Both the position numbers and the translations under genes were made by a program. Shown here piece after piece: positions 1 to 64,000 of a DNA stretch of 64,000 bases (its first letter is position 1; the number at the start of each line of letters is the position of its first letter). The notes below the pieces were generated by a model that saw only the letters and a program-made list of their open reading frames with translations, did not search any database and was not told the DNA's origin. Source of the DNA: Paracoccaceae bacterium (GTDB lineage Bacteria; Pseudomonadota; Alphaproteobacteria; Rhodobacterales; Rhodobacteraceae); assembly GCA_902543185.1 (NCBI GenBank), contig CACBXB010000001.1:1-64000 (forward strand), given 5' to 3'.

Positions 1-598
1 GTTGATTTGTGTCGAGAGTCTCTAAAGCGTTGTAAAGAGGAAAAATCATCAATAATATGTAAGCGTAAGTTAAACCAGTATAGAGCGCTATATCTAAAGC
101 AATAAAATTTACTGCAGTGGTTATTAAGCCCAATTCGAGTAGGATATTGTTAATAACACCCTCACCTGCAAACAAAATTCTGATCGCAAAAGAGCGCAGT
201 AGCTCGTTTATCCAAAATGGTATTACTAGAGCTAAAACTAGTAAGCGAGCTGTATTTGGAGTTGCTAACTTTGCTATGTAAAACGCTATTGGATAACAAA
301 AGCAAAGATTAATGACTGTTACGAGAACCGCTGTGATAATCGTATCAAGAAAAACGCCAATATCTACATAATTATAGGCATCCTTGCTTGTTTCTGACCC
401 ATATAAAAAGTGTTTGTAGTGCGTTAAAGTGTATACATCATCTGGACCGCCTCTTAGTAACGGTGGTAAATTTGGCCTAAACGACAAATCGAGCATATAT
501 ATCTGCGGTATTATGATTAGAAAAATTAACCAAAATATTATCGCAACAAGAAAAAATGTAGCGATAACGGGGCCATTTTTCTTATAAAAACTATTCAT
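1..598 (-). CDS. ABC importer permease, PotB-like (partial)
   Basis: Inner-membrane permease of a spermidine/putrescine-type ABC importer. It is read from an ATG at 598; 199 codons are visible before the frame runs off position 1, so roughly the last third is missing. Hydrophobic segments are seen at about residues 11-30, 85-107 and 118-138. The last visible stretch (FPLYNALETLD, about 186-196) matches the start of the EAA loop with which such permeases contact their ATPase. It lies 12 nt downstream of the ATPase gene and is probably co-transcribed with it and the binding-protein gene. The partner PotC-like permease would be expected outside the window. The family call is firm; the substrate (polyamine or another small cation or organic solute) is inferred. 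Confidence 0.85.
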   Translation of the reverse strand, partial: MNSFYKKNGPVIATFFLVAIIFWLIFLIIIPQIYMLDLSFRPNLPPLLRGGPDDVYTLTHYKHFLYGSETSKDAYNYVDIGVFLDTIITAVLVTVINLCFCYPIAFYIAKLATPNTARLLVLALVIPFWINELLRSFAIRILFAGEGVINNILLELGLITTAVNFIALDIALYTGLTYAYILLMIFPLYNALETLDTNQ

Positions 599-610
599 TG
601 TTTAACCTGT

Positions 611-1723
611 TTAATCGAGAGCAAGGGCCCCGGTTGGAAGTACAACAGCATTATCCTGAGAAAAAGATAGTGAAACATTTTTAGACGGCTCCATTCCAGA
701 AGTATCTGAACTACTGGGAACACTGAACCTGATGTCAACGTCTTCTGCAGATCTCATAAATATGTTTTTCAAATTTCCCTCAAACTCAATAGTTTTAACC
801 TCTGCCGAAAATGAGTTCTGGGCCTTCTTTGAATTGCCTTTCAAGCTTATAGCTTCTGGCCTTACAAACATAATAACTTCATCTCCAGCTTTGAACTTAT
901 AATTTTTGTTATCCAAGCCCAAGCCAGCTTGGCCTATAAAAGATGACCCTCCAGTTTGCACTTTTACCTTGCCACCTTCAACTTTTTCTACTTTTCCGAA
1001 AAAGGCATTATTTTCTCCAACAAATGTCGCAACAAATGGTGTACAGGGTGCTTCATAAACATCGTAACAAGTTCCAACTTGCTCTAGTTCTCCATCGTTC
1101 ATCACACCAACTCTATCTGACATGGTGAGAGCTTCTCCTTGATCATGCGTGATATAAATAAAGGTAATGCCAACTCTTTGTTGAATAGCCCTCAACTCGG
1201 TTCGCATTTTTTGCCTTAATTTTAGGTCTAACGCAGATAAGGGTTCATCTAGTAACAGAACTTTTGGCTCCACAGCCAAAGCCCTAGCTATCGCAACTCG
1301 TTGTTTTTGACCACCGGATAGCTCATGAACTTTCTTATCGCCCTGTCCATTTAAAGCCACTAAATCTAATAACTCGTCGGCTCTTTTACGCCTAGATGTC
1401 TTGTCATGACCGCGGACCTCAAGTGAAAAAGCAATATTATCTGCAACCGACATTAATGGAAAAAGTGCGAGGTTTTGAAATATCAGTGAGGTGGGCCTTT
1501 TATTTGGGCCTATGCCCGACATATCTTGACCGTCAATTAGTACTTTACCCTGTGAGGGCTCAAGAAAACCTGAAACCGCTCGTAATAAAGTTGTTTTTCC
1601 GCAACCTGATGGACCAAGAAAACTAAAAAATTCTCCTGCACCTATTTTTACATTCACATTTTTTGCGGCATAAAAATTTCCAAAGGCTATGGAAACATTT
1701 TGCAACTCAACTTCAGCGCTCAT
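611..1723 (-). CDS. ABC importer ATP-binding protein, PotA-like
   Basis: Cytoplasmic ATPase that energises the adjacent PotB/PotD-like importer. Length is 370 aa, usual for PotA. Walker A is GPSGCGKT at residues 37-44, the ABC signature LSGGQ is at 135-139, Walker B VLLLDE is near 155-160, and the H-loop histidine follows (YITHD). The C-terminal 120 or so residues fit a TOBE-type regulatory domain as in PotA and other CUT1-like ATPases. The ATG at 1723 follows the binding-protein gene after a 95-nt gap that holds an inverted repeat. The substrate is not readable from the ATPase; the polyamine assignment rests on the neighbouring permease and binding protein. Confidence 0.88.
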   Translation of the reverse strand: MSAEVELQNVSIAFGNFYAAKNVNVKIGAGEFFSFLGPSGCGKTTLLRAVSGFLEPSQGKVLIDGQDMSGIGPNKRPTSLIFQNLALFPLMSVADNIAFSLEVRGHDKTSRRKRADELLDLVALNGQGDKKVHELSGGQKQRVAIARALAVEPKVLLLDEPLSALDLKLRQKMRTELRAIQQRVGITFIYITHDQGEALTMSDRVGVMNDGELEQVGTCYDVYEAPCTPFVATFVGENNAFFGKVEKVEGGKVKVQTGGSSFIGQAGLGLDNKNYKFKAGDEVIMFVRPEAISLKGNSKKAQNSFSAEVKTIEFEGNLKNIFMRSAEDVDIRFSVPSSSDTSGMEPSKNVSLSFSQDNAVVLPTGALALD

Positions 1724-1771
1724 ATGTTTTACCTCAAAAGTGTGAAGATTATTTCAATTGAAATCAAATGC

Positions 1772-1805
1772 AAACGAGCGCCAAAGGTACCTTAAGCGCT
1801 CGTTT
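1772..1805 (-). terminator. Inverted repeat between binding-protein and ATPase genes
   Basis: A perfect 10-bp inverted repeat has arms at 1772-1781 and 1796-1805, with a 14-nt loop that contains a smaller palindrome (AAGGTACCTT). It lies directly after the stop of the solute-binding-protein gene. On the minus strand the sequence after the stem is only moderately T-rich, so full termination is doubtful. A leaky terminator or mRNA-stabilising hairpin that makes the binding protein more abundant than the transporter core is the likelier role, as known in other ABC operons. Confidence 0.5.
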
Positions 1806-1818
1806 TTAGTGTTACTTA

Positions 1819-2988
1819 TTATGCAGTTTCAAACTTGTTAGCATATTCAGCACGAGCGTCTGCAAACCAAGGTGGCTCAGGTGGCCAAGCATTAAGCTTA
1901 GATGCTGTATCACCAGGATAGATCGCTTGTGAAATCGCTTTTGTCTCATCTGTATAATGATCAGAAGCACCAATCACTGCCGAGTTATAGCCAATTTCAT
2001 TAATAGTCTTTCCGCCAACTTCTGGAGTAAAGCTATAATTAATTAGCTCATATGCTTCATCAATATTCTCAGCTTTCGCGGATAAAGTAATGCCATCAAC
2101 CCAAGCTAATGCACCTTCATCGGTAGTTTGGTAAGCAACAGGCTCACCTGCTTTCATCATTGAAACAATTGGACCATCCCAAGTTTGACCAACGACTACA
2201 CCATCAGAAGTAAAGCCTTGCTTTTGTGGGTCTGCACCTGACCAGAACTTAACAAGATTACCTTTTTTAGAAATACAATACTCTGTTATGGTTTCCCAGT
2301 TCTTGCGCATCGTATCTTCATCTTTATAAGAGGACCAGAAATCCATCTTGCCTTGATGATGCATCCAAATACCACAACCCGTCATCATAGAGTAGGTACG
2401 ACCCATCATAAAAGCACCGCTGATACCTGGATTAGGCTCCCAAAGATCACCAAAGCTAGGCAGACCATCCGGCGTCCATTTATCAGTGCGCCAGGAAATT
2501 GATTCTGTTCCCCATAACTGAGGTACCCAATGAGAACCTTTTCCACCAAAGTTCCAATCTCTTTCGCCAACAGCTACCATTCCTGGGTTAACATTTCCGA
2601 TATTGGTGATTTTATTCATATCAAAAGGCGCCAACACGCCGAGATTTTCCCATTGTAAAGCTCTCATATTGGTCGGGCTGGCCAAATCAAAACCTGCGCC
2701 TCCACCTGCTTTCATTTTGGCTATAATCTCACCATTATCACCAATTTTTGTATGATTAACGGTAATTCCAGTTTTTGCCTTAAAATCTGCAAGTATAGAA
2801 TCAGGTAAATATTCACCCCACATCAATACGTTTACTTCGCCACTTGTTGCAGCAAATGCATTTTTCACAAACATAGGAGCCGTAGGCGTCAAAGCGGCTA
2901 GCGCTGCACCTCTTTTTAGTAAAGCCCTACGGTTAAAGTTTTTTGCAGCCATTCCAACTGACTGCGTTGAGTTTTTCTTTTCTTTCAT
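1819..2988 (-). CDS. Periplasmic solute-binding protein, PotD-like, Tat-type signal
   Basis: Extracellular solute-binding protein (family 1, PotD/PotF-like) of the polyamine-type importer. The chosen ATG at 2988 follows a strong ribosome site (aaggggGAAact); an in-frame ATG at 3075 would add 29 residues that do not look like protein and lacks such a site. The N-terminus carries a twin-arginine-like motif (NFNRRALLKRG, residues 18-28), a hydrophobic stretch and an AFA cleavage motif, so export by Tat is likely. The mature part starts with the typical VNVLMWGEYLP strand and contains WGTESISW and VGQTWDGP blocks. It is the first gene of the minus-strand operon. Ligand is inferred only to class level. 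Confidence 0.85.
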   Translation of the reverse strand: MKEKKNSTQSVGMAAKNFNRRALLKRGAALAALTPTAPMFVKNAFAATSGEVNVLMWGEYLPDSILADFKAKTGITVNHTKIGDNGEIIAKMKAGGGAGFDLASPTNMRALQWENLGVLAPFDMNKITNIGNVNPGMVAVGERDWNFGGKGSHWVPQLWGTESISWRTDKWTPDGLPSFGDLWEPNPGISGAFMMGRTYSMMTGCGIWMHHQGKMDFWSSYKDEDTMRKNWETITEYCISKKGNLVKFWSGADPQKQGFTSDGVVVGQTWDGPIVSMMKAGEPVAYQTTDEGALAWVDGITLSAKAENIDEAYELINYSFTPEVGGKTINEIGYNSAVIGASDHYTDETKAISQAIYPGDTASKLNAWPPEPPWFADARAEYANKFETA

Positions 2989-3160
2989 AGTTTCCCCCTT
3001 GGAATTGAATAAACGAGACTCTCCCGAGATTGTGCGGCTGAATGTATTAAAAATCAATAAAAATATAGAACGCACTAAATTTGTTAATTATTGTTCATCA
3101 AATGTTGATATGAGTTAAAATCTAGATAATCCTTAGTTATTATATTCGGGTGAAATAATA

Positions 3161-4231
3161 ATGGCTCATTCACTTTTAACGACAGTAATCGGATCATTTC
3201 CTAAACCGGGTTATCTCCCAATTGAAGACTGGTTTGATGCTGCCAGAAATGAGGGTGCAATGAATTCTGAGCGCGTCACGGAAAACTTTACTAAATACCA
3301 AGAAAATACAAAAGAAAGTGATGAACAACTTTTCATCAAAGCCGCTGAAGAAGTGATCAGTTTACAAATTAATTCTGGAATAGATATACCCACAGACGGT
3401 GAAGTGCGTCGAGAAAATTATGTCCACTATCATTGTAGATACCTTACTGGTTTTGATTTTAAAAATCTTGAGCGTAGGGTCTTTAGGGATGGCGCATATG
3501 ACTCACACCTGCCGGCCATTAGGAAAAAAATAGAGCATACCAATGTGGGCTATGCAGCTTTCGATTACATAAGTAGCCAAAAAGTGTCTCCTGTTCCTAT
3601 AAAATTTACGCTTCCGGGGCCACTTACTATTATGGATACAACGGCTGACTGTTATTATGAGGACCGCCCAAAACTAAATAGAGACCTGGCCGATACAATC
3701 AACAAAGAAATACTGAGACTAGTGGAGGCAGGCTGCCGATATATTCAGGTTGATGAACCTCTTTTTGCTCGTCAAGTTAATGACGCATCATCCTTTGGTA
3801 TGGAAGGTATTGAGAGATGTTTTCACGGTGTGCCAAGAGATGTGACAAAGATCATGCATATGTGTTGTGGTTATCCAGATCATCTGGATGATGAAGATTA
3901 CAAGAAGGCTGACCCAGGTAGTTACCATCAGTTAGCTAGCGAAGTCGATGAATTAAATATTGATCAGGTATCAATTGAGGACGCTCATTGCCAAAATAAT
4001 CTCGAATTACTGGAAAAATTTGAAAAAAAATCTGTTATCTTTGGGGCGATTGCAATCGCTTCGAGCCGAATTGAAACAGAGGATGAAATCATTAACAGAA
4101 TTAATTCGGCGCTCAATCATATCGATAGAAATAGACTAGTCATTGCTCCTGATTGTGGTCTCGGATTACTCACTCCAGATTTAGCAGTGGCAAAATTAAG
4201 CGTGATGTGCTCTGCGGTTAAAACAATTTGA
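3161..4231 (+). CDS. Cobalamin-independent methionine synthase-like (MetE core) protein
   Basis: TIM-barrel protein of the MetE/UROD superfamily, 356 aa, corresponding to the C-terminal catalytic half of MetE without the N-terminal half. The zinc site of the family is visible: H233 and C235 (IMHMC), E273 (SIEDAH) and C332 (APDCGLG). The N-terminal TTVIGSFPKP and VDEPLF blocks are also typical. Members of this family transfer a methyl group to a thiol such as homocysteine, but short MetE-core proteins use varied methyl donors and some act on other thiols. It heads a plus-strand run with two sugar-isomerase-like genes and sits divergent to the PotD-like gene. Donor and acceptor cannot be stated. 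Confidence 0.75.
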   Translation: MAHSLLTTVIGSFPKPGYLPIEDWFDAARNEGAMNSERVTENFTKYQENTKESDEQLFIKAAEEVISLQINSGIDIPTDGEVRRENYVHYHCRYLTGFDFKNLERRVFRDGAYDSHLPAIRKKIEHTNVGYAAFDYISSQKVSPVPIKFTLPGPLTIMDTTADCYYEDRPKLNRDLADTINKEILRLVEAGCRYIQVDEPLFARQVNDASSFGMEGIERCFHGVPRDVTKIMHMCCGYPDHLDDEDYKKADPGSYHQLASEVDELNIDQVSIEDAHCQNNLELLEKFEKKSVIFGAIAIASSRIETEDEIINRINSALNHIDRNRLVIAPDCGLGLLTPDLAVAKLSVMCSAVKTI

Positions 4232-4284
4232 AAATTAGCATTCACAAAGTAACCCAATGAATCTTTAAGTTTCATTTGGTGCTT

Positions 4285-4296
4285 ACAAATATTTGT
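4285..4296. promoter_or_regulatory. Perfect 12-bp palindrome ACAAATATTTGT
   Basis: Twelve-base perfect palindrome in the 99-nt gap between the MetE-core gene and the first TIM-barrel gene, 34 nt before the next ATG. It could be an operator for a small dimeric regulator. In AT-rich DNA such a palindrome can also occur by chance, and no second copy was noticed. Confidence 0.2.
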
Positions 4297-4330
4297 GTTT
4301 AATTTATCGCAACAGAACCGGAGAAAAGTC

Positions 4331-5290
4331 ATGGCAACAAAAAATTCTATACTTCTAGGAACGCTTGGAAAATATTCTGACCGGTTTCATACTTACCAAC
4401 CCGAAAAGAGATTTAGTGAACGCTTGGAAGTTGCAAAGTCCATTCCCAGAACTGATGGTGTCGAGCCCGTTTATCCTCAAGATTTAGGACACAATGGAGA
4501 GAATGTTCAAATTTTGAAAGATAGTGGTCATAAGGTTTCTGCTATTAATGTGAATTTAAAAGGCGAAGATATGTTCAGAGCCGGTTCGTTCACAAACCCA
4601 GACGCTTCAATAAGAAAAAAATCGGTTGAGTATATGAAAAAAGCTATTGATATTTCGACTGAATTTAACGCAAATATGATTTCAGTTTGTCCATTAATCG
4701 ATGGAAGTGATCATCCATTCCACGTCGATCATATAAAACAATGGCACTGGGCCATCGAAGCATTTCAAGAAGTGTCAAACTATAATAGTGATGTGAAAAT
4801 TTCTATTGAGTACAAGGCCTACGAAGTGCGAAATAGAATTATTTTGCCATCAATGGGCAAAACACTGCACTTTTGTGATAGGGTGGGATCGAAAAATCTT
4901 GGTGTAACGATGGATTTGGGTCACGCATTAATTGAGCAGGAAAGCCCAGCCGCAGAGATGGCGGCCGCACATGATGCAGGGCGTCTTTTTTATATTCACT
5001 TTAATGATAACAATCGACAGGCTGATTGGGACATGCCCGTTGGATCGGTAAATCTATGGGAAACGCTAGAAGCAATATATTTTATGGATAAAATTGGCTA
5101 TGATGGCTGGATTGCATATGATGTCTTCACAAGAGCAGGAAAAGGAAGCGACGCAATATCGCATACTTTTGAAACTATGGAGGATCTAAGGTCTCTGATT
5201 GCAAAAATTGGAGCTACAAAAATTCAAGAACTCTCAGAAAGTGGCGATAGCGCATATGTTGCAAAAGAACTCATTAAGAATTTGTTATGA
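4331..5290 (+). CDS. Sugar isomerase/epimerase-like TIM-barrel protein
   Basis: Xylose-isomerase-like TIM-barrel (AP endonuclease family 2 fold), 319 aa from the ATG at 4331, which has a CCGGAG ribosome site; an upstream in-frame start at 4295 lacks one. Blocks typical of the divalent-metal site are visible: an acidic strand end (ISIEYKA), VTMDLGH and FYIHFNDNN. Members interconvert keto and aldo sugars or their epimers, or act on inosose-type substrates. It overlaps the next gene, a second TIM barrel, by 4 nt (ATGA), so the two are translationally coupled and may act in sequence or as partners. The substrate is unknown; a related rhamnose-isomerase-like role is possible. Confidence 0.7.
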   Translation: MATKNSILLGTLGKYSDRFHTYQPEKRFSERLEVAKSIPRTDGVEPVYPQDLGHNGENVQILKDSGHKVSAINVNLKGEDMFRAGSFTNPDASIRKKSVEYMKKAIDISTEFNANMISVCPLIDGSDHPFHVDHIKQWHWAIEAFQEVSNYNSDVKISIEYKAYEVRNRIILPSMGKTLHFCDRVGSKNLGVTMDLGHALIEQESPAAEMAAAHDAGRLFYIHFNDNNRQADWDMPVGSVNLWETLEAIYFMDKIGYDGWIAYDVFTRAGKGSDAISHTFETMEDLRSLIAKIGATKIQELSESGDSAYVAKELIKNLL

Positions 5291-6108
5291 AGCTTGGGCT
5301 AGGATCATATTCTTACCGTTGGTCAATTGGCCATAAAGATCGAGTGCCGCAAAGACCTTTAAGCTGCTTGGAATTGCTAGAGATAACCTCTCAACTTGAA
5401 TTGGATGTTTTGCAGATTGCAGATAATATGCCCATCCACACTATAGCACGCGAAACTCTTGAAGACCTTTCTAAGTCGGCAAATAACTTAGGTATTAATC
5501 TCGAAATAGGTTTGCAATCTTTTTCACCAGAAACCACTAAGGAATATTTAAAAATTGCTGAACGCCTAAACGCAAGAATATTAAGAATAGCTTTAGACGG
5601 CAGTGACGTTCAGACTTCAGATGATGACATCGCCAAAGAATTGAAAAAAATTCTTCCAATAGCAGAGAAAATAAAATGTAAAATCGCTATAGAAAATCAT
5701 TTCGCTTTCCCCTCAACAAGAATGGCAAACATTATCAAACTTGTTGATCATGAATATCTAGGAGCATGCTTAGATGTCGCTAACTCTATCTGTGCTGGGG
5801 AATGGCCAGATGAAACGATAGACTGCCTGGCAGAACATACCATCAACTTACACATTAAAGACTATCAATTTAAGTTAGATCCATATGGTGTAGGTTTTTG
5901 CATCGAAGGCGCGCCCATGGGTGATGGCCTCACAAATATTAAAAGTCTTTTATTAAAATTTATAGATACAGAAATTAGCGCCATTTACGAACACTGGTTG
6001 CCGTGGCCAGGAAACTTTGAGGATGCCAAAAAGAATGAAGATAAATGGACGACTGAAAGCATAGTTTATTTAAAAAGCCTAAATTCTGAATTAATCCAAA
6101 ATCAATAA
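5287..6108 (+). CDS. Sugar phosphate isomerase/epimerase family protein
   Basis: Second xylose-isomerase-like TIM barrel, 273 aa, the usual length for the family. Likely metal-site blocks are IAIENH (strand 5), GACLDVANS, INLHIKDYQF and a late ISAIYEHW. Its ATG overlaps the upstream stop (ATGA). It is only distantly similar by eye to the upstream paralogue, so this is not a recent tandem copy. Together with the MetE-core gene, the GFA-domain gene and the MFS transporter it forms a plus-strand cluster that may take up and process a sugar or polyol. Reaction unassigned. Confidence 0.7.
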   Translation: MKLGLGSYSYRWSIGHKDRVPQRPLSCLELLEITSQLELDVLQIADNMPIHTIARETLEDLSKSANNLGINLEIGLQSFSPETTKEYLKIAERLNARILRIALDGSDVQTSDDDIAKELKKILPIAEKIKCKIAIENHFAFPSTRMANIIKLVDHEYLGACLDVANSICAGEWPDETIDCLAEHTINLHIKDYQFKLDPYGVGFCIEGAPMGDGLTNIKSLLLKFIDTEISAIYEHWLPWPGNFEDAKKNEDKWTTESIVYLKSLNSELIQNQ

Positions 6109-6122
6109 TCTGAGGAGCCCAT

Positions 6123-6530
6123 ATGTCTTATACAGGTAGATGTTACTGCGGTGATTTGAAATATGAATTTGATGAACCAATACACTCTCAACTTTTATGT
6201 TATTGCAGAGAATGTAGGTATTTATCCGGAGGAGAAGCCAACGCCTCTATCGTGATATCTGAAAACAGTTTTCGCTTCACAAAAGGCACGCCCAAAACTT
6301 TTAAGCGCGGCGATTTAGAAAAGCCGCGTATACGTTTTTTCTGTGGTAATTGTGGCACTCATATTTGCGTTAAAAGCCCTCCTCGTCCAGGAATGTTAGT
6401 CTTGAAAATTGGAACATTGGACGATCATTCATGGTTTAGTCCACAGTCGGCAATTTATTGCATAGACAAACAGTCTTATCAGCACATACCAAAGGAGATC
6501 CCAAATTTTGAGCGCGTGCCAAAAGCATAG
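6123..6530 (+). CDS. GFA (CENP-V/GFA) domain zinc-binding protein
   Basis: Small zinc protein of the Gfa/CENP-V family, 135 aa, full length for a single domain. Cysteine clusters are CYCG (7-9), CYCREC (about 26-31) and CGNCGT (near 74-79), matching the two zinc sites of the fold. The founding member, Gfa, was reported to promote formaldehyde-glutathione adduct formation, but most homologues have no known substrate. The ATG has a good ribosome site (GAGGAG). Its end overlaps or nearly abuts the MFS gene, so it belongs to the cluster starting at 3161. A role in aldehyde handling is possible but unproven. Confidence 0.8.
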   Translation: MSYTGRCYCGDLKYEFDEPIHSQLLCYCRECRYLSGGEANASIVISENSFRFTKGTPKTFKRGDLEKPRIRFFCGNCGTHICVKSPPRPGMLVLKIGTLDDHSWFSPQSAIYCIDKQSYQHIPKEIPNFERVPKA

Positions 6531-7746
6531 CCCTAGAATGAAATCCCAGAGCTCAATATTTCAACCAAAAAGTGTCAGTGACATATACATAAATATAAGT
6601 CATTTCTTAGATCATTTTATGATGCTGATATTCGCCAAGGCAGCATATGACGCTGGAAAATACTTTGGGTTTGCTTACGATGAAATTATCGCCTATGGCG
6701 CTGCTGGATTTTTATTTTTTGGGGCTTTTGCCCCACTGGCAGCTCATTTATCAGACAAAATCTCAAGATCATTTTTAATGATTGTTTATCACTTTGGAAT
6801 TGGAATTTCTTCGATACTAGCTGCCCTTTCGGCAAATATTTGGTTCTTTGCATTAAGCTTATCTTTAATTGGCATCTTTGCTGCAATTTACCACCCAGTT
6901 GGCGTTGCAATGCTTTTAGCAAAAAATAAAAATAACGGTCTTCGAATTGGGGTAAATGGTGTTTTTGGCAACATGGGCGTTGCTGCAGCTCCACTGATTA
7001 CGGGTTTTATATTATTTTATGGAAACTGGAGACTGTGTTTTTTATTACCAGGCGTTTTCTGCATCTTATACGGACTTAAGTTTTTATATGCGTTAAAAAC
7101 GGAGCGGGACAGTAAAACAGCTACCAGAGAAAACTTGGATCAGCCCTTCGCTAAAAACTGGCTGAGAGCGTTAAGTTCAATCGGCTTATCAACTTTGAGC
7201 GCTGGATTTATTTTTGGAACAATGACTTTTATTATCCCAAGATATTTTGAAACTTCTCTTTCAAGTATTTCAACATCAGTGGCAATCACAGGTTTACTTG
7301 CTGGGGTTGTATACGCCATTGCGTCATTTTCACAAATTTTTGTAGGTAAAATGACTGATAAATTTTCACCAAAACTAATCCTGCTGGTGATTTCTGTTGG
7401 GCAGATTTTATTTATTTATTCCTCATCTATCTTTGAAAATTGGTCGCTATTTTTTATGTCACTTTTTGCGATGGCGTTTGTATTCGGGCAGGTACCCATT
7501 AATGATATTATTTTATCTCGATACGTTCCCGACAGAAAACGCACAAAAATTTTAAGTATTAAGTATGTCCTCAATCTTTCTGCTGGTGCTAGCGTGTTGC
7601 CAATCTGTAGCCTTATGATGCAGAATGGTTTTGAAATGAGGCAAATATTTGCCTTGATGAGTTTTTTTGCAGTTTTTATTTTTTTAGCGGCAATGATCTT
7701 GCCCAATCAGGCTGCATCTGAAAGATTAGATCTAACCACTATCTGA
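6508..7746 (+). CDS. MFS transporter
   Basis: Major facilitator superfamily permease, 412 aa, with about twelve hydrophobic segments. The first contains SHFLDHFMML, a pattern seen in the Fsr-like and related MFS branches, and the loop after segment 2 carries HLSDKISRS, a form of the A-motif. Two starts are possible: TTG at 6508, preceded by AAGGAG inside the GFA gene (spacing 10), and ATG at 6538 without a clear ribosome site. I prefer the TTG, which overlaps the upstream gene by 23 nt. It may import the substrate of the cluster or export a product; direction is not visible. Confidence 0.8.
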   Translation: MSACQKHSPRMKSQSSIFQPKSVSDIYINISHFLDHFMMLIFAKAAYDAGKYFGFAYDEIIAYGAAGFLFFGAFAPLAAHLSDKISRSFLMIVYHFGIGISSILAALSANIWFFALSLSLIGIFAAIYHPVGVAMLLAKNKNNGLRIGVNGVFGNMGVAAAPLITGFILFYGNWRLCFLLPGVFCILYGLKFLYALKTERDSKTATRENLDQPFAKNWLRALSSIGLSTLSAGFIFGTMTFIIPRYFETSLSSISTSVAITGLLAGVVYAIASFSQIFVGKMTDKFSPKLILLVISVGQILFIYSSSIFENWSLFFMSLFAMAFVFGQVPINDIILSRYVPDRKRTKILSIKYVLNLSAGASVLPICSLMMQNGFEMRQIFALMSFFAVFIFLAAMILPNQAASERLDLTTI

Positions 7747-7747
7747 T

Positions 7748-8863
7748 CTATTTAACATTATGTCTGTGCAGTATTGAAACTTGTTCTACTAGGTTACGAA
7801 CCTCCATTCTTAACTGACCTTCCAATGGAATATCTCGAACAGAAGTCAGGAGACTTTCTTTAGGCATTGTTTTCCTTTGCCACGATAGTGATTTCAAAAG
7901 ATCTATAGCCGTTGCAGGCAAACTTTCAGGAATAGAGCGTCCACTTAGTAAGGCCCAAAACCCGGTCCATAATCTAGAAACTGTCCAGGGATTATATCCG
8001 CCACCGCCTGTCAGAATTACTCGGTGGGAAAGTTCCAAAAGTACACCCAGTACTTTGTACAAAACTTGGTTAGAAAGGGATAGCCGTGACATGGGATCAT
8101 CTTTCAGTGCATCTGCACCACCTTGAATGATTAACGCTTCCGGCTGAAACCTTTCCAGCAAAGGAAATACTAAATTTTCGAATACAAACATATATTCTGT
8201 ATCATTGCACTCACTGGGAAGGGGTATATTAAGAAATCTATCAACTAGGTTTTCTTCTATACCTCCAGTAAACGGCCATCTTTTTTCTTCATGAGCCGAA
8301 ACTATGAATAGGTTTTCGTCTTCTGGAAATGCAGCTGTTACGCCATCGCAATGATGCGCATCTAAATCGATGTAAGCCACTCTTTGTATTCCAAGCTCAC
8401 GAAGGCGGTGAATTGCAAAAGCCAAATCATTTAGAAAACAAAAGCCGTTTGCATAGCCTGCCATGCCGTGGTGCAGTCCACCACCTAATGAATAGGCACG
8501 GCCTCCATCAGTAACTAGATCAGCCGCCAATAATGAACTTCCCACAGAAGTCGCAGGTCTCTTAAACATCTCAGGGAAAACTGGGTTCGAGAGCGAACCA
8601 ATGTTATAGGTCTTCGCGTCTATTTCAGAAATTTCTTGAGATGCCTCAGTTTTTTTTAAAACGGAAATATATTCTGGAGTGTGAAATCTCTGAAGCAAAT
8701 TGGGTTTAGCACAGGGGCCAGTCTGATATTCTTCTTTATCACAAATACCAGTGGCTCTTATTAAGTCCAAAACTGCAGATACCCGTGGAATAGAAAGCGG
8801 ATGATTCCCTCCAAATTGGGAGTTACGGTAAATTTCTGAACCTATGAGAACAGCTTTTGACAA
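7748..8863 (-). CDS. Histone-deacetylase-like amidohydrolase (AcuC/AphA family)
   Basis: Zinc amidohydrolase of the arginase/deacetylase fold, 371 aa. Catalytic elements are present: paired histidines H131/H132 (GGGLHHG), zinc ligands D168 and H170 (DLDAHH), D251 (GGADAL), and a GGGGYNPWT tyrosine loop. Bacterial members deacetylate acetylpolyamines, acetyl-lysine or acetoin-pathway proteins. The start appears to be TTG at 8863 with GGAAG upstream; no ATG fits and the family-typical N-terminus begins here. With a polyamine-type importer 5 kb away, acetylpolyamine deacetylation is attractive but only a guess. It ends 1 nt from the convergent MFS gene. Confidence 0.85.
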   Translation of the reverse strand: MSKAVLIGSEIYRNSQFGGNHPLSIPRVSAVLDLIRATGICDKEEYQTGPCAKPNLLQRFHTPEYISVLKKTEASQEISEIDAKTYNIGSLSNPVFPEMFKRPATSVGSSLLAADLVTDGGRAYSLGGGLHHGMAGYANGFCFLNDLAFAIHRLRELGIQRVAYIDLDAHHCDGVTAAFPEDENLFIVSAHEEKRWPFTGGIEENLVDRFLNIPLPSECNDTEYMFVFENLVFPLLERFQPEALIIQGGADALKDDPMSRLSLSNQVLYKVLGVLLELSHRVILTGGGGYNPWTVSRLWTGFWALLSGRSIPESLPATAIDLLKSLSWQRKTMPKESLLTSVRDIPLEGQLRMEVRNLVEQVSILHRHNVK

Positions 8864-8910
8864 ATGTAATACTTCCAGTAGCTCTGTATTGTAGATTTAG
8901 AAGCCCATGG

Positions 8911-9576
8911 TCATTTTTCAAAAATAGTCTTCAATAAATACATATATGCCACAATTACCGGACCTATCATAATTGCAAAGATCAGTGTGCCCACACCAGC
9001 AGTTCCCCCCAAGGACCACCCTATAATTACAACTGAAATTTCTAGTGCATTCCTTACGTAGGCCATCGGAATTTCGGTTTTTTTACTGATGCCAGTCATA
9101 AGCCCATCCCGAGGCCCCGGACCAAGGTTAGCGATAAGATAGATACTTCCCCCTATTCCTATAACCAAAATTCCCAAAAAGACTTGGAGAAGTTTAAGGG
9201 AAATATCTGTTTGATAGGGTATATATGGCAAAGTGATTTCGATAACTGCTGCCACGACAAAGAAGTTTATAAAAGTTCCGATACCTGGTTTTTCTTTAAG
9301 TGGTATCCAAAAAAGTAAAACGCCAAAACTTACAACTATAATTGACAGGCCTATTCCTATTTCAAATTGAATTGCTAACCCTTGGGCCAAAACCATCCAC
9401 GGGCTAACACCAAAATTTGAGCCGAATAATATCGCGTGACCAAAACCAAAAATCGATAAGCCAACCAATAGAAATAGAACCGATAATAAAGGTGGTTTAA
9501 TTGATAATGGTGTTGGAGCACTCCAAAATAAACTTGGAACACTTGTTAATGAAAATATTTTTGAGATGGATTTCAC
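8911..9576 (-). CDS. YczE/YitT-like integral membrane protein
   Basis: Membrane protein of the YczE/YyaS type, 221 aa, with five to six hydrophobic segments and the family-like blocks LFGSNFGVSPW and ANLGPGPRDGLM. The molecular role of this family is unknown; some homologues sit beside antibiotic-synthesis or transporter genes. The frame opens at a GTG (9576) with no good ribosome site, so the true start could be a few codons downstream. It lies 47 nt upstream of the deacetylase gene on the same strand and may be co-transcribed with it. Confidence 0.7.
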   Translation of the reverse strand: MKSISKIFSLTSVPSLFWSAPTPLSIKPPLLSVLFLLVGLSIFGFGHAILFGSNFGVSPWMVLAQGLAIQFEIGIGLSIIVVSFGVLLFWIPLKEKPGIGTFINFFVVAAVIEITLPYIPYQTDISLKLLQVFLGILVIGIGGSIYLIANLGPGPRDGLMTGISKKTEIPMAYVRNALEISVVIIGWSLGGTAGVGTLIFAIMIGPVIVAYMYLLKTIFEK

Positions 9577-9697
9577 CTGCGCAAGCTAGAAGTCTTTTAA
9601 GACTTTTGCAATGTAGATTCAGTGTAAGATATTGTGCCAGATCAAAAAATTTAAAAGCTATCCTCCCTCAGAAAAGCTATCTATAAACTAAAATATC

Positions 9698-11428
9698 ATG
9701 GCTAAGAAAAAAGATGAGTTAAGATCCGCATGTTGGTTTGCCCCAGATGACTTAAGATCCATGGGGCATAGATCACGTGCCATGCAGATGGGGCTAGAAC
9801 GAGAGGATTGGGACGGAAAACCTATAATTGCCATTATTAATACCTGGTCAGATTTATCTCCATGCCATCATCATTTGAGAGACCGGGCCGAGTTTGTTAA
9901 AAAAGGTGTTTATCAGGCTGGCGGCATGCCTGTGGAAATGCCAGTTCATTCCTTCTCTGAGCAATTTCTTAAACCTACATCAATGCTATATCGAAACATG
10001 GGCGCTTTAGAGGTTGAAGAAACCTTGCGCGCTCACCCAATTGATGGAGCAGTCCTCATGGGAGGCTGTGACAAATCAACACCTGCTTTAATCATGGGCG
10101 CAACCAGCATGGGCTTACCTTTTATCTACATGCCTGCAGGAGCAATGTTGCGAGGCAACTATGCAGGTGAAAAGCTAGGGTCTGGTACTGATGTATGGAA
10201 ATACTGGGATGAACGAAGAGCTGGCAATATTTCAAAAGAGCAATGGGAAGGGGTTCAGGGTGGAATTGCTCGAAGCTACGGCACATGTATGACAATGGGA
10301 ACCGCCTCCACCATGATGAGCATTGCTGACGGCTGGGGCTTAACATTACCCGGGGCTTCTTCAATACCAGCGCCTGACGCAGGCCATAAACGCATGGCCG
10401 CGGGGTGCGGTCGTCGAATTGTTGATATGGTCTGGGAGGACCTAACTCCTGATCAAATAATAACCGAAGCAAGTACAAGAAACGCAGTCACCGTTGCAAT
10501 GGCAACAGGTTGCTCAACTAATGCGATAATTCACCTAATCGCAATGGCCCGCCGTGCTGGCGTAAATCTGACGTTAGATCAGCTCGACGAAATAGGCAGA
10601 ACGACACCCGTCATTGCTAATATCAGACCATCAGGAAAAAACTATTTGATGGAAGACTTTTTCTACGCAGGAGGTTTGCGTGCCCTTATGGTTGAACTGG
10701 GCGATAAGCTCGACCTGAATGTCAAAACAGTTACAGGGCAAACACTCAAGGAATGTATCAAAGGGTCCAATAATTATAATAGTGATGTGATCCGAACTCT
10801 TAAAAATCCGGTTTATCATGAAGGATCATTAGCTGTTTTGAAAGGTAATCTGGCACCTGATGGCGCCGTCATAAAACCAGCGGCTATGGACCCCAAATTT
10901 CAAAAACATAACGGACCAGCAATAGTTGCTGATAGCTATGCTGAATTAAAAGAAATTATAAATGACGAAGATTATCCCATAACAGCGGACCATATTTTAG
11001 TTTTAAGAAATGCCGGCCCAAAAGGCGGGCCAGGTATGCCAGAGTGGGGCATGATCCCTATGCCCAAAGCATTACTCAAACAGGGACATAGAGATATGAT
11101 AAGGCTGTCGGATGCGCGCATGTCAGGAACTTCCTATGGTGCATGCATTCTACATGTAGCACCTGAAGCCTTTATTGGTGGACCGCTAGCATTAATTAGA
11201 ACCGGAGATATTATTCAGGTAGATATTCCCAACCGTAAACTTGACGTTGATATTTCCAAAAGTGAAATGAAAAGGCGCCAGGAGGATTGGGTTGCACCTA
11301 AACCTCGATACGAACGTGGATACGGGTATATATATTCAAAACATATTGAACAGGCTGACAAGGGTTGCGATTTCGACTTTCTAAGCACTGACTTTGGAGC
11401 TGCAGTTGAAGAACCGGAAATAAACTAG
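9698..11428 (+). CDS. IlvD/Edd family sugar-acid dehydratase (arabinonate dehydratase-like)
   Basis: Iron-sulfur dehydratase of the IlvD/Edd family, 576 aa. Cluster cysteines are C56 (DLSPCHHH), C124 (GGCDKSTP) and C197 (GTCMTMG). D125 and K126 supply the magnesium site and the carbamylated lysine; the late serine motif RMSGTSYG supplies the catalytic serine. The opening RSACWFAPDDLRSMGHRSR and the length fit the pentonate branch (L-arabinonate/D-xylonate dehydratases) better than the branched-chain amino-acid enzyme IlvD. The product would be a 2-keto-3-deoxy sugar acid. It stands alone on the plus strand and overlaps the convergent cupin gene by 4 nt. No aldolase for such a product is adjacent apart from the class II aldolase fusion at 14.9 kb. 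Confidence 0.82.
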   Translation: MAKKKDELRSACWFAPDDLRSMGHRSRAMQMGLEREDWDGKPIIAIINTWSDLSPCHHHLRDRAEFVKKGVYQAGGMPVEMPVHSFSEQFLKPTSMLYRNMGALEVEETLRAHPIDGAVLMGGCDKSTPALIMGATSMGLPFIYMPAGAMLRGNYAGEKLGSGTDVWKYWDERRAGNISKEQWEGVQGGIARSYGTCMTMGTASTMMSIADGWGLTLPGASSIPAPDAGHKRMAAGCGRRIVDMVWEDLTPDQIITEASTRNAVTVAMATGCSTNAIIHLIAMARRAGVNLTLDQLDEIGRTTPVIANIRPSGKNYLMEDFFYAGGLRALMVELGDKLDLNVKTVTGQTLKECIKGSNNYNSDVIRTLKNPVYHEGSLAVLKGNLAPDGAVIKPAAMDPKFQKHNGPAIVADSYAELKEIINDEDYPITADHILVLRNAGPKGGPGMPEWGMIPMPKALLKQGHRDMIRLSDARMSGTSYGACILHVAPEAFIGGPLALIRTGDIIQVDIPNRKLDVDISKSEMKRRQEDWVAPKPRYERGYGYIYSKHIEQADKGCDFDFLSTDFGAAVEEPEIN

Positions 11429-11799
11429 CTATCGTTTGTTTCTAAATTTTCATAAACTTCTGGTTTAAATCTGGGAGAACAGTGGCAATAAAACTCCAGG
11501 TCTTCAGAATTGCTCAAATTGGTAATTCTTTGAGGGGTGTTAGCTGGGATAATAACACTGTCACCAACGGAGACCTCAATTTCTTTTTCCCCCACAAGAA
11601 CCAAACCGGTACCCTTTCGGATAATATAAATTTCTTTCGTATTTCTAAGGCAATGCAATTGTGTTGTTACGGAAGGTTTAACTCGCGCGACAGCCAACGA
11701 AAACTCTTCGACCTTTTCGCTATTTAGGCACTCAGTTATAAAACATCTCTCGTCAGTCCAAAATTCTGGGGAGCTAATATCATCTCTAGGCAACTTCAA
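11425..11799 (-). CDS. Cupin-domain protein
   Basis: Single-domain cupin, 124 aa. Metal-ligand-like residues are in LHCLRNTKEIYIIRKGTG (His and Glu of motif 1) and in motif 2 (FYCHCSPRF). The start is a TTG at 11799 with AAGGA eight bases upstream; no in-frame ATG exists. It is the last gene of the minus-strand run SDR-cupin behind the purine nucleoside phosphorylase gene. Small cupins of this size act as sugar isomerases, dioxygenases or mannose-6-phosphate-isomerase-like proteins. No specific function can be chosen. Confidence 0.7.
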   Translation of the reverse strand: MKLPRDDISSPEFWTDERCFITECLNSEKVEEFSLAVARVKPSVTTQLHCLRNTKEIYIIRKGTGLVLVGEKEIEVSVGDSVIIPANTPQRITNLSNSEDLEFYCHCSPRFKPEVYENLETNDS

Positions 11800-11823
11800 T
11801 TGACTATTCCTTATTCATTTGCC

Positions 11824-12579
11824 CTACCAGCTGGGCACACATTCCATACCGCCATCAACAATCAAATTTGCCCCCGTAATAAAACTAGCAGCGTCACTAA
11901 CCAAAAATAAGGTAGCATTTGCAATATCTTCACCAGTTCCTAATCGTTTAAGAGGGACATTTTCTAACCAGTTTTGAACACCTTGGGGCCAGTCTTTGTC
12001 TAAATTTTGTCTATCAGTCAATCCGGGACAAATAGAATTTACACGGATATTTCTAGATCCAAGCTCAAGAGCCGATGCTTTAGTAAAATTAATAAGACCT
12101 GCTTTTGAAGCTGCGTAGTGACTATGGTTTATGGCGGGCGTGAGTCCCTCTATCGAACAGATATTTACAATCGATCCACCATTTTCAGAATATTCAGCAA
12201 AATATCGTGTCATCATAATCGGCACCTGTAAATTAGTTTCTAACATTCGACTAATCTCGGAAGGCCCCAAATCGGCTAATGCACACACAGGTTGAATGGC
12301 TGCATTGTTTACCAGAATATCAATTGGTTTAGACTCTTTTTTTATGGCTTCAAACAGTGAGCAGCAGGAATTTGGATCTGAGAAATCCCCAAACACCGTC
12401 GATAGTTCTTCGTTTGCGAGTTTTGCTAATTTTATTTTAGCTGCTTCTACTTCAGAACTATCGTTCCTAGCGTGCAGAATAATTTCTGCCCCAGCTTGCG
12501 CCAGTCTTTTTGCGATGGCAAATCCAATACCACTTTTGGAGCCCGTAATCAGAGCCCGCTTTCCTGTCAGCTCAGTCAA
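11824..12579 (-). CDS. Short-chain dehydrogenase/reductase (classical SDR)
   Basis: NAD(P)-dependent oxidoreductase with a Rossmann fold, 251 aa. Visible are the cofactor loop TGSKSGIG (12-19), NNAA in place of NNAG, an active-site serine (NICSIEG) and YxxxK in HYAASKAG. The C-terminus (ITGANLIVDGGM) is typical of FabG-like SDRs. Start is TTG at 12579 preceded by GAGGAG; there is no early ATG. It follows the purine nucleoside phosphorylase gene by 44 nt and precedes the cupin by 24 nt. In this setting it could reduce or oxidise an aldehyde from sugar cleavage, which is inference. Confidence 0.82.
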   Translation of the reverse strand: MTELTGKRALITGSKSGIGFAIAKRLAQAGAEIILHARNDSSEVEAAKIKLAKLANEELSTVFGDFSDPNSCCSLFEAIKKESKPIDILVNNAAIQPVCALADLGPSEISRMLETNLQVPIMMTRYFAEYSENGGSIVNICSIEGLTPAINHSHYAASKAGLINFTKASALELGSRNIRVNSICPGLTDRQNLDKDWPQGVQNWLENVPLKRLGTGEDIANATLFLVSDAASFITGANLIVDGGMECVPSW

Positions 12580-12623
12580 TCAAACAAACTCCTCAAATAT
12601 ATTAAAATTTTCATTCAATATTA

Positions 12624-13454
12624 TTAAGTCCATGCCTGTAAAAGTCCTGGTAAAATAGATTTAATCTTTTTTCCCGCTACACTGGCATACTCTAAGACAT
12701 CTTCAAGTGTATCGGGCTGCTGTTCTGGTCCACCATCAGCCTTGTTGGTAATTGCTGATAGACCAGCAATCTCAAAACCAGCCTGTTTTGCTGCAATCAC
12801 TTCCATTATTGTAGACATCCCAACAGCATCTGCTCCACTCTCCCTTAGAAAACGTCGCTCCGCCGAAGTCTCCAAAGAAGGGCCTGTTATACCAGCGTAA
12901 ATTCCTTTGCTCAATTTGATACCAGCATTTTTAAAGCACTGAGACACTATTCCCTGTATCTTCTTATCATAAACGTCGGACATGTCAGGAAAGCGTAATC
13001 CTAATTCATCGTCATGTGGGCCAATAAGTGGATTGTGGCCAGTAAAATTTATATGGTCAGTAAGCATCATAACACTTCCAGGTTCCAAACTTGTATTCAA
13101 AGCACCAGCAGCGTTAGTTACAATCATCTTTCTTACACCTAAGTTTTTGGCAACCCTGATTGGAAATGCTATCTCGTTAGCTTTCCAACCCTCATATAGA
13201 TGCAACCTACCCTGCATAACCAATACGGGCCTTCCATTGAAATTCCCCGAAACTAAATTTCCTGCATGAGACGGCGCAGTGGAAAAAGGAAATTCTGGAA
13301 TTTCTTTATAAGAGATTTCTGCTTCCCTTGAAATTTCATTCGTTACATCACCCAAACCAGATCCCAAAATTAGTAGAAGTTCTGGGCTCTGACTCATTCG
13401 CTGACCAATATATTCAGCTGCAAGTTCTATTTTTTTTACAAAATTGTTTTTCAT
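12624..13454 (-). CDS. punA: Purine nucleoside phosphorylase (trimeric PNP family)
   Basis: Phosphorolysis of a purine nucleoside to base plus (deoxy)ribose-1-phosphate in the cytoplasm. Length 276 aa is standard for trimeric PNP/MTAP. Visible are the phosphate-binding GSGLG (32-36) and HAGN blocks, the GRLHLYEGW block, GPSLETSAE, VGMSTIMEV and an asparagine base-recognition motif (TNKADGG). The asparagine favours 6-oxopurines over adenine, so inosine- or methylthioinosine-like nucleosides are expected rather than MTA itself. It is directly downstream of an adenosine/MTA-deaminase-like gene, giving a deaminase-phosphorylase pair like that described in Pseudomonas aeruginosa for methylthioinosine. 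Confidence 0.88.
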   Translation of the reverse strand: MKNNFVKKIELAAEYIGQRMSQSPELLLILGSGLGDVTNEISREAEISYKEIPEFPFSTAPSHAGNLVSGNFNGRPVLVMQGRLHLYEGWKANEIAFPIRVAKNLGVRKMIVTNAAGALNTSLEPGSVMMLTDHINFTGHNPLIGPHDDELGLRFPDMSDVYDKKIQGIVSQCFKNAGIKLSKGIYAGITGPSLETSAERRFLRESGADAVGMSTIMEVIAAKQAGFEIAGLSAITNKADGGPEQQPDTLEDVLEYASVAGKKIKSILPGLLQAWT

Positions 13455-13467
13455 TAGAGGCCTTTTC

Positions 13468-14784
13468 CTACTCGAGACTAGCTTTGATAGATGGCGCTAA
13501 TTGACGAACCTCTGCATGAATTTTTTCAACATCTAGACCACTGATTTTTTTATTTTCCACAACATGTTTTCCAGAAACAAATACATCTGTAACATCCGAA
13601 CGTCCTGCACCAAAAACAAGATGGGTAATTGGGTCAAAAAGAGGAACTGAGTGAAAATTATTAATGTCTAAAAGAATAAAATCTGCATTTTTGCCTATTT
13701 CTAGACTACCAAGTGAGTCCGATTTACCTAATGCCTTCGCACCACTAATGGTTGCCATGTGAAGTACCTGCTCAGCAGTTAAAGCATCAGCTTCCATGTT
13801 TAAGCCTTTTGCTAAACCGCAGGTTAATCGCATTGCCAACCACATATCTAAGTCGTTTCCACTGATTGCTCCATCCGTCCCTAGCGTGAGATTTATTCCT
13901 GCTCTATGCATTTCTTTAACTGGAGCAATACCTGAGCCTAACTTAAGGTTTGACATTGGGTTAAGGACCACATTTGTCTCACTTTGGGCTAAGAGGGATA
14001 TCTCTGTTTCGTCTAGATGTACACAATGAGCCAATACTGAGGTTTTACCCAACAATTTGCACTTGTCTAAGTGCCGTATGACGGAGTTATCATAACGTTT
14101 GTTTATATCATTTTGCTCGGCTTGTGTTTCGGCAGCATGAGTACAAAATAATATTCCGTACTCATCTGCAATGCTTTTAGCCTCACTCAAATTTTGTGGA
14201 GAAACCGTATAGCTCCCGTGGGGCAAGATAGCAGGAATTACACTGTCATCGGATGAGTGGCTTTTAAAAAAATTATGGGCCTCTGAGACATAATTTTCAT
14301 GAGAACGCCCACCTATTCCCGGCAAATCAAAAAAGATACCACCGGTGGATATTCGCATTCCTAAATCTTTTGCAGCTTTAACAGTTTCGTCTGGATACCA
14401 AAACATATCCATGACAGTTGTCGATCCGCCCAAAAGATTTTCCGCTAAACCTAAGACTGAGCCAAGGTAAGTAGTTTCAGGAGTAAGAATAGCTTTTTCA
14501 GCTATCCAAACACGTCCTAACCATTCTTCAAGAGGAAGGTTCTCAACCAGCCCTCTGAACAAACTATCGGCAGCATGACAGTGCATATTTATTAAACCCG
14601 GCATGACTATATTGCCATTTGCTCCAATTATTTTTTTTGCAGTAAGTTTTTTTGCAGCTGATGTGTTAAAGCGTTCTAAAGCTGTTATCTTGCCGTTATT
14701 GACAGCCATGACACCATTTTCGATAATAGAATGATTGCCGTCACATGTGACAATTAAGGCATCTGTAATTAAAATATCATCCAT
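13468..14784 (-). CDS. Amidohydrolase, MTA/SAH/5'-deoxyadenosine deaminase-like
   Basis: Metal-dependent deaminase of the TrzA/MtaD/SsnA branch, 438 aa. The metal site is intact: HxH in NMHCHAAD, H in CTHAAET, H in LAHCVH and D in LGTDGAISG. Substrates in this family include S-adenosylhomocysteine, 5'-methylthioadenosine, 5'-deoxyadenosine, guanine and triazines. The neighbouring 6-oxopurine-type PNP, mtnA and mtnK make an adenine-nucleoside deaminase the best guess. The ATG at 14784 is chosen because GGGAGG lies 8 nt before it; the in-frame ATG at 14790 would sit too close to the same site. A 153-nt gap separates it from the aldolase fusion upstream, so it may have its own promoter. Confidence 0.8.
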   Translation of the reverse strand: MDDILITDALIVTCDGNHSIIENGVMAVNNGKITALERFNTSAAKKLTAKKIIGANGNIVMPGLINMHCHAADSLFRGLVENLPLEEWLGRVWIAEKAILTPETTYLGSVLGLAENLLGGSTTVMDMFWYPDETVKAAKDLGMRISTGGIFFDLPGIGGRSHENYVSEAHNFFKSHSSDDSVIPAILPHGSYTVSPQNLSEAKSIADEYGILFCTHAAETQAEQNDINKRYDNSVIRHLDKCKLLGKTSVLAHCVHLDETEISLLAQSETNVVLNPMSNLKLGSGIAPVKEMHRAGINLTLGTDGAISGNDLDMWLAMRLTCGLAKGLNMEADALTAEQVLHMATISGAKALGKSDSLGSLEIGKNADFILLDINNFHSVPLFDPITHLVFGAGRSDVTDVFVSGKHVVENKKISGLDVEKIHAEVRQLAPSIKASLE

Positions 14785-14937
14785 TATCATATCCTCCCAT
14801 ACCTAGTAGATCTTTAATCCACCTAATTGATAAAAAAGAGCTATGTTGGGTAATAAATTCTCATCTTTTATAGAACATGCTACTCTAACGTCAGTTTCGT
14901 TATGGTTCTTTCGCAGCATAGAGTTTTTTATCTCTGA

Positions 14938-16971
14938 TTAACGCAAGGAAGCTTCAATATTGCCACCATCTACCGTCATTACATGTCCAGTTGTTCGCTC
15001 GGCTTGGGCGAGTGAAACAAAAGCTTCTGCTACATGACTTGCTTTGACTTCTGCATTTAGTAAGTTACCAGCCATATACTTATCTTCAGAAATACCTCGG
15101 GCATTAGCACGTTCAGCAATAAAGTTATCTGTGAGCAAACCTGACCTTATTCTGTCAGCATTAACTCCATTGACGCGAATTCCGTCGCCCCCTAACTCCA
15201 AGGCAAGCTGTCGCATCATGAAAAAAGTTGTTGCCTTTGGCATCCCGTATGCACCAAAATTTTTACCAGGGTTTACAGCTTGTTTCGATATATTAAACAA
15301 GATCTGGCCACCCCTGGATTGCAATTTCATCAGGTTTGCTGCTTCTTTTGCAAACTCGTAATGAGAAAAGAAGTTCAACTCAAAAGCTTTCCTGACGGAA
15401 GAGCTAGTCATATCTATCATTGAGCCCGACTGAGCTGATCCTGCGTTAGAAACTAGTATGTCGAGACCTCCGTATGTCTCTATAACAGATGTAATTGCCT
15501 CTTTTGCTGCCTTTGGATCTGTCACATCCAGCGCTTTTCCAAAATGGCCTTTGCCCAATTTTTCTAGGGCAGCGCCCAAATTTTTTTGGTTTAGATCAAT
15601 CAAAAAACATTGTGCACCTAATGACGCAAATGCATTTGCCGTTTCAAACCCAATTGTTCCTGATCCTCCAGTTACCATTACCACTTTTCCTTGAAACGCC
15701 GGCGCTTTCCCTTTGCCAAGTTTGGCTTGTTCTAATGACCAATATTCACAATCAAATAAATCTTTTTCCGAGATAGGATAAAACCCACCCGCATCTTCAC
15801 CAACTGACCTCACACGAGCATTCTGAACAACAAGATCACCCGCTATACTGGCTGCTTTAAAATTTGAGCCGAGACCTAAAAGACCCACACCTTCCATCCA
15901 TATTGTTTTAGGATCTGGTGGAAGAATAGTTTTAGGTTGGGCCGCTTTGGCAGCCTGGCGCTCAAACATTGCCTTATATTCGTTCTCATAGTCCTTAAGC
16001 GCGTCTTTAATCGCAGAACTTCCCTGCTCCCATATTGACTTTCGTAAAACTAGTGGGCGACCCTTAATCCTTATAACATGATCTGGTGATGCAGTTCCTC
16101 GCTCAGATAAACTGTCCAAATCAGCTCTCTTTAGAAACTCCATTTCTTCTGGACCATTTCTTACATTGATAATTGGCATAGCAGCATTAGGCCCGATCAT
16201 TTCAGCTATCAGACCCCTTATCACTGGTAAGACTTCATGAGATTTATGGCTGGCTTTGACATTGAGAGCAGTCGGCTTTTTCAAGTTAAAATAGTCTGCA
16301 ACAGTTTGAGTATGAGATATTATTTGATTGTAGCTTTCTTCAGCTGTCTCACCAAAAGCAAAATGTCCATGACCCAACAGCATTAAACCTTCAACGCTAG
16401 GATCTTGATCATAAACTTCAGCCGCTTTTTTTGCCAGAGCAAAGCCGGGCATTATATATGGAACTACTCCCAACCTGGAGCCAAAAATTTCTTTACACAC
16501 TTCTTCGGCGTTCGGCAGGTTTGCAAGGATTAAAAATGGTGTAGCATGGGTATGATCGACAAATTTATGTGGAAGAAAAGCATGTAATAATGTTTCGACC
16601 GAAGGATTTGGTGCTGAACTGTCCAGCAAATTAGCCCTTTGAACGTTGACCATATCTTCATCAGATAACTTATCTAGATTTCGCAACTCTCTCAACGGTT
16701 CCAACCAAAGGCCAGGTAGCCCAGGTGCTTGTATCGTATCTAAGTCCCAGCCTGATCCTTTAACATGTATTACTTGTTTAGTATTTCCAAAAAGATCTTT
16801 TCGTTCCACTTTAACAGAGGTGTTACCACCACCATGCATAACAAGATCAGGATTTTGTCCAATTATTCTTGATGTGTAAACTCGAAGCGCAAGCTCTTGA
16901 TCAGCAGCATCTTTGCCTACTTGATCGACATAAGATTTAGCTTCGCTAGATTTATAATTATTTTTGATCAT
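14938..16971 (-). CDS. Class II aldolase / short-chain dehydrogenase fusion
   Basis: Bifunctional protein of 677 aa. Residues 1 to about 400 are a class II (zinc) aldolase of the rhamnulose-1-phosphate aldolase type: HGGGNTSVK at 46-54, E126 as likely catalytic acid, and zinc histidines H140 and H142 (DHTHAT) plus H201 (LLGHGH). Residues 428-677 form an SDR: TGGSGTIG near 434-441, SNAG near 508, S562 (NISK) and Y575/K579 (YGMPK). Known fusions of this build split rhamnulose-1-phosphate and oxidise the lactaldehyde. Here the gene follows mtnK and mtnA by 4 nt, so the expected substrate is 5-methylthioribulose- or 5-deoxyribulose-1-phosphate. Products would be DHAP and methylthioacetaldehyde or acetaldehyde, which the SDR half could then oxidise or reduce. 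The substrate is inferred from context. Confidence 0.82.
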   Translation of the reverse strand: MIKNNYKSSEAKSYVDQVGKDAADQELALRVYTSRIIGQNPDLVMHGGGNTSVKVERKDLFGNTKQVIHVKGSGWDLDTIQAPGLPGLWLEPLRELRNLDKLSDEDMVNVQRANLLDSSAPNPSVETLLHAFLPHKFVDHTHATPFLILANLPNAEEVCKEIFGSRLGVVPYIMPGFALAKKAAEVYDQDPSVEGLMLLGHGHFAFGETAEESYNQIISHTQTVADYFNLKKPTALNVKASHKSHEVLPVIRGLIAEMIGPNAAMPIINVRNGPEEMEFLKRADLDSLSERGTASPDHVIRIKGRPLVLRKSIWEQGSSAIKDALKDYENEYKAMFERQAAKAAQPKTILPPDPKTIWMEGVGLLGLGSNFKAASIAGDLVVQNARVRSVGEDAGGFYPISEKDLFDCEYWSLEQAKLGKGKAPAFQGKVVMVTGGSGTIGFETANAFASLGAQCFLIDLNQKNLGAALEKLGKGHFGKALDVTDPKAAKEAITSVIETYGGLDILVSNAGSAQSGSMIDMTSSSVRKAFELNFFSHYEFAKEAANLMKLQSRGGQILFNISKQAVNPGKNFGAYGMPKATTFFMMRQLALELGGDGIRVNGVNADRIRSGLLTDNFIAERANARGISEDKYMAGNLLNAEVKASHVAEAFVSLAQAERTTGHVMTVDGGNIEASLR

Positions 16972-16975
16972 CTTT

Positions 16976-18073
16976 TCAAAATCCTGCTAAATCTGGGAAC
17001 ATTTTTGCTAGAGCTTTTTCAGAAGCATCGGAAACTCCACGCTCCGTAATTAATCCTGTAACCAATCTGTTTGGGGTAACGTCAAAAGCTGGATTTCCTC
17101 CAGAAACACCCTCTGAAGTAACCCTTATTTCTTCAATACTATTTTTTTCGTGGTGTCCAAAAATATGGGTTACCTCCCGAGCGGCTCGCTCTTCAATTGG
17201 AATATCTGCTACGCCATCACTTATTGTCCAATCTATTGTGGGTGAAGGCAAAGCTACATAAAATGGAACATTATTATCATGAGCTGCTAGTGCCTTGAGA
17301 TACGTGCCAATTTTGTTACAGACATCACCTTGGGCAGTGGTTCGATCAGTACCCACAATAACCATATCAACAAGGCCCTTTTGCATAAGGTGCCCACCAG
17401 CGTTATCTGTGATGTAAGTATTACTAATGCCATGGCTCTCAAGCTCCCAGGCGGTCATTGCTCCTTGATTTCTTGGCCTTGTTTCATCAACCCAAACATG
17501 AATAGGAATGCCTGCCTCATGTGCATGATACATTGGTGAAGTAGCTGTGCCCCAGTCTACTGTTGCCGGCCATCCAGCATTACAATGTGTTAACATCCTA
17601 ACGGGTTCCCCTGCCGGTTTATTAGATGCTATTTTTTTTACAATCTCTAATCCGTGCTCACCTATCTTTTTATTTATACCTACATCTTCTTCTGCCACCA
17701 GATGGGCAAGCTCCAATGCTTTTTTAGCACGTTCTTCCTGAGACACTTGACCCAGTGCCCTTAGGAGTCGATCCAGAGCCCACTTTAGGTTGATTGCTGT
17801 TGGACGAGTTTCTATCAAGGTATCATATGTGTTTTTCAAACCAGAGTCTGAAGCGTCGCTACTTAAAGATATTGCTACTCCATAGGCAGCAGTAGCACCT
17901 ATGAGAGGTGCTCCCCTTACCCACATATCACGAATTGCTACAGCAAATTCATCTAAATTTGTCAGAGCGACTATTCTGAAATCGTGAGGTAGCCATCTTT
18001 GATCAATAATTTTTACCTGACAATCCTTATGGTCATACCAGATTGATCGATAGTGAGTTCCTTGAACCTTCAT
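16976..18073 (-). CDS. mtnA: S-methyl-5-thioribose-1-phosphate isomerase
   Basis: Isomerises methylthioribose-1-phosphate to methylthioribulose-1-phosphate, and in other bacteria also handles 5-deoxyribose-1-phosphate. Length 365 aa is standard. Catalytic residues are present: C164 in LTHCNAG and D243 in VGTDRTT, with the [13 protein letters not shown] block near 53-65 and NKIGTY near 253-258. Its ATG overlaps the mtnK stop (ATGA), and its stop is 4 nt from the aldolase fusion. mtnB, C, D and E, which make up the normal methionine salvage route after this step, are not in the window. The aldolase fusion occupies their place. Confidence 0.93.
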
Positions 18074-19329
18074 AGGTAATTCTCCGAATTGAACTTTTTT
18101 GCCAAGCTAGTAAGCTCACTAGCATTTTTTATCGATTTATTGTTTAAGATTAACTCGCGTCCCATCATTAAGTTTCTAGCTTCGATCTGGGACCTTTTCT
18201 TAGTATCACTGATCTCCTCAAAATCCGCATTATGTGCAAGTGACAAGACACGCCTATGCATTTCAATACCACATATAGCAACAGCATCTTGCCAAATGTG
18301 TTCAAGCATCTCGTTAAGCGCAAAGTCTGAGCTATCTCCCTGATCTTCAAACATTAATCTAGGGAACAAAATACCTGTTCTTTCAGAATTCCATAGTTTT
18401 TTAAATTCCTGCTGAAATGTCTCAAAAGTCTCTTCGATAACTTTCAAAATCCAACTTTGATATTCTGACAAATTTTCGCTATCGCGATGCCCTGGTTGAC
18501 TAAAGTAAGCCATTAAGTAATTGGAAATTAGCATTCCAATATCAAAGCCCATTGGACCGTAGAAGCCAAATTCGGGATCTATAACTTTTGTTTCATTATC
18601 TGTGCACATCACTGAACCAGAGTGTAAATCACCATGACACAAAGTTTCGGTATTAGCTGTGAACTTCATAAAAATCTTATGAGCTTCACTTTTCATTTTC
18701 ACATCTGATCTAAGAATTTTAACAATCGGATCCAGTCCGTCTGTATGATGGTTCATTTCTGCTTCAAAATAAGGATCCGTGAAAACAAATCTTTCGGTTA
18801 TTCCCATTAGCGCAAGGTTACCCTGAAACATTGCTGTATCATTTTTTTTGTCGGCTGTTTGGAGCGATAAATCAGAACCTCTAAATGCATTACGCGCACA
18901 AAATTCTCCAAGCCTTTGCGCTAATCCATTTATATATTCCCCAGCAATTAATTTTTTTCTTAAGATAACGTGCGGCAGAAGTATTTCCATGGCGATAATA
19001 GCTTGGGTTTTGTTAAAATAATATATCTCGGGAACACTCCCAGGATCGCGCTTTGCTTGCCTAACTAAAACCTCGTGTTCATAAAACGAGCGACTTAAGG
19101 GCAGTGGCCAGCTATCGCCTACCAATCTCATATAAGGCAACGCTTGCTTTACAATAATATTTCCTGAGTTACTTGAAACCGTATAGACAAGATTTAAGTT
19201 CCCATCACCCACCTCATCAATCTTCCATTTGCTTGTATCGTCACCTACTATTTTACAGATAGCATCAACTGACCCTAATCTATCGGCAAGCGTTTCGATT
19301 GTAAGTGGCTCGTACTTTTCCGAAGACAT
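18070..19329 (-). CDS. mtnK: S-methyl-5-thioribose kinase
   Basis: ATP-dependent kinase that phosphorylates free methylthioribose at C1, feeding MtnA. Length 419 aa. The aminoglycoside-phosphotransferase-like active site is visible: catalytic HGDLHSGS (232-239, D234) and metal-binding [15 protein letters not shown] starting at D251. The ATG has a near-perfect ribosome site (TAAGGAGGAG). It is the first gene of the minus-strand operon and diverges from the ribose-type ABC importer across a 127-nt gap. No MTA/SAH nucleosidase is seen in the window, so free methylthioribose would come from uptake or from a nucleosidase elsewhere. Confidence 0.92.
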
Positions 19330-19390
19330 ACAATCGCTCCTCCTTATTTAAATTTTAATTAAAATTGAACATAAACAAGCAATGGCATGA

Positions 19391-19416
19391 ATTGACTTTT
19401 GTCAATAGTGTTGACA
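19391..19416. promoter_or_regulatory. Inverted repeat and putative -35 in the mtnK / ABC importer divergent region
   Basis: In the 127-nt region between the divergent mtnK and importer genes, a 6-bp inverted repeat (ATTGAC at 19391-19396, GTCAAT at 19401-19406) flanks TTTT and is followed by TTGACA at 19411-19416, a consensus -35 on the plus strand. No convincing -10 at 16-18 nt was found. The repeat could be an operator coordinating both transcription units. It is short, so this is tentative. Confidence 0.3.
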
Positions 19417-19456
19417 GTCGAAGAGCTTAGGTTAAGCTTTTCCTTGGGAGAGGGAA

Positions 19457-20980
19457 ATGTCGAAAACTGCTTGCCAAATTTCTGGTATTGTAAAGTCATT
19501 TGGGCCGAACAAAGTCCTTCAGGAAATCAATTTAGAATTGCCTGCCGGTATGATTACTGTACTCATGGGTGCAAATGGTGCAGGAAAATCAACTTTAGTT
19601 AAAATACTATGTGGTGTGCATCAAGCAGATGCTGGATCGGTTTATCTTTTGGGTGAAAGGTTCGAGCCAGTTTCACCAGCTGATGCGTTTAAATCTGGAG
19701 TAGTGACTGTTCATCAGTCAATAAACAATGGTGTTATTCCTGATTTAGACGTAGCTTCAAACCTTATGATTGATAAACTTGCAGAACAAAATTCAGGGTT
19801 CTTTATTAATTCAGAAAAGCTAAAAAAAGAGGCTGATAAAATTGCGTCAGCTATGGATATAAACTTGGATACAGCAACCTTGGTTAGGGATTTGGGGCCA
19901 GCTGATAAACAGATGATTGCTATAGCTCGTGCGATGGCCCATGCTCCCAAACTGCTTATTTTGGACGAGCCAACTTCCTCTCTTTCTGAAAATGAAGCTA
20001 AAAGACTTTTTAAACTGTTACAAAGACTAAAAAAGCAAGGCGTTGCTATTTTATATATTTCTCATCGAATGTCAGATATAAATAGTGTTGCCGATCGCAT
20101 CGTAGCCATGAGAGACGGTACAATATCAGGACTATTCGAAGAAAAGCCCTTAAATTATGAGGGGGCTGTTACGGCAATGCTCGGCCAGAAGCTATCGCAA
20201 AATGAGATTAAAATAAACGAGCGAAAACGAGAAATATTGAATTTAAAAGAGGTAAGATTAGCTACTGACAGCCAACCCTTTGACTTATCTTTTTATGAAA
20301 ATGAAATTGTTTCAATCACCGGCCTTATCGGTAGTGGAAAAACTACTTTGGCATCGCAAATATTTGGATTAAGTCCAAATTCAAAAGTAAAAATGACTTT
20401 AAATGGGAATCCATACAGTCCCCAAAGCCCAAAAGAAGCCATCGCAGCAGGCGTTTATATGTGTCCTAAAGATAGGGCATCAAACGCTGTTGTTTCAGAA
20501 TTTGATATATCTAACAATTTAGCGTTACCATTTTTTAAAAAGCACAGCAGATTTTCATTCCTTCGTGCCAAAAGCCTTTCGCAAAATGCTAAAAATTCTA
20601 TTAGTGAACTTGGAATAGTGTGCCAATCTGAGGTGGACTCCGTTACAACATTATCCGGAGGTAACCAGCAGAAAGTTATGGTTGGAAGGTGGTTGGCTGA
20701 GGAGTCTTCGGTGCTCCTTTTAGACGAACCCTTTCAAGGAGTAGATATAAAGGCTCGGCGCGATATTGGTATTCAGATACGATCAACTTCTAGCCAAAGA
20801 GCAACACTTATATTTGTTGCTGAACTTGATGAAGCTTTAGAAATAGCAGATAGGGTCATTGTATTACATGAAGGAAATCTTGTTGGTGAATATCAAAATA
20901 ATAGTAAAAATATACCAGAAATTGTATCGAGTTTTAGTGGAAGCGCTTATAAACAAGATAGTTCAAATTACGGAACTTAG
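19457..20980 (+). CDS. Ribose/galactose-type ABC importer ATPase (RbsA/MglA family)
   Basis: Double-domain ATPase of a CUT2 sugar importer, 507 aa, standard length. The first domain has Walker A GANGAGKST (38-46), an altered signature (DLGPADKQM, as usual in this family) and Walker B LLILDEPTSS. The second has GLIGSGKTT and a canonical LSGGNQQK signature. The ATG follows GAGAGGGAA. The genes order ATPase-permease-binding protein, spaced 2 and 32 nt. The divergent mtnK operon makes methylthioribose, 5-deoxyribose, ribose or a nucleoside the likely cargo; the sequence alone does not say which. Confidence 0.9.
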   Translation: MSKTACQISGIVKSFGPNKVLQEINLELPAGMITVLMGANGAGKSTLVKILCGVHQADAGSVYLLGERFEPVSPADAFKSGVVTVHQSINNGVIPDLDVASNLMIDKLAEQNSGFFINSEKLKKEADKIASAMDINLDTATLVRDLGPADKQMIAIARAMAHAPKLLILDEPTSSLSENEAKRLFKLLQRLKKQGVAILYISHRMSDINSVADRIVAMRDGTISGLFEEKPLNYEGAVTAMLGQKLSQNEIKINERKREILNLKEVRLATDSQPFDLSFYENEIVSITGLIGSGKTTLASQIFGLSPNSKVKMTLNGNPYSPQSPKEAIAAGVYMCPKDRASNAVVSEFDISNNLALPFFKKHSRFSFLRAKSLSQNAKNSISELGIVCQSEVDSVTTLSGGNQQKVMVGRWLAEESSVLLLDEPFQGVDIKARRDIGIQIRSTSSQRATLIFVAELDEALEIADRVIVLHEGNLVGEYQNNSKNIPEIVSSFSGSAYKQDSSNYGT

Positions 20981-20982
20981 AT

Positions 20983-22005
20983 ATGGCTAATGATCAAAAA
21001 ATGAATTCAAGACGATTTGCTATAAAATACGGCTTCCTTATTCTACTTGTAGGATTGGTAATTTTCTTTTCGATCGCAGCAGAGGGGTTTGCTGGACCCC
21101 GATCTGCAGTATTTATTTTTCAATCTGTTTCTATAACAGGAATTTTAGCTCTTGGTGTTACAGCCACGTTGGTAGTAGATGGTTTTGATCTTTCTATAGG
21201 CTCCGTCGCAACTTCAGCTCTAATGCTATCTGCATACGTAATGGTTGTCTTAGAAATGTCTGCTTTCTCTGCAATTGTTGCATGCTTGTTCATGGGTGCA
21301 GCAGTTGGATTTATAAATGGTTTACTAATAGTAAAAGCCAGAGTACCAGACCTGCTAGCAACACTTGGAATGATGTTTCTTTTAATTGGACTTCAACGTA
21401 TACCAACAGAAGGCCGTTCAATTTCCACTGGAATGAAATTACCGGATGGTTCAACCGCTGAGGGAGTTTACTCTCAAGCTTTTTTATGGCTTGGCAGACA
21501 CAGACTAGACTTTTTTTTGGAAAAACTAATCCCCATCCCAGTTATTATTTTTATTCTTGTCGGCATACTAATATGGGTTTTTCTCGAGTTAACCCGGCAT
21601 GGAAGATTAATGTATGCTATTGGCTCAAATGAAACGGCTACAGCGCTAGCCGGCGCTAATGTGAATAAATACAAGATTTTAGCATACGTTATATCAGGAG
21701 TAATGGCATCAATTGGTGGCATTTTGCTTTCTGCACGTCTGGGCAGAGGGGATATTGCATCAGGAAACAATCTTTTATTGGATTCGGTAGCTGCGGCATT
21801 AATTGGATTTGCAGTTCTTGGCGCGGCTAAACCTAATGCATTTGGTACAGCAATAGGAGCTCTATTTGTGGGTATTCTTTTACAGGGTCTCACTATGATG
21901 AATGCGCCCTATTATACACAAGATTTTGTAAAAGGAGCTGTCTTAGTGATTGCTTTGATTTTTACATTTGCCCTTTCTTTTAGTGGGCGCAAAAGTGGTC
22001 ACTAG
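20983..22005 (+). CDS. Ribose-type ABC importer permease (RbsC family)
   Basis: Inner-membrane permease, 340 aa, with about nine hydrophobic segments. Typical CUT2 blocks are GFDLSIGS near 67-74, VPDLLATLGMM near 130 and the AIGSNETATALAGANV cytoplasmic loop that contacts the ATPase. An extended loop around residues 145-170 (EGRSISTGMKLPDG) is a little longer than in RbsC. It starts 2 nt after the ATPase stop. Confidence 0.9.
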   Translation: MANDQKMNSRRFAIKYGFLILLVGLVIFFSIAAEGFAGPRSAVFIFQSVSITGILALGVTATLVVDGFDLSIGSVATSALMLSAYVMVVLEMSAFSAIVACLFMGAAVGFINGLLIVKARVPDLLATLGMMFLLIGLQRIPTEGRSISTGMKLPDGSTAEGVYSQAFLWLGRHRLDFFLEKLIPIPVIIFILVGILIWVFLELTRHGRLMYAIGSNETATALAGANVNKYKILAYVISGVMASIGGILLSARLGRGDIASGNNLLLDSVAAALIGFAVLGAAKPNAFGTAIGALFVGILLQGLTMMNAPYYTQDFVKGAVLVIALIFTFALSFSGRKSGH

Positions 22006-22037
22006 AATGTGACTTAAACAAACTAGGGAGGAAAACT

Positions 22038-23084
22038 ATGTTTAGAAGATCATTATTAAAATTAATAGGAGGGATGGTTGCATTACCTGTGACCCTTTCA
22101 ACCTCTGCATTTGCAGGAGATATGCCTGCACCATTTGATAATCCTGGTGACGTTAAAATCGCTCTTGTTAGGTATCTTTCAACAGGCGACTTTTTCCAAG
22201 CCTATCTATCAGGTGTGGAGACACAAGCTGCAGCTCTAGGTGTGGATTTGCGAGTTTTTGATAGCCGGCAAGATGCGGCTTTACAATCAGATATGGTAGA
22301 TCAAGCTATAGCTCTAGGTGTGGATGGAATTGTAATCCAACATGGACTAACCGAAAGTATGCGAGATGCTGCCCAACGAGCAGTAGATGCGGGAATAAAA
22401 GTCGTTGCATTTGACGTGAATGTTGAAAACGCAGCAATTCCACAAATAGAACAATCTGACTATTTACTAGGTAAACTTGCTTTGGAGCAAGCCATCAAAG
22501 ATAACGGAACGTCTTGGAAAGCAGGATATGTTTATGTCCCGGGAATTGCACCGCTAGATAGACGGCACGCTGCGTGGGAAGACATAAAAGCCGCCAATCC
22601 GGGAATTGAGGAAGTTGCTCAATTTGGAACGCTTGACAACCCAATTGCAAACACAAACGCTAACCAAGCAAGGTCTGTTTTGCAAGCAAACTCCGATATT
22701 ACAGTTATGTTTGCCCCATATGATGAATTTGCCAAAGGCGTCAAAATTGCTGTAGACGAAGCAGGTCTTACAGATCAAATTGATATATATTCTGCAGATG
22801 TTTCAACTGCAGACATAGCAGCAATGCGTGAACCTAATTCCGCTTGGGCAGCAACAGTTGCTACAAATCCAGCGGTTGTTGGGGAAGTGTCTGTTAGATC
22901 ACTCGCAATGATGCTTGCAGGTGAAAACCCAGGAAGTAATGTTGTTGTACCGCCAACTCTGATCACTCAGAAATTCTTAAATGACAATGACATTAAAAAT
23001 ATGGCAGACCTATCAGCAAAAATGCCACAATTTGCTCACGCTGATGTATCGGTTCCAAGCTGGATGCCATTGCCTAAGCGTTAA
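22038..23084 (+). CDS. Periplasmic sugar-binding protein (RbsB-like)
   Basis: Substrate-binding protein of the ribose-type importer, periplasmic binding protein fold I, 348 aa. A signal peptide spans about residues 1-26 (RRSLLKLIGG, then AFA before the mature GDMPAP). The body shows repeated beta-alpha units such as VDGIVIQHG and GIKVVAFDVN, the ligand-facing strand-end pattern of RbsB. The ATG has a strong ribosome site (GGGAGGAAA). A stable hairpin terminator follows 6 nt after the stop, ending the importer operon. Ligand undetermined; a pentose, deoxypentose or nucleoside fits the context. Confidence 0.88.
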   Translation: MFRRSLLKLIGGMVALPVTLSTSAFAGDMPAPFDNPGDVKIALVRYLSTGDFFQAYLSGVETQAAALGVDLRVFDSRQDAALQSDMVDQAIALGVDGIVIQHGLTESMRDAAQRAVDAGIKVVAFDVNVENAAIPQIEQSDYLLGKLALEQAIKDNGTSWKAGYVYVPGIAPLDRRHAAWEDIKAANPGIEEVAQFGTLDNPIANTNANQARSVLQANSDITVMFAPYDEFAKGVKIAVDEAGLTDQIDIYSADVSTADIAAMREPNSAWAATVATNPAVVGEVSVRSLAMMLAGENPGSNVVVPPTLITQKFLNDNDIKNMADLSAKMPQFAHADVSVPSWMPLPKR

Positions 23085-23090
23085 AATTAA

Positions 23091-23130
23091 TTTGAGCTGG
23101 GTGCAAACCCAGCTCAAATCTCTTTTCTAT
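23091..23130 (+). terminator. Rho-independent terminator after the ABC importer operon
   Basis: Perfect 12-bp stem (23091-23102 with 23107-23118) closed by a GCAA tetraloop of the GNRA class, followed by the T-rich tail TCTCTTTTCT. It begins 6 nt after the binding-protein stop codon. The strongest terminator seen in the window. Confidence 0.88.
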
Positions 23131-23157
23131 ATTTTACTTTTAGAATTCAGCAGATTG

Positions 23158-23523
23158 ATGCCCAAAAATATTATTAAAATTTTAGAAAAAAATTTTAGTG
23201 ATATGAAGACAGGTGAAAAAATGCTGATATCTTCTCCTGAGAAAATTACCGAGTATGTAAAAACCTTAGCACCGGGATGCTTCAAGTCGGTGAAACAAAT
23301 CCGGAAGGAATTGGCATTATTAGAGGGCGCAGACAACACTTGCCCCGTGACCACAGGTATTTTTCTTAAAAAGGCAATTCAAGAGAATTATAACCCAAAT
23401 ATGATAGAGGAATCTTCTATACCTTTCTGGCGGGTAATTGATGAAAACCATCCAGTTTTAAAAAAGCTTGAAATTGATGGCAGTAAAATAGCAAAGATAA
23501 GAATTGCAGAAGGTTTCAAATAA
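23158..23523 (+). CDS. Small protein with ATL/MGMT-like winged-helix features
   Basis: Protein of 121 aa from the ATG at 23158; the open frame extends upstream into the binding-protein gene, but that part is a shadow. Residues about 40-75 (KSVKQIRKELALLEG, CPVTTGIFLKK) and the late motif IPFWRVID resemble the DNA-binding half of O6-methylguanine methyltransferases and alkyltransferase-like proteins, whose motif is PxxRVI. The PCHR cysteine is absent, so alkyl transfer is not expected. No strong ribosome site was seen, and ATG at 23203 is an alternative. It stands between a terminator and the convergent urease operon. Function unknown; the fold assignment is tentative. Confidence 0.55.
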   Translation: MPKNIIKILEKNFSDMKTGEKMLISSPEKITEYVKTLAPGCFKSVKQIRKELALLEGADNTCPVTTGIFLKKAIQENYNPNMIEESSIPFWRVIDENHPVLKKLEIDGSKIAKIRIAEGFK

Positions 23524-23568
23524 CAAGCCTGAAATTTAATTATTTCATCTCACAAAATAATTAAAAAT

Positions 23569-24183
23569 CTATAAACCTGCCAAATCAACTATCTCATGTG
23601 AAACCTTTTCAATATTTAAATTATTTTTTGCTTGTATCAAAAAATAAGGCCTATCTTCCCTTGCTACTTTTAGATCTCTTTCCATTGAAGCTAGATCAAC
23701 ATCAACGTGAGGGGCTAAATCAGTTTTATTAACAAGCAAAATATCTGATTTCATCATCGCTGGACCTCGCTTTCTTGGAATATCAGAGCCCATCGCTACA
23801 TCAATCATATAAACTGTTATATCTGCTAATTCTGGAGAAAATGTTGCTGACAGGTTGTCTCCGCCGCTTTCGATAAATATTAGGTCTAAATCATCATGAC
23901 GTCGCTGTAATTCTTCTACAGCTGCAAGATTTATTGAAGCATCTTCTCTTATAGCGGTATGGGGACAGCCACCTGTTTCCACACCAATTAGACGCTCTTC
24001 TGGAAGGATTTGCATCCGCATTAAGGCCTCTGCATCTTCTTTTGTATAAATATCATTTGTTATAACACCAACTGAAAATCTCTTTTTTAAATCTTTAACA
24101 ATTGCAGCCGTAAACGATGTTTTTCCTGCTCCAACTGGCCCACCAATACCAATACGAACCGCAGACTTTTTTTGACTATTCAT
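23569..24183 (-). CDS. ureG: Urease accessory GTPase UreG
   Basis: SIMIBI-class GTPase that drives nickel insertion into urease, 204 aa. The P-loop [11 protein letters not shown] lies at about 14-24; the nickel-site motif appears as [28 protein letters not shown] is the invariant switch region; NKTDLA is the guanine-specificity motif. It overlaps the ureF stop by 4 nt and is the last gene of the urease operon. Confidence 0.96.
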
Positions 24184-24824
24184 GTTTTAAAAATCCGTGG
24201 CTGAAGATATTCGTGTTCCATGGCTGAAATGTCCGAAAAAAAACAGGCGGAATTTAAATCATCAATTTCACTTTCAGAAGCGCTCTGTACAAGATCAGAA
24301 ATTTTTGAGGATAGCTCTAAAATTATACGCTGACCCTTAGTTTGACCAATAGGTATTAGGCGAATTGCAACCGATACAAGATTAGAACAAAATGCGTGCA
24401 AATAAGCTGGTAGAATAAGATTTTGCTCAATACTCTGGTTTTTTGCAGCCAGGGCGACAGCTATTGGAAGAGATAGGTCGCCTATGTCCTGTTTCCAGAC
24501 ATCCTCAATTACCTTTGCAAATGCACTGCCTTGTAGCTTTGTTTCCAGTAGGCGCTCCCCAGCAGGGCACAATGCAATAGATAATTCATTCATTTTCTTG
24601 GCATCATGCCCTCGAAGTATCAGACTTATAAAGATAGCATCAGTTCTTAAAGATCCATACTCCAGTAGATCTGCAATCCAATTTTGCAATTTCTTACCAT
24701 TGCTTACATGACCTTTATCGATGGCCCACTCCAGCCCATGGGAATAGGCAAAGGCACCAATTGGAAATGCGGGAGACATCCATTGCATCACTGTCATAAA
24801 TTTCAAATCAGTGTGCATGTGCAT
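24180..24824 (-). CDS. ureF: Urease accessory protein UreF
   Basis: Helical chaperone of the UreD-UreF-UreG complex that controls nickel delivery, 214 aa. The N-terminus carries the typical [20 protein letters not shown] block at about 14-33. The start lies within the histidine-coding tail of ureE. Two ATGs (24824 and 24818) are possible and differ by two residues. The overlap with ureE is about 17 nt and with ureG 4 nt, so translation is coupled. Confidence 0.94.
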
Positions 24825-25275
24825 GGGTACTTTTTACGTGTTCATGTGAATGTGTTCTGCCATGGCCATAGGCACCACCAAGTGGCGCAAAAGGTTCTGT
24901 AACATGCGTTACAATTCCACCTAAATGTTCAATCATATGTTCTATGACGTGATCATGCTGAATGAGTATTCTGGTCTGCTCAACTTGTGCTGGCGTGTGG
25001 CGGTTTCCGATATGCCAAGCATATTCCAACATTTTACTCCCTGTAATCTCAGCCAACAATTCTGGTTTGGCTATTATTTCTACAAGATTTTTATCATCTA
25101 ATTCTAGTTGGTCACCATGGTTCAAATTTGTTGCTTTTTCGAGATCTATCAAAAAATCTATTCCACAATCTGTAAGCAGTCTTTTTCTACGGAGAAACCG
25201 ATCTGAGTAGTTCAAAGAACACTTTAATTTAGCATTTGAAGTAGGACTCGTAATAACTGATTTAACTAAAAACAT
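24808..25275 (-). CDS. ureE: Urease accessory nickel chaperone UreE
   Basis: Dimeric nickel-binding chaperone, 155 aa. The C-terminal domain has the GNRHTPAQ block and the metal-binding H at VIEHMIEHLGG. The tail is histidine-rich ([14 protein letters not shown]), typical of nickel-storing UreE. Its start is 9 nt after the ureC stop. The tail-coding DNA doubles as the ureF start region. Confidence 0.94.
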   Translation of the reverse strand: MFLVKSVITSPTSNAKLKCSLNYSDRFLRRKRLLTDCGIDFLIDLEKATNLNHGDQLELDDKNLVEIIAKPELLAEITGSKMLEYAWHIGNRHTPAQVEQTRILIQHDHVIEHMIEHLGGIVTHVTEPFAPLGGAYGHGRTHSHEHVKSTHAHAH

Positions 25276-25284
25276 GTTACTCTC

Positions 25285-26994
25285 CTAAAACATAAAATAG
25301 CGCTGCGCCATGGACACTTCGTGGGCTGGCTGACAAGTTAAAAGCTCTCCATCCGCACGAACTTCATAGGTTTCTGGATCAACATCGATTTTTGGTAAAG
25401 CTACATTCAATTTTAAATCAAGTTTTCCAATATTTCTGGTGTTTTTAACTGGTACCGCTTTCTTAGCTAAACCTAGTTTTGAACTTATACCATCAGCGTG
25501 AGCAGCTTCCGAAACAAACGTCACAGAAGACTCAGACAAAGCCCTCCCATAAGCCCCAAACATTGATCGGGTGTAAACCGGTTGAGGGGTTGGAATGGAA
25601 GCATTTGGATCACCCATTTGAGCAACAGCAATTGTGCCACCCAATAAAACCATCTCTGGTTTTACTCCAAAAAATGCTGGGTTCCATAGAACAAGATCTG
25701 CTCGCTTACCGGGCTCTACTGAGCCAACCTCATGTGAAATTCCGTGAGCAATTGCGGGGTTTATTGTGTATTTTGCAATGTATCGCCGAGCTCGCAGATT
25801 ATCATTATTACCAGTTTCTTCTGAAAGAGCGCCTCTTTGTTTTTTCATTTTGTCAGCAGTTTGCCAGGTTCTTATAATAACTTCCCCAACTCGTCCCATA
25901 GCTTGACTGTCAGAAGCAATTATAGAAAAGGCCCCCATGTCGTGTAATATATCTTCAGCTGCAATTGTTTCTCGCCTTATACGACTCTCAGCAAATGCTA
26001 TGTCTTCAGGAATAGACTTATCAAGGTGGTGGCAAACCATTAACATATCGAGATGCTCTTCCACAGTATTTTTGGTAAATGGTCTTGTCGGGTTTGTTGA
26101 GGAAGGTAAGACAAATTTCTCGCCACAAATTTTTATAATATCAGGCGCATGGCCGCCACCAGCTCCTTCAGTATGAAAAGCATGTATTGTTCTTCCTTTC
26201 ATGGAGTCGACAGTTCGTTCAACAAAACCACTTTCGTTTAATGTATCGGTGTGGATCATCACTTGAACATCAAGATCATCTGCTACGCCCAAACAACAAT
26301 CAATCGCTTGTGGTGTTGTTCCCCAATCTTCATGAAGTTTCAACGCACAAGCTCCACCTAAAACCTGTTCTTCCAAAGCTCCAGGTAGCGAGGCATTTCC
26401 CTTACCTGCAAACGCAAGGTTCATTGGCAAACCATCTGCTGACTGCAACATTCTTCCAATATGCCAAGGACCCGGCGTACAAGTTGTTGCTAAAGTGCCG
26501 TGTGCTGGTCCAGTTCCACCACCTAACATTGTGGTCACACCAGAGTGAAGAGAATCATCAATTTGTTGAGGACAAATGTAATGAATATGACTATCAAATC
26601 CCCCTGCAGTTAAAATTTTGCCCTCCCCGGCAATAATTTCTGTGCCAGGGCCAATTATTATACCAATATTTGGTTGGGTATCTGGATTACCAGCCTTACC
26701 TATTGCCTCTATCTTTCCATCTCTGAGAGCAACATCTGCTTTAAATATGCCTGTGTGATCAAGGATTAGAGCATTGGTGATTACTGTATCAGGCGCTCCA
26801 TCAGCTCTTGTTACTTGCGACTGGCCCATACCATCGCGAATAACTTTGCCACCACCAAATTTAACTTCTTCTCCGTATGTCGTCAGATCTTTTTCTACCT
26901 CGATAAAAAGCTCGGTATCAGCCAACCTCACCTTATCCCCTACTGTGGGACCATACATTCCTGCATAATCAAATCTTGAAATTTCTACTGCCAT
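25285..26994 (-). CDS. ureC: Urease alpha subunit
   Basis: Catalytic subunit of nickel urease, which hydrolyses urea to ammonia and carbamate; 569 aa, the expected length. The active site is complete: H136 and H138 (SHIHYI), carbamylated K219 ([10 protein letters not shown]) and H221, H248 (MIHTD), H274 (HAFHTEG), flap C321/H322 (VCHHLDK) and D362 (ASDSQAMG). The ATG touches the ureB stop (1-nt overlap). Urea from allantoicase and ureidoglycolate lyase, encoded at 52-54 kb, is a likely internal source. Confidence 0.97.
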
Positions 26995-27299
26995 TAGAGA
27001 TCACCCATTATTTTTCCGTTAAAACCAAAGATTCTTCTCTCTCCTGAAAAGGGAATAAGATTTACTTTTCTCGATTGACCAGGCTCAAATCGAACTGCTG
27101 TTCCAGAGGCTATATTTAGCCGCATTCCTCGAGCACTTTCACGATCGAAAGAAAGAGCGTCGTTAGTTTCAAAAAAATGATAATGGCTGCCCACCTGAAT
27201 CGGGCGGTCTCCAGTATTAGATACCATTAGAGATGGACCTTCTCGTCCTTCATTTAAAGTTATAGATCCATCTGACGTTATTATTTCACCTGGTTTCAT
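26994..27299 (-). CDS. ureB: Urease beta subunit
   Basis: Small structural subunit of urease, 101 aa, with the classic start [11 protein letters not shown] and the [11 protein letters not shown] and [15 protein letters not shown] blocks. Its ATG overlaps the stop of a 56-residue membrane peptide gene (ATGA), so ureB translation is coupled to that peptide rather than directly to ureA. Confidence 0.96.
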
Positions 27300-27466
27300 G
27301 GTTTCTTCTTTTCTCTCAAGAAAATTAATAGCAACGACAAAAACACAATGGCTATTGCAATGTTTATTGGCACGGCACTCGGTTCGTGGAAATGAAAAGT
27401 TGCACTGCTGTGGGCAAGTGAAATATTAGAGATAAAAACCAGAATTAAAAAATTTAAATATTTCAT
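27296..27466 (-). CDS. Small His-containing membrane peptide between ureA and ureB
   Basis: A 56-aa open frame reads from an ATG at 27466 to a TGA at 27296. The start has AGGAAAAAA upstream and lies 7 nt after the ureA stop; the stop overlaps the ureB ATG (ATGA). This tight fit argues that it is translated. Residues 1-18 look like a signal peptide ending in SLA. Residues 19-28 ([10 protein letters not shown]) are histidine-rich. Residues 33-50 form a transmembrane helix followed by a basic tail (REKKKP). It may be a small exported or membrane-held nickel-binding peptide. I do not recognise a named family; HupE/UreJ permeases also begin with a signal and histidines but are much longer. Confidence 0.7.
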
Positions 27467-27473
27467 TTTTTTC

Positions 27474-27776
27474 CTATCTTATTGGGTTGTGAACTGTAAC
27501 AAGCTTCGTTCCATCGGGGAACGTGGCCTCTACCTGAACCTCTGGTATCATATCAGGTATACCATCCATGCAGTCAGTCGATTTAACTATTGTTGCACCG
27601 AATTCCATCATTTCAGCTACGCTTTTCCCATCACGAGCTCCCTCAACAACAGCATCGCAAATTAGAGCAATAGCCTCTGGATAATTAAGCTTAACTCCAC
27701 GGCTTTTCCTTTTTCGGGCAACTTCTGCTGCCATAGCTATTAAAAGTTTATCTTTTTCTCGAGGTGATAATTGCAC
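27474..27776 (-). CDS. ureA: Urease gamma subunit
   Basis: Structural subunit of urease, 100 aa from a GTG at 27776, the length expected for UreA. The GTG is chosen because GGAGG ends 5 nt before it and the product then begins with the family-typical [13 protein letters not shown] (initiator Met). A TTG at 27788 would overlap the ribosome site. The [10 protein letters not shown] and [18 protein letters not shown] blocks are diagnostic. The GTG shares one base with the ureD stop codon. Confidence 0.95.
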
Positions 27777-28591
27777 TATAGCCTCCAAGCTTTTGGTAAA
27801 TTTTTATCTGTAATTTCAGTAATTATTGGTACAAGCATTTGCCTTAATTCATATCCGGTTGGGGCAATTAATCGCGCTACCAAAAAGTTGTCATTGATCA
27901 GGCTAACTCCTGAATAATTATTCAAATAGTCCTTAAAATTTTTTAAAAATGATTTGACCATTTTTGACTTGAAAATAATAATTGCAGTTGCTGTGCAACC
28001 ACCCGCAACTGCTGATCTTCTCAATATTTTAGATATGTTACCGGTCAAACGTGTTTTATCTAAAAAAGCAATTTTACCACCAACTCTTATTTCTATTTTA
28101 TCATCAAAATATCCAGATAATTCAGTCTCACCCATTGCTAAACGACCAAAAATTATTGGTTCAACAATTAAAGCTTCAGCCTTAGATGAAATACTAACAT
28201 TTAATTCTCGCTTTATTCTGCCTTGATCAAAAACAATTGTTTCCTGAGGAAGCCAGTGCATGCGAGAGGAGTTCTTTAAAACAATTTTGTTTTCAACATT
28301 TGCATTAGAGCCATCGTTACTTTTATATACTCTTTCACATCCTTGAGTAGTTACGGTGAGACATGAATTGCCATAGCATTCGATGACATTAGAAAATTTA
28401 TCACCCCCCGTTATTCCTCCAGCAGTATTAATCATGATACAATCAAGCCCACTGGCCCGTCTGGGGAAAAAAACTTTAGATGCTCCCTTTTGGAAAAGTT
28501 TTTGAATTCTACTATTTCCAACTGTGGTCAGGTGCATATTTCCTTGAGCACGTGCAAGCTTCGCTTCGCTTTTAATTGTTTCTAAATACAT
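27776..28591 (-). CDS. ureD: Urease accessory protein UreD (UreH)
   Basis: Scaffold that binds apo-urease and recruits UreF-UreG, 271 aa. Family blocks [19 protein letters not shown] near 41-59 (a typical xGGITGGD follows), [10 protein letters not shown] and [13 protein letters not shown] are visible. It is the first gene of the minus-strand operon ureD-A-peptide-B-C-E-F-G. No nickel or urea transporter lies in the cluster. The 135-nt upstream gap holds no clear promoter to my eye. Confidence 0.94.
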
Positions 28592-28726
28592 TTGAATTCC
28601 AATTCAGGAGCTTAGACTGAGAACATAGCGATATTTTTAGCTTAACTGTCTGTAATTAGAACATTTACAAGTCAAACTAGGTCGTTTTCCCCAAATTTTT
28701 TTAGAGCTGCACAAAATTTAAGCATT

Positions 28727-29620
28727 TTATGTTTTAAAATCGCCTGCTGCCAGAAGTGCACTAGGCAGAGGGTGTTTCACCTGATCTTGCAACCAATTTG
28801 CCACCTTAATTGCTTCATCAAGATTAATACCCGTAGCTATTCCTGACTTTTCAAATAAATAAACCAGATCTTCGATCGCAACATTTCCTGTTGCTTTAGG
28901 GGCAAATGGACATCCGCCAATGCCTCCAAAACTTGCGTCAAACCGTCTTACTCCCAACTCAAATGCAGTCCACGCATTAGAAACAGCCGTATTACGCGTA
29001 TTGTGTAAATGTAAACGAACTGGAATTTTTGAACTCAACAAAATTAAAGGTTTAACTTTCTCTTTTATATCTTTTGGGACTGCGACGCCAATTGTATCTG
29101 CTAGAGAGATTTCATCAGGGTTGAGATCTAAGCATTTGTCAGCAATTTCTAATACCCGTGATGGACTTACTTCTCCCGCAAATGGGCAGCCAAAGGCGGC
29201 TGCAATTGATATACAAATTTTAATTCCAGTCTTTCTGTTTTTCAGCAATTTGGAAATATATCCTATGCTCTCCGCCGTAGTCATTCCTTGGTTCTTCAGG
29301 CTAAATTCATCTGAAGCTACAATTACAAATGTTATCTCATCGCAGTTAGAACTTATTGCTCTAGAATAACCACGTTCATTTAAAACAAGCCCACTGTAGC
29401 TTGCATTCCTTTTTTCTGATAACTTATCCAAAAGATTTTCCGGATCAGCCATTTGAGGAACTTTTTTTGGATTTACAAAACTTGCCGCCTCAATTCGTGA
29501 AACACCCGCCTCTATAGAATGCCAGATTAAATCCAGTTTTTGTTCAAGTGAAAAAATTATAGGCTCATTCTGTAAGCCATCTCTTGGCGTAACATCAATT
29601 ATTTGAAATTCAGTTTCCAT
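28727..29620 (-). CDS. HMG-CoA lyase-like acyl-CoA lyase
   Basis: TIM-barrel lyase of the HMGL family, 297 aa, related to mitochondrial and bacterial MvaB. Hallmarks: the TPRDGLQNE metal/substrate motif (11-19), metal histidines in RLHLHNTRN (H204, H206) and catalytic C237 in GGIGGCPFAPKATGN. HMG-CoA lyase yields acetyl-CoA and acetoacetate; close relatives split citramalyl-CoA or other 3-hydroxyacyl-CoAs. The ATG at 29620 is used; a TTG at 29638 is possible. It follows the YrdC-like gene by 21 nt and is divergent from a cluster with a CoA-transferase, so a CoA thioester from that pathway may be its substrate. Confidence 0.82.
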   Translation of the reverse strand: METEFQIIDVTPRDGLQNEPIIFSLEQKLDLIWHSIEAGVSRIEAASFVNPKKVPQMADPENLLDKLSEKRNASYSGLVLNERGYSRAISSNCDEITFVIVASDEFSLKNQGMTTAESIGYISKLLKNRKTGIKICISIAAAFGCPFAGEVSPSRVLEIADKCLDLNPDEISLADTIGVAVPKDIKEKVKPLILLSSKIPVRLHLHNTRNTAVSNAWTAFELGVRRFDASFGGIGGCPFAPKATGNVAIEDLVYLFEKSGIATGINLDEAIKVANWLQDQVKHPLPSALLAAGDFKT

Positions 29621-29641
29621 TTTCAGATCGCAAATCAAAAA

Positions 29642-30325
29642 TCATGGCTTAATTATTGTTGTGCCGATATCAATATTTAACTTATCTTTGGCTATTTTTC
29701 TTATCTCTTGGCAACGAATACCTATCCTAAAAGGTTCAAAAGTATCTAAATCTATTATCGTCGAACCAAGGCCATCAGGATGACTAAATTTCGTTTTTCC
29801 ACCATCTAATGCCAAATCAACTTTATTACGCAATTCGATTTCAACGTCCTTAAAATCGTACTTACTGCCGGATAATGACATGTTTGCAGATGAACCAAAA
29901 ACTCCCATTCCACTTTCTAAAGCGAGACGAGCAATTTCATCGTGTATTGGACCAGCATTCATCAATAAATCAATTGTTCCACTCTTAGATGCATTTTTTA
30001 GCACAAATGGATCTGCATTTTTCATTATTGGATGATCAGGATCATAACGTCCAACTATTGAGAGAGGAAAGTTTGCATCTAAAGTTATGGCTTCGACAAA
30101 TTCCAACTGCTCTGATGTAAATTGTATCAGCTCTTTGAACATTTCCAAGCTTCCAAAACAACCACACGGCTTATTAAAGCTTCGCTGTTTGTATTCAAAG
30201 ATTCTTTGGATAGCTTCCGATGTTTGGCCAACTATTGCATAGCCTACATCAGTTCTAAAAATAGCGGTCCCAGAATTCGAAACTGTATCAAAAACAGATT
30301 TGGCAATATCGATGGGATTTTCCAT
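29642..30325 (-). CDS. Sua5/YciO/YrdC family protein
   Basis: Protein of 227 aa with a YrdC domain, the fold of L-threonylcarbamoyladenylate synthase. The nucleotide-site motifs KQRSFNKP (about 43-50) and SSANMSLSG (near 150) are recognisable. The ATG at 30325 is favoured over an in-frame upstream start because the extension is not protein-like. Housekeeping TsaC/Sua5 works in tRNA t6A synthesis, and such a gene would not normally sit in an operon with an HMG-CoA-lyase-like enzyme. YrdC domains also occur in carbamoyl-transfer enzymes (HypF), so a carbamoyl-related catabolic role is conceivable. The paralogue question cannot be settled here. Confidence 0.75.
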   Translation of the reverse strand: MENPIDIAKSVFDTVSNSGTAIFRTDVGYAIVGQTSEAIQRIFEYKQRSFNKPCGCFGSLEMFKELIQFTSEQLEFVEAITLDANFPLSIVGRYDPDHPIMKNADPFVLKNASKSGTIDLLMNAGPIHDEIARLALESGMGVFGSSANMSLSGSKYDFKDVEIELRNKVDLALDGGKTKFSHPDGLGSTIIDLDTFEPFRIGIRCQEIRKIAKDKLNIDIGTTIIKP

Positions 30326-30479
30326 GAAAACAACCTTATTAATTAAGTCTGAGACAACTTTATAAAACAATTATTTGTCAATAGCACTATCGTAACGCTA
30401 ATAATTTCAATTTAGTAAAATTACGTTGACTAAAAACTTTTTGTATCTGATGCTTTTTATGTTGGTTGAGAATAATAAC

Positions 30480-31256
30480 ATGGACTTAGATCTTAGAGAA
30501 AAGAAGGTTTTAATAACTGGCGGAACCAGAGGCATAGGTTTAGCATCAGCTAAAGCCTTCGCAAAAGAAGGGTGTGTAGTTCATATCACAGGCCGCAAAC
30601 AACAAGATCTCGAGCATGCTAGAAAAAGCATTGGGACAGATTACCAAATTCACACCCATATCTGCGATCTAAAGAAAAATGGAGCCGCAGAAAAACTTGC
30701 AAAAGATTGTCGTGAAGTCGATATATTGGTGAACAATGCTGGAGCTACACCAACGGGACCAATTGAGTTAGTTGGCGTTGATGAGTGGAGAGAGGGCCTA
30801 GAACTCAAAGTTATAGCTACAGTCGACCTCACCAAAAAATTCTACGAATTTATGTGTAAAAGAAAAAAAGGCGTAATTATAAATGTAATTGGAAATTGTG
30901 GTGAGCGTCCTGATCCTGAAATAATTGTAGCGACAGTAACAAATTCTGGAATGATGAATTTCACTCGGGCGTTAGGTTCTGTCAGTGTCAATCATGGAGT
31001 CAGAGTTTTGGGAGTCAACCCAGGTGCTACTTCTACAGAGCGATTAGTGCATATAATGGAGGAGAAAGCTCGGGATAGATATGGTGATCCAAAACTTTGG
31101 GAACGGTTGGTTGAACCTTTACCTTTTAGGAGAGCCTCAACGCCAACAGAACAAGCTGATATGATTGTTTTTGCAGCCTCAGACCGCTGCTCATATGTCT
31201 CGGGAACAATTTTGACAGTAGATGCTGGAATCGCCCAACGCGGCCATATATTTTAG
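30480..31256 (+). CDS. SDR-fold protein lacking the usual catalytic triad
   Basis: Rossmann-fold protein of 258 aa. The cofactor loop GGTRGIG (near 14-20) and NNAG are intact. The usual catalytic Ser, Tyr and Lys are not: the Ser region reads NVIGNCG, and the YxxxK position reads ATVTN before SGMMNFTRALG. A known SDR subgroup has the similar NAALMAFTRALG pattern, so this is probably an inherited variant rather than damage. The ATG at 30480 removes an 18-residue hydrophobic extension and has a GAG ribosome site. It opens an eight-gene plus-strand operon. Confidence 0.8.
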   Translation: MDLDLREKKVLITGGTRGIGLASAKAFAKEGCVVHITGRKQQDLEHARKSIGTDYQIHTHICDLKKNGAAEKLAKDCREVDILVNNAGATPTGPIELVGVDEWREGLELKVIATVDLTKKFYEFMCKRKKGVIINVIGNCGERPDPEIIVATVTNSGMMNFTRALGSVSVNHGVRVLGVNPGATSTERLVHIMEEKARDRYGDPKLWERLVEPLPFRRASTPTEQADMIVFAASDRCSYVSGTILTVDAGIAQRGHIF

Positions 31257-31281
31257 TTTTCAATAGTAAAAAGATAATTAA

Positions 31282-32088
31282 ATGCCTATTTTAGAAATTA
31301 ATAATCACAAAATGTACTTTGAAGTTCATGGTGTAGGCCCGCCCGCACTTTGTATGGGTGGCTGGGGCAGTTACTGTCACGGGAATGAACGACATGTTGG
31401 AAGTTACTTACTTGAAAATTATCAAGTTATTATCTTTGACCACCGTGGTTTAGGAGAAAGCACCGACAACGATTCGACACCATCAATGTCTCTTTACGCA
31501 GAAGACTGCGCTGAACTTCTTGATCACCTCAATCTCTCCAATGTTACTGTTGTTGGTCTTGTAGGAATGGGTGCATGCATTGGACAAGAACTGGCGATTA
31601 ATAGGCCTGACTTAGTCAAATGCTTAGTAAATATGAATACATGGGCAAAGCCAGATCTGTTGTTACGACATCAATTAGAGACACTCCGTGAAGTCCATCG
31701 AGAAATGGGGTGGGAGGCCTTTCAAAAACTTGTATGTTTGTGGTCTTTTGAAGAAAACTTTTATCTGGAAAACGCTGACCGTTTACTAGGGCCAAGCGGT
31801 CCCTGGCGAGAATTAAGTGGAAGGTTCAACGCTCATGCCCGTTTGATCGAGGCTTGCCTTTCTCACGATACGGTTTCAAGGTTAAATAAAATTTCGTGTC
31901 CGACGCTGATAATTCATTGCCCACTAGATATAGTGAATGGACCAAGACTAACCATCCCAATTGAACAGGCGATCCCAAATGCTAAAGGTGTCACTATTGA
32001 AGGTGCCGCTCATGTTATTGCGGGAAGGACTATGCGAGAAAAATATGCTGAAGTTTTAAAAGAATTTCTTCAAGAAGTGAAAAACTAA
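31282..32088 (+). CDS. Alpha/beta hydrolase, RutD-like, nucleophile replaced
   Basis: Alpha/beta-hydrolase fold, 268 aa. The oxyanion strand (PALCMGGWG), FDHRGLGES loop, acid (HCPLDIVNG) and base (GAAHVI) are in place. The nucleophile elbow, normally GxSxG, reads GLVGMGA, with glycine (codon GGA) at residue 95. E. coli RutD, which takes part in aminoacrylate disposal in pyrimidine catabolism, also lacks this serine as I recall its sequence, and the lid region here (NMNTWAKPDLLLR) looks RutD-like. A non-esterase role, such as an imine, enamine or C-C bond hydrolysis helper, is possible. It lies between the triad-less SDR and a CoA-transferase. Confidence 0.75.
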   Translation: MPILEINNHKMYFEVHGVGPPALCMGGWGSYCHGNERHVGSYLLENYQVIIFDHRGLGESTDNDSTPSMSLYAEDCAELLDHLNLSNVTVVGLVGMGACIGQELAINRPDLVKCLVNMNTWAKPDLLLRHQLETLREVHREMGWEAFQKLVCLWSFEENFYLENADRLLGPSGPWRELSGRFNAHARLIEACLSHDTVSRLNKISCPTLIIHCPLDIVNGPRLTIPIEQAIPNAKGVTIEGAAHVIAGRTMREKYAEVLKEFLQEVKN

Positions 32089-32098
32089 AGAGGAATTT

Positions 32099-33307
32099 AT
32101 GAGTACTGAAAATTTTGGACCATTACAAGGCATCAGAGTAATTGAGATGGGTCAACTTTTGGCTGGGCCGTTTGTGGGCAGCCGGCTAGCTGATTTTGGT
32201 GCAGACGTTATAAAGATAGAGACGCCAGGTGCCGGTGATCCAATGAGGGAGTGGGGACATCATCGGTATAAAGGAAAGTCACTTTGGTGGCCTACATTGG
32301 CTAGAAACAAAAAATCTGTGACAGTAAATCTAAGAGAAAAAAAGGGGCAAGAAATTGTACGAAAACTACTAACCTCGGCTGATGGCCTTATCGAAAATTT
32401 CAAACCTGGTACTCTTGAAAAATGGGGTATGTCTCCAGAAGAACTTCACAAAATTAATCCAAAATTAATCATTGTTAGAGTTTCTGGTTTTGGGCAAACA
32501 GGGCCATCAGCAAATAGGCCTGGATTTGCGAGTATTGGCGAAGCAATGGGAGGCATACGTTTTATAAATGGCTTTCCAAATACACCCCCGCCACGTTTTG
32601 GAATTTCGCTTGGCGACACAATTACTGCAATGTTTGCTGTTGAAGGTTTTTTAATGGCTCTTTTTGAAAGAGAGAAAAATAATGGAAAGGGGCAAATAGT
32701 TGATGCCGCAATTACGGAAAGTTGCTTTTCAATGTTAGAAAGTGCGCTGACGGAATACGATAAATGCGGCATAATTCGAAAGCCAAGTGGAACAGGTCTA
32801 GCAAATGTAGCACCTTCAAATATTTATCCTACATTAGATGAAAATTTTGTTGTTGTAGCGGCCAATCTTGATCCCATGTTTAAAAGACTCTGCGAAGCAA
32901 TGGACAAGATGGAATGGGCAAGTGACCCTCGATTTATAGATCATAAAGCTAGGGGCGATAATGCTTGTGAACTAGACAGTCTAATATCAGATTGGACAAA
33001 AACACTTACAATGAAAGACATAGGCCAAAAGCTAGATGATCACGGTGTAGTCTGGGGTCCCATTAACTCAATTGAGGATATTGTTGAGGATGAGCAATTC
33101 AAATCCCGCGAAATGATTTTAGAGATAGATGATGAAACTTTTGGATCTCTAAAGGTTCCAGGTATAGTACCCAAGCTGAGCAAAACACCTGGAAAGGTAA
33201 ATTGGCTTGGCCCTCAAAAAGTTGGGTCACATAACAATGAAGTGCTTTCAGACCTTGGCTTTAGTGATGAAGATCAAAAAGAACTATTAGATAAAAAGAT
33301 TATTTAG
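32099..33307 (+). CDS. CaiB/BaiF family CoA-transferase
   Basis: Class III CoA-transferase, 402 aa, which moves CoA between carboxylic acids through an aspartyl anhydride. The catalytic Asp is D173 in SLGDTITAM. N-terminal blocks GIRVIEMGQLLAGPF and ADVIKIETP, and the GLIENFKPGTLEKWG block, are typical. Ribosome site AGAGGAA. The PrpD gene starts 1 nt after its stop. Its substrate is unknown; in this operon it may activate a carboxylate released by the hydantoinase, amidase or PrpD enzymes. Confidence 0.88.
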   Translation: MSTENFGPLQGIRVIEMGQLLAGPFVGSRLADFGADVIKIETPGAGDPMREWGHHRYKGKSLWWPTLARNKKSVTVNLREKKGQEIVRKLLTSADGLIENFKPGTLEKWGMSPEELHKINPKLIIVRVSGFGQTGPSANRPGFASIGEAMGGIRFINGFPNTPPPRFGISLGDTITAMFAVEGFLMALFEREKNNGKGQIVDAAITESCFSMLESALTEYDKCGIIRKPSGTGLANVAPSNIYPTLDENFVVVAANLDPMFKRLCEAMDKMEWASDPRFIDHKARGDNACELDSLISDWTKTLTMKDIGQKLDDHGVVWGPINSIEDIVEDEQFKSREMILEIDDETFGSLKVPGIVPKLSKTPGKVNWLGPQKVGSHNNEVLSDLGFSDEDQKELLDKKII

Positions 33308-33308
33308 A

Positions 33309-34679
33309 ATGGATAAACTTTGTAGTCCAGTTGAAACTCAACTAATAGAATATTCCATGTCACTTGGTTTTGAAGATTTAACAGAAAAAGCCATAAATCA
33401 AGCAAAGCGCAGAGTAATCGACACGATTGGTGGAGCACTTGGTGCGTTTGAAGCCAAGCCCGTGGAAATTGCTCGGAAAATAACTCCAAAAATAACAAAT
33501 GGGTACTCAGCGAGAATATGGGGATCATTAGAAAGATCAACACCTGAAGGTGCAGCTTTCACCAATGGAACCATGCTTCGGTACTTGGATATAAATGACA
33601 CTCATAGGACTATTGATGGAAGCCATCCATCTGATAATTTAGGTGGTATTATCGCAATAGCAGAAGCCTTGGATCTCAGCGGCCAAGATGCTCTTCTCGC
33701 ACTTACTATATCCTATGAAATACAATGTAGATTTGTTGACTCAGTTCCCTTCAACGAAAATGGATGGGATCAACCTGTTCCAGGAGTAATAGCGATGGCA
33801 CTATCTGCAGGTCGTATGCTAAGCCTATCACCAACCTCAATGCGGGATGCATTAGCCTTAGCCATAACTCCAAATCTCTGTACTTACCAAACTAGAGCTG
33901 GAGAATTATCCATGTGGAAAGGTGCTGCGGCGGCAAATGGATCCAGGCAAGGAATTTTCGCTGCATTTCTAGCGTCAAAAGGTATGACCGGACCGTATGA
34001 AGCGTTTGATGGTATATATGGTCTTTGGAAACAGACTGTTAAGAAAAAACATAAAATAGCTCCACTTTCATTCGGCAAAAGTCTCTTCGGTATCGAACAA
34101 ACAAATATAAAAATGTATCCAGTACGTGATAGCTGTCAGTTGCCTGTACAAACAGCACGGGACCTGCGAAAAAAAATTTCTGCTAAAGATATAGAGTCCT
34201 TAAAAATTATAACTTATGGCTCAGCCTACAAAGGGGCCGTAGAAGATCCCGAACTTTGGGCCCCAAAAACCCGCGAAACTGCTGACCATTCTATGCTAAT
34301 TGCCATTGCTCTAGGTCTAATTGATGGCACTATTACACCTGAGTCCTTTGAAACTGAACGTTTTCTAGATCAGGATGTGCTTGATCTTATTTCTAAAACA
34401 GAGGTCGAAATAAGCCAAGAATTCAGCGCAATGTCGCCTGGCGTCCGCACTTGTCAATTAATCGCAAAAAACGATGTCGGTAAAAGCTTCACTTCTAAAC
34501 TTTCTTTAACAGCAGAAGATATTGAGCGCGGTCCGAGTGATAACGAAATACAGTCAAAATTTTATAGTTTGTCTGAAAGGGTTATGAGCAATGAAAAAGC
34601 TCGGGCTCTGTTTGAGGCTTCTATGGATTTAGAAAGTATGCCAAAAATTTCAACTCTTGTGGACTTAACGGAGATTTAA
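33309..34679 (+). CDS. MmgE/PrpD family protein, copy 1
   Basis: Helical MmgE/PrpD-fold enzyme, 456 aa. The family includes 2-methylcitrate dehydratase, cis-aconitate decarboxylase and iminodisuccinate epimerase. Conserved features include the HPSDN block near 106-110, YQTRAGELSMWKG at 193-205 and a KxYPVRDSCQLPV stretch equivalent to the substrate-facing K-x-Y/H region. It is closely similar to the PrpD protein encoded at 38520 and of the same length. The hyuAB pair lies between the two. Reaction unassigned. Confidence 0.82.
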   Translation: MDKLCSPVETQLIEYSMSLGFEDLTEKAINQAKRRVIDTIGGALGAFEAKPVEIARKITPKITNGYSARIWGSLERSTPEGAAFTNGTMLRYLDINDTHRTIDGSHPSDNLGGIIAIAEALDLSGQDALLALTISYEIQCRFVDSVPFNENGWDQPVPGVIAMALSAGRMLSLSPTSMRDALALAITPNLCTYQTRAGELSMWKGAAAANGSRQGIFAAFLASKGMTGPYEAFDGIYGLWKQTVKKKHKIAPLSFGKSLFGIEQTNIKMYPVRDSCQLPVQTARDLRKKISAKDIESLKIITYGSAYKGAVEDPELWAPKTRETADHSMLIAIALGLIDGTITPESFETERFLDQDVLDLISKTEVEISQEFSAMSPGVRTCQLIAKNDVGKSFTSKLSLTAEDIERGPSDNEIQSKFYSLSERVMSNEKARALFEASMDLESMPKISTLVDLTEI

Positions 34680-34685
34680 CTTCTC

Positions 34686-36776
34686 ATGTATACAGTTGGA
34701 ATTGATGTAGGTGGAACGCACACTGACCTTGTTTTGTTAGATACAAAGACAGGTCAAATACAAGTTCACAAAACCCCAACTACTGTTGAGGATCCATCAA
34801 AAGGAGCCGTTCAAACACTGATTGAGCATATCAAAAGAACAGGCATTTCTCCAAACGACATAAGTTACTTGATGCATGGAACAACCATTGCAACAAATAT
34901 TGCTCTTGAGCACGGTGGAGCAAAAACGGGATTAATTACAACCGAAGGATTCAGAGATATTCTTCATATGGCTAGGCACAAGAGACCGCAGACCTTCAGT
35001 CTTCAACTAGACTTACCCTGGCAGAAATTTCCATTAGTGCCACGTCGGTGGAGACATACCGTTCCAGAAAGAATGGCTCCTCCAGGAATTGTTTTAAAAC
35101 CGTTAGACGAGGAAGCCGTTAGGTCAGCTATAAATATATTGATAGCCGAGGGAGTAGAGGCAATAGCCATTTGTTTTATACACTCCTACCTCAATCCTGA
35201 CCACGAAAGCAGAGCCAAAAAGATAGTTCAAGAAATGGCACCAAATATTTTTGTGACAACAAGTTACGAAGTAACACCTCAATACAGAGAATATGAAAGA
35301 TTTTCTACAACAGCATTAAACGCATATGTTGGCCCCAAGACGTCAAAATATCTTGGCACAATGAGTGAGTCTCTTAAAACGAATGGAATCAAAGCTGACC
35401 TGCATCTTATGCAGTCTTCGGGTGGAGCAACGACATTACAATCAGCACAACTAAACCCTGTAAATCTTTTAATGTCAGGGCCCGTTGGGGGACTAATGGG
35501 AGGCATTTTTATTGGAAAATCTGCTGGCTTTGAAAATGTGATTACCCTAGACGTGGGGGGTACTAGCGCTGATATTGGAGTAGCTCCAAAAGGAGAAATT
35601 TTATATAAACATATCCTTGATACTAGACTAGGTGATTACCATGCTATGGTGCCTATGGCTGAGATGGACGCTATCGGAGCAGGTGGAGGTTCAATAGCTT
35701 ACGTCGATAGCGGTGGACAATTTCAAGTTGGACCAAGAAGCGCTGGAGCAAACCCAGGCCCAGCAGCATATGGAAAAGGCGGTAGCGAACCAACAGCAAC
35801 AGATTGTATGATAGCAATGGGATGGATAGATCCAGACACTTTTCTAGGAGGACGTCTTACGCTTCAGAAAAAATTAGCGATAACTTCTATAGAAAAACAT
35901 CTTTGCCGCTCTCTAAATATGTCTACAGAAGAGGCCGCGGCAGGAGCAATTCATATATTGACTCATTCTATGACAAGGGCATGTGAATTAAACAGCATAC
36001 GTCGTGGATTTGATGTGCGTGATTTCGCCTTAGTTTCTTTTGGTGGCGCAGGGCCACTTTTTGCTTGTGCAATTGCAAACGAATTAAGCATTTCAACAAT
36101 TGTTATCCCTCCAAATCCGGGTCTTACATCTGCTCTTGGCTTACTGGCATCAGATGTTGTTTACGAAAAAAGCAAGACCGTGATGATTGATGCAAATGAG
36201 ACTAATATTGATAGTTTACAAATAGCGTACACCGAACTGGAGGCTGTCCTTTTTACTATGTTAAAAGAAGATGGCTTCAAGAAAGAAGGAATTCATTTAG
36301 AGAGGGCAGCAGATTGTCGTTATGAAGGGCAGGGTTACGAGCTTGTCACGCCCTATCCAGATACAAATGGAATTTCTAAAAAAGAATTTGCAAAAATATT
36401 ATCAAATAATTTCCATGTCCAGCATGAAAAACAATATGGAAAGAGTTTCGCTGAGAAGAATATACAAATTGTTAACATTAGAGTAAGGGGTCGGGGCGAG
36501 ACAGCTAAGGTCAAAGTATCTAACCTAAAGAAAGTTTATAAGACTAAAAATCAAGTAAATCCGCGATCTTCAGGTGAAGCCTATTTTTTAATTAATGGAA
36601 AATTACTTTGTCTTGAAACGCCAAGATATTATCGAAAAGATCTATTGCCAGGGAACCACATCACAGGTCCAGCTGTAATTGACCAAATGGATTCTACAAC
36701 AGTAATTTTACCTAATTGGAACGCCTCGATAGATAAACTTGGTAACATTATTATATCAAAAGGGGTCCTAAATTGA
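34686..36776 (+). CDS. Hydantoinase A / oxoprolinase-like ATPase subunit
   Basis: HyuA-type subunit, 696 aa, of an ATP-dependent amidohydrolase or carboxylase family that includes N-methylhydantoinase, 5-oxoprolinase and acetone/acetophenone carboxylase. The actin-like nucleotide fold starts with GIDVGGTHTDLVL (5-17), with MHGTTIATN near 60 and DVGGTSADIG near 290. The C-terminal domain includes the DCRYEGQGYEL block. It overlaps HyuB by 4 nt. Members open lactams, hydantoins or imides, or carboxylate ketones, with ATP; the substrate here is not known. Confidence 0.88.
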   Translation: MYTVGIDVGGTHTDLVLLDTKTGQIQVHKTPTTVEDPSKGAVQTLIEHIKRTGISPNDISYLMHGTTIATNIALEHGGAKTGLITTEGFRDILHMARHKRPQTFSLQLDLPWQKFPLVPRRWRHTVPERMAPPGIVLKPLDEEAVRSAINILIAEGVEAIAICFIHSYLNPDHESRAKKIVQEMAPNIFVTTSYEVTPQYREYERFSTTALNAYVGPKTSKYLGTMSESLKTNGIKADLHLMQSSGGATTLQSAQLNPVNLLMSGPVGGLMGGIFIGKSAGFENVITLDVGGTSADIGVAPKGEILYKHILDTRLGDYHAMVPMAEMDAIGAGGGSIAYVDSGGQFQVGPRSAGANPGPAAYGKGGSEPTATDCMIAMGWIDPDTFLGGRLTLQKKLAITSIEKHLCRSLNMSTEEAAAGAIHILTHSMTRACELNSIRRGFDVRDFALVSFGGAGPLFACAIANELSISTIVIPPNPGLTSALGLLASDVVYEKSKTVMIDANETNIDSLQIAYTELEAVLFTMLKEDGFKKEGIHLERAADCRYEGQGYELVTPYPDTNGISKKEFAKILSNNFHVQHEKQYGKSFAEKNIQIVNIRVRGRGETAKVKVSNLKKVYKTKNQVNPRSSGEAYFLINGKLLCLETPRYYRKDLLPGNHITGPAVIDQMDSTTVILPNWNASIDKLGNIIISKGVLN

Positions 36777-38518
36777 GTGATACCTCCATTGATAAGGTCA
36801 CACTGAGAGTTATCGGCGGTGCATTCGATTCAATTGCCAAAGAAATGGGGCATGTCCTATATCGGATGTCAAACTCCAGTATTATTAGAGAATCTGAAGA
36901 TATCGGATGTGGTATTTTCGATTCGACAGGACAAGAGCTTTGCGAAAGTGAAACTTCTCCAATGCATATTGGGTCACTTCCATTCTATATTCGTGGCTTT
37001 ATGCGAAAATTAGAAGGAAAAATCTTTGATGGTGATATTATTATCCACAACCACCCCTATTATGGTGCATCTCATACACCAGACCTAGCTGTTGCAGTGC
37101 CAATTTTCCATGACAATCAATTGATTGGGTTTTCAGCAGCCACCGCACATCTTGTAGATATAGGTGCAGCCGCTCCAGGTCTAAATATCGATCTAATTGA
37201 CCTTTTTGCCGAAGGGACCATCTACGATAGCATTAAACTTTATGAAAAAGGTGTAAGGAACGAAGCTGTTTGGTCAATTTTGCAGGACAGTGTCAGAACT
37301 CCTAGCCATAATGCAGCTGATATCGAAGCTATGATAGCTTCAACTCTACGTGGGAAAAAACGTTTTTTAGAGCTCGTTAATCGATATGGCAAATCGACAG
37401 TTATAGGGGCAGCAAACTATTGGATTGATTATTCTGAAAAGAGGCTGCGAGCAGAAATTGGAAAAATACCCGATGGTGAATACTCGGCTGAGAGCTGGTT
37501 AGACAATGATGGCAGAAACTGGGATCAAAAATTAAGGGTTTTTGTTACTATCAAAAAGACAGGAAACTCTTTAACTGTTGACCTTTCAGGGTCTGCAGAT
37601 GAGGTCGAAACTGGGTTCAACGTACCGTTTGAAGGTTCACTTAAAGTGGCATGTTACTATGCCATAAGAACACTACTTTTAGACCAAGCAGAAATTGAAG
37701 ACTTTATACCTCAAAATGAAGGTATCTTTCGAGCAGTGGATGTATATGCCCCCAAAGGAAGCATCTTTAACCCTAATTTTCCAAGAGCCTGCTTTGCAAG
37801 AATGGCTCAGGTCCAACGCGTGATAGATTGTATAATAAGAGCTCTAGCACCAGTCATGCCGGAAAAAGCAACAGCGGGAAATGCGGCAACAGTAATGAGT
37901 GTTTCCTACTCTGGTTTTAGCGAAAAAGATCAAAACTATTGGGTGTGTGTAGAAGTGAATGAGGGAAGTTACGGCGCAAGAGCTACAAAAGATGGTTTAG
38001 ATACAGTAGATAATCTGATGGCCAACACAAAAAATGTTCCCTGCGAGGAGATTGAATTAAGATACCCACTTCGTGTCGAGCGATACGAAATAAGACCAGA
38101 ACAACCGGGCGCCGGAACTTGGAGGGGAGGATGTGGGCATGTCCGGGAAGTAAGGTTTCTGGAAGATGGCTACTTTTCTTGTAATGGTGACCGTATTTTG
38201 GAGAAGCCATTTGGTATATTTGGCGGCCAGAATGGGCACGGCGCCCGATTGACACTAAACCCTGGCACGAAAAATCAAATCGAATGGCCTTCTAAAGTAT
38301 CAGGCCAAAAGGTTAAATCAGGCGACGTTATTCGAGTTTGTGGACCTGCAAGCGCCGGCTATGGAGATCCTTTTTTGAGAGACCCTAATTTAGTTTTAAA
38401 CGACGTTTTGGATGGCCTCATTGATCGTGATACTGCCAAAAAAACTTATGGCGTAGTAATAAAAAATAATCGTTTGGATAACAGTGCAACAGAAGCAGCG
38501 CGAAAAATGGGAAAATGA
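36773..38518 (+). CDS. Hydantoinase B / oxoprolinase-like subunit
   Basis: HyuB-type partner of the preceding HyuA, 581 aa. Typical blocks: the start VTLRVIGGAFDSIAKEMG, SEDIGCGIFD, HNHPYYGASHTPD (metal-binding region) and RPEQPGAGTWRGGCG. It opens with TTG at 36773, which overlaps the hyuA stop (TTGA) and has AAGGGG upstream. The second PrpD gene follows after 1 nt. The pair forms the heteromeric enzyme at the centre of the operon. Confidence 0.88.
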   Translation: MSDTSIDKVTLRVIGGAFDSIAKEMGHVLYRMSNSSIIRESEDIGCGIFDSTGQELCESETSPMHIGSLPFYIRGFMRKLEGKIFDGDIIIHNHPYYGASHTPDLAVAVPIFHDNQLIGFSAATAHLVDIGAAAPGLNIDLIDLFAEGTIYDSIKLYEKGVRNEAVWSILQDSVRTPSHNAADIEAMIASTLRGKKRFLELVNRYGKSTVIGAANYWIDYSEKRLRAEIGKIPDGEYSAESWLDNDGRNWDQKLRVFVTIKKTGNSLTVDLSGSADEVETGFNVPFEGSLKVACYYAIRTLLLDQAEIEDFIPQNEGIFRAVDVYAPKGSIFNPNFPRACFARMAQVQRVIDCIIRALAPVMPEKATAGNAATVMSVSYSGFSEKDQNYWVCVEVNEGSYGARATKDGLDTVDNLMANTKNVPCEEIELRYPLRVERYEIRPEQPGAGTWRGGCGHVREVRFLEDGYFSCNGDRILEKPFGIFGGQNGHGARLTLNPGTKNQIEWPSKVSGQKVKSGDVIRVCGPASAGYGDPFLRDPNLVLNDVLDGLIDRDTAKKTYGVVIKNNRLDNSATEAARKMGK

Positions 38519-38519
38519 A

Positions 38520-39890
38520 ATGTTTAATGGCTTAGAAAGAAAATTGGCTGATTTTACCAATGATCTAAATTTTGATGATATACCAGAAACAGCTATAACC
38601 GCTTCAAAAATGCGAATTCTTGATAGTGTAGGTGTAGCAATCGCTGCTTTTGAGGCGAAACCATGTAAAATAGCACGAGATTTGGCCTGCAAAGTAAAAG
38701 GAACAGATACCGCTCAAATTTGGGGAACTGGGAAAAGATCTTCTTTGGAGGATGTGGCTTTCGCAAATGGCGTTATGGTTCGTTATTTAGACTTAAACGA
38801 CGCTTGGAGAACAAAAGATGCGCACCACCCTTCAGACTACTTACCAGCAATACTTGCTGTTTCTGAATCTTTTGAACTTTCAGGTCAAAAATTTATTACA
38901 GCTTTAACTGCAGCCTATGAAATAATGTGTCGCTTTACAGACAATGTCCCGTTTAATGAAGCCGGCTGGGATCAGCCCGTTACAGGATCAATCGCAACGG
39001 CATTAGCTGCTGGAAAGCTTATGGGTTTGGAAAGAGATAAACTAATGCACTCGATTGCACTCGCTATAATACCTAACCTTAGCACCTATCAAACACGTGC
39101 AGGAGAACTTTCCATGTGGAAAGGTTGCGCAGGCCCAAATGGAGCAAGAAATGGGGTTTTTGCTGCAAGACTAGCAAGAGAAGGAATGTCTGGTCCTTTT
39201 AATGCATTTGAAGGAATTTTTGGTGTATGGAACCAAACATTAAGTGGTAAGAAATTTGATATCAATTTGCCAGATTTTACCAGTCCTTGGGATTGGGGAA
39301 TTGAGCAAACTAACATAAAGACTCATGCCGTTAGAGATAGTTGCCAGCTTCCAATTTTTACTGCTATTGATCTTAAAGAAAAACTAAATGGAAAGAAAAT
39401 AACAAGCCTCAATATCGAAACGTATAAATCTGCATGGGAAGGTGCCGTAAAAGATCCTGAACTTTGGGCCCCAAAAACTCGTGAGACTGCAGATCACTCT
39501 ATGTTATTTTCAGTTGCATGTGCCCTTGCTGATGGAAAAGTTGTTCCTGAATCTTTTGAGGAAAAACGTTTTCTTGACGATGACATAATCGATATAATAA
39601 AACGATGTGAGGTGACCGTTCTAGATGAGTTTTCAAACGCAACACCACAGAAAAGAAATTGCCGAATAATAGCGACAACAGAGGACGCTGAGAAAATTAC
39701 GGCACATAGAATTGTTACTCTAGAAGAAATTAAAAGAGGCATGCCAAAAGCTCAAGTTATAGAAAAATTTAAAGAGAATACCAAGCGCTTTTATAGCCCA
39801 GCTCAACAGAATGATATTATAGATAAAGTTATGGATATTGATCAAAATCAAAATTTGAAATCGTTCTCAGAAAACTTCCGGTTCAACTAA
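38520..39890 (+). CDS. MmgE/PrpD family protein, copy 2
   Basis: Second MmgE/PrpD-fold protein, 456 aa from the ATG at 38520, the same length as copy 1 at 33309. It shares long blocks with it, including FEAKP, the YQTRAGELSMWKG motif at 190-202, KTHAVRDSCQLP and the PELWAPKTRETADHSM stretch. The high similarity indicates duplication within the operon. The two could form a heteromer or act on successive substrates. An in-frame start at 38484 inside hyuB is less likely. Confidence 0.82.
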   Translation: MFNGLERKLADFTNDLNFDDIPETAITASKMRILDSVGVAIAAFEAKPCKIARDLACKVKGTDTAQIWGTGKRSSLEDVAFANGVMVRYLDLNDAWRTKDAHHPSDYLPAILAVSESFELSGQKFITALTAAYEIMCRFTDNVPFNEAGWDQPVTGSIATALAAGKLMGLERDKLMHSIALAIIPNLSTYQTRAGELSMWKGCAGPNGARNGVFAARLAREGMSGPFNAFEGIFGVWNQTLSGKKFDINLPDFTSPWDWGIEQTNIKTHAVRDSCQLPIFTAIDLKEKLNGKKITSLNIETYKSAWEGAVKDPELWAPKTRETADHSMLFSVACALADGKVVPESFEEKRFLDDDIIDIIKRCEVTVLDEFSNATPQKRNCRIIATTEDAEKITAHRIVTLEEIKRGMPKAQVIEKFKENTKRFYSPAQQNDIIDKVMDIDQNQNLKSFSENFRFN

Positions 39891-39904
39891 ATAAGAGAAA
39901 ATTT

Positions 39905-41218
39905 ATGTCAAGCGAACCTTTCGAGCTAACTGCAACTGAAGCTGCGATCGCAATTAAGAAGGGAAAATTAAATCCAATTGATTTGGCTCTTTCATGCATT
40001 GAGAGGTTTGAATTATGTGAAGATCAGGTGAAAGCCTATGCATACTTTGATAAAAAATTTTTTCTCAGGCAGGTTCAGTCCCTGGGATTTATAAAGTCCC
40101 AACTTCATGGGTTACCTATCGCAGTTAAAGATATGATAGATACTATTGATATGCCTACGCAACACAATAGTCCTATATACAGAGGTCACCAACCCAGCAA
40201 AGACGCCGCAATTGTAAGCATTCTGAAATCTCTTGGTGGAATTATATCAGGAAAAACTGAAACTCATGAGTTTGCTGCTGGCGGAAAGCTACCTGCCACG
40301 ACAAATCCTCACAATAAAGCCCATACTGCTGGTGGCTCATCAAGTGGTTCTGCTGCAGCTATTGCATCCGGAACAACGATGCTTTCTATTGGAACTCAAA
40401 CTGGTGGATCTGTACTGAGGCCAGCCAGCTTTTGTGGCATCTTTGGAATGAAACCAACGTTTGGATCTGTTAGCCGCGAAGGTGCCAAGTTTTACTCTGT
40501 TTCTCTAGATACCATCGGATGGTATGGCCGATCTGTTGCTGACCTTTCATTACTAGCTGAAAATACAAGAGCAATTCGAAACTCACCTAATTTAACTGTA
40601 AAAAAAGAGACCAAAAGTTTTGCGATTTGTGAATTGCCCAAAAGTAATTTAGCATCCAGCAATGCTAATAAAGCTTTAGAAGAAGCTGCTAGCTTGTTAA
40701 GTAAATCAGGTCATAAAGTTAAAAAATTATCGTTACCAAAAAAATTTGAGAATTTATATCAAACTCAACTTACAATTATGAAGGGCGAAGGGCGTACAGC
40801 TTTTTTAGCCGAATATCTTGGAAACTTTGATTTACTAGCAAAAGACTTCAAAGACAGGGTTGAGGATGCTGATAATATATCGTTCGAAAAGTTAAGAAAT
40901 TCATATGATTATGCTGCTGAATGTCGAAAAGAGTTTGATAATATAGCGAGTGATTTTGATGGGGTAATTTCTATTGGAGCGCCAGGAGTTGCTCCCGAGA
41001 GCTTAAACACAACTGGTGATGCAATCTTCCAACGTATATGGAGTGTTTTACATGTACCAGCTATAGCTTTACCCGGGTTTTTTGGAGAAAAAGAGCTCCC
41101 GATTGGTATACAAATGGTCGCTCCCCGTTTCATGGATGCTAACCTTTTAGAAGCGGCAAACCAAGCGAGTTTATCTTTCAACTGCACGAAGGTATTTCCG
41201 GTCTTGAATAAAAACTAA
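39905..41218 (+). CDS. Amidase signature family amidohydrolase
   Basis: Ser-cisSer-Lys amidase, 437 aa. Catalytic K75 (IAVKDMID), the glycine/serine-rich loop GGSSSGS (143-149) carrying the cis-serine, and nucleophile S169 (TGGSVLRP) are all present. The family hydrolyses linear amides to acids and ammonia. It is the last gene of the plus-strand operon, 14 nt after PrpD copy 2. A step after ring opening by HyuAB fits. Confidence 0.88.
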   Translation: MSSEPFELTATEAAIAIKKGKLNPIDLALSCIERFELCEDQVKAYAYFDKKFFLRQVQSLGFIKSQLHGLPIAVKDMIDTIDMPTQHNSPIYRGHQPSKDAAIVSILKSLGGIISGKTETHEFAAGGKLPATTNPHNKAHTAGGSSSGSAAAIASGTTMLSIGTQTGGSVLRPASFCGIFGMKPTFGSVSREGAKFYSVSLDTIGWYGRSVADLSLLAENTRAIRNSPNLTVKKETKSFAICELPKSNLASSNANKALEEAASLLSKSGHKVKKLSLPKKFENLYQTQLTIMKGEGRTAFLAEYLGNFDLLAKDFKDRVEDADNISFEKLRNSYDYAAECRKEFDNIASDFDGVISIGAPGVAPESLNTTGDAIFQRIWSVLHVPAIALPGFFGEKELPIGIQMVAPRFMDANLLEAANQASLSFNCTKVFPVLNKN

Positions 41219-41257
41219 ACCATAAGCCCATGCTTGCTCAAACTAGTCTAGATTTGT

Positions 41258-42568
41258 CTAACCCACTATTCCTGCGAGCTTAGGTAAATAAAGTGTGACT
41301 GCTGGCACAAAAGCTATAAGCGAAAGAACTATAAGTTCCGCTACCAAAAATGGGATAACAGCTATTGCTGTTTTTTCAATTGAAGTTTTTGCTATTGGCG
41401 CAACGATAAACAAAACAATACCTAAAGGCGGAGTAATCACACCCAACAAAAGCCCTACCATTAGGAATACTCCATACTGGATAGGATGCATGCCAAGGCC
41501 TTCAAGAGCGATAGGCATAAGTAACGGACCCAAGATTATCATATTGGCAACAGCATCCATGAAGGTTCCAACAAACAAAAAGAAAAGTACAATTATCAAA
41601 AATAGTAAAACTCGATTTTCCGTAAGACTGAGCACTATTTCTAAAAGATCCTGAGGAAATTGATGAAAAATCAGTATTTGACCAAAAACAATAGCCATAC
41701 CAACAATTATGAGGGAAGAGCCTGTAACTTTAGCTGTCCCCAACAGAGCATTAAAAAACTCGGAAAGACTAAAGTTTCCATTAATTGTTCCATAAATAAT
41801 ACCTAGTATTATTGAATAAAGAGCTGCGATTGCTCCTGCCTCAGTGGGTGTCATAACGCCACCCAAAATTCCATAAAGAATTAGAAAAGGTATAACCAGC
41901 ACAGGAAGAGCGCCAAAAGTTTCTCTCGCAACCGGGACTACCCCTTCAAATCTATGAATTTCACCATACCCTTTAAAAAAGGAGTAAAGAAAAGCTGTAA
42001 TCATTAAGAAAAAACCAACAAGCAATCCAGGAATGATACCTGCCGCGAACAAGCCTGAAATAGATATTTGCATGGATCCACCAACTATTATTAAAGGAAT
42101 ACTTGGGGGAATAATTGCACCAATTACAGCACTCGAACCTGTAACAGCTGCTGAAAAAGCAGCTGGATATCTTTCTCGTATCATAGCAGGAATCATTATT
42201 GGCCCAATAGAGGCTGCATCGGCCAGCACTGAACCAGAAATACCAGCAAAAAACATACTGGTTACAATGTTCACGTGAGCTAATCCACCTTTAATCCACC
42301 CAACCAAAGCTCTTGCCACATTAATCAACTTTTGGGTAAGATTAAGTCTATTTAATAACTCTCCTGTCAAAACAAACATTGGCAGTGCAAGAAGTGCAAA
42401 GCTATCAATCCCTCCATACATTTGAGTCATCAAAATAAGAGGCGGTATTCGAGTTCCTGAAAAAAAAATAAAATATGTTGAGGCTAAACCGAGGCTAAAA
42501 GCTACTGGCACACCGATCAATAAAAAACCAAAAAATGGTAGAAAAAGATATGGTAAAACTAATTCCAT
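41258..42568 (-). CDS. TRAP transporter large permease (DctM-like)
   Basis: Large membrane subunit of a tripartite ATP-independent periplasmic transporter, 436 aa, about twelve hydrophobic segments. Typical blocks include GGIDSFALLALPMFVLTGELLN, FAGISGSVLADAASIGP and the paired GSSAVIGAIIPPSIPLI segment of the ion-coupled elevator. Transport is driven by a sodium gradient. It is the last gene of dctP-dctQ-dctM and convergent with the amidase gene. Confidence 0.92.
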   Translation of the reverse strand: MELVLPYLFLPFFGFLLIGVPVAFSLGLASTYFIFFSGTRIPPLILMTQMYGGIDSFALLALPMFVLTGELLNRLNLTQKLINVARALVGWIKGGLAHVNIVTSMFFAGISGSVLADAASIGPIMIPAMIRERYPAAFSAAVTGSSAVIGAIIPPSIPLIIVGGSMQISISGLFAAGIIPGLLVGFFLMITAFLYSFFKGYGEIHRFEGVVPVARETFGALPVLVIPFLILYGILGGVMTPTEAGAIAALYSIILGIIYGTINGNFSLSEFFNALLGTAKVTGSSLIIVGMAIVFGQILIFHQFPQDLLEIVLSLTENRVLLFLIIVLFFLFVGTFMDAVANMIILGPLLMPIALEGLGMHPIQYGVFLMVGLLLGVITPPLGIVLFIVAPIAKTSIEKTAIAVIPFLVAELIVLSLIAFVPAVTLYLPKLAGIVG

Positions 42569-42604
42569 TTTCTACGGTGCTTTCAGATTGTGCTAAATTT
42601 CAAA

Positions 42605-43132
42605 TTAAACCGCGTCATTAGATCCATACTCTTCAAAACGCGACCAATCTTTTCTAAAAATAGCATCCAAGTCCTCTGCTATTGCTCCCAAGGTTATAAC
42701 CATCATCATTGCACAACCAATGGGGACTGACGCTTTCGCCCAAGCTGTACTAACGCCTATATTATGAGAAAAAGCATTGGAATGCCCAGTTACTATTCCC
42801 CAACCATACCAACACAGCACACACAAGAAAATCAAAACTAAAATTTTTGTAAATACAATTACTAATGATCTTATTTTTATTGGAAGCAATTTAACCACTG
42901 TTGGTATATAAATATGTTCCCATCGCCTAACTACTACAACCGAACCTATAAACACCATCCAAATCATGGCCCAGATTGAAGCTTCCTCAGACCATTGCAG
43001 TGAACTATTTAACACATATCGAAAAAACACCTGCGAAGTCATGAAAACCAAAACACAGAGAACAAAAAATATAGAAACAAGCCGTGCGACGAAGTCGACG
43101 GCTTGTGTAATTTTCTTAACTGTTTTTATCAT
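42605..43132 (-). CDS. TRAP transporter small permease (DctQ-like)
   Basis: Four-helix small membrane subunit, 175 aa, that braces the DctM subunit. Hydrophobic segments lie near 15-35, 48-68, 88-108 and 128-152. The SLQWSEEASIWAMIWMVFIG block is typical. Its ATG overlaps the binding-protein stop by 4 nt; 36 nt separate it from dctM. Confidence 0.88.
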   Translation of the reverse strand: MIKTVKKITQAVDFVARLVSIFFVLCVLVFMTSQVFFRYVLNSSLQWSEEASIWAMIWMVFIGSVVVVRRWEHIYIPTVVKLLPIKIRSLVIVFTKILVLIFLCVLCWYGWGIVTGHSNAFSHNIGVSTAWAKASVPIGCAMMMVITLGAIAEDLDAIFRKDWSRFEEYGSNDAV

Positions 43133-44151
43133 CCAGTGATCTCTTGAAGCCTCTTCAGTACGCTAGGATCTATAGACGCTCCAACTTCACTCCAAATAGC
43201 CTTACCAGCCTTTACCCATTCAGCCTTCTCAGATGCATTAGGTGTGTATATTTCCATGCCTGCATCGACGAGCTTTTGGGTATATTCCGCCTCTAAAGCT
43301 TTGTCCTGAGCGTTTGCATCATCTGCCGCTATTTGCGCAGCTTCCATGAATGCAGTCTGATATTCTGGTGGCATAGCATTCCAAGTGTTTTTGTTCATCA
43401 CCTGAAACTGAATAGCAAAAATTGAATCCACTTTCGTTGCATGCTTCAGGACTTCTTGGAAATTAAACTTGTATGTCCAGATTGGTTGCACATGAAATCC
43501 ATCAACCACTCCATTTTTTATCGCTTCTTGTGTTTCAAAAAATGAAATTGGTGTTGGATTTCCATTCCAAGCCTTAAATAATGCTTGACCAATAGGCGAG
43601 CGTGTTGAACGGAACTTTAATCCATTTACATCTGCTGGCGTTTTCAATGGCCTGTCATCATTCCACAACAATCTAAAACCACCAGCACCGACAGGCGGAA
43701 GAACCTTCAAAGTAGGAACAGCAGCCTCGAATTTTTCCGTTTGCTCCTTCCAAAGGTCTGACTTGAACAATTTCATTGCCGCATCCCAGCTAGGTACCGC
43801 GTAAGGCAGGTCTGCAAATGCAAAACTATCGTCAAAAACAGAAAATTGAGCCGTTGCATTAGAAGAAATATCTACAAATCCGTTTTGAACACTTTCCAAA
43901 ACATTTACGTCATTACCAAGTGAGTTTGGGGGAAAAACCTGCAGGTTAAGATCGAGTCCCGCATTTTTTTTCATCAACTCAGGAATTCGTGCAATTGATA
44001 CGTTAGTTGGATCACCAGCTGGCGCATTCAGCGCAGCAACCATTGGCTTGTTAAATACAACGTTTGCGCTCAAAATAGACGGAGCTGAAAGCGTTCCTAC
44101 CGCAGCAGCACCTGTTTTTAGTATAGCTCTTCTATTAAATTTACTCTTCAT
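43129..44151 (-). CDS. TRAP transporter substrate-binding protein (DctP-like)
   Basis: Periplasmic binding protein of the TRAP system, 340 aa. The N-terminus has a twin-arginine-like motif (NRRAILKTG) followed by a hydrophobic stretch and SILSA, so Tat export is likely. The conserved arginine region that binds carboxylates is seen in LKFRSTRSPIGQALF. TRAP proteins of this family usually bind organic acids. Flanking CoA-transferases, PrpDs and hydantoinase suggest the ligand feeds that block. It diverges from the SDR at 44257. Confidence 0.88.
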   Translation of the reverse strand: MKSKFNRRAILKTGAAAVGTLSAPSILSANVVFNKPMVAALNAPAGDPTNVSIARIPELMKKNAGLDLNLQVFPPNSLGNDVNVLESVQNGFVDISSNATAQFSVFDDSFAFADLPYAVPSWDAAMKLFKSDLWKEQTEKFEAAVPTLKVLPPVGAGGFRLLWNDDRPLKTPADVNGLKFRSTRSPIGQALFKAWNGNPTPISFFETQEAIKNGVVDGFHVQPIWTYKFNFQEVLKHATKVDSIFAIQFQVMNKNTWNAMPPEYQTAFMEAAQIAADDANAQDKALEAEYTQKLVDAGMEIYTPNASEKAEWVKAGKAIWSEVGASIDPSVLKRLQEITG

Positions 44152-44256
44152 AACTATCCTCCCAGTTAAGGCTAATAAGCCTGATAAAATAAAGTATACA
44201 TAGACTTAGATAAATTGCTAACCTTTTAAATATTAGTTCATTTCTGGGGATCGTAA

Positions 44257-45027
44257 ATGACTAGATTGGAAAAAAAAGATTTCGATGGCCAGGTCGCGAT
44301 TATAACTGGAGCTCAGCAGGGCATAGGTAAAGCAATTGCTGTCAAATTAGCATCAGAAGGAGCTGATATTGTGGTGAACTGGCTTGACGACAAAGAAAAA
44401 GCATCGGAAGTTGCAGATTTAGTTACATCCCAGGGTCGAAAGGTTGTCATGGTGAAAGGTGATATTGGACAAAATGATCAGGCCAGAAATTTAGTTTCAG
44501 TCACTATGGATGCATTTGGAAAAATAGATGTTTTAGTAAACAACGCCGGAATATATCCTCGAATTCCATTCTTTGATGTTACTGAAAAAGATTGGAATAA
44601 AATAATTCAGACCAATCTAAAGGGAGCTTTTTTCTGCTCACAAATGGTTGCAAAAAAAATGCGTGATCTCAAAGAAGGTGGCAATATTATAAATATTTCT
44701 TCACAAGCGATCAGTGGTCTCGCCAAAGAAGGAAGTGTTTATTCAATAAGCAAAACCGCCCTAATAGGATTAACAAAAACACTTGCAATGGAGCTTGCTC
44801 CCCACCGAATAAGAGTGAATGCTATAGCACCTGGCCTTACTGATACTGATCAACCTCGTTTGGGATTAACTGAAACTGAAATATCCGATAGAGCAAATAA
44901 TTCACCTCTTGGAAGAATAGTTCATCCTGCAGAGGTTGCAGAGTTGGCAGCCTTTTTAGCATCTAAAAAAGCTGCAATGATTACAGGGCAAACTCACCAC
45001 ATTAATTCTGGCGCCTACCTGGCCTAA
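44257..45027 (+). CDS. Classical SDR, FabG-like
   Basis: NAD(P)-dependent oxidoreductase, 256 aa. TGAQQGIG cofactor loop near 17-24, NNAGIYPR, catalytic serine in NISSQA and YSISK tyrosine-lysine pair are intact; the C-terminus ends with GQTHHINSGAYLA. It stands alone on the plus strand between the divergent TRAP operon and a convergent SDR gene. The substrate is probably a hydroxyacid or alcohol of the neighbouring pathway. Confidence 0.85.
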   Translation: MTRLEKKDFDGQVAIITGAQQGIGKAIAVKLASEGADIVVNWLDDKEKASEVADLVTSQGRKVVMVKGDIGQNDQARNLVSVTMDAFGKIDVLVNNAGIYPRIPFFDVTEKDWNKIIQTNLKGAFFCSQMVAKKMRDLKEGGNIINISSQAISGLAKEGSVYSISKTALIGLTKTLAMELAPHRIRVNAIAPGLTDTDQPRLGLTETEISDRANNSPLGRIVHPAEVAELAAFLASKKAAMITGQTHHINSGAYLA

Positions 45028-45048
45028 TATCTATAAATTTTATATTTT

Positions 45049-45777
45049 CTATGCAACAACCCACCCCCCATCTATTCGTAAAACAGTACCTGTCGTAAAA
45101 GAAGATTCCTCAGAGAGGAGATATATAAAGCCATTTGCGACCTCTAAAACAGTACCAAAACGCTTCATCGCATGGCGGGCCTTACTTTTTAACTCTGTTT
45201 CTTTGGGGGAATGCGATCTTTTAAGACTTTTTTTAAGAAGCGGTGTATCTATTGCTCCAGGCGCAATTACATTCACTCTTATGTTTTCTTCAGCCAACTC
45301 CAAGGCAGCGGTTTTAGCTAAACTTACTACAGCACCCTTAGAAGCTATATAAGGTGCATTATTCATGCCGCCAGAAAAAGCTAGTTGCGATGCCGTCATA
45401 ACAACAGATGAGCTTTTGGTTCTCTTTAAATTCGGAAGAAGGGCAGTAAGCCATGTCCAATTTGATTTAATATTAACGTCAAAAATATCATCCCAGTCTT
45501 GGCTTGTTCCTTGATCAATTGGAGTATGAGGCTTACTAATCCCAGCAATTAAAGCCAACCCGTGTAGTTCGTCGATACTTTGTATTACCGTTTCAATAGT
45601 GAGCTCGGACCGCACATCACCCTCAATTTTTGCAAACTTAGTTGGTTCGTTTTTGAAATCAGAGTCTACACCAATAACAAAAGCACCTTCTTTCAAAGCT
45701 AAATCACAAACAGCTTTTCCAATTCCAGATGCAGCTCCAGTAACAATTATTGTTTTTTTAGCTAATCTTTTCGTCAT
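45049..45777 (-). CDS. Classical SDR
   Basis: NAD(P)-dependent oxidoreductase, 242 aa. TGAASGIG near 13-20, the shortened AGIS in place of NNAG, serine in TASQ and the YIASK pair are visible. A late VLRIDGGW closes the domain. Its ATG overlaps the CoA-transferase stop (ATGA), so it is the last gene of an amidohydrolase/CoA-transferase/SDR unit read on the minus strand. Confidence 0.83.
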   Translation of the reverse strand: MTKRLAKKTIIVTGAASGIGKAVCDLALKEGAFVIGVDSDFKNEPTKFAKIEGDVRSELTIETVIQSIDELHGLALIAGISKPHTPIDQGTSQDWDDIFDVNIKSNWTWLTALLPNLKRTKSSSVVMTASQLAFSGGMNNAPYIASKGAVVSLAKTAALELAEENIRVNVIAPGAIDTPLLKKSLKRSHSPKETELKSKARHAMKRFGTVLEVANGFIYLLSEESSFTTGTVLRIDGGWVVA

Positions 45778-46913
45778 GCTTGATTTTCACTATCATTATG
45801 CTCGCCAAGTTCAGGCGCCGCCCTTAAATTTATACTTTGAATTTTACCTTTTTCCTTAATTGGTATTCTAGGAACCGCTAACTTTTTTCCCTCAACTTCA
45901 ATGAATTCAATTTGATTTTGGCTGATAACGTGTTCTGAATTTATCACTTCATCTATTGATAATATTGGGGCTGCTGGGACATCAGCATCAACCAATTTTT
46001 GCAACCAAAAATCGCGTTTATTAAGCGATAATTTTTTATTTATAATTTTTGTTAATTCCGGCATATTAGAAGCGCGTTTAGAATTATCTGTAAACCGCTT
46101 ATCGTTAGCCAGCTCCGCAGACCCGATAACTGAAACAAAATTTAACCAAAATTTTTCAGTTCCCACCGCAGCTATTACTATTGGCTTATCTTCTGTCTCA
46201 AAAACAGCATATGGAGCCAAGGCCGGGTGCCCAGACCCATGGGGTTTAGTTTTCCAGCCATCTAAACCAGAAAATGTTACCTCATCTCCACATAAATGTA
46301 TTTGTGAATCCAACATCGACACTTCATAGGCTCGCCCAAAGCCCGTTTTTTGAGCTTCTTGCACAGCCGCTAAAATAGCAATTGCCGCGTAAAGGCCACC
46401 AGCTGTGTCCCCAAGATGAAAAGGTATATGAGCTGGACCTGTTTCTTCGTGACCATTAATAGAAAGACCGCCACCAAGTGCTTGAACAATTAAATCATAT
46501 CCTGGATTTTTTGACCAAGGGCTTATTGTTCCAAATCCACTAAGCGAGATAGAAACTAATGCCGGCTTGTCCTGGGCAAGCTTTAAATGATCAAGGCCAA
46601 ATTTTTCCATTACACCAGGGCGAAAATTATCAAAGATGACATCTGAATTTAGAGCAATTTGTTTGGCCTTCTCCAGGCCGCGTTTATCCTTAAGGTCAAG
46701 CGTCACACTTTTTTTTCCATGATTAAAAGTTTGAAATTGGGCACTCTGCCCCCCTACTGACGGTCCTACCTTATTTTTTCTAAGGGGGTCGCCAGTCAAT
46801 GGCTCTATTTTTACCACGTCAGCCCCAAGATCAGCTAATATCCCAGTTGCAAATGGTCCGGCAACAAACATTGAAAAGTCTGCGATTCTAAGACCGTCCA
46901 AAGTTTTCAACAT
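45774..46913 (-). CDS. CaiB/BaiF family CoA-transferase
   Basis: Second class III CoA-transferase of the window, 379 aa. Catalytic Asp is D169 in HLGDTAGG. N-terminal DGLRIADFSMFVAGP and ADVVKIEPLTGDP blocks are typical. It differs clearly from the copy at 32099, so they likely act on different acids. It starts 16 nt after the amidohydrolase-fold gene. Acceptor and donor are unknown. Confidence 0.87.
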   Translation of the reverse strand: MLKTLDGLRIADFSMFVAGPFATGILADLGADVVKIEPLTGDPLRKNKVGPSVGGQSAQFQTFNHGKKSVTLDLKDKRGLEKAKQIALNSDVIFDNFRPGVMEKFGLDHLKLAQDKPALVSISLSGFGTISPWSKNPGYDLIVQALGGGLSINGHEETGPAHIPFHLGDTAGGLYAAIAILAAVQEAQKTGFGRAYEVSMLDSQIHLCGDEVTFSGLDGWKTKPHGSGHPALAPYAVFETEDKPIVIAAVGTEKFWLNFVSVIGSAELANDKRFTDNSKRASNMPELTKIINKKLSLNKRDFWLQKLVDADVPAAPILSIDEVINSEHVISQNQIEFIEVEGKKLAVPRIPIKEKGKIQSINLRAAPELGEHNDSENQA

Positions 46914-46929
46914 CTTAATTTTATCCTTT

Positions 46930-47769
46930 TCATACTAAAATATTGGGCCAAATTCTTGAGGCGTTTTTGAATAAAAATTTTTCCAAAATTTCCGGCTTCA
47001 GGTTCAAGTCAAATACTGCTTGGGTAATTTTTTCATAATCCATCATAGGGTAACCAGTTCCAAATAAAACCTTATCTCTACCGTGACCTTTAAGAAATCT
47101 TAAAATTGGTTCTGGAAAAAATTTTGGGTGGTGGCCCGATGTATCAATATACAGATTTTGGTGCTTCCAGGAAAGTGCCACCAATTCTTCGCTCCAAGGA
47201 TATCCAGCATGACCTGCCACGATTACTAATTCAGGAAAATATAAGGCTATATCGTCAAGGCTACCTGGACGGCCAGTTTCATTACTTAAATTAACAGCTG
47301 TGTGTCCAGTAAGAATAAGAGCCGGTACATTCAGCTCCACACACTCAGCGTACAAAGGAAAAAAAGATGCATGGTTTGGTGGAAGTCCATATAAAAATGG
47401 CAAAAATTTCACGGCAATACAGCCCAAATCATTTACAGCGTAGCGAAGCTGTCTGATTGATTCCATACCGTTGCGAGGATCTACAGAGGCACATGGCGAT
47501 ATTAAATCCGAAGCTTTTTGAGCCGTCTCGTAAACTTTAGCGTTGGTAACCTGAGCCTCATCACAAACTGTAGCAGATAAGATAATATTAGTTATTTTTG
47601 CTTTTTTTGCCTCTTGGACCAAATTCTCTGAACTGAGCTTCATGCGGCCTTCAATACCCAGCCTTTCATATAATTCCCTCAACCTAGGATACTGTTTAAA
47701 AAAATTGTTATCCCACCAGTTAGCCCATACATCAATTATGGGTCCATTATAATTTTGGAACTCAGACAT
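46930..47769 (-). CDS. Amidohydrolase-2-fold protein without metal ligands
   Basis: TIM-barrel protein of the amidohydrolase-related (ACMSD-like) family, 279 aa. The usual N-terminal HxH reads VWANW (after IID), and the late aspartate expected in LFGTDYP is glycine (LFGTGYP). The lysine-like VKFLP and the histidines of LTGHT and VAGHAGYPW remain. The protein is full length, so it is not obviously decayed. It may be a metal-independent hydrolase or decarboxylase variant, or a non-catalytic protein. It is the first gene before the CoA-transferase and SDR on the minus strand. Confidence 0.72.
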   Translation of the reverse strand: MSEFQNYNGPIIDVWANWWDNNFFKQYPRLRELYERLGIEGRMKLSSENLVQEAKKAKITNIILSATVCDEAQVTNAKVYETAQKASDLISPCASVDPRNGMESIRQLRYAVNDLGCIAVKFLPFLYGLPPNHASFFPLYAECVELNVPALILTGHTAVNLSNETGRPGSLDDIALYFPELVIVAGHAGYPWSEELVALSWKHQNLYIDTSGHHPKFFPEPILRFLKGHGRDKVLFGTGYPMMDYEKITQAVFDLNLKPEILEKFLFKNASRIWPNILV

Positions 47770-47904
47770 TTTACCTTACATTTTAAAATTAGGTTAATAA
47801 ATTTGGAGTAATAAAAATATTTTAACTTTTGTGAGGTTAAGAAGCAGCAAGGTCATCGTCAACCCTTGTAGAGTTTATCATAATAACGAAAATATGGAGG
47901 AATA

Positions 47905-48291
47905 ATGATTAACAGCCCTAAGGATTTAGTTTTAAAATACTTCAAGGCCGTAGATGATCAGGATCTCAAATCTATTTTAGAGACCATGCAGCCAAATTGC
48001 TTATTCAGAGTTGAAACACATAGTGTTCAACTAAATGGTCAAAAAGAAATTGAGCCAATGTTTCGCCGACTTTGGCGAAATCATAAATCCGTAAAACATG
48101 AGAACTTTTATTTCATTGAGGATGGCCGGACTGGCTCTGTTGCTGTTCGGTTTAATGTAGTTAACTCTATGCACGATGGCAGTTTTGTTTTTAAATCAAA
48201 TTGTAATTTTTTCACGCTAGAAAAAAATTTATTTTCTGAAGTCCGCGTATACATGACCGGCGAAAATACTCTGGATAAGTCTGATAAGTAA
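47905..48291 (+). CDS. SnoaL/NTF2-like small protein
   Basis: Protein of 128 aa with the NTF2/SnoaL pattern: VLKYFKAVDDQDLKSILETM helix at the start and a cone of beta strands after it. The fold is used by ketosteroid isomerases, dehydratases and limonene-type hydrolases. The ATG has a strong ribosome site (TGGAGGAAT). It is a single gene divergent from the amidohydrolase-fold gene and convergent with the racemase-like gene. Activity not assignable. Confidence 0.68.
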   Translation: MINSPKDLVLKYFKAVDDQDLKSILETMQPNCLFRVETHSVQLNGQKEIEPMFRRLWRNHKSVKHENFYFIEDGRTGSVAVRFNVVNSMHDGSFVFKSNCNFFTLEKNLFSEVRVYMTGENTLDKSDK

Positions 48292-48301
48292 AAGTCAGTA
48301 A

Positions 48302-49066
48302 TTAATCATCAGCTTTTTTTGCTGCATCCATCATGGCTTCAAATAAGTGAAGTTTTGGGGTTGGAGACCCAGGATAGGCGGTTTTACTATGAGCTAGACC
48401 AGCGCCGATCATAGTTTCAGCCATCTTGTAAGTAAGTGGACCAGGATTGATTACTGGAACATTTAAGTTTTTTTTCAAAAATGAGTGTGACTGATGCATA
48501 GTCGTAGACCCTAGAATTATCACGTCTGCGCCATCTTCCTCGACCGCTGATCGCGCTGCGTCTAATAAAAGTGGAAAAATTTCTTCCTCTTTGCCAGCCA
48601 GCAGTGATTGATTGTCAGGATTTACATCTATGGATCTTATGGATGCGATATGATCTTTTATACCCAATCTTTTAATAGTCCTAGTGTATAAATGAAACCA
48701 ACTTTTCCACATGGTAACGATAGAGAACTTGTTACCCATCATCATGGCGCAAAGCATTGAAGTTTGGCCTGGACCTATTACAGGGATATCAAGACATGAT
48801 CGTAAAGCTGAAACCCCAGAGTCGCTCATTGTATCAACACAGATAGCTGAGAAGCCCTCTTTCTGTGCTTTAATTCCAACTTCTAAAATCCCAATATCTG
48901 CCAGCACCATATCTGTTTCGCTTATATAATTTTTAGGTGCAGCCTTTGTTGAGCGAAATTCAAACTTTACCTCAGAAGTCAATTTGACCGCCTTTAATTG
49001 ATCTCGTCGAGAGTTTAGGTTTTCTTTGGACATAGGAAATGGAACGATTACAAGAATTTTATGCAT
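48302..49066 (-). CDS. Asp/Glu/hydantoin racemase-superfamily protein
   Basis: Aspartate/glutamate racemase fold, 254 aa from the ATG at 49066 (an in-frame TTG at 49081 is less likely). The first catalytic cysteine is present (AICVDTMSDSG), but the second, usually in LGCAGM, is replaced by serine (LGSTTM). PVINPGPLTYKMAE at the end is typical of hydantoin-racemase-like proteins. With one cysteine it may be an isomerase or decarboxylase rather than a racemase. It lies between the SnoaL-like gene and the divergent third PrpD gene. Confidence 0.75.
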   Translation of the reverse strand: MHKILVIVPFPMSKENLNSRRDQLKAVKLTSEVKFEFRSTKAAPKNYISETDMVLADIGILEVGIKAQKEGFSAICVDTMSDSGVSALRSCLDIPVIGPGQTSMLCAMMMGNKFSIVTMWKSWFHLYTRTIKRLGIKDHIASIRSIDVNPDNQSLLAGKEEEIFPLLLDAARSAVEEDGADVIILGSTTMHQSHSFLKKNLNVPVINPGPLTYKMAETMIGAGLAHSKTAYPGSPTPKLHLFEAMMDAAKKADD

Positions 49067-49243
49067 TGTATCTTTTATCAAATTTTAATTTTAGCTCTTT
49101 GCAGTAAAACATATTTTTGAGTATTATTTTCTCAAGTACATTATAAATTTCTCAAAGTCTTCTATTTTACATAAAACAAGAAAGTAGTTGATAAGTTAAT
49201 TGTAAATCAAATATTCAACTGATTTTACTTTTAGGAAGAAAAA

Positions 49244-50575
49244 ATGCCTTCTGCTTTAAATTCATTCGTAGATCTTATTTGTGACCGAGAAAAATACCTT
49301 ATCCCGGCCAAAACAATTGAATATTCTCGTTTAGTACTGGCCGATACATTAGCGACGATAGTTGGCGGCATTGCAGAACCAGAAATGCAAAGCTTGATTA
49401 AATCTGATCTTCCTTTAGGAGAAATAAAAATTCTTGGGACAGACTTTAGAACAGATTATTTACATGCTGCTTTTCTAACTGGTACGGCTGGGACATTTCT
49501 TGAAATGGATGAGGGTAATCAATTCGCAAAAGGGCATCCAGCAATTCATATTCTACCGGCGATTTTATCAATTTCATCTAAAGCAAAAGTTACATACAAA
49601 GAATTTTTGGAAGCATTTATCATTGGTTATGATGTGGCCGCTAGAATTGGCCTTGCCTGTAACCTCAGCATGAAAATGCACCCACATGGAACATGGGGAG
49701 GCGTTGGAGCCGCTGCCGCTTTAGCGCGACTGTTTAAAATAAATAGCACACGTACTAGAGAACTTTTAAATATTGCGTCCAGCCTCACTGTAGCAACCAG
49801 CAGAAAAACTATGCTCGAAGGGGGAACGGTTCGTAACACATATGCAGGCGTATCTAATCAAATGGCACTAATGTCTCTAAGGCTTCTTGAGGCGGGAATT
49901 TGCGGCGAAAATGATGGAATAAAATCAGTTTTTGGATCTGTTGTTTCAACTTATTTAGACGAGGAAAAGGCATGTGAAAAAATTGGAGAACGGTTCGAAA
50001 TAAATCGGAACTACTTTAAGTTATACTCTTGTTGTCGATATAATCATGCGGCTTTAGATTGTCTCTGGCATCTCATCGAAAATAACCCAGAATTAAAAGA
50101 ATTTGAAAAAATTGACGAAATACTTATAGAAAGCTACTCTCTTGCAGCTGAATTAAAGGACAAAAATCCAAAAAATACGTTGGCAGCAAAATTTTCTGTT
50201 CCATTTGCCGTTGCCACCACATTGGTAAATAGATCTTCTGGGGTGAATGATTTTTCAAATCAGGCTTTAGCAAACCAAAAAACTATTTCTCTATGCCAAA
50301 AAATTAAAGTAACCGAAAACCCTAAATACACAGAGAAGCTTCCAGATCTTCGACCCGCAAAAGTTGAAGTAATTTTTTCTGATGGAAGAAAGATTACACA
50401 TTCAGTTGAAACGAACAGAGGTGATTGGCAAGATCCATACTCGACAGTGCAGATTAAAAAAAAGTTTGAATCATTAACCTCAAGAGTTTGGTCACAACAA
50501 AAATGTAACTTAACATATAACAATATTATGAAGACAGATTTAAATGATTTAGGGTATCTTAATTGGCTTGGCTAA
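49244..50575 (+). CDS. MmgE/PrpD family protein, copy 3 (divergent)
   Basis: MmgE/PrpD-fold protein of 443 aa, much less similar to copies 1 and 2 than these are to each other. It keeps family blocks such as GTAGTFLEMDEGNQFAKGHP near 84-103, MHPHGTWGG, and YSCCRYNHAALD, the region matching the catalytic histidine/lysine loop. The helix before KTMLEGGTVRNTYAG is typical of the iminodisuccinate-epimerase/cis-aconitate-decarboxylase branch. The ribosome site is AGGAAG. It stands alone; its substrate is unknown. Confidence 0.8.
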   Translation: MPSALNSFVDLICDREKYLIPAKTIEYSRLVLADTLATIVGGIAEPEMQSLIKSDLPLGEIKILGTDFRTDYLHAAFLTGTAGTFLEMDEGNQFAKGHPAIHILPAILSISSKAKVTYKEFLEAFIIGYDVAARIGLACNLSMKMHPHGTWGGVGAAAALARLFKINSTRTRELLNIASSLTVATSRKTMLEGGTVRNTYAGVSNQMALMSLRLLEAGICGENDGIKSVFGSVVSTYLDEEKACEKIGERFEINRNYFKLYSCCRYNHAALDCLWHLIENNPELKEFEKIDEILIESYSLAAELKDKNPKNTLAAKFSVPFAVATTLVNRSSGVNDFSNQALANQKTISLCQKIKVTENPKYTEKLPDLRPAKVEVIFSDGRKITHSVETNRGDWQDPYSTVQIKKKFESLTSRVWSQQKCNLTYNNIMKTDLNDLGYLNWLG

Positions 50576-50617
50576 GGCTATAAAGTATGGGTAGGTTGTT
50601 AAGTCACACAGTGCAAA

Positions 50618-50782
50618 ATGGTAGCTGAAATTTGCATAATTGGAGATGGATACAGTAGTACTGTTGTTCTTTTTAACCTTACAAAAAAAAGACAGCACAT
50701 TTTTGTGGAGATGTTGTTAGCGCAACAAAAATCGCCCACCAAGCAGAAAAGTTGACCAATATTTTAAAGAATAGCATCAATG
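50618..50782 (+). pseudogene. Remnant of an FAD/NAD(P)-binding oxidoreductase gene
   Basis: A 45-codon frame (50618-50755) begins MVAEICIIGDGYSSTVVLFNL, a clear dinucleotide-binding strand with GxGxxS, then breaks after a run of eight A. In another frame, at about 50689-50782, the sequence reads GDVVSATKIAHQAEKLTNIL, which looks like the last helix of such a protein. The middle, some hundreds of codons, is missing. This suggests an internally deleted gene, of the YdhS/HpyO-like family of FAD proteins, just upstream of 8-oxoguanine deaminase. The family call is tentative. Confidence 0.5.
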
Positions 50783-52174
50783 GAATTTGTAAACATGGCA
50801 GACCAAACGCTACTTTTAAAAAACGCAGATATATTGTGTACTATGCAGGAAGGTGGAGAGTTAAAAGATTACCGTGACGTTGAAATTAAAGGTGGTGGGC
50901 TTTTTGCACGTAATGGTATTATTGAAGCGGTTGGAGAAAGTAGCTCGCTGCCGCTAATAGCAGATACAATCATTGACATGAGAGGACATATTGTAATTCC
51001 AGGAATGGTCAACACCCATCACCATCTGTTCCAAAACTTAACACGCGCGGTGCCTGCAGCACAAAACTCAGAACTTTTTGGCTGGCTGAAAACACTATAT
51101 CCTATTTGGAGTAATATTGGGCCAGAGCATGTTTACTGGTCAACCGCTTTGGGCCTGGCTGAACTTGCGCTTAGTGGATGCACAACATCTTCTGACCATC
51201 TGTATATTTATCCCAATGGTGCTAAATTAGATGACTCTTTATCTGCAGCATCAGACATTGGCGTCAGGTTCCATGGAACAAGAGGATCAATGAGTATAGG
51301 AGAGTCGCAAGGCGGACTGCCACCTGATAGTCTAACGGAAAAAGAGTCTTTTATCCTGTCTGAAAGTCAGAGACTTATTGAAACTTATAATGACAGCGGT
51401 CGTTATGCTATGCAGCGAGTTGCTTTAGCGCCCTGCTCTCCTTTCTCAGTGAGTATAGATTTGATGCGAGAAAGCGCAGCGATGGCACGTTCTTATGGAG
51501 TGGGTTTGCACACTCATCTTGCCGAAAATGCCGAAGATATTGAGTATGGTCTACAGCAGTTTGGAATGCGGCCAGGTGAATATATTGAAGCAGTGGGATG
51601 GACAGGAGATGACGTTTGGCATGCACACTGCGTCCAATTAAATTCAGAAGAAATTAATTTGTTTGCAAAAACAGGGACAGGCATTGCCCATTGCCCTTGC
51701 TCTAATATGAGGCTTGCCAGTGGTATAGCACCAGTCAGGCAAATGCTGGATACCGGAGTAAAGGTTGGGCTGGGCGTTGATGGCTCAGCATCTAACGACA
51801 GTGGAAATATGTTAAATGAAGCGCGTCAAACTATGCTTTTGCAAAGAGTAAATTCCAAAGCCAGTGCCATGACTGCAAGAGAGGCTTTGAGGGTTGCAAC
51901 CACAGGTGGTGCATCCATTCTAAATAGAGATGATATCGGCATGCTTGTGCCGGGTTATGCTGCCGATATTACAGCTTTTAAGAGAGATAACGTTGATTTC
52001 TCGGGTAGTGACTGGGATCCTGTTGCCTCACTAGTTTTTTGTGGCCCAAGCAAAGCTAATTATACTATAATCAATGGAAAAATAGTCGTTAGTGAAGGGC
52101 AATTAACTTCTATTCCTATGGAGAAACTGGTTCACGAACATAGTAAATTATCCCGAGATTTAATTAATATCTGA
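50780..52174 (+). CDS. 8-oxoguanine deaminase
   Basis: Metal-dependent deaminase, 464 aa from ATG 50780 (459 if the ATG at 50795 is used). Metal ligands: THHHLFQN, HTHLAEN, HAHC and GVDGSASNDS. The DILCTM opening, LFQNLTRAVPAAQ and the SHxxY-like TTSSDHLYIYP block match 8-oxoguanine deaminases, which produce uric acid from 8-oxoguanine, rather than guanine deaminase or atrazine hydrolases. Urate then enters the PuuD route encoded next to it on the other strand. The tail overlaps convergent allA by 15 nt. Confidence 0.85.
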   Translation: MEFVNMADQTLLLKNADILCTMQEGGELKDYRDVEIKGGGLFARNGIIEAVGESSSLPLIADTIIDMRGHIVIPGMVNTHHHLFQNLTRAVPAAQNSELFGWLKTLYPIWSNIGPEHVYWSTALGLAELALSGCTTSSDHLYIYPNGAKLDDSLSAASDIGVRFHGTRGSMSIGESQGGLPPDSLTEKESFILSESQRLIETYNDSGRYAMQRVALAPCSPFSVSIDLMRESAAMARSYGVGLHTHLAENAEDIEYGLQQFGMRPGEYIEAVGWTGDDVWHAHCVQLNSEEINLFAKTGTGIAHCPCSNMRLASGIAPVRQMLDTGVKVGLGVDGSASNDSGNMLNEARQTMLLQRVNSKASAMTAREALRVATTGGASILNRDDIGMLVPGYAADITAFKRDNVDFSGSDWDPVASLVFCGPSKANYTIINGKIVVSEGQLTSIPMEKLVHEHSKLSRDLINI

Positions 52175-52702
52175 CACTGGATTCCTAAAACTTCCCAAGT
52201 CTATTTTTAGGCCCATATTTTCAATAAAAAATTCATTTAAATTGCAGCCGCCACCCTGCCTATCAACAACCAAAAATTTTTGTCTCTCTTGCAGAACTAG
52301 TAATGGATGATGCCAAGCACCTCTGAAGTAATTTACACCTTGATCGCCTTCTGCGAAAAAACATTCAGCTGTGCTCAAATCAGGCTCATTACCTGAGCTA
52401 TTAGACTTACATACCACGACTAACCAACCGTGTTCGGATAAAGGAAAAAAGGCCTGTGAGCCTAAAGGGTGTCTTTCCATTACTTCCAACCTAATTGGAT
52501 CAGGTCGCCGCTGGCCTTCGAAAACAGATATTATTGGTTCACCATTTTCAGTTGAAACATCTACTGATGAGAGTGCGTTAAAACGCGTAGTAGTTCCCTG
52601 ATTGATCATTAATTTTTCAGCATTTTTCAGCTCAATAACCTGACCATAAGGTGCAAAGTTGGATTTAGATAAAGGTTTGATTTTTAAATTATTTAAAGTC
52701 AT
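52160..52702 (-). CDS. allA: Ureidoglycolate lyase
   Basis: Splits ureidoglycolate into glyoxylate and urea in the cytoplasm. 180 aa, cupin-like fold. Diagnostic blocks: PLSKSNFAPYGQVIE near 9-23, VMERHPLGSQAFFPL and FRGAWHHPLLVL. It is the last gene of the eight-gene minus-strand purine operon, 3 nt after allantoicase. Its product urea can feed the urease at 23.5-28.6 kb. Confidence 0.93.
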   Translation of the reverse strand: MTLNNLKIKPLSKSNFAPYGQVIELKNAEKLMINQGTTTRFNALSSVDVSTENGEPIISVFEGQRRPDPIRLEVMERHPLGSQAFFPLSEHGWLVVVCKSNSSGNEPDLSTAECFFAEGDQGVNYFRGAWHHPLLVLQERQKFLVVDRQGGGCNLNEFFIENMGLKIDLGSFRNPVSDIN

Positions 52703-52705
52703 CTT

Positions 52706-53704
52706 CTATAGTGCTTTACCAAATATCCTTAGTCTTGAAACACCTCCATCTGGATAAATATTCAGCCTGATAGCATTAACAGGACCGAAGTCGTTGACAA
52801 TTTCTTTTTTGAATTTGTGGATGGCGTCGGCAGAAAGACTTTGTTTAGGCATTAGCTCTTTCCAATTTTCTGCAGAATTTACATCAAAACCTTTCTCAAC
52901 TAGCGCGGCTTGGACACTGCACTTATCTGGAAAGTTACCTTTGAAATGTGCGGTATCAATTTCTATTTGATCAACAAAACCTGAAGTCCCGAGTTGAACA
53001 ACTATCCAATCGTTTCCTGGCTCTCGGCGTCTGCGTGTTTCCCATCCATCTCCCATTGTCAAACCGCGGCCTTCAGATAGAAGAGCATTTACATCACCAT
53101 AGTGAGCATCATTATAACCTAAAATGCTTCCGCCTGAGCGAAGCGCGGACAGCTCAACGATGTCATTTTTTTGATTTACCCAATCGCGCTGTACGTCTCC
53201 AAATAACCGAAGCCTTGCTACTCCTCCATCTGGAAAGATATTTAACCTCACCAAGTTTACTGTGCTTAAATATTTTGACTCCAATAAATGGTGTGCATCA
53301 GGACCTAAATTAACGTGTTCAACAAGAGTGTGCCATTCAACTTTATTTATATCACCATCTAATGAATATCCCACCTCTACCATGGCTCCTGTCGGATAAT
53401 TTCCAGTGAAGTGAGCAGTATTAATATCCACAAGTTTTATAACACCCGGTTCACCCAAGCTAATGATGCACCAGTCGTGGCCTCCTTGACGGCGCCTGCT
53501 AGACTCCCAGCCATCCATCCACTTTCCGTTATCATCAAATTTGTCCGGTACAAAAACTGGTATTGTATCTTTTAACATTCTGGGAGCTTCAGCAAAAAAA
53601 TCATCACTTACCGAATGAATTTTAGTGCCCATTCTAGGTGAAGCCAGATTGACCAATCCTAGACCATATCTTCTTGCTTCCGTTGGCGGTGTCTCTATAT
53701 CCAT
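52706..53704 (-). CDS. alc: Allantoicase
   Basis: Hydrolyses allantoate to ureidoglycolate and urea. 332 aa built of two related beta-sandwich repeats: DGWESSRRRQGGHDW with NTAHFTGNYP in the first, DGWETRRREPGNDW-like and DTAHFKGNFP in the second. Each repeat ends with LFGD or IFG after SRLR/ARLR. This duplicated organisation is the hallmark of the family. It lies 19 nt after puuE and 3 nt before allA. Confidence 0.93.
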   Translation of the reverse strand: MDIETPPTEARRYGLGLVNLASPRMGTKIHSVSDDFFAEAPRMLKDTIPVFVPDKFDDNGKWMDGWESSRRRQGGHDWCIISLGEPGVIKLVDINTAHFTGNYPTGAMVEVGYSLDGDINKVEWHTLVEHVNLGPDAHHLLESKYLSTVNLVRLNIFPDGGVARLRLFGDVQRDWVNQKNDIVELSALRSGGSILGYNDAHYGDVNALLSEGRGLTMGDGWETRRRREPGNDWIVVQLGTSGFVDQIEIDTAHFKGNFPDKCSVQAALVEKGFDVNSAENWKELMPKQSLSADAIHKFKKEIVNDFGPVNAIRLNIYPDGGVSRLRIFGKAL

Positions 53705-53723
53705 AAAAAATCTTAATAACTAT

Positions 53724-54635
53724 TTACAAATTTGGGTGCGGAAATTTTTCAGTCCAATACTTAGCTATATCAATACGCTTGGCTATCCAAACTTTTTCGT
53801 GTGAAAGTATATGGTCTAAAAATTTGACGAGCCCCCTAAATCTTGCAGGACGCCCAACTATTCTGCAATGCAAACCCACGGACATCATTTTTGGCGATAT
53901 GTCACCTTCAGAATATAACGTATCAAATGCATCGATAAGATAATTAGAAAAGTGATCTGCTGTATTAAATCCTTGGGTGGTTGCAAATCTCATATCATTT
54001 GCATCAAGAGTATAGGGAACAATGAGATGAGGCTTTTTTACCTGTTTGCTCCAAAAAGGAAGATCATCTGAATAATCATCTGCATCATAAATGAAACCAC
54101 CTTCTTCTGAAATCAAATCACGTGTGTTTTCACTTGTTCTACCAGTGTACCATCCTAGTGGACGCTCACCACAAATGTCTTTGTGGATTTCGATTGCTTT
54201 CTTCATGTGGGCCATTTCTTCTGACTTTGGCATTCCATGATAATTAATCCACCTGTATCCGTGTGATGCGATTTCATGTCCATCTTTAAGTGCTTGTTCA
54301 ATCGCTGAAGGATTTCTTTGCATTGCCATTGCAACAGCAAATAAAGTTATGGGTACTTTTCTGGATCTGAATAAATCTAAAATACGCCAAACACCTGCCC
54401 TTGAGCCATATTCATAAATTGACTCCATGGACATATGCCGCGCGCTTTCAAATGGAGCCGCGCCAATTATTTCAGATAGAAAAATTTCTGAGGCTGGATC
54501 ACCATGCAAAATAGAGTTTTCAGCACCTTCTTCATAATTTAAGACAAATTGAACGGCTATTTTCGAGCCATCTGGCCAAGTTGACTGTGGCCTTTTTTGA
54601 CCGTAACCAACCATATCTCGAGGATATTCGTTCAT
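53724..54635 (-). CDS. puuE: Allantoinase PuuE (polysaccharide-deacetylase-like)
   Basis: Cofactor-independent allantoinase of the NodB/polysaccharide deacetylase fold, 303 aa, converting allantoin to allantoate. Blocks YPRDMVGYG (near 4-12), QFVLNYEEGAENS and HEIASHGYRWINY are those of PuuE. It follows puuD by 7 nt. The classical metal allantoinase (AllB) is not in the window. Confidence 0.92.
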   Translation of the reverse strand: MNEYPRDMVGYGQKRPQSTWPDGSKIAVQFVLNYEEGAENSILHGDPASEIFLSEIIGAAPFESARHMSMESIYEYGSRAGVWRILDLFRSRKVPITLFAVAMAMQRNPSAIEQALKDGHEIASHGYRWINYHGMPKSEEMAHMKKAIEIHKDICGERPLGWYTGRTSENTRDLISEEGGFIYDADDYSDDLPFWSKQVKKPHLIVPYTLDANDMRFATTQGFNTADHFSNYLIDAFDTLYSEGDISPKMMSVGLHCRIVGRPARFRGLVKFLDHILSHEKVWIAKRIDIAKYWTEKFPHPNL

Positions 54636-54642
54636 TTTTACC

Positions 54643-55851
54643 TCAATTATCTTTTAACTTTTTGTGCCATTCAGACAATAAAGCTCGCTCTTCATCATCC
54701 AACCATATTATGTTTCCTGGAGGCATGGCCCAAGAAGCTGCTGACTGCCAATAAATTTGATTCGCCAATTTTAAAATTTGCGCCTCTGTTTCAAGATAAA
54801 CCCCCTTAGGCGCAAAAGCCAAGCCATCCCAAACAGGCTCTTTTGCGTGGCAAGCACTGCATCTCTCTATTACTAATTCGACTGCGGAATTATGTACTTC
54901 GTCTTTTGATAGACTAAGATTACTTATCTCGTAATTTTCGTTAGTCGGCCCTCCAACATATGATAGTGAGATACAGCAAATGACGAGGAAAGAAGCCGCT
55001 AGCCATGTCCAATAGGGCGCTGGCAAGCCTTTGTGCTTAGTATTGAAAAAATGTCTTATCAGTGCACCAATTATTAAAATCAGTCCAAGAATTAACCAGC
55101 TATATTCTGTAGCAAAAATTATTGGGTAATGAACACCAAGCATTACAAAGATAACTGGAAGCGTAAGGTAGTTGTTATGTAAAGATCTCTGTTTCCCTCT
55201 GGCTCCATAAATAGGATTTGGCTCTTCGCCAGCTTTAAGTGCCTTTACAACTTTTTTCTGACCAGGGATTATAACCATTGCAACGTTAGCAACCATCATA
55301 GTTCCAATCGAAATACCCATTTGCATAAAAGCGCCCCGATGGGAAAAAATTTGCGTATAAATGTAAGATAGTACTATGAGAAAAATCAGTCCGGATAGAG
55401 CCAAAAGCAGGTCATTTCTTCCAAGTGGACTGCGGCATAAACCATCGTAAACTATCCACCCAAATAAAATACCACCCAAGCTCAATAGAACTGCTTGCCC
55501 TTGTGTTATATCAAGAACTTCTAAATCAATCATGTAAAGACTAGTAGAGCCGTAATACACCAGAGACATTAAGGCCATGCCCGAAATCCAAGTGCTATAA
55601 GCCTCCCACTTAAACCAGGTCAACTCGTCAGGCATTTTGCTGGGAGCTACCAGATATTTGACCATATTATAAAAACCACCGCCATGAACTTGCCATGCCT
55701 GGCCATTAGCCTCTTTGGGCAATTCTTTTCCAGGCTTTAAACTCAAATCCAGCGCAATAAAATAAAAGGAAGAGCCAATCCATGCAACGCCCGCAATCAC
55801 GTGCACCCAACGAACGATCATTTCGGACCACAACCAAAAATAATCAAACAT
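54643..55851 (-). CDS. puuD: Urate hydroxylase PuuD, membrane-bound with cytochrome c domain
   Basis: Oxidises urate to 5-hydroxyisourate at the inner membrane, passing electrons to the respiratory chain. 402 aa: about 300 residues with eight or so hydrophobic segments (start MIVRWVHVIAGVAWIGSSFYF) and a C-terminal cytochrome c domain with CSACH near 332-336. The loop WQVHGGGFYNMVKYLVAP is typical. It lies between xdhC and puuE in the operon; a soluble uricase is absent. Confidence 0.93.
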   Translation of the reverse strand: MFDYFWLWSEMIVRWVHVIAGVAWIGSSFYFIALDLSLKPGKELPKEANGQAWQVHGGGFYNMVKYLVAPSKMPDELTWFKWEAYSTWISGMALMSLVYYGSTSLYMIDLEVLDITQGQAVLLSLGGILFGWIVYDGLCRSPLGRNDLLLALSGLIFLIVLSYIYTQIFSHRGAFMQMGISIGTMMVANVAMVIIPGQKKVVKALKAGEEPNPIYGARGKQRSLHNNYLTLPVIFVMLGVHYPIIFATEYSWLILGLILIIGALIRHFFNTKHKGLPAPYWTWLAASFLVICCISLSYVGGPTNENYEISNLSLSKDEVHNSAVELVIERCSACHAKEPVWDGLAFAPKGVYLETEAQILKLANQIYWQSAASWAMPPGNIIWLDDEERALLSEWHKKLKDN

Positions 55852-55854
55852 TAC

Positions 55855-56844
55855 TCATACCATCCTTATCCCGTTTGTTTCCTGCCATATTGAAAGCTGG
55901 GCAGCAATCGAAATGGCAACCTTAACCGGTTGTTTGGAATTAATTTCATCTATGCCAATGGGACAGGTTAATTTTTTTAATTGTTCAGCTTTAATACCCA
56001 TTTTTGACAGTCGACTTCTAAATCGAGCATTCTTCGTTTTAGATCCTATCAATCCACAAAACCGAAATTGATCTTTTGACAATAACGCGAAACAGATAGC
56101 CTCGTCCAAAGGGTGTGAATGAGTTATTATCACATGATAGGCATTACTTGGGGCGTGAGACGCAATTAGAGCTGGATCTAAAGCAATCACTTTGGAAAAG
56201 TTAGATGTTGATCCTTCCGGAAATCGTTTCTCATCAATATCTACCCAATGAATATCAAAATCCGTATGTTCTATTATTTTTACCAATGCCCTGCCAACAT
56301 GGCCAGCGCCGTAAATAAATAAAGGATCAAGTTTTCTAGCTGTTGGGAGAATAAAACTTTCTTTTTTTAAAAATGGTTTGAAATTTTTATCATCATCAGT
56401 TCTCAAAACTTCCGTCGAAGCTCCAGATTTTAATGGATGCTCTAACACCACTAGTTTTTGGGAGTGCTTTGACAATTTGTTGATATCTGCCTGACTTAAA
56501 ATTTCCAAAAGAACCTTTACAGTGCCACCGCAGCATTGTCCCATATCTGGTCCAAGTGCTAAATTTAAAACCTTTCTATTTCTGCCCTCTACTTTTAAGC
56601 CAATCTCTTTAATTAATCTTCTAGCCTGCTCCATGACTTCAAATTCTAGAGAGCCGCCGCCTATGGTGTTCCAAATTTGATTTTCAGAAATTAGCATATT
56701 GGCACCCAACTCTCGAGGTGCAGAACCACGAACCGAAATAATTACAGCGTGAGCTACTGCTGTCTCATCACCAATCAAATGATTTGCAGCGGCTATCCAA
56801 TTTCCATTCGGATTAATCAAAGACTTATGCATAATTCTACGCAT
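55855..56844 (-). CDS. xdhC: Xanthine dehydrogenase accessory protein XdhC
   Basis: Molybdenum-cofactor sulfuration/insertion chaperone for XdhAB, 329 aa. The XdhC motif is visible as IGGGSLEFE and MGQCCGGTVKV, and a Rossmann domain starts at IYGAGHVGRALVK. The ATG at 56844 directly abuts the xdhB stop; an ATG four codons later is possible. Confidence 0.93.
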   Translation of the reverse strand: MRRIMHKSLINPNGNWIAAANHLIGDETAVAHAVIISVRGSAPRELGANMLISENQIWNTIGGGSLEFEVMEQARRLIKEIGLKVEGRNRKVLNLALGPDMGQCCGGTVKVLLEILSQADINKLSKHSQKLVVLEHPLKSGASTEVLRTDDDKNFKPFLKKESFILPTARKLDPLFIYGAGHVGRALVKIIEHTDFDIHWVDIDEKRFPEGSTSNFSKVIALDPALIASHAPSNAYHVIITHSHPLDEAICFALLSKDQFRFCGLIGSKTKNARFRSRLSKMGIKAEQLKKLTCPIGIDEINSKQPVKVAISIAAQLSIWQETNGIRMV

Positions 56845-59175
56845 TCAAACATTAGCTTGATCAAGTCCTACAGATTGCATCAAAAGCCTTTCAGGTGTTG
56901 CGGGCGCATTTAAGTTTGGATAACTACTGCGGCCATTCACCGACTGTAAAGCATGTGATAAAGCCATTAAAACACTGGTCCCTAGCATGAGCGGAGGCTC
57001 ACCAACAGCTTTTGACCTATGAATTGTGTCTTCACAATTTTCTCCTTCAGAGAAAAGTTGAACCCTAAAATCTAGAGGTCTATCTGAGCAAGCCGGGATT
57101 TTGTAAGTTGATGGTGCATGAGTTAGAAGTTTACCTTTACTATCCCAAACAAGCTCCTCAGTAGTTAACCAACCTGCGCCCTGAACATAGCCACCTTCTA
57201 TTTGTCCAATATCTATAGCTGGATTAAGTGATCTGCCTACATCATGTAAGATATCGGCTCGTAAAATTCTATTCTCTCCTGTTAACAAATCGAGCGCCAC
57301 CTCACTGCATGCAGCACCATAAGCAAAATAGTAAAATGGCCTGCCTTTAAATGTTTTTGGATCCCAATGGACTTTGGGTGTGGAATAAAATCCCGTTGCA
57401 GACAACGAAATCCTTCCCATGTAACACCGCCTCACAGCCTCTGCAAAATCGTAACTGTTAGCTCCAACTATCACCATTCCATCCTCAAAAGCTATCGCTT
57501 CGGGCTTAATTTGAGCCTCAGCTGCAAGATATTCAGCCATTCTGGACTTAATTTTTTCTGCTGCATTTTTTGCTGCCATTCCATTTAGATCGCTTCCAGA
57601 AGAAGCAGCAGTAGCAGATGTATTAGGAACTTTTCCCGTCGACGTGGCAGTAATTTTAATTGCATCTAAGGGCAGCTGAAACTCATTGGCTACTATCTGG
57701 GCAATTTTGGTATTTAACCCTTGGCCCATTTCTGTTCCACCATGATTAAGATAAACAGAACCATCATTGTAAACATGCAGCAGTGCACCTGCTTGGTTTA
57801 AAAAGCTTGCATTGAAGGAAATCCCAAACTTTACAGGAGTAAGAGAAATTCCTCGTTTTAAAAACTCGCTATTTTTATTGAATTTTTCTATATCTTTTCG
57901 GCGATCAGCATAGTCACTTGTTTTCTTCAATTCAGAAATAATATCTTGGATTATACAATCGTGAACGGTTTGCCCGTACGGAGTGATCCCATGTGTGGCA
58001 GAGGTCTTGTGGGGATAAAAATTTCGTTCCCGAACCAAAAGGGGATCGGCATTCAAATGATGCGCAACATGGTCGATGACCCGCTCCATACCGACAATTC
58101 CTTGCGGTCCTCCAAATCCTCTAAAAGCAGTATTGGATTGGGTATTAGTCTTAAGGCGATGGGATGTAATTCGCATATTTTTTATAAAATAAGAATTTTC
58201 AGCATGGCACATAGCACGGGCAGCGATAGCCTCAGATAAATCCCAAGACATTCCACAACGCATTGCCTGATCGACAATTACACTGTTGATTAACCCATTA
58301 TCTTCAAAACCTACTTTATAGGATATTTGAAAATCATGCCGTTTTCCTGTTAAAATAAAGTCGTCATCTCGATCATAAATTAATTTAGCCGGTCTACCTG
58401 TTAGTTTTGCCGCAAGTGCAGCGACTATAGCTGGTAGATTGCCTTGGCTCTCTTTTCCGCCAAATCCACCTCCCATTCTACGCGTTATTACAGTAACATC
58501 GTGATTAGATAGCCCCAGCGCCATTGCAACTTTATGCTGAATTTCCGTTGGATGCTGGGTCGAGCAGTGCACAACAATATCAGTATCTTCGCCGGCAACA
58601 GCAAAGGCCGCTTGGCCTTCAAGATAAAAATGTTCTTGGCCGCCTAGTATGATTTTGCCCTCAAGCTTGTTTTTACTTTTTGCTAATGCTTGATCTACCT
58701 TTCCACATTCAATTACAGCCGGCGGCCCTAAAACATTTCCTGTCTCTAATGCCTGATCAATAGTTATTACAGCCGGAAGTTCTTCATACTTGATGTCGGC
58801 TAGCTCAATGGCATTTCGAGCGGTTTTGATATCTTCGGCAACAACCGCAAATACAGACTGTCCTAAGTAACTTACTACATTTTCAGCAAATATTGGATCA
58901 TCACCCGCGAAAGGACTACAATCATTTGTTCCTAGTATATCTGCTGAAGTTAAAACTTTTATAACACCTGGAAAGTTTTCAACCTGAGATAAATCCATAC
59001 TTAAAATTTTAGCATGTGCAAATTTGCTTTGCCCCAATAAGATCTCAAGAGTATTCGGCGGAACAGCTATATCATCTACATATTTCGCAGCGCCACTTAC
59101 ATGCTTATGGGCACTATCATGTCGAATAGCCTTGTGAACTATGCCTTCTTTAGCTGATGCATCTGTATCTTTCAT
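56845..59175 (-). CDS. xdhB: Xanthine dehydrogenase molybdopterin-binding subunit
   Basis: Large catalytic subunit that hydroxylates hypoxanthine and xanthine to urate, 776 aa. Molybdopterin-binding and active-site blocks are present: GQEHFYLEGQ, GGGFGGKES, RGFGGPQG with substrate arginine, and catalytic glutamate in VGEPPLMLG. It starts immediately after the xdhA stop. Partner FeS/FAD functions are in XdhA. Confidence 0.95.
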   Translation of the reverse strand: MKDTDASAKEGIVHKAIRHDSAHKHVSGAAKYVDDIAVPPNTLEILLGQSKFAHAKILSMDLSQVENFPGVIKVLTSADILGTNDCSPFAGDDPIFAENVVSYLGQSVFAVVAEDIKTARNAIELADIKYEELPAVITIDQALETGNVLGPPAVIECGKVDQALAKSKNKLEGKIILGGQEHFYLEGQAAFAVAGEDTDIVVHCSTQHPTEIQHKVAMALGLSNHDVTVITRRMGGGFGGKESQGNLPAIVAALAAKLTGRPAKLIYDRDDDFILTGKRHDFQISYKVGFEDNGLINSVIVDQAMRCGMSWDLSEAIAARAMCHAENSYFIKNMRITSHRLKTNTQSNTAFRGFGGPQGIVGMERVIDHVAHHLNADPLLVRERNFYPHKTSATHGITPYGQTVHDCIIQDIISELKKTSDYADRRKDIEKFNKNSEFLKRGISLTPVKFGISFNASFLNQAGALLHVYNDGSVYLNHGGTEMGQGLNTKIAQIVANEFQLPLDAIKITATSTGKVPNTSATAASSGSDLNGMAAKNAAEKIKSRMAEYLAAEAQIKPEAIAFEDGMVIVGANSYDFAEAVRRCYMGRISLSATGFYSTPKVHWDPKTFKGRPFYYFAYGAACSEVALDLLTGENRILRADILHDVGRSLNPAIDIGQIEGGYVQGAGWLTTEELVWDSKGKLLTHAPSTYKIPACSDRPLDFRVQLFSEGENCEDTIHRSKAVGEPPLMLGTSVLMALSHALQSVNGRSSYPNLNAPATPERLLMQSVGLDQANV

Positions 59176-60645
59176 TCAACTCACCAAATTCTCAACTTGG
59201 TTGCGGTCCGCCAAATTAGGAACGAATGAACCTGTAAGTTCATACCCATATTTCATCACCAAATTTTGCGCCGCTTTACGTCTATAGTCTGCACTACCGC
59301 GCACATCCGTTAAAGGGTCAAAATCCTTATTTATATTTTTTGATGCCTTAATAAAAGACTGTGGTGCGAAAGGTTGGCCCAAAAGAGCTTTTTCCATTTC
59401 TGTTGCTCTCTTTGGAGTGCCGGCCATACCGCCAAAACAAATTGTAGCCTTGGTTATCTTGGTTTTTTCTACACTGAGATTTGCACCCATCATAACAGCA
59501 GAAATGTCCTGATCAAATCGCTTGGATAATTTATAGCATCGAAAATTATTCCCTGATTTATTTGGCACAAATACTCCAGAGACATATTCGCCGGAATGAC
59601 GGTCTTGTCTTCCGTATTCGATAAAAAATTCTTCTAAAGGTAGTTTTCGCTTTTTATTTCTATTTGTAAGCTCAATTAATGATCCCAATGCAATCAAAGC
59701 AGGGGGCAAATCACCAATTGGAGACCCGTTAGCGAGGTTCCCACACACCGTCCCGGAATTTCGCACCTGCACTGATCCAAAACGCTTCCATAAAGCGTTA
59801 ATTGTTGGCCATTTACTACCTAACTTTTCCATAGCTTCCTGATGGGTTACTGCGGGTCGAATAATTATGAAATCCTCTTGCTGGTCGATTTTGCTGAATT
59901 CTTTAACACGACCAGTCCAAATCATGTTTGATAAGTTCCGATTTTGCTTTGTCACCCAAAGACCAATGTCTGTAGCACCAGACACAATGGTAGAGGAAGG
60001 TTGATCTGCGTAAGTTGTTGAAAAATCTTCGTAATTAGTAGGTACAGAAAATGAATTTTTTCCGTCTGTAATTTCAACTGGCTCTGAGCTCTTTATTTTT
60101 AAAAGTTCTTTTTTAAGAATTTCATTGCGATCCAATTCCCACTGAGGTTGTTTTGCATTTTTCAGCGAAAGCCCGGCTTCGACAATTGGCCTGTAGCCTG
60201 TGCACCTACATAAATTCCCCGCCAAAGTATCGTCTATATCTTCTGCCATCAAACCGTGTTTGTTTGACCAAGCTGTAAATAGTGACATAACAAAACCAGG
60301 CGTACAAAACCCACATTGAGATCCGTGAAAGTCTATCAGCGCTTTTTGACAAGGATGCAGTTCACTGTCAGGCCCATTTAAGCCCTCAACAGTAATGACC
60401 GCACAACCTTCAAGCATACCCATAAAAACAATACATGCATTTACGGACCGCCAAGTTAAATTTCCAGAATCATCGGTTTTAACTATTGCAACCGTACACG
60501 CTCCGCAGTCACCTTCGGCACAACCCTCTTTAGATCCGACTAAGCTTTTTTGATTTCTTAACCATTTCAATAGAGTCATATCACCAGCGATATTATCAAC
60601 TCTCTGGGTTTTCCCATTTAAAATAAAAGTAAGATAATTTCTCAC
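59176..60645 (-). CDS. xdhA: Xanthine dehydrogenase small subunit (2Fe-2S and FAD)
   Basis: Electron-transfer subunit, 489 aa from a GTG at 60645. Two [2Fe-2S] sites: C-x4-C-x2-C in EGCAEGDCGAC plus a later GC, and CGFC with CRC in HGSQCGFCTPGF/NLCRCTGY. The FAD domain contains VSGATDIGLW and GNLANGSPIGDLPP. The GTG gives the usual N-terminus (RNYLTFILNGK); the longer open frame to 60744 would overlap the hydrolase gene by 89 nt. Confidence 0.92.
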   Translation of the reverse strand: MRNYLTFILNGKTQRVDNIAGDMTLLKWLRNQKSLVGSKEGCAEGDCGACTVAIVKTDDSGNLTWRSVNACIVFMGMLEGCAVITVEGLNGPDSELHPCQKALIDFHGSQCGFCTPGFVMSLFTAWSNKHGLMAEDIDDTLAGNLCRCTGYRPIVEAGLSLKNAKQPQWELDRNEILKKELLKIKSSEPVEITDGKNSFSVPTNYEDFSTTYADQPSSTIVSGATDIGLWVTKQNRNLSNMIWTGRVKEFSKIDQQEDFIIIRPAVTHQEAMEKLGSKWPTINALWKRFGSVQVRNSGTVCGNLANGSPIGDLPPALIALGSLIELTNRNKKRKLPLEEFFIEYGRQDRHSGEYVSGVFVPNKSGNNFRCYKLSKRFDQDISAVMMGANLSVEKTKITKATICFGGMAGTPKRATEMEKALLGQPFAPQSFIKASKNINKDFDPLTDVRGSADYRRKAAQNLVMKYGYELTGSFVPNLADRNQVENLVS

Positions 60646-60655
60646 GTCACCACCA

Positions 60656-61009
60656 TCAGCTCCCACGATAGGTAGAGTATCCATATGCTGAGAGCAATAA
60701 TGGGACATGATAATGCTGTTCAGCGTCATCAATTCCGAAAGCAATAACTACCTGATCTAGAAATGGAGTTTTCGGCAAAACATCACCCTTTTCTTCCAAA
60801 TATGGAGCTGCATGAAAAATAAGTTTATATTTACCGGGGCTAAATGAATCCCCCTCTAAGAGAGGTTTGTCACACCTACCATCACCGTTGGTTGAAACAG
60901 ATTTTAACTTCTGTTCAGTGTTCCCAGTAATTTTGTAAAGATCTATCGCCAAATTGGCTGCTGGCGTACCGCGAGCAGTGTCTAAAACATGGGTTGTAAG
61001 GCGGCCCAT
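60656..61009 (-). CDS. hiuH: 5-hydroxyisourate hydrolase
   Basis: Transthyretin-like hydrolase converting 5-hydroxyisourate to OHCU, 117 aa. Hallmarks: [21 protein letters not shown] near the start (H of THVLD, R of TARG), and the C-terminal YRGS signature with [19 protein letters not shown]. The ATG at 61009 has AGGAG six bases upstream; a further 29 in-frame residues upstream are not family-like. It opens the eight-gene purine operon. Confidence 0.95.
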
Positions 61010-61120
61010 AGCGAACTCCTGTTTCAATTCCTTGTAATTTATTTTGCAAAACAAATTATTCAAAACTAGTGTACATTTTGTACTATCGTTTTCCAAATTA
61101 AATTCGTAACAGATAACAAA

Positions 61121-61618
61121 ATGGTTTTAGAAAAATTAAATCAAGCTGAAATTATAGATTTATTAGGGAGTATTTACGAACACTCTCCTTGGGTTGCCAA
61201 AATCTTATTTTCACAAGGAATTACATCGCAAGATAATGATGTTGGTTTTTTAGCAGAACGAATGAAGAGAATTGTAGACACATCAAGTGAAGAGATGAAA
61301 CTCAATCTTCTTCAGGCTCATCCAGAACTAGCAGGCAAGCTCGCTATTTCAGGCAATTTAACAAAAGATTCTACCGCTGAACAAGCCAGCGCTGGACTTG
61401 ATCAATGTTCGAAAGAAGAATTTGCTGAATTCAGTAAATTAAACTTTGAATACACAAAAAAATTTGGCCACCCTTTTATCATAGCTGTAAAAGGTCTCAC
61501 ACGGTCTGAGATATTAACTTCATTTAAACAGAGAATTAATAATGATAGTCAAATGGAATTCGAAACAGCCCTTAGGGAAGTTCACAAAATAGCTCTTCTT
61601 AGACTAAAAGCTCTTTAG
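61121..61618 (+). CDS. uraD: OHCU decarboxylase
   Basis: 2-oxo-4-hydroxy-4-carboxy-5-ureidoimidazoline decarboxylase, producing S-allantoin, 165 aa. The active-site histidine and glutamate lie in [11 protein letters not shown], and [10 protein letters not shown] and [11 protein letters not shown] are typical. It is transcribed divergently from hiuH across 111 nt and converges with a tautomerase-like gene (3-nt overlap). Confidence 0.93.
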
Positions 61619-62172
61619 CGAAGGCTTTCGCCCATATCGTTCCAAACACTTTGTGACGTAATTTTCATATCCGAAATACTAAAGCGATCAATAAAGCGAA
61701 TTTGGGAAAAGGTTTCTCCACTTAACCATGTGCCCTCTAAATAGCCATTACAAAAGACCGTGGCGTTCAGCCCTTTGAAAGAAGTGTCAAAGTATTCAAA
61801 TGATTTTTTTACATGCTTGTATCTTTTGCTAGACCAAGAAATTAAATCTTCAATTTTTTTGAAACTTGCTCCTCCAGGAAAGATCATAGTGAAATCATTA
61901 GCTAGATACTGCTTAGCTGTCTCTAGATCTCTTTTTTCCATAGCACTTAAGTACTCTCTAACAATAACCTCTGGCTCAGTAGGAGCTGCAGCAGGCTTTC
62001 TGTTAACACGGCCACGCATGTAATTAGCGGCAAGCACTTCTTTTATAGTTACTATCACCTGATCGGGATGGGCTCCAATAGTTGAAGAGGCCGCATCTGT
62101 CACGCGTTCTGCAAGTAATTTACGAGTTTTTTCTTCGTAACCCTTAATTAAAGTACATTCGATCATTGGCAT
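61615..62172 (-). CDS. Tautomerase-SnoaL fusion protein
   Basis: Protein of 185 aa from the ATG at 62172 (GGAG upstream). Residues 1-60 or so are a 4-oxalocrotonate-tautomerase-like domain beginning MPMIECTLIKGY; removal of Met exposes a catalytic Pro1. Residues about 70-185 look like a SnoaL/NTF2 domain (EYLSAMEKRDLETAKQYL, FPGGASFK). I do not know this pair as a characterised enzyme. The upstream in-frame extension to 62277 is not protein-like. It diverges from the LeuC-like gene. Confidence 0.72.
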   Translation of the reverse strand: MPMIECTLIKGYEEKTRKLLAERVTDAASSTIGAHPDQVIVTIKEVLAANYMRGRVNRKPAAAPTEPEVIVREYLSAMEKRDLETAKQYLANDFTMIFPGGASFKKIEDLISWSSKRYKHVKKSFEYFDTSFKGLNATVFCNGYLEGTWLSGETFSQIRFIDRFSISDMKITSQSVWNDMGESLR

Positions 62173-62276
62173 TTTTAATCTCCGCTTATGCGCATAAAAT
62201 GTTTTCTTATTTTTGTACCACCTTTCATATAATGGAAAGATATTTCCATTGGATGTTTTTGTGCTAGATTTAACCA

Positions 62277-63545
62277 ATGACTACACTTGCCCAAAAAATA
62301 ATTGCGAATGCCTGTAAAAAATCCGATGTAGGGCCGGGTGAGGTTGTCGTTTGTAAAGTCGATTTAGCTATGATCCATGACTCTGGTGGACCGCGACGAG
62401 TTAAACCTATTTTAGAAAAACTTAATCGAAAAGTTTGGGACGCTGAGAAGGTTGTAGTGGTAACAGATCACTATGTACCGATTGAAAGTGAAGAAACACG
62501 GGCAATTCACGAACTCACAAAAAAATGGGTTCTTAATCAAGATATACAAAATTTTTATGACCAGCAGGGCATTTGTCACGTGGTTGTTCCAGAAAAAGGG
62601 CATCTCAAACCAGGAATGTTTTGCGTAGGGGGCGATAGTCACTCTCCAACAGGAGGCGCATTCGGTGCTTATATGTTTGGTATTGGAGCCACTGAGATGG
62701 CTGGCGTTTTAGCAACTGGAGAAATTTGGTTAAAAGTTCCAAAAACCATTTTTATAAAATGGAAAGGAAAACTTAACAATCTTGTAACTGCCAAAGATAT
62801 GATGCTCGCAACTTGCCGCAAAATTGGGATGGGTGGCGGACAATATCAAGCTATTCAATATATTGGAGAAGCTATTTATGATCTCTCAGTCCAGGATCGC
62901 ATGACTTTATCAAATATGGCTGCAGAACTCGGTGCACAAACTGGATTAATAGCTCCAGACGATAAAACTATTGACTACATAAAGAGCTCTGGTGGATTAG
63001 TTCCTGAAAACTGGAAGAGTTTTCGCTTAGATGAGCCCACTTCTGATGCTAGCGTTAATGAGTTTGATGCATCAACGCTATCACCCCAAATTGCTGCACC
63101 ACACTCACCTGAAAACTCTGAAAATGCAGATGAGTTTGCGAATACAGTTTTTGATGTTGCTTACATTGGTGCCTGTACTGGAGCTAAATATGTAGATTTG
63201 GCAGCTGCTGCTTCAGTTTTAAAAGGACGAAAAATTGCTTCAGGTATCTCTCTTAAAGTAGCGCCCGCTAGCCTAAAGGATGAAAAGCAAGCTTTCGAAG
63301 ATGGAATACTTAAAATTTTGCAAGACGCTGGTGCAGAATTTCTGCCAAATTCTTGTGGCATTTGTGCAGGGTACGGAAAGGACAGGCTAGCAGAAGGACA
63401 GGTATGTCTATCCTCGACCGCAAGAAATTTCCAAGGCCGAATGGGAGCTCCAACTTCGGAGGTTTACCTGGCTTCACCTTACACAGTTGCAGCCTCTGCG
63501 GTTGTCGGAAAAATGACAGATCCTAGAAAGCTAATGGTAAACTAG
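62277..63545 (+). CDS. Aconitase-family hydro-lyase large subunit (LeuC/DmdA-like)
   Basis: Iron-sulfur dehydratase large subunit, 422 aa. [4Fe-4S] ligands are C300 (GACTGAKYVDL), C360 and C363 (SCGIC). The GGDSHSPTGGAFG block near 118-130 is typical. Isopropylmalate isomerase is the best-known member, but homologues act on dimethylmalate, citraconate/methylmalate and homoaconitate. No leuA/leuB genes are nearby, which favours a catabolic role, though a leucine role is not excluded. The small subunit begins immediately after the stop. Confidence 0.85.
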   Translation: MTTLAQKIIANACKKSDVGPGEVVVCKVDLAMIHDSGGPRRVKPILEKLNRKVWDAEKVVVVTDHYVPIESEETRAIHELTKKWVLNQDIQNFYDQQGICHVVVPEKGHLKPGMFCVGGDSHSPTGGAFGAYMFGIGATEMAGVLATGEIWLKVPKTIFIKWKGKLNNLVTAKDMMLATCRKIGMGGGQYQAIQYIGEAIYDLSVQDRMTLSNMAAELGAQTGLIAPDDKTIDYIKSSGGLVPENWKSFRLDEPTSDASVNEFDASTLSPQIAAPHSPENSENADEFANTVFDVAYIGACTGAKYVDLAAAASVLKGRKIASGISLKVAPASLKDEKQAFEDGILKILQDAGAEFLPNSCGICAGYGKDRLAEGQVCLSSTARNFQGRMGAPTSEVYLASPYTVAASAVVGKMTDPRKLMVN

Positions 63546-64000
63546 ATGAGTAGACTTTGGCTTTTTGAGGAAACTATAAACACTGACGTTTTGGCGCCTG
63601 GTTTTTATATGAAATCGCCATTGGCCGAACTCTCACAACATTGCCTAGAAGCTGTGCGTCCAGAATTTGCCTCCAAAGTAAAAAAAGGTGATGTATTATT
63701 AGCTGGTGACAATATGGGGGTAGGGTCTTCTAGAGAACAGGCAGCAGAAGTTTTAAAGTTTCTTGGTATATCCTGTATTATTGCTAAAAGTTTTGCAGGT
63801 ATTTTTTATCGCAATGCAATTAATCTGGGTTTGCCTGCTTTTTTGTTGCCAAAAGATAGTCAATTACCCAAAGAATTTGTTGACGGCTCATCCGTAGTAT
63901 TTGATTTTGAAAATAGCATCCTTTTTTTAGAGGGTTCAGGTATCCAAATAAATTTAGACCCTTTACCAGCTTTCTTGCAGGAACTCATAAATGACGGCGG
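63546..64000 (+). CDS. Aconitase-family hydro-lyase small subunit (LeuD-like), partial
   Basis: ATG at 63546 follows the large-subunit stop directly. 151 codons are visible and the frame continues off the window edge, so the C-terminus may be short by only a few residues. NTDVLAPGFYM near 13-23 and the substrate loop GDNMGVGSSREQA near 55-67 are typical of LeuD-like swivel domains. It completes the active site of the preceding subunit. Confidence 0.86.
   Translation, partial: MSRLWLFEETINTDVLAPGFYMKSPLAELSQHCLEAVRPEFASKVKKGDVLLAGDNMGVGSSREQAAEVLKFLGISCIIAKSFAGIFYRNAINLGLPAFLLPKDSQLPKEFVDGSSVVFDFENSILFLEGSGIQINLDPLPAFLQELINDG

What the first reader, a model, noticed from the sequence alone, without database searches (positions are those of the whole stretch)
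11425..23084. Candidate nucleoside/thiosugar disposal system: importer, mtnK, mtnA, aldolase-SDR fusion, deaminase and PNP in one locus
Seen: mtnK-mtnA-aldolase/SDR read as one minus-strand operon (4-nt overlap, 4-nt gap); 153 nt later a deaminase, PNP, SDR and cupin follow on the same strand; an RbsABC-type importer is divergent. Known: MtnA plus a class II aldolase (the DHAP shunt) handles MTA and 5'-deoxyadenosine waste in some bacteria. Inference: the window holds two entry routes, free 5-substituted ribose via MtnK and nucleoside via deaminase-PNP, converging on MtnA and a fused aldolase-dehydrogenase, plus a dedicated uptake system. Hypoxanthine from PNP could flow into the XdhABC route in the same window. 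I know of no described system with this exact composition.
Basis: partly seen in the sequence, partly recalled or inferred. Interest (0 to 1): 0.75.

Follow-up and report, generated by a model that had tools for sequence, protein, structure and literature searches.

The report
Thiosugar import-and-cleavage gene locus
A bacterium, probably marine, carries in one place genes that look able to import and break down sulfur-containing or deoxy sugar and nucleoside leftovers of S-adenosylmethionine metabolism; this is a richer, two-entrance version of a pathway already known from a few bacteria.

Summary
The genes are real and placed as described. The core (divergent ABC importer, mtnK, mtnA, class II aldolase-SDR fusion) is best read as an import-fed dihydroxyacetone-phosphate (DHAP) shunt for 5-methylthioribose/5-deoxyribose. 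The binding protein's nearest solved structure is titled a 5-methylthioribose binding protein. In 289 alphaproteobacterial genomes, all 4 with this binding protein have mtnK within 4 kb; in one, the importer sits inside an mtnK...mtnA-aldolase operon. The fusion fails the rhamnulose-aldolase cut-offs that true rhamnose loci pass. In the genus, MtnP, MtnN, MtnB and MtnD have no match over cut-off (0 of 16 genomes).

The deaminase-PNP module is a separable second entrance. Some sister genomes carry it with no mtnA found; two other lineages tie it to mtnA, one with no MtnK or MtnP found. A relative (L007) has a 12-gene run including a SorC-type regulator and a nucleoside importer; in the window both are lost, and the fusion-deaminase gap is a deletion scar holding one end of each. 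An inverted repeat conserved in most relatives lies in the divergent promoter; the regulator is homologous to E. coli MtnR.

New variant of a known kind. No substrate has been tested.

The parts
22038..23084 (+). periplasmic binding protein of the importer (Peripla_BP_4), 5-methylthioribose-binding type
   Evidence: phmmer 227 bits to 4ry8; Foldseek best hit 4ry8, titled '5-methylthioribose transporter solute binding protein TLET_1677', E 2e-32, 38% id
20983..22005 (+). ABC permease (BPD_transp_2)
   Evidence: found with mtnK in 15 of 80 fusion loci
19457..20980 (+). ABC ATPase, sugar type (two ABC domains)
19400..19416 (.). inverted repeat TGTCAA-N5-TTGACA in the divergent mtnK/importer promoter, candidate operator
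   Evidence: only match in the window at up to 1 mismatch, exact (0.31 expected; 25 of 100 shuffles also hold one, so its conservation is what counts); conserved in most relatives
18070..19329 (-). mtnK, 5-methylthioribose kinase family
   Evidence: TIGR01767 466 bits, cut-off 275
16976..18073 (-). mtnA, 5-methylthioribose-1-phosphate isomerase
   Evidence: TIGR00512 406 bits, cut-off 279
14938..16971 (-). class II aldolase fused to a short-chain dehydrogenase
   Evidence: NF006192 814 bits (cut-off 639); TIGR02632 RhaD 424 (cut-off 568); Glu126 shared with a standalone aldolase; two-domain model, pLDDT 89.5
14830..14919 (-). relic: first 30 codons of a SorC-type regulator gene
   Evidence: blastn 80% to L007 11982-12143, which spans the end of the fusion and the start of the regulator; 90 nt open frame
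14798..14836 (-). relic: 3' end of permease 2 of a BMP-type nucleoside importer
   Evidence: blastn 85% to L007 17591-17629, 90% to L004 16633-16672
13468..14790 (-). amidohydrolase of the MTA/SAH/5'-deoxyadenosine deaminase group
   Evidence: best solved match 4f0r MTA/SAH deaminase; below every NCBIfam cut-off
12624..13454 (-). purine nucleoside phosphorylase, PNPH/PunA type
   Evidence: NF006054 and TIGR01700 above cut-off
11824..12579 (-). second SDR, substrate unknown, travels with deaminase and PNP
11425..11799 (-). small cupin, function unknown, travels with deaminase and PNP

Best explanation
The locus is an import-fed DHAP shunt with a second, nucleoside-fed entrance. The ABC importer takes up 5-methylthioribose and/or 5-deoxyribose (inferred from its binding protein). 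MtnK makes the 1-phosphate and MtnA the ribulose-1-phosphate (inferred from family assignment). The aldolase half of the fusion cleaves it to DHAP and (methylthio)acetaldehyde, and the attached SDR reduces or oxidises that aldehyde (inferred). In parallel, the deaminase and PNP can turn MTA or 5'-deoxyadenosine into hypoxanthine plus the same 1-phosphate for MtnA (inferred, less certain; they may also serve ordinary nucleosides). A fuller form of the operon, as in L007, also holds a SorC/MtnR-type regulator and a nucleoside importer, which the window's lineage has lost by deletion (read from the sequence against relatives).
For: Importer: nearest solved protein is the 5-methylthioribose-binding 4ry8; all 4 of 289 genomes with the binding protein (one is the window's own) have mtnK within 4 kb, while only 10 of 289 have mtnK; in G192 the order is mtnK-ATPase-permease-SBP-mtnA-standalone class II aldolase. 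Fusion: mtnA or mtnP lies in 38 of 80 fetched loci; rhamnulose cut-offs are not met, while fusions from two rhamnose loci score 1069-1236 bits beside rhamnose isomerase and RhaS. Alternative sinks: 0 of 16 genus genomes have MtnP, MtnN or MtnB over cut-off or an ARD (MtnD) match. Nucleoside entry: L050's genome has mtnA-fusion-SorC-deaminase-PNP and no MtnK or MtnP found; G017 has a BMP importer divergent from PNP-deaminase-mtnA; L007 has all 12 genes in one run. Regulation: shared repeat in front of these units; regulator 30% identical to E. coli YjhU, which is renamed MtnR and shown to repress the DHAP shunt in PMC12632272 (passages).
Against: No activity or binding data. The deaminase passes no NCBIfam cut-off, and the PNP scores as an inosine/guanosine enzyme, far below the methylthioinosine phosphorylase model (74 of 223 bits). 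The deaminase module occurs in G002, G009 and G012, where no MtnA was found (70-81% complete), and G002's block has its own nucleoside importer, so it can probably work without MtnA. 42 of 80 fusion loci show neither mtnA nor mtnP in the fetched DNA, 18 of them with about 10 kb on both sides. 6 of the 10 mtnK genomes lack this binding protein. A PNP_UDP-type protein with 33-46 bits on the MtnN model (cut-off 73.8) exists in 10 of 16 genus genomes and could be another route for MTA. G017 also has MtnP. The regulator is a relic in the window. The genome is 75% complete.
Confidence: 0.72

Rival explanations
1. The importer-mtnK-mtnA-fusion core is a 5-methylthioribose/5-deoxyribose pathway, but the deaminase-PNP-SDR-cupin block is an ordinary purine-nucleoside catabolic operon that merely became its neighbour and does not feed MtnA.
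For: The module is found with no detected MtnA in G002, G009, G012, on another contig than the fusion in G005, G007, G011, with its own BMP nucleoside importer in L164, and without the conserved repeat in L162-L166. The PNP matches the inosine/guanosine model.
Against: L050 joins it directly to mtnA-fusion-SorC in a genome with no MtnK or MtnP found; G017 has PNP-deaminase-mtnA in one run behind the conserved repeat; in L007 it continues the mtnK run.
Confidence: 0.33
2. The fusion is a rhamnulose-1-phosphate aldolase/lactaldehyde dehydrogenase and the locus is for rhamnose or another deoxyhexose.
For: Same two-domain architecture; NCBIfam TIGR02632 matches at 424 bits.
Against: Below the TIGR02632 (568) and NF006189 (634) cut-offs, while fusions from two rhamnose loci score 1069-1236 bits next to rhamnose isomerase and RhaS; neighbours here are mtnK and mtnA; only 29-32% identity to the rhamnose type; residue 126 is Glu as in a standalone mtn-operon aldolase, Asp in the rhamnose type.
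Confidence: 0.04
3. The importer carries ribose; its closeness to mtnK is incidental.
For: ATPase, permease and binding protein fall broadly in the ribose/arabinose family.
Against: RbsB model score only 48 of 337 bits; best match by sequence and fold is the 5-methylthioribose protein; in the alignments several residues that I recall as ribose contacts differ from ribose binders and match 4ry8 in type; tight linkage to mtnK.
Confidence: 0.08

Closest known systems
DHAP shunt of E. coli (mtnK-mtnA-ald2-transporter, repressor MtnR/YjhU; PMC12632272 and PMC10986504, passages)
   Same: Kinase, isomerase, class II aldolase, linked transporter, and in relatives a homologous regulator (30% identity)
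   Different: Aldolase fused to an SDR; ABC importer with a 5-methylthioribose-type binding protein; an added deaminase-PNP entrance; regulator lost in the window
5-deoxyribose disposal clusters (drdK-drdI-drdA, Bacillus thuringiensis; PMC6079011, passages)
   Same: Kinase-isomerase-aldolase logic; some of those clusters also include sugar transporter genes
   Different: Fuculose-type standalone aldolase there; no deaminase-PNP module mentioned in the passages seen
DHAP-ethylene shunt of Rhodospirillum rubrum and Rhodopseudomonas palustris (PMC5893883, passages)
   Same: MtnA and an aldolase giving DHAP and 2-(methylthio)acetaldehyde, then reduction by a putative alcohol dehydrogenase
   Different: Entry there by MtnP; aldolase and dehydrogenase are separate steps by separate enzymes, here one chain
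Methylthioribose transporters of Bacillus subtilis (mentioned in PMC6302742 as identified in the supplement of Borriss et al. 2018, which I did not see)
   Same: Transport of methylthioribose across the membrane
   Different: Cannot be compared: the source was not read, and the passage speaks of leakage out of the cell
MTA deaminase plus methylthioinosine phosphorylase route of Pseudomonas aeruginosa (recalled)
   Same: Deaminate first, then phosphorolyse to the 1-phosphate
   Different: The PNP here is not of the methylthioinosine phosphorylase family (74 of 223 bits)
RhaD aldolase-SDR fusion of L-rhamnose catabolism (TIGR02632)
   Same: Domain architecture
   Different: Scores below the family cut-off; different neighbours

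Membership tests
DHAP shunt | 5-methylthioribose kinase or MTA phosphorylase | tested here: met
   MtnK 466 bits, cut-off 275
DHAP shunt | MtnA isomerase | tested here: met
   406 bits, cut-off 279
DHAP shunt | class II aldolase acting on the MtnA product | tested here: inconclusive
   Aldolase_II domain; Glu126, His140, His142, His201 align with the standalone aldolase of an mtnK-mtnA operon; mtnA or mtnP nearby in 38 of 80 loci; no assay possible
DHAP shunt | growth on or disposal of MTR/MTA/5-deoxyribose | not testable with these tools
   needs experiment
canonical methionine salvage (MtnBCDE) | MtnB and MtnD present | tested here: not met
   0 of 16 genus genomes with MtnB over cut-off or any ARD match; MtnC and MtnE not searched
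RhaD aldolase-SDR (TIGR02632) | score above family cut-off and rhamnose neighbours | tested here: not met
   424 of 568 bits; neighbours mtnK and mtnA; positive controls
5-methylthioribose binding proteins (4ry8) | sequence and fold relationship | tested here: met
   227 bits, 38% identity, best of the PDB by sequence and by fold
5-methylthioribose binding proteins (4ry8) | binds methylthioribose | not testable with these tools
   needs a binding assay
methylthioinosine phosphorylase (NF006599) | score above cut-off | tested here: not met
   74 of 223 bits
MTA/SAH/5'-deoxyadenosine deaminase | score above an NCBIfam cut-off | tested here: not met
   PRK07228 311 of 522, PRK15493 246 of 779; nearest solved protein is nevertheless the MTA/SAH deaminase 4f0r
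SorC/MtnR-type regulon | regulator gene in the locus | tested here: not met
   only a 30-codon relic remains in the window; full gene in L007, L008, L009 and others
SorC/MtnR-type regulon | conserved inverted repeat in the promoter | tested here: met
   window 19400-19416, no mismatch; 24 of 33 matches in 103 loci lie upstream of pathway genes, 5-9 matches in each of five shuffles; that the regulator binds it is inference

The most novel reading that the evidence does not exclude
A regulon of Alphaproteobacteria that I have not found described, marked by TGTCAA-N5/6-TTGACA and a SorC/MtnR-type regulator, scavenges environmental 5'-thio- and 5'-deoxynucleosides and the matching ribose sugars through exchangeable parts. 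Entry is by a methylthioribose importer with MtnK, by MtnP, or by a nucleoside importer with deaminase and PNP. The exit is an aldolase-SDR fusion or, in other members, a RuBisCO-like protein with a split transketolase, a branch whose reaction I do not know; some members add a sulfoxide-reductase-type molybdoenzyme, perhaps to reclaim oxidised MTA.
Probability: 0.4. Interest if true: 0.78.

Novelty: new variant of a known kind. Interest (0 to 1): 0.55.

Why it matters
MTA has been quantified in reef seawater and found depleted after passing through sponges (PMC5234435, passages), but my searches turned up no described uptake route for it or its sugar in marine bacteria. If right, this locus gives such a route a genetic marker (importer, kinase, fusion), assigns a function to part of an aldolase-SDR family whose NCBIfam name states no substrate (NF006192), and links it to a regulator type already shown to control the same pathway in E. 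coli. The relatives also show a possible new exit branch (RuBisCO-like protein plus transketolase) that can be tested.

Tried and rejected
Rhamnose reading: rejected by cut-offs and by positive controls from two rhamnose loci. Ribose importer: disfavoured. Canonical methionine salvage: no MtnB over cut-off and no MtnD in the genus. MtnN: below-cut-off hits only; the one inspected (L158) is a 236-aa PNP_UDP_1 protein, not resolved further. PNP 5' pocket: a Leu/Ile stands where PDB homologue 8swu and the family PNP of L155 have His (recalled as human His257, a contact of the 5'-OH); but PNPs of the same module in G002, G009 and G012, where no MtnA was found, share it, and another solved PNP (6tk9) lacks the His too, so it does not single out MTA. 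Riboswitch: none over gathering score in 9000-27500; the only Rfam match is a ureB-associated sRNA. Fold search of the fusion was uninformative on substrate (only aldolase hit listed is an uncharacterised Thermoplasma protein). R. rubrum proteome paper PMC4958253 (passages): the MTA-responsive binding proteins there are of the methionine (MetQ) type, not this family. Literature; in these listings I saw no paper on an ABC importer for methylthioribose or on an aldolase-SDR fusion in MTA metabolism, in a library of open-licence papers only; one review (PMC6302742, passages) points to methylthioribose transporters in a supplement I did not see. Rows left out of counts: the genome-contig scan found 112 relatives, of which the tool kept 80; 'class' was set to 300 and returned 289 genomes, whose tables list only some of the genomes without a match. 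Two statements in my notebook are wrong and corrected here: the L007 run has 12 genes, not 11, and the regulator relic is 30 codons, not about 38.
Full report
What is there. The window is the start of contig 1 of a 2.02-Mb, 75%-complete genome; near-identical loci lie in records titled Rhodobacteraceae with AG- and AH- isolate names, which I recall as marine single-cell genomes. MtnK overlaps mtnA by 4 nt and mtnA is 4 nt from the fusion. The gap to the deaminase is 147 nt.

Conservation of the core. Of the 80 loci kept (of 112 found) that encode a relative of the fusion, 33 carry mtnA, 19 mtnK, 15 the importer's binding protein and 10 mtnP in the fetched DNA; mtnA or mtnP is in 38 of 80; all 15 with the binding protein also carry mtnK and mtnA. 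The other 42 show neither mtnA nor mtnP; 18 of these have about 10 kb on both sides, so the fusion also occurs apart from them. The binding protein is better conserved (72-97% identity to the window's in 10 relatives) than the fusion in the same loci (55-92%). In 289 alphaproteobacterial genomes, 4 encode this binding protein at E <= 1e-60 and 10 encode MtnK over cut-off; all 4 have mtnK on the same contig within 4 kb (one of the 4 is the window's own genome), and 6 MtnK genomes lack it. In G192 the importer genes lie between mtnK and mtnA, followed by a standalone class II aldolase (189 bits on Aldolase_II), with a gene upstream that reads by eye as a GntR regulator: the importer belongs to the shunt.

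The importer's ligand. The nearest solved protein, by sequence (227 bits) and by fold of an AlphaFold2 model (pLDDT 85; Foldseek E 2e-32, 38% identity), is 4ry8, whose title calls it a 5-methylthioribose transporter solute binding protein. The printed title is cut; that the crystal holds 5-methylthioribose is recalled. In the alignments, positions I recall as ribose contacts in RbsB (Arg90, Asn190, Gln235) are Val127, Tyr228, Thr276 here and Leu, Trp, Thr in 4ry8.

The fusion. It scores 814 bits on NF006192 (cut-off 639), a model named only 'bifunctional aldolase/short-chain dehydrogenase', and 424 on the rhamnulose fusion TIGR02632 (cut-off 568). Fusions taken as controls from two relatives score 1069-1236 bits on the rhamnulose models and sit by rhamnose isomerase and RhaS. 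Residue 126 is Glu in the window and in the standalone aldolase of G192 but Asp in the rhamnose fusions; three His align in all 7 sequences compared (their metal-binding role is recalled). Its SDR half keeps Ser562, Tyr575, Lys579 and Asp459 invariant in 20 sequences; the catalytic role of the first three, and NAD preference from the last, are recalled. Both domains fold with confidence (pLDDT 89.5).

Other sinks and sources. In the genus (16 genomes, 53-96% complete): MtnP over cut-off 0 of 16, although all 9 other family members sampled have it; MtnN over cut-off 0 of 16; MtnB over cut-off 0 of 16; ARD/MtnD 0 of 16; MtnA 12 of 16; the deaminase 14 of 16. The deaminase-PNP pair is thus the best candidate seen for disposal of internally made MTA. 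A weaker alternative is a PNP_UDP-type protein with 33-46 bits on the MtnN model (cut-off 73.8), present in 10 of the 16 and not detected in the window's own genome.

The deaminase-PNP module. Against a fixed link to MtnA: G002, G009 and G012 carry deaminase-PNP-SDR-cupin but no MtnA was found (70-81% complete), and G005, G007 and G011 have the deaminase on another contig than the fusion. For a link: L050's genome has mtnA-fusion-SorC-deaminase-PNP-SDR-cupin, and neither MtnK nor MtnP was found in it (a MAG of unstated completeness, so absence is tentative). Of 10 fusion-bearing genomes searched, MtnP over cut-off is in 4, MtnK in 6, and the only one with neither is L050's. G017, of the window's family, has SorC and a four-gene BMP-type nucleoside importer divergent from PNP-deaminase-mtnA; it also has MtnP elsewhere. 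L007 has mtnK-mtnA-fusion-SorC-BMP importer (4 genes)-deaminase-PNP-SDR-cupin, 12 genes in one run with gaps under about 75 nt.

The scar. The 147 nt before the window's deaminase hold the first 30 codons of the SorC gene (14919-14830; 80% to L007 up to its position 12143) joined to the last part of BMP permease 2 (14836-14798; from L007 position 17591, 85%; 90% to L004), that is, a deletion of about 5.4 kb relative to L007; L003 and L006 have the same joint (93% over the 200 nt compared). L004 keeps the importer but no full SorC gene; L008 keeps SorC but not the importer. The window thus looks like a reduced form of the L007 operon.

Regulation. TGTCAA-N5-TTGACA lies at 19400-19416, the only match in the window at up to one mismatch (0.31 expected; 25 of 100 shuffles also hold one, so alone it is weak). 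GTCAA-N4-7-TTGAC occurs 33 times in 103 loci (1.75 Mb) against 5-9 in each of five first-order Markov shuffles; 24 lie within 350 nt upstream of mtnK, mtnA, the fusion or PNP, and a 25th (L015, position 3618) is 39 nt upstream of the transketolase gene. The remaining 8 have no such neighbour. Of the 15 loci with the importer, L017 lacks the repeat; so does the promoter in G192 (L116) and G039 (L119), and it is absent from L162-L166, where the deaminase module stands alone. The loci are related, so these are not independent events. The SorC-type regulator (PF04198) is 30% identical to E. coli YjhU over 301 residues, which PMC12632272 (passages) renames MtnR and shows to repress the DHAP shunt (there called DeoR family). 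That this regulator binds the repeat is inference.

Comparison with print. Kinase-isomerase-aldolase clusters, some with sugar transporters, are described in PMC6079011 (passages); the E. coli operon with a putative transporter in PMC12632272 (start of abstract, passages) and PMC10986504 (passages); the MtnP-MtnA-Ald2 route with a putative alcohol dehydrogenase in PMC5893883 (passages). PMC6302742 (passages) mentions that methylthioribose transporters were identified, in a supplement I did not see. A 2020 survey by North and colleagues (recalled) is not held.

Verdict. The core reading is well supported by comparison, the nucleoside entrance moderately. All substrate statements are inference.

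Noticed in passing
L015 435-3579; L020-L024; L170 13965-17023: A RuBisCO-like protein and a transketolase (split into two genes in L015, L023 and L170) lie next to the methylthioribose-type importer in 6 of 80 fusion loci (all 6 with the importer) and after PNP-deaminase-mtnA in G017; the transketolase halves are 79-81% identical between L015 and G017. Possibly a new exit branch for the MtnA product; reaction unknown.
   Followed up: partly
L170 11686-13962; L010 and L011 just after the fusion: A BisC/DMSO-reductase-type molybdoenzyme sits in these runs (below the bisC_fam cut-off in L170, 910 of 1018 bits); it might reduce sulfoxides of MTA or methylthioribose.
   Followed up: no
window 50780-60744 and 23569-26994: Purine breakdown genes in the same window: 8-oxoguanine deaminase, PuuE allantoinase and XdhABC above cut-off, and urease genes next to the importer (read by eye from the translations).
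   Followed up: partly
window 26553-26841: Match to the 5' ureB small RNA family RF02514, 98.5 bits, on the plus strand opposite the gene read as urease alpha.
   Followed up: no
window 31282-41218: CoA-transferase-like, PrpD-like, caprolactamase/hydantoinase-like and amidase-like genes in a row, all below curated cut-offs; probably an unrelated catabolic operon.
   Followed up: no
L162 11491-16741: In G005 the deaminase-PNP-SDR-cupin block is followed by genes that read by eye as aldo-keto reductase, fumarylacetoacetate-hydrolase-like and altronate-dehydratase-like.
   Followed up: no
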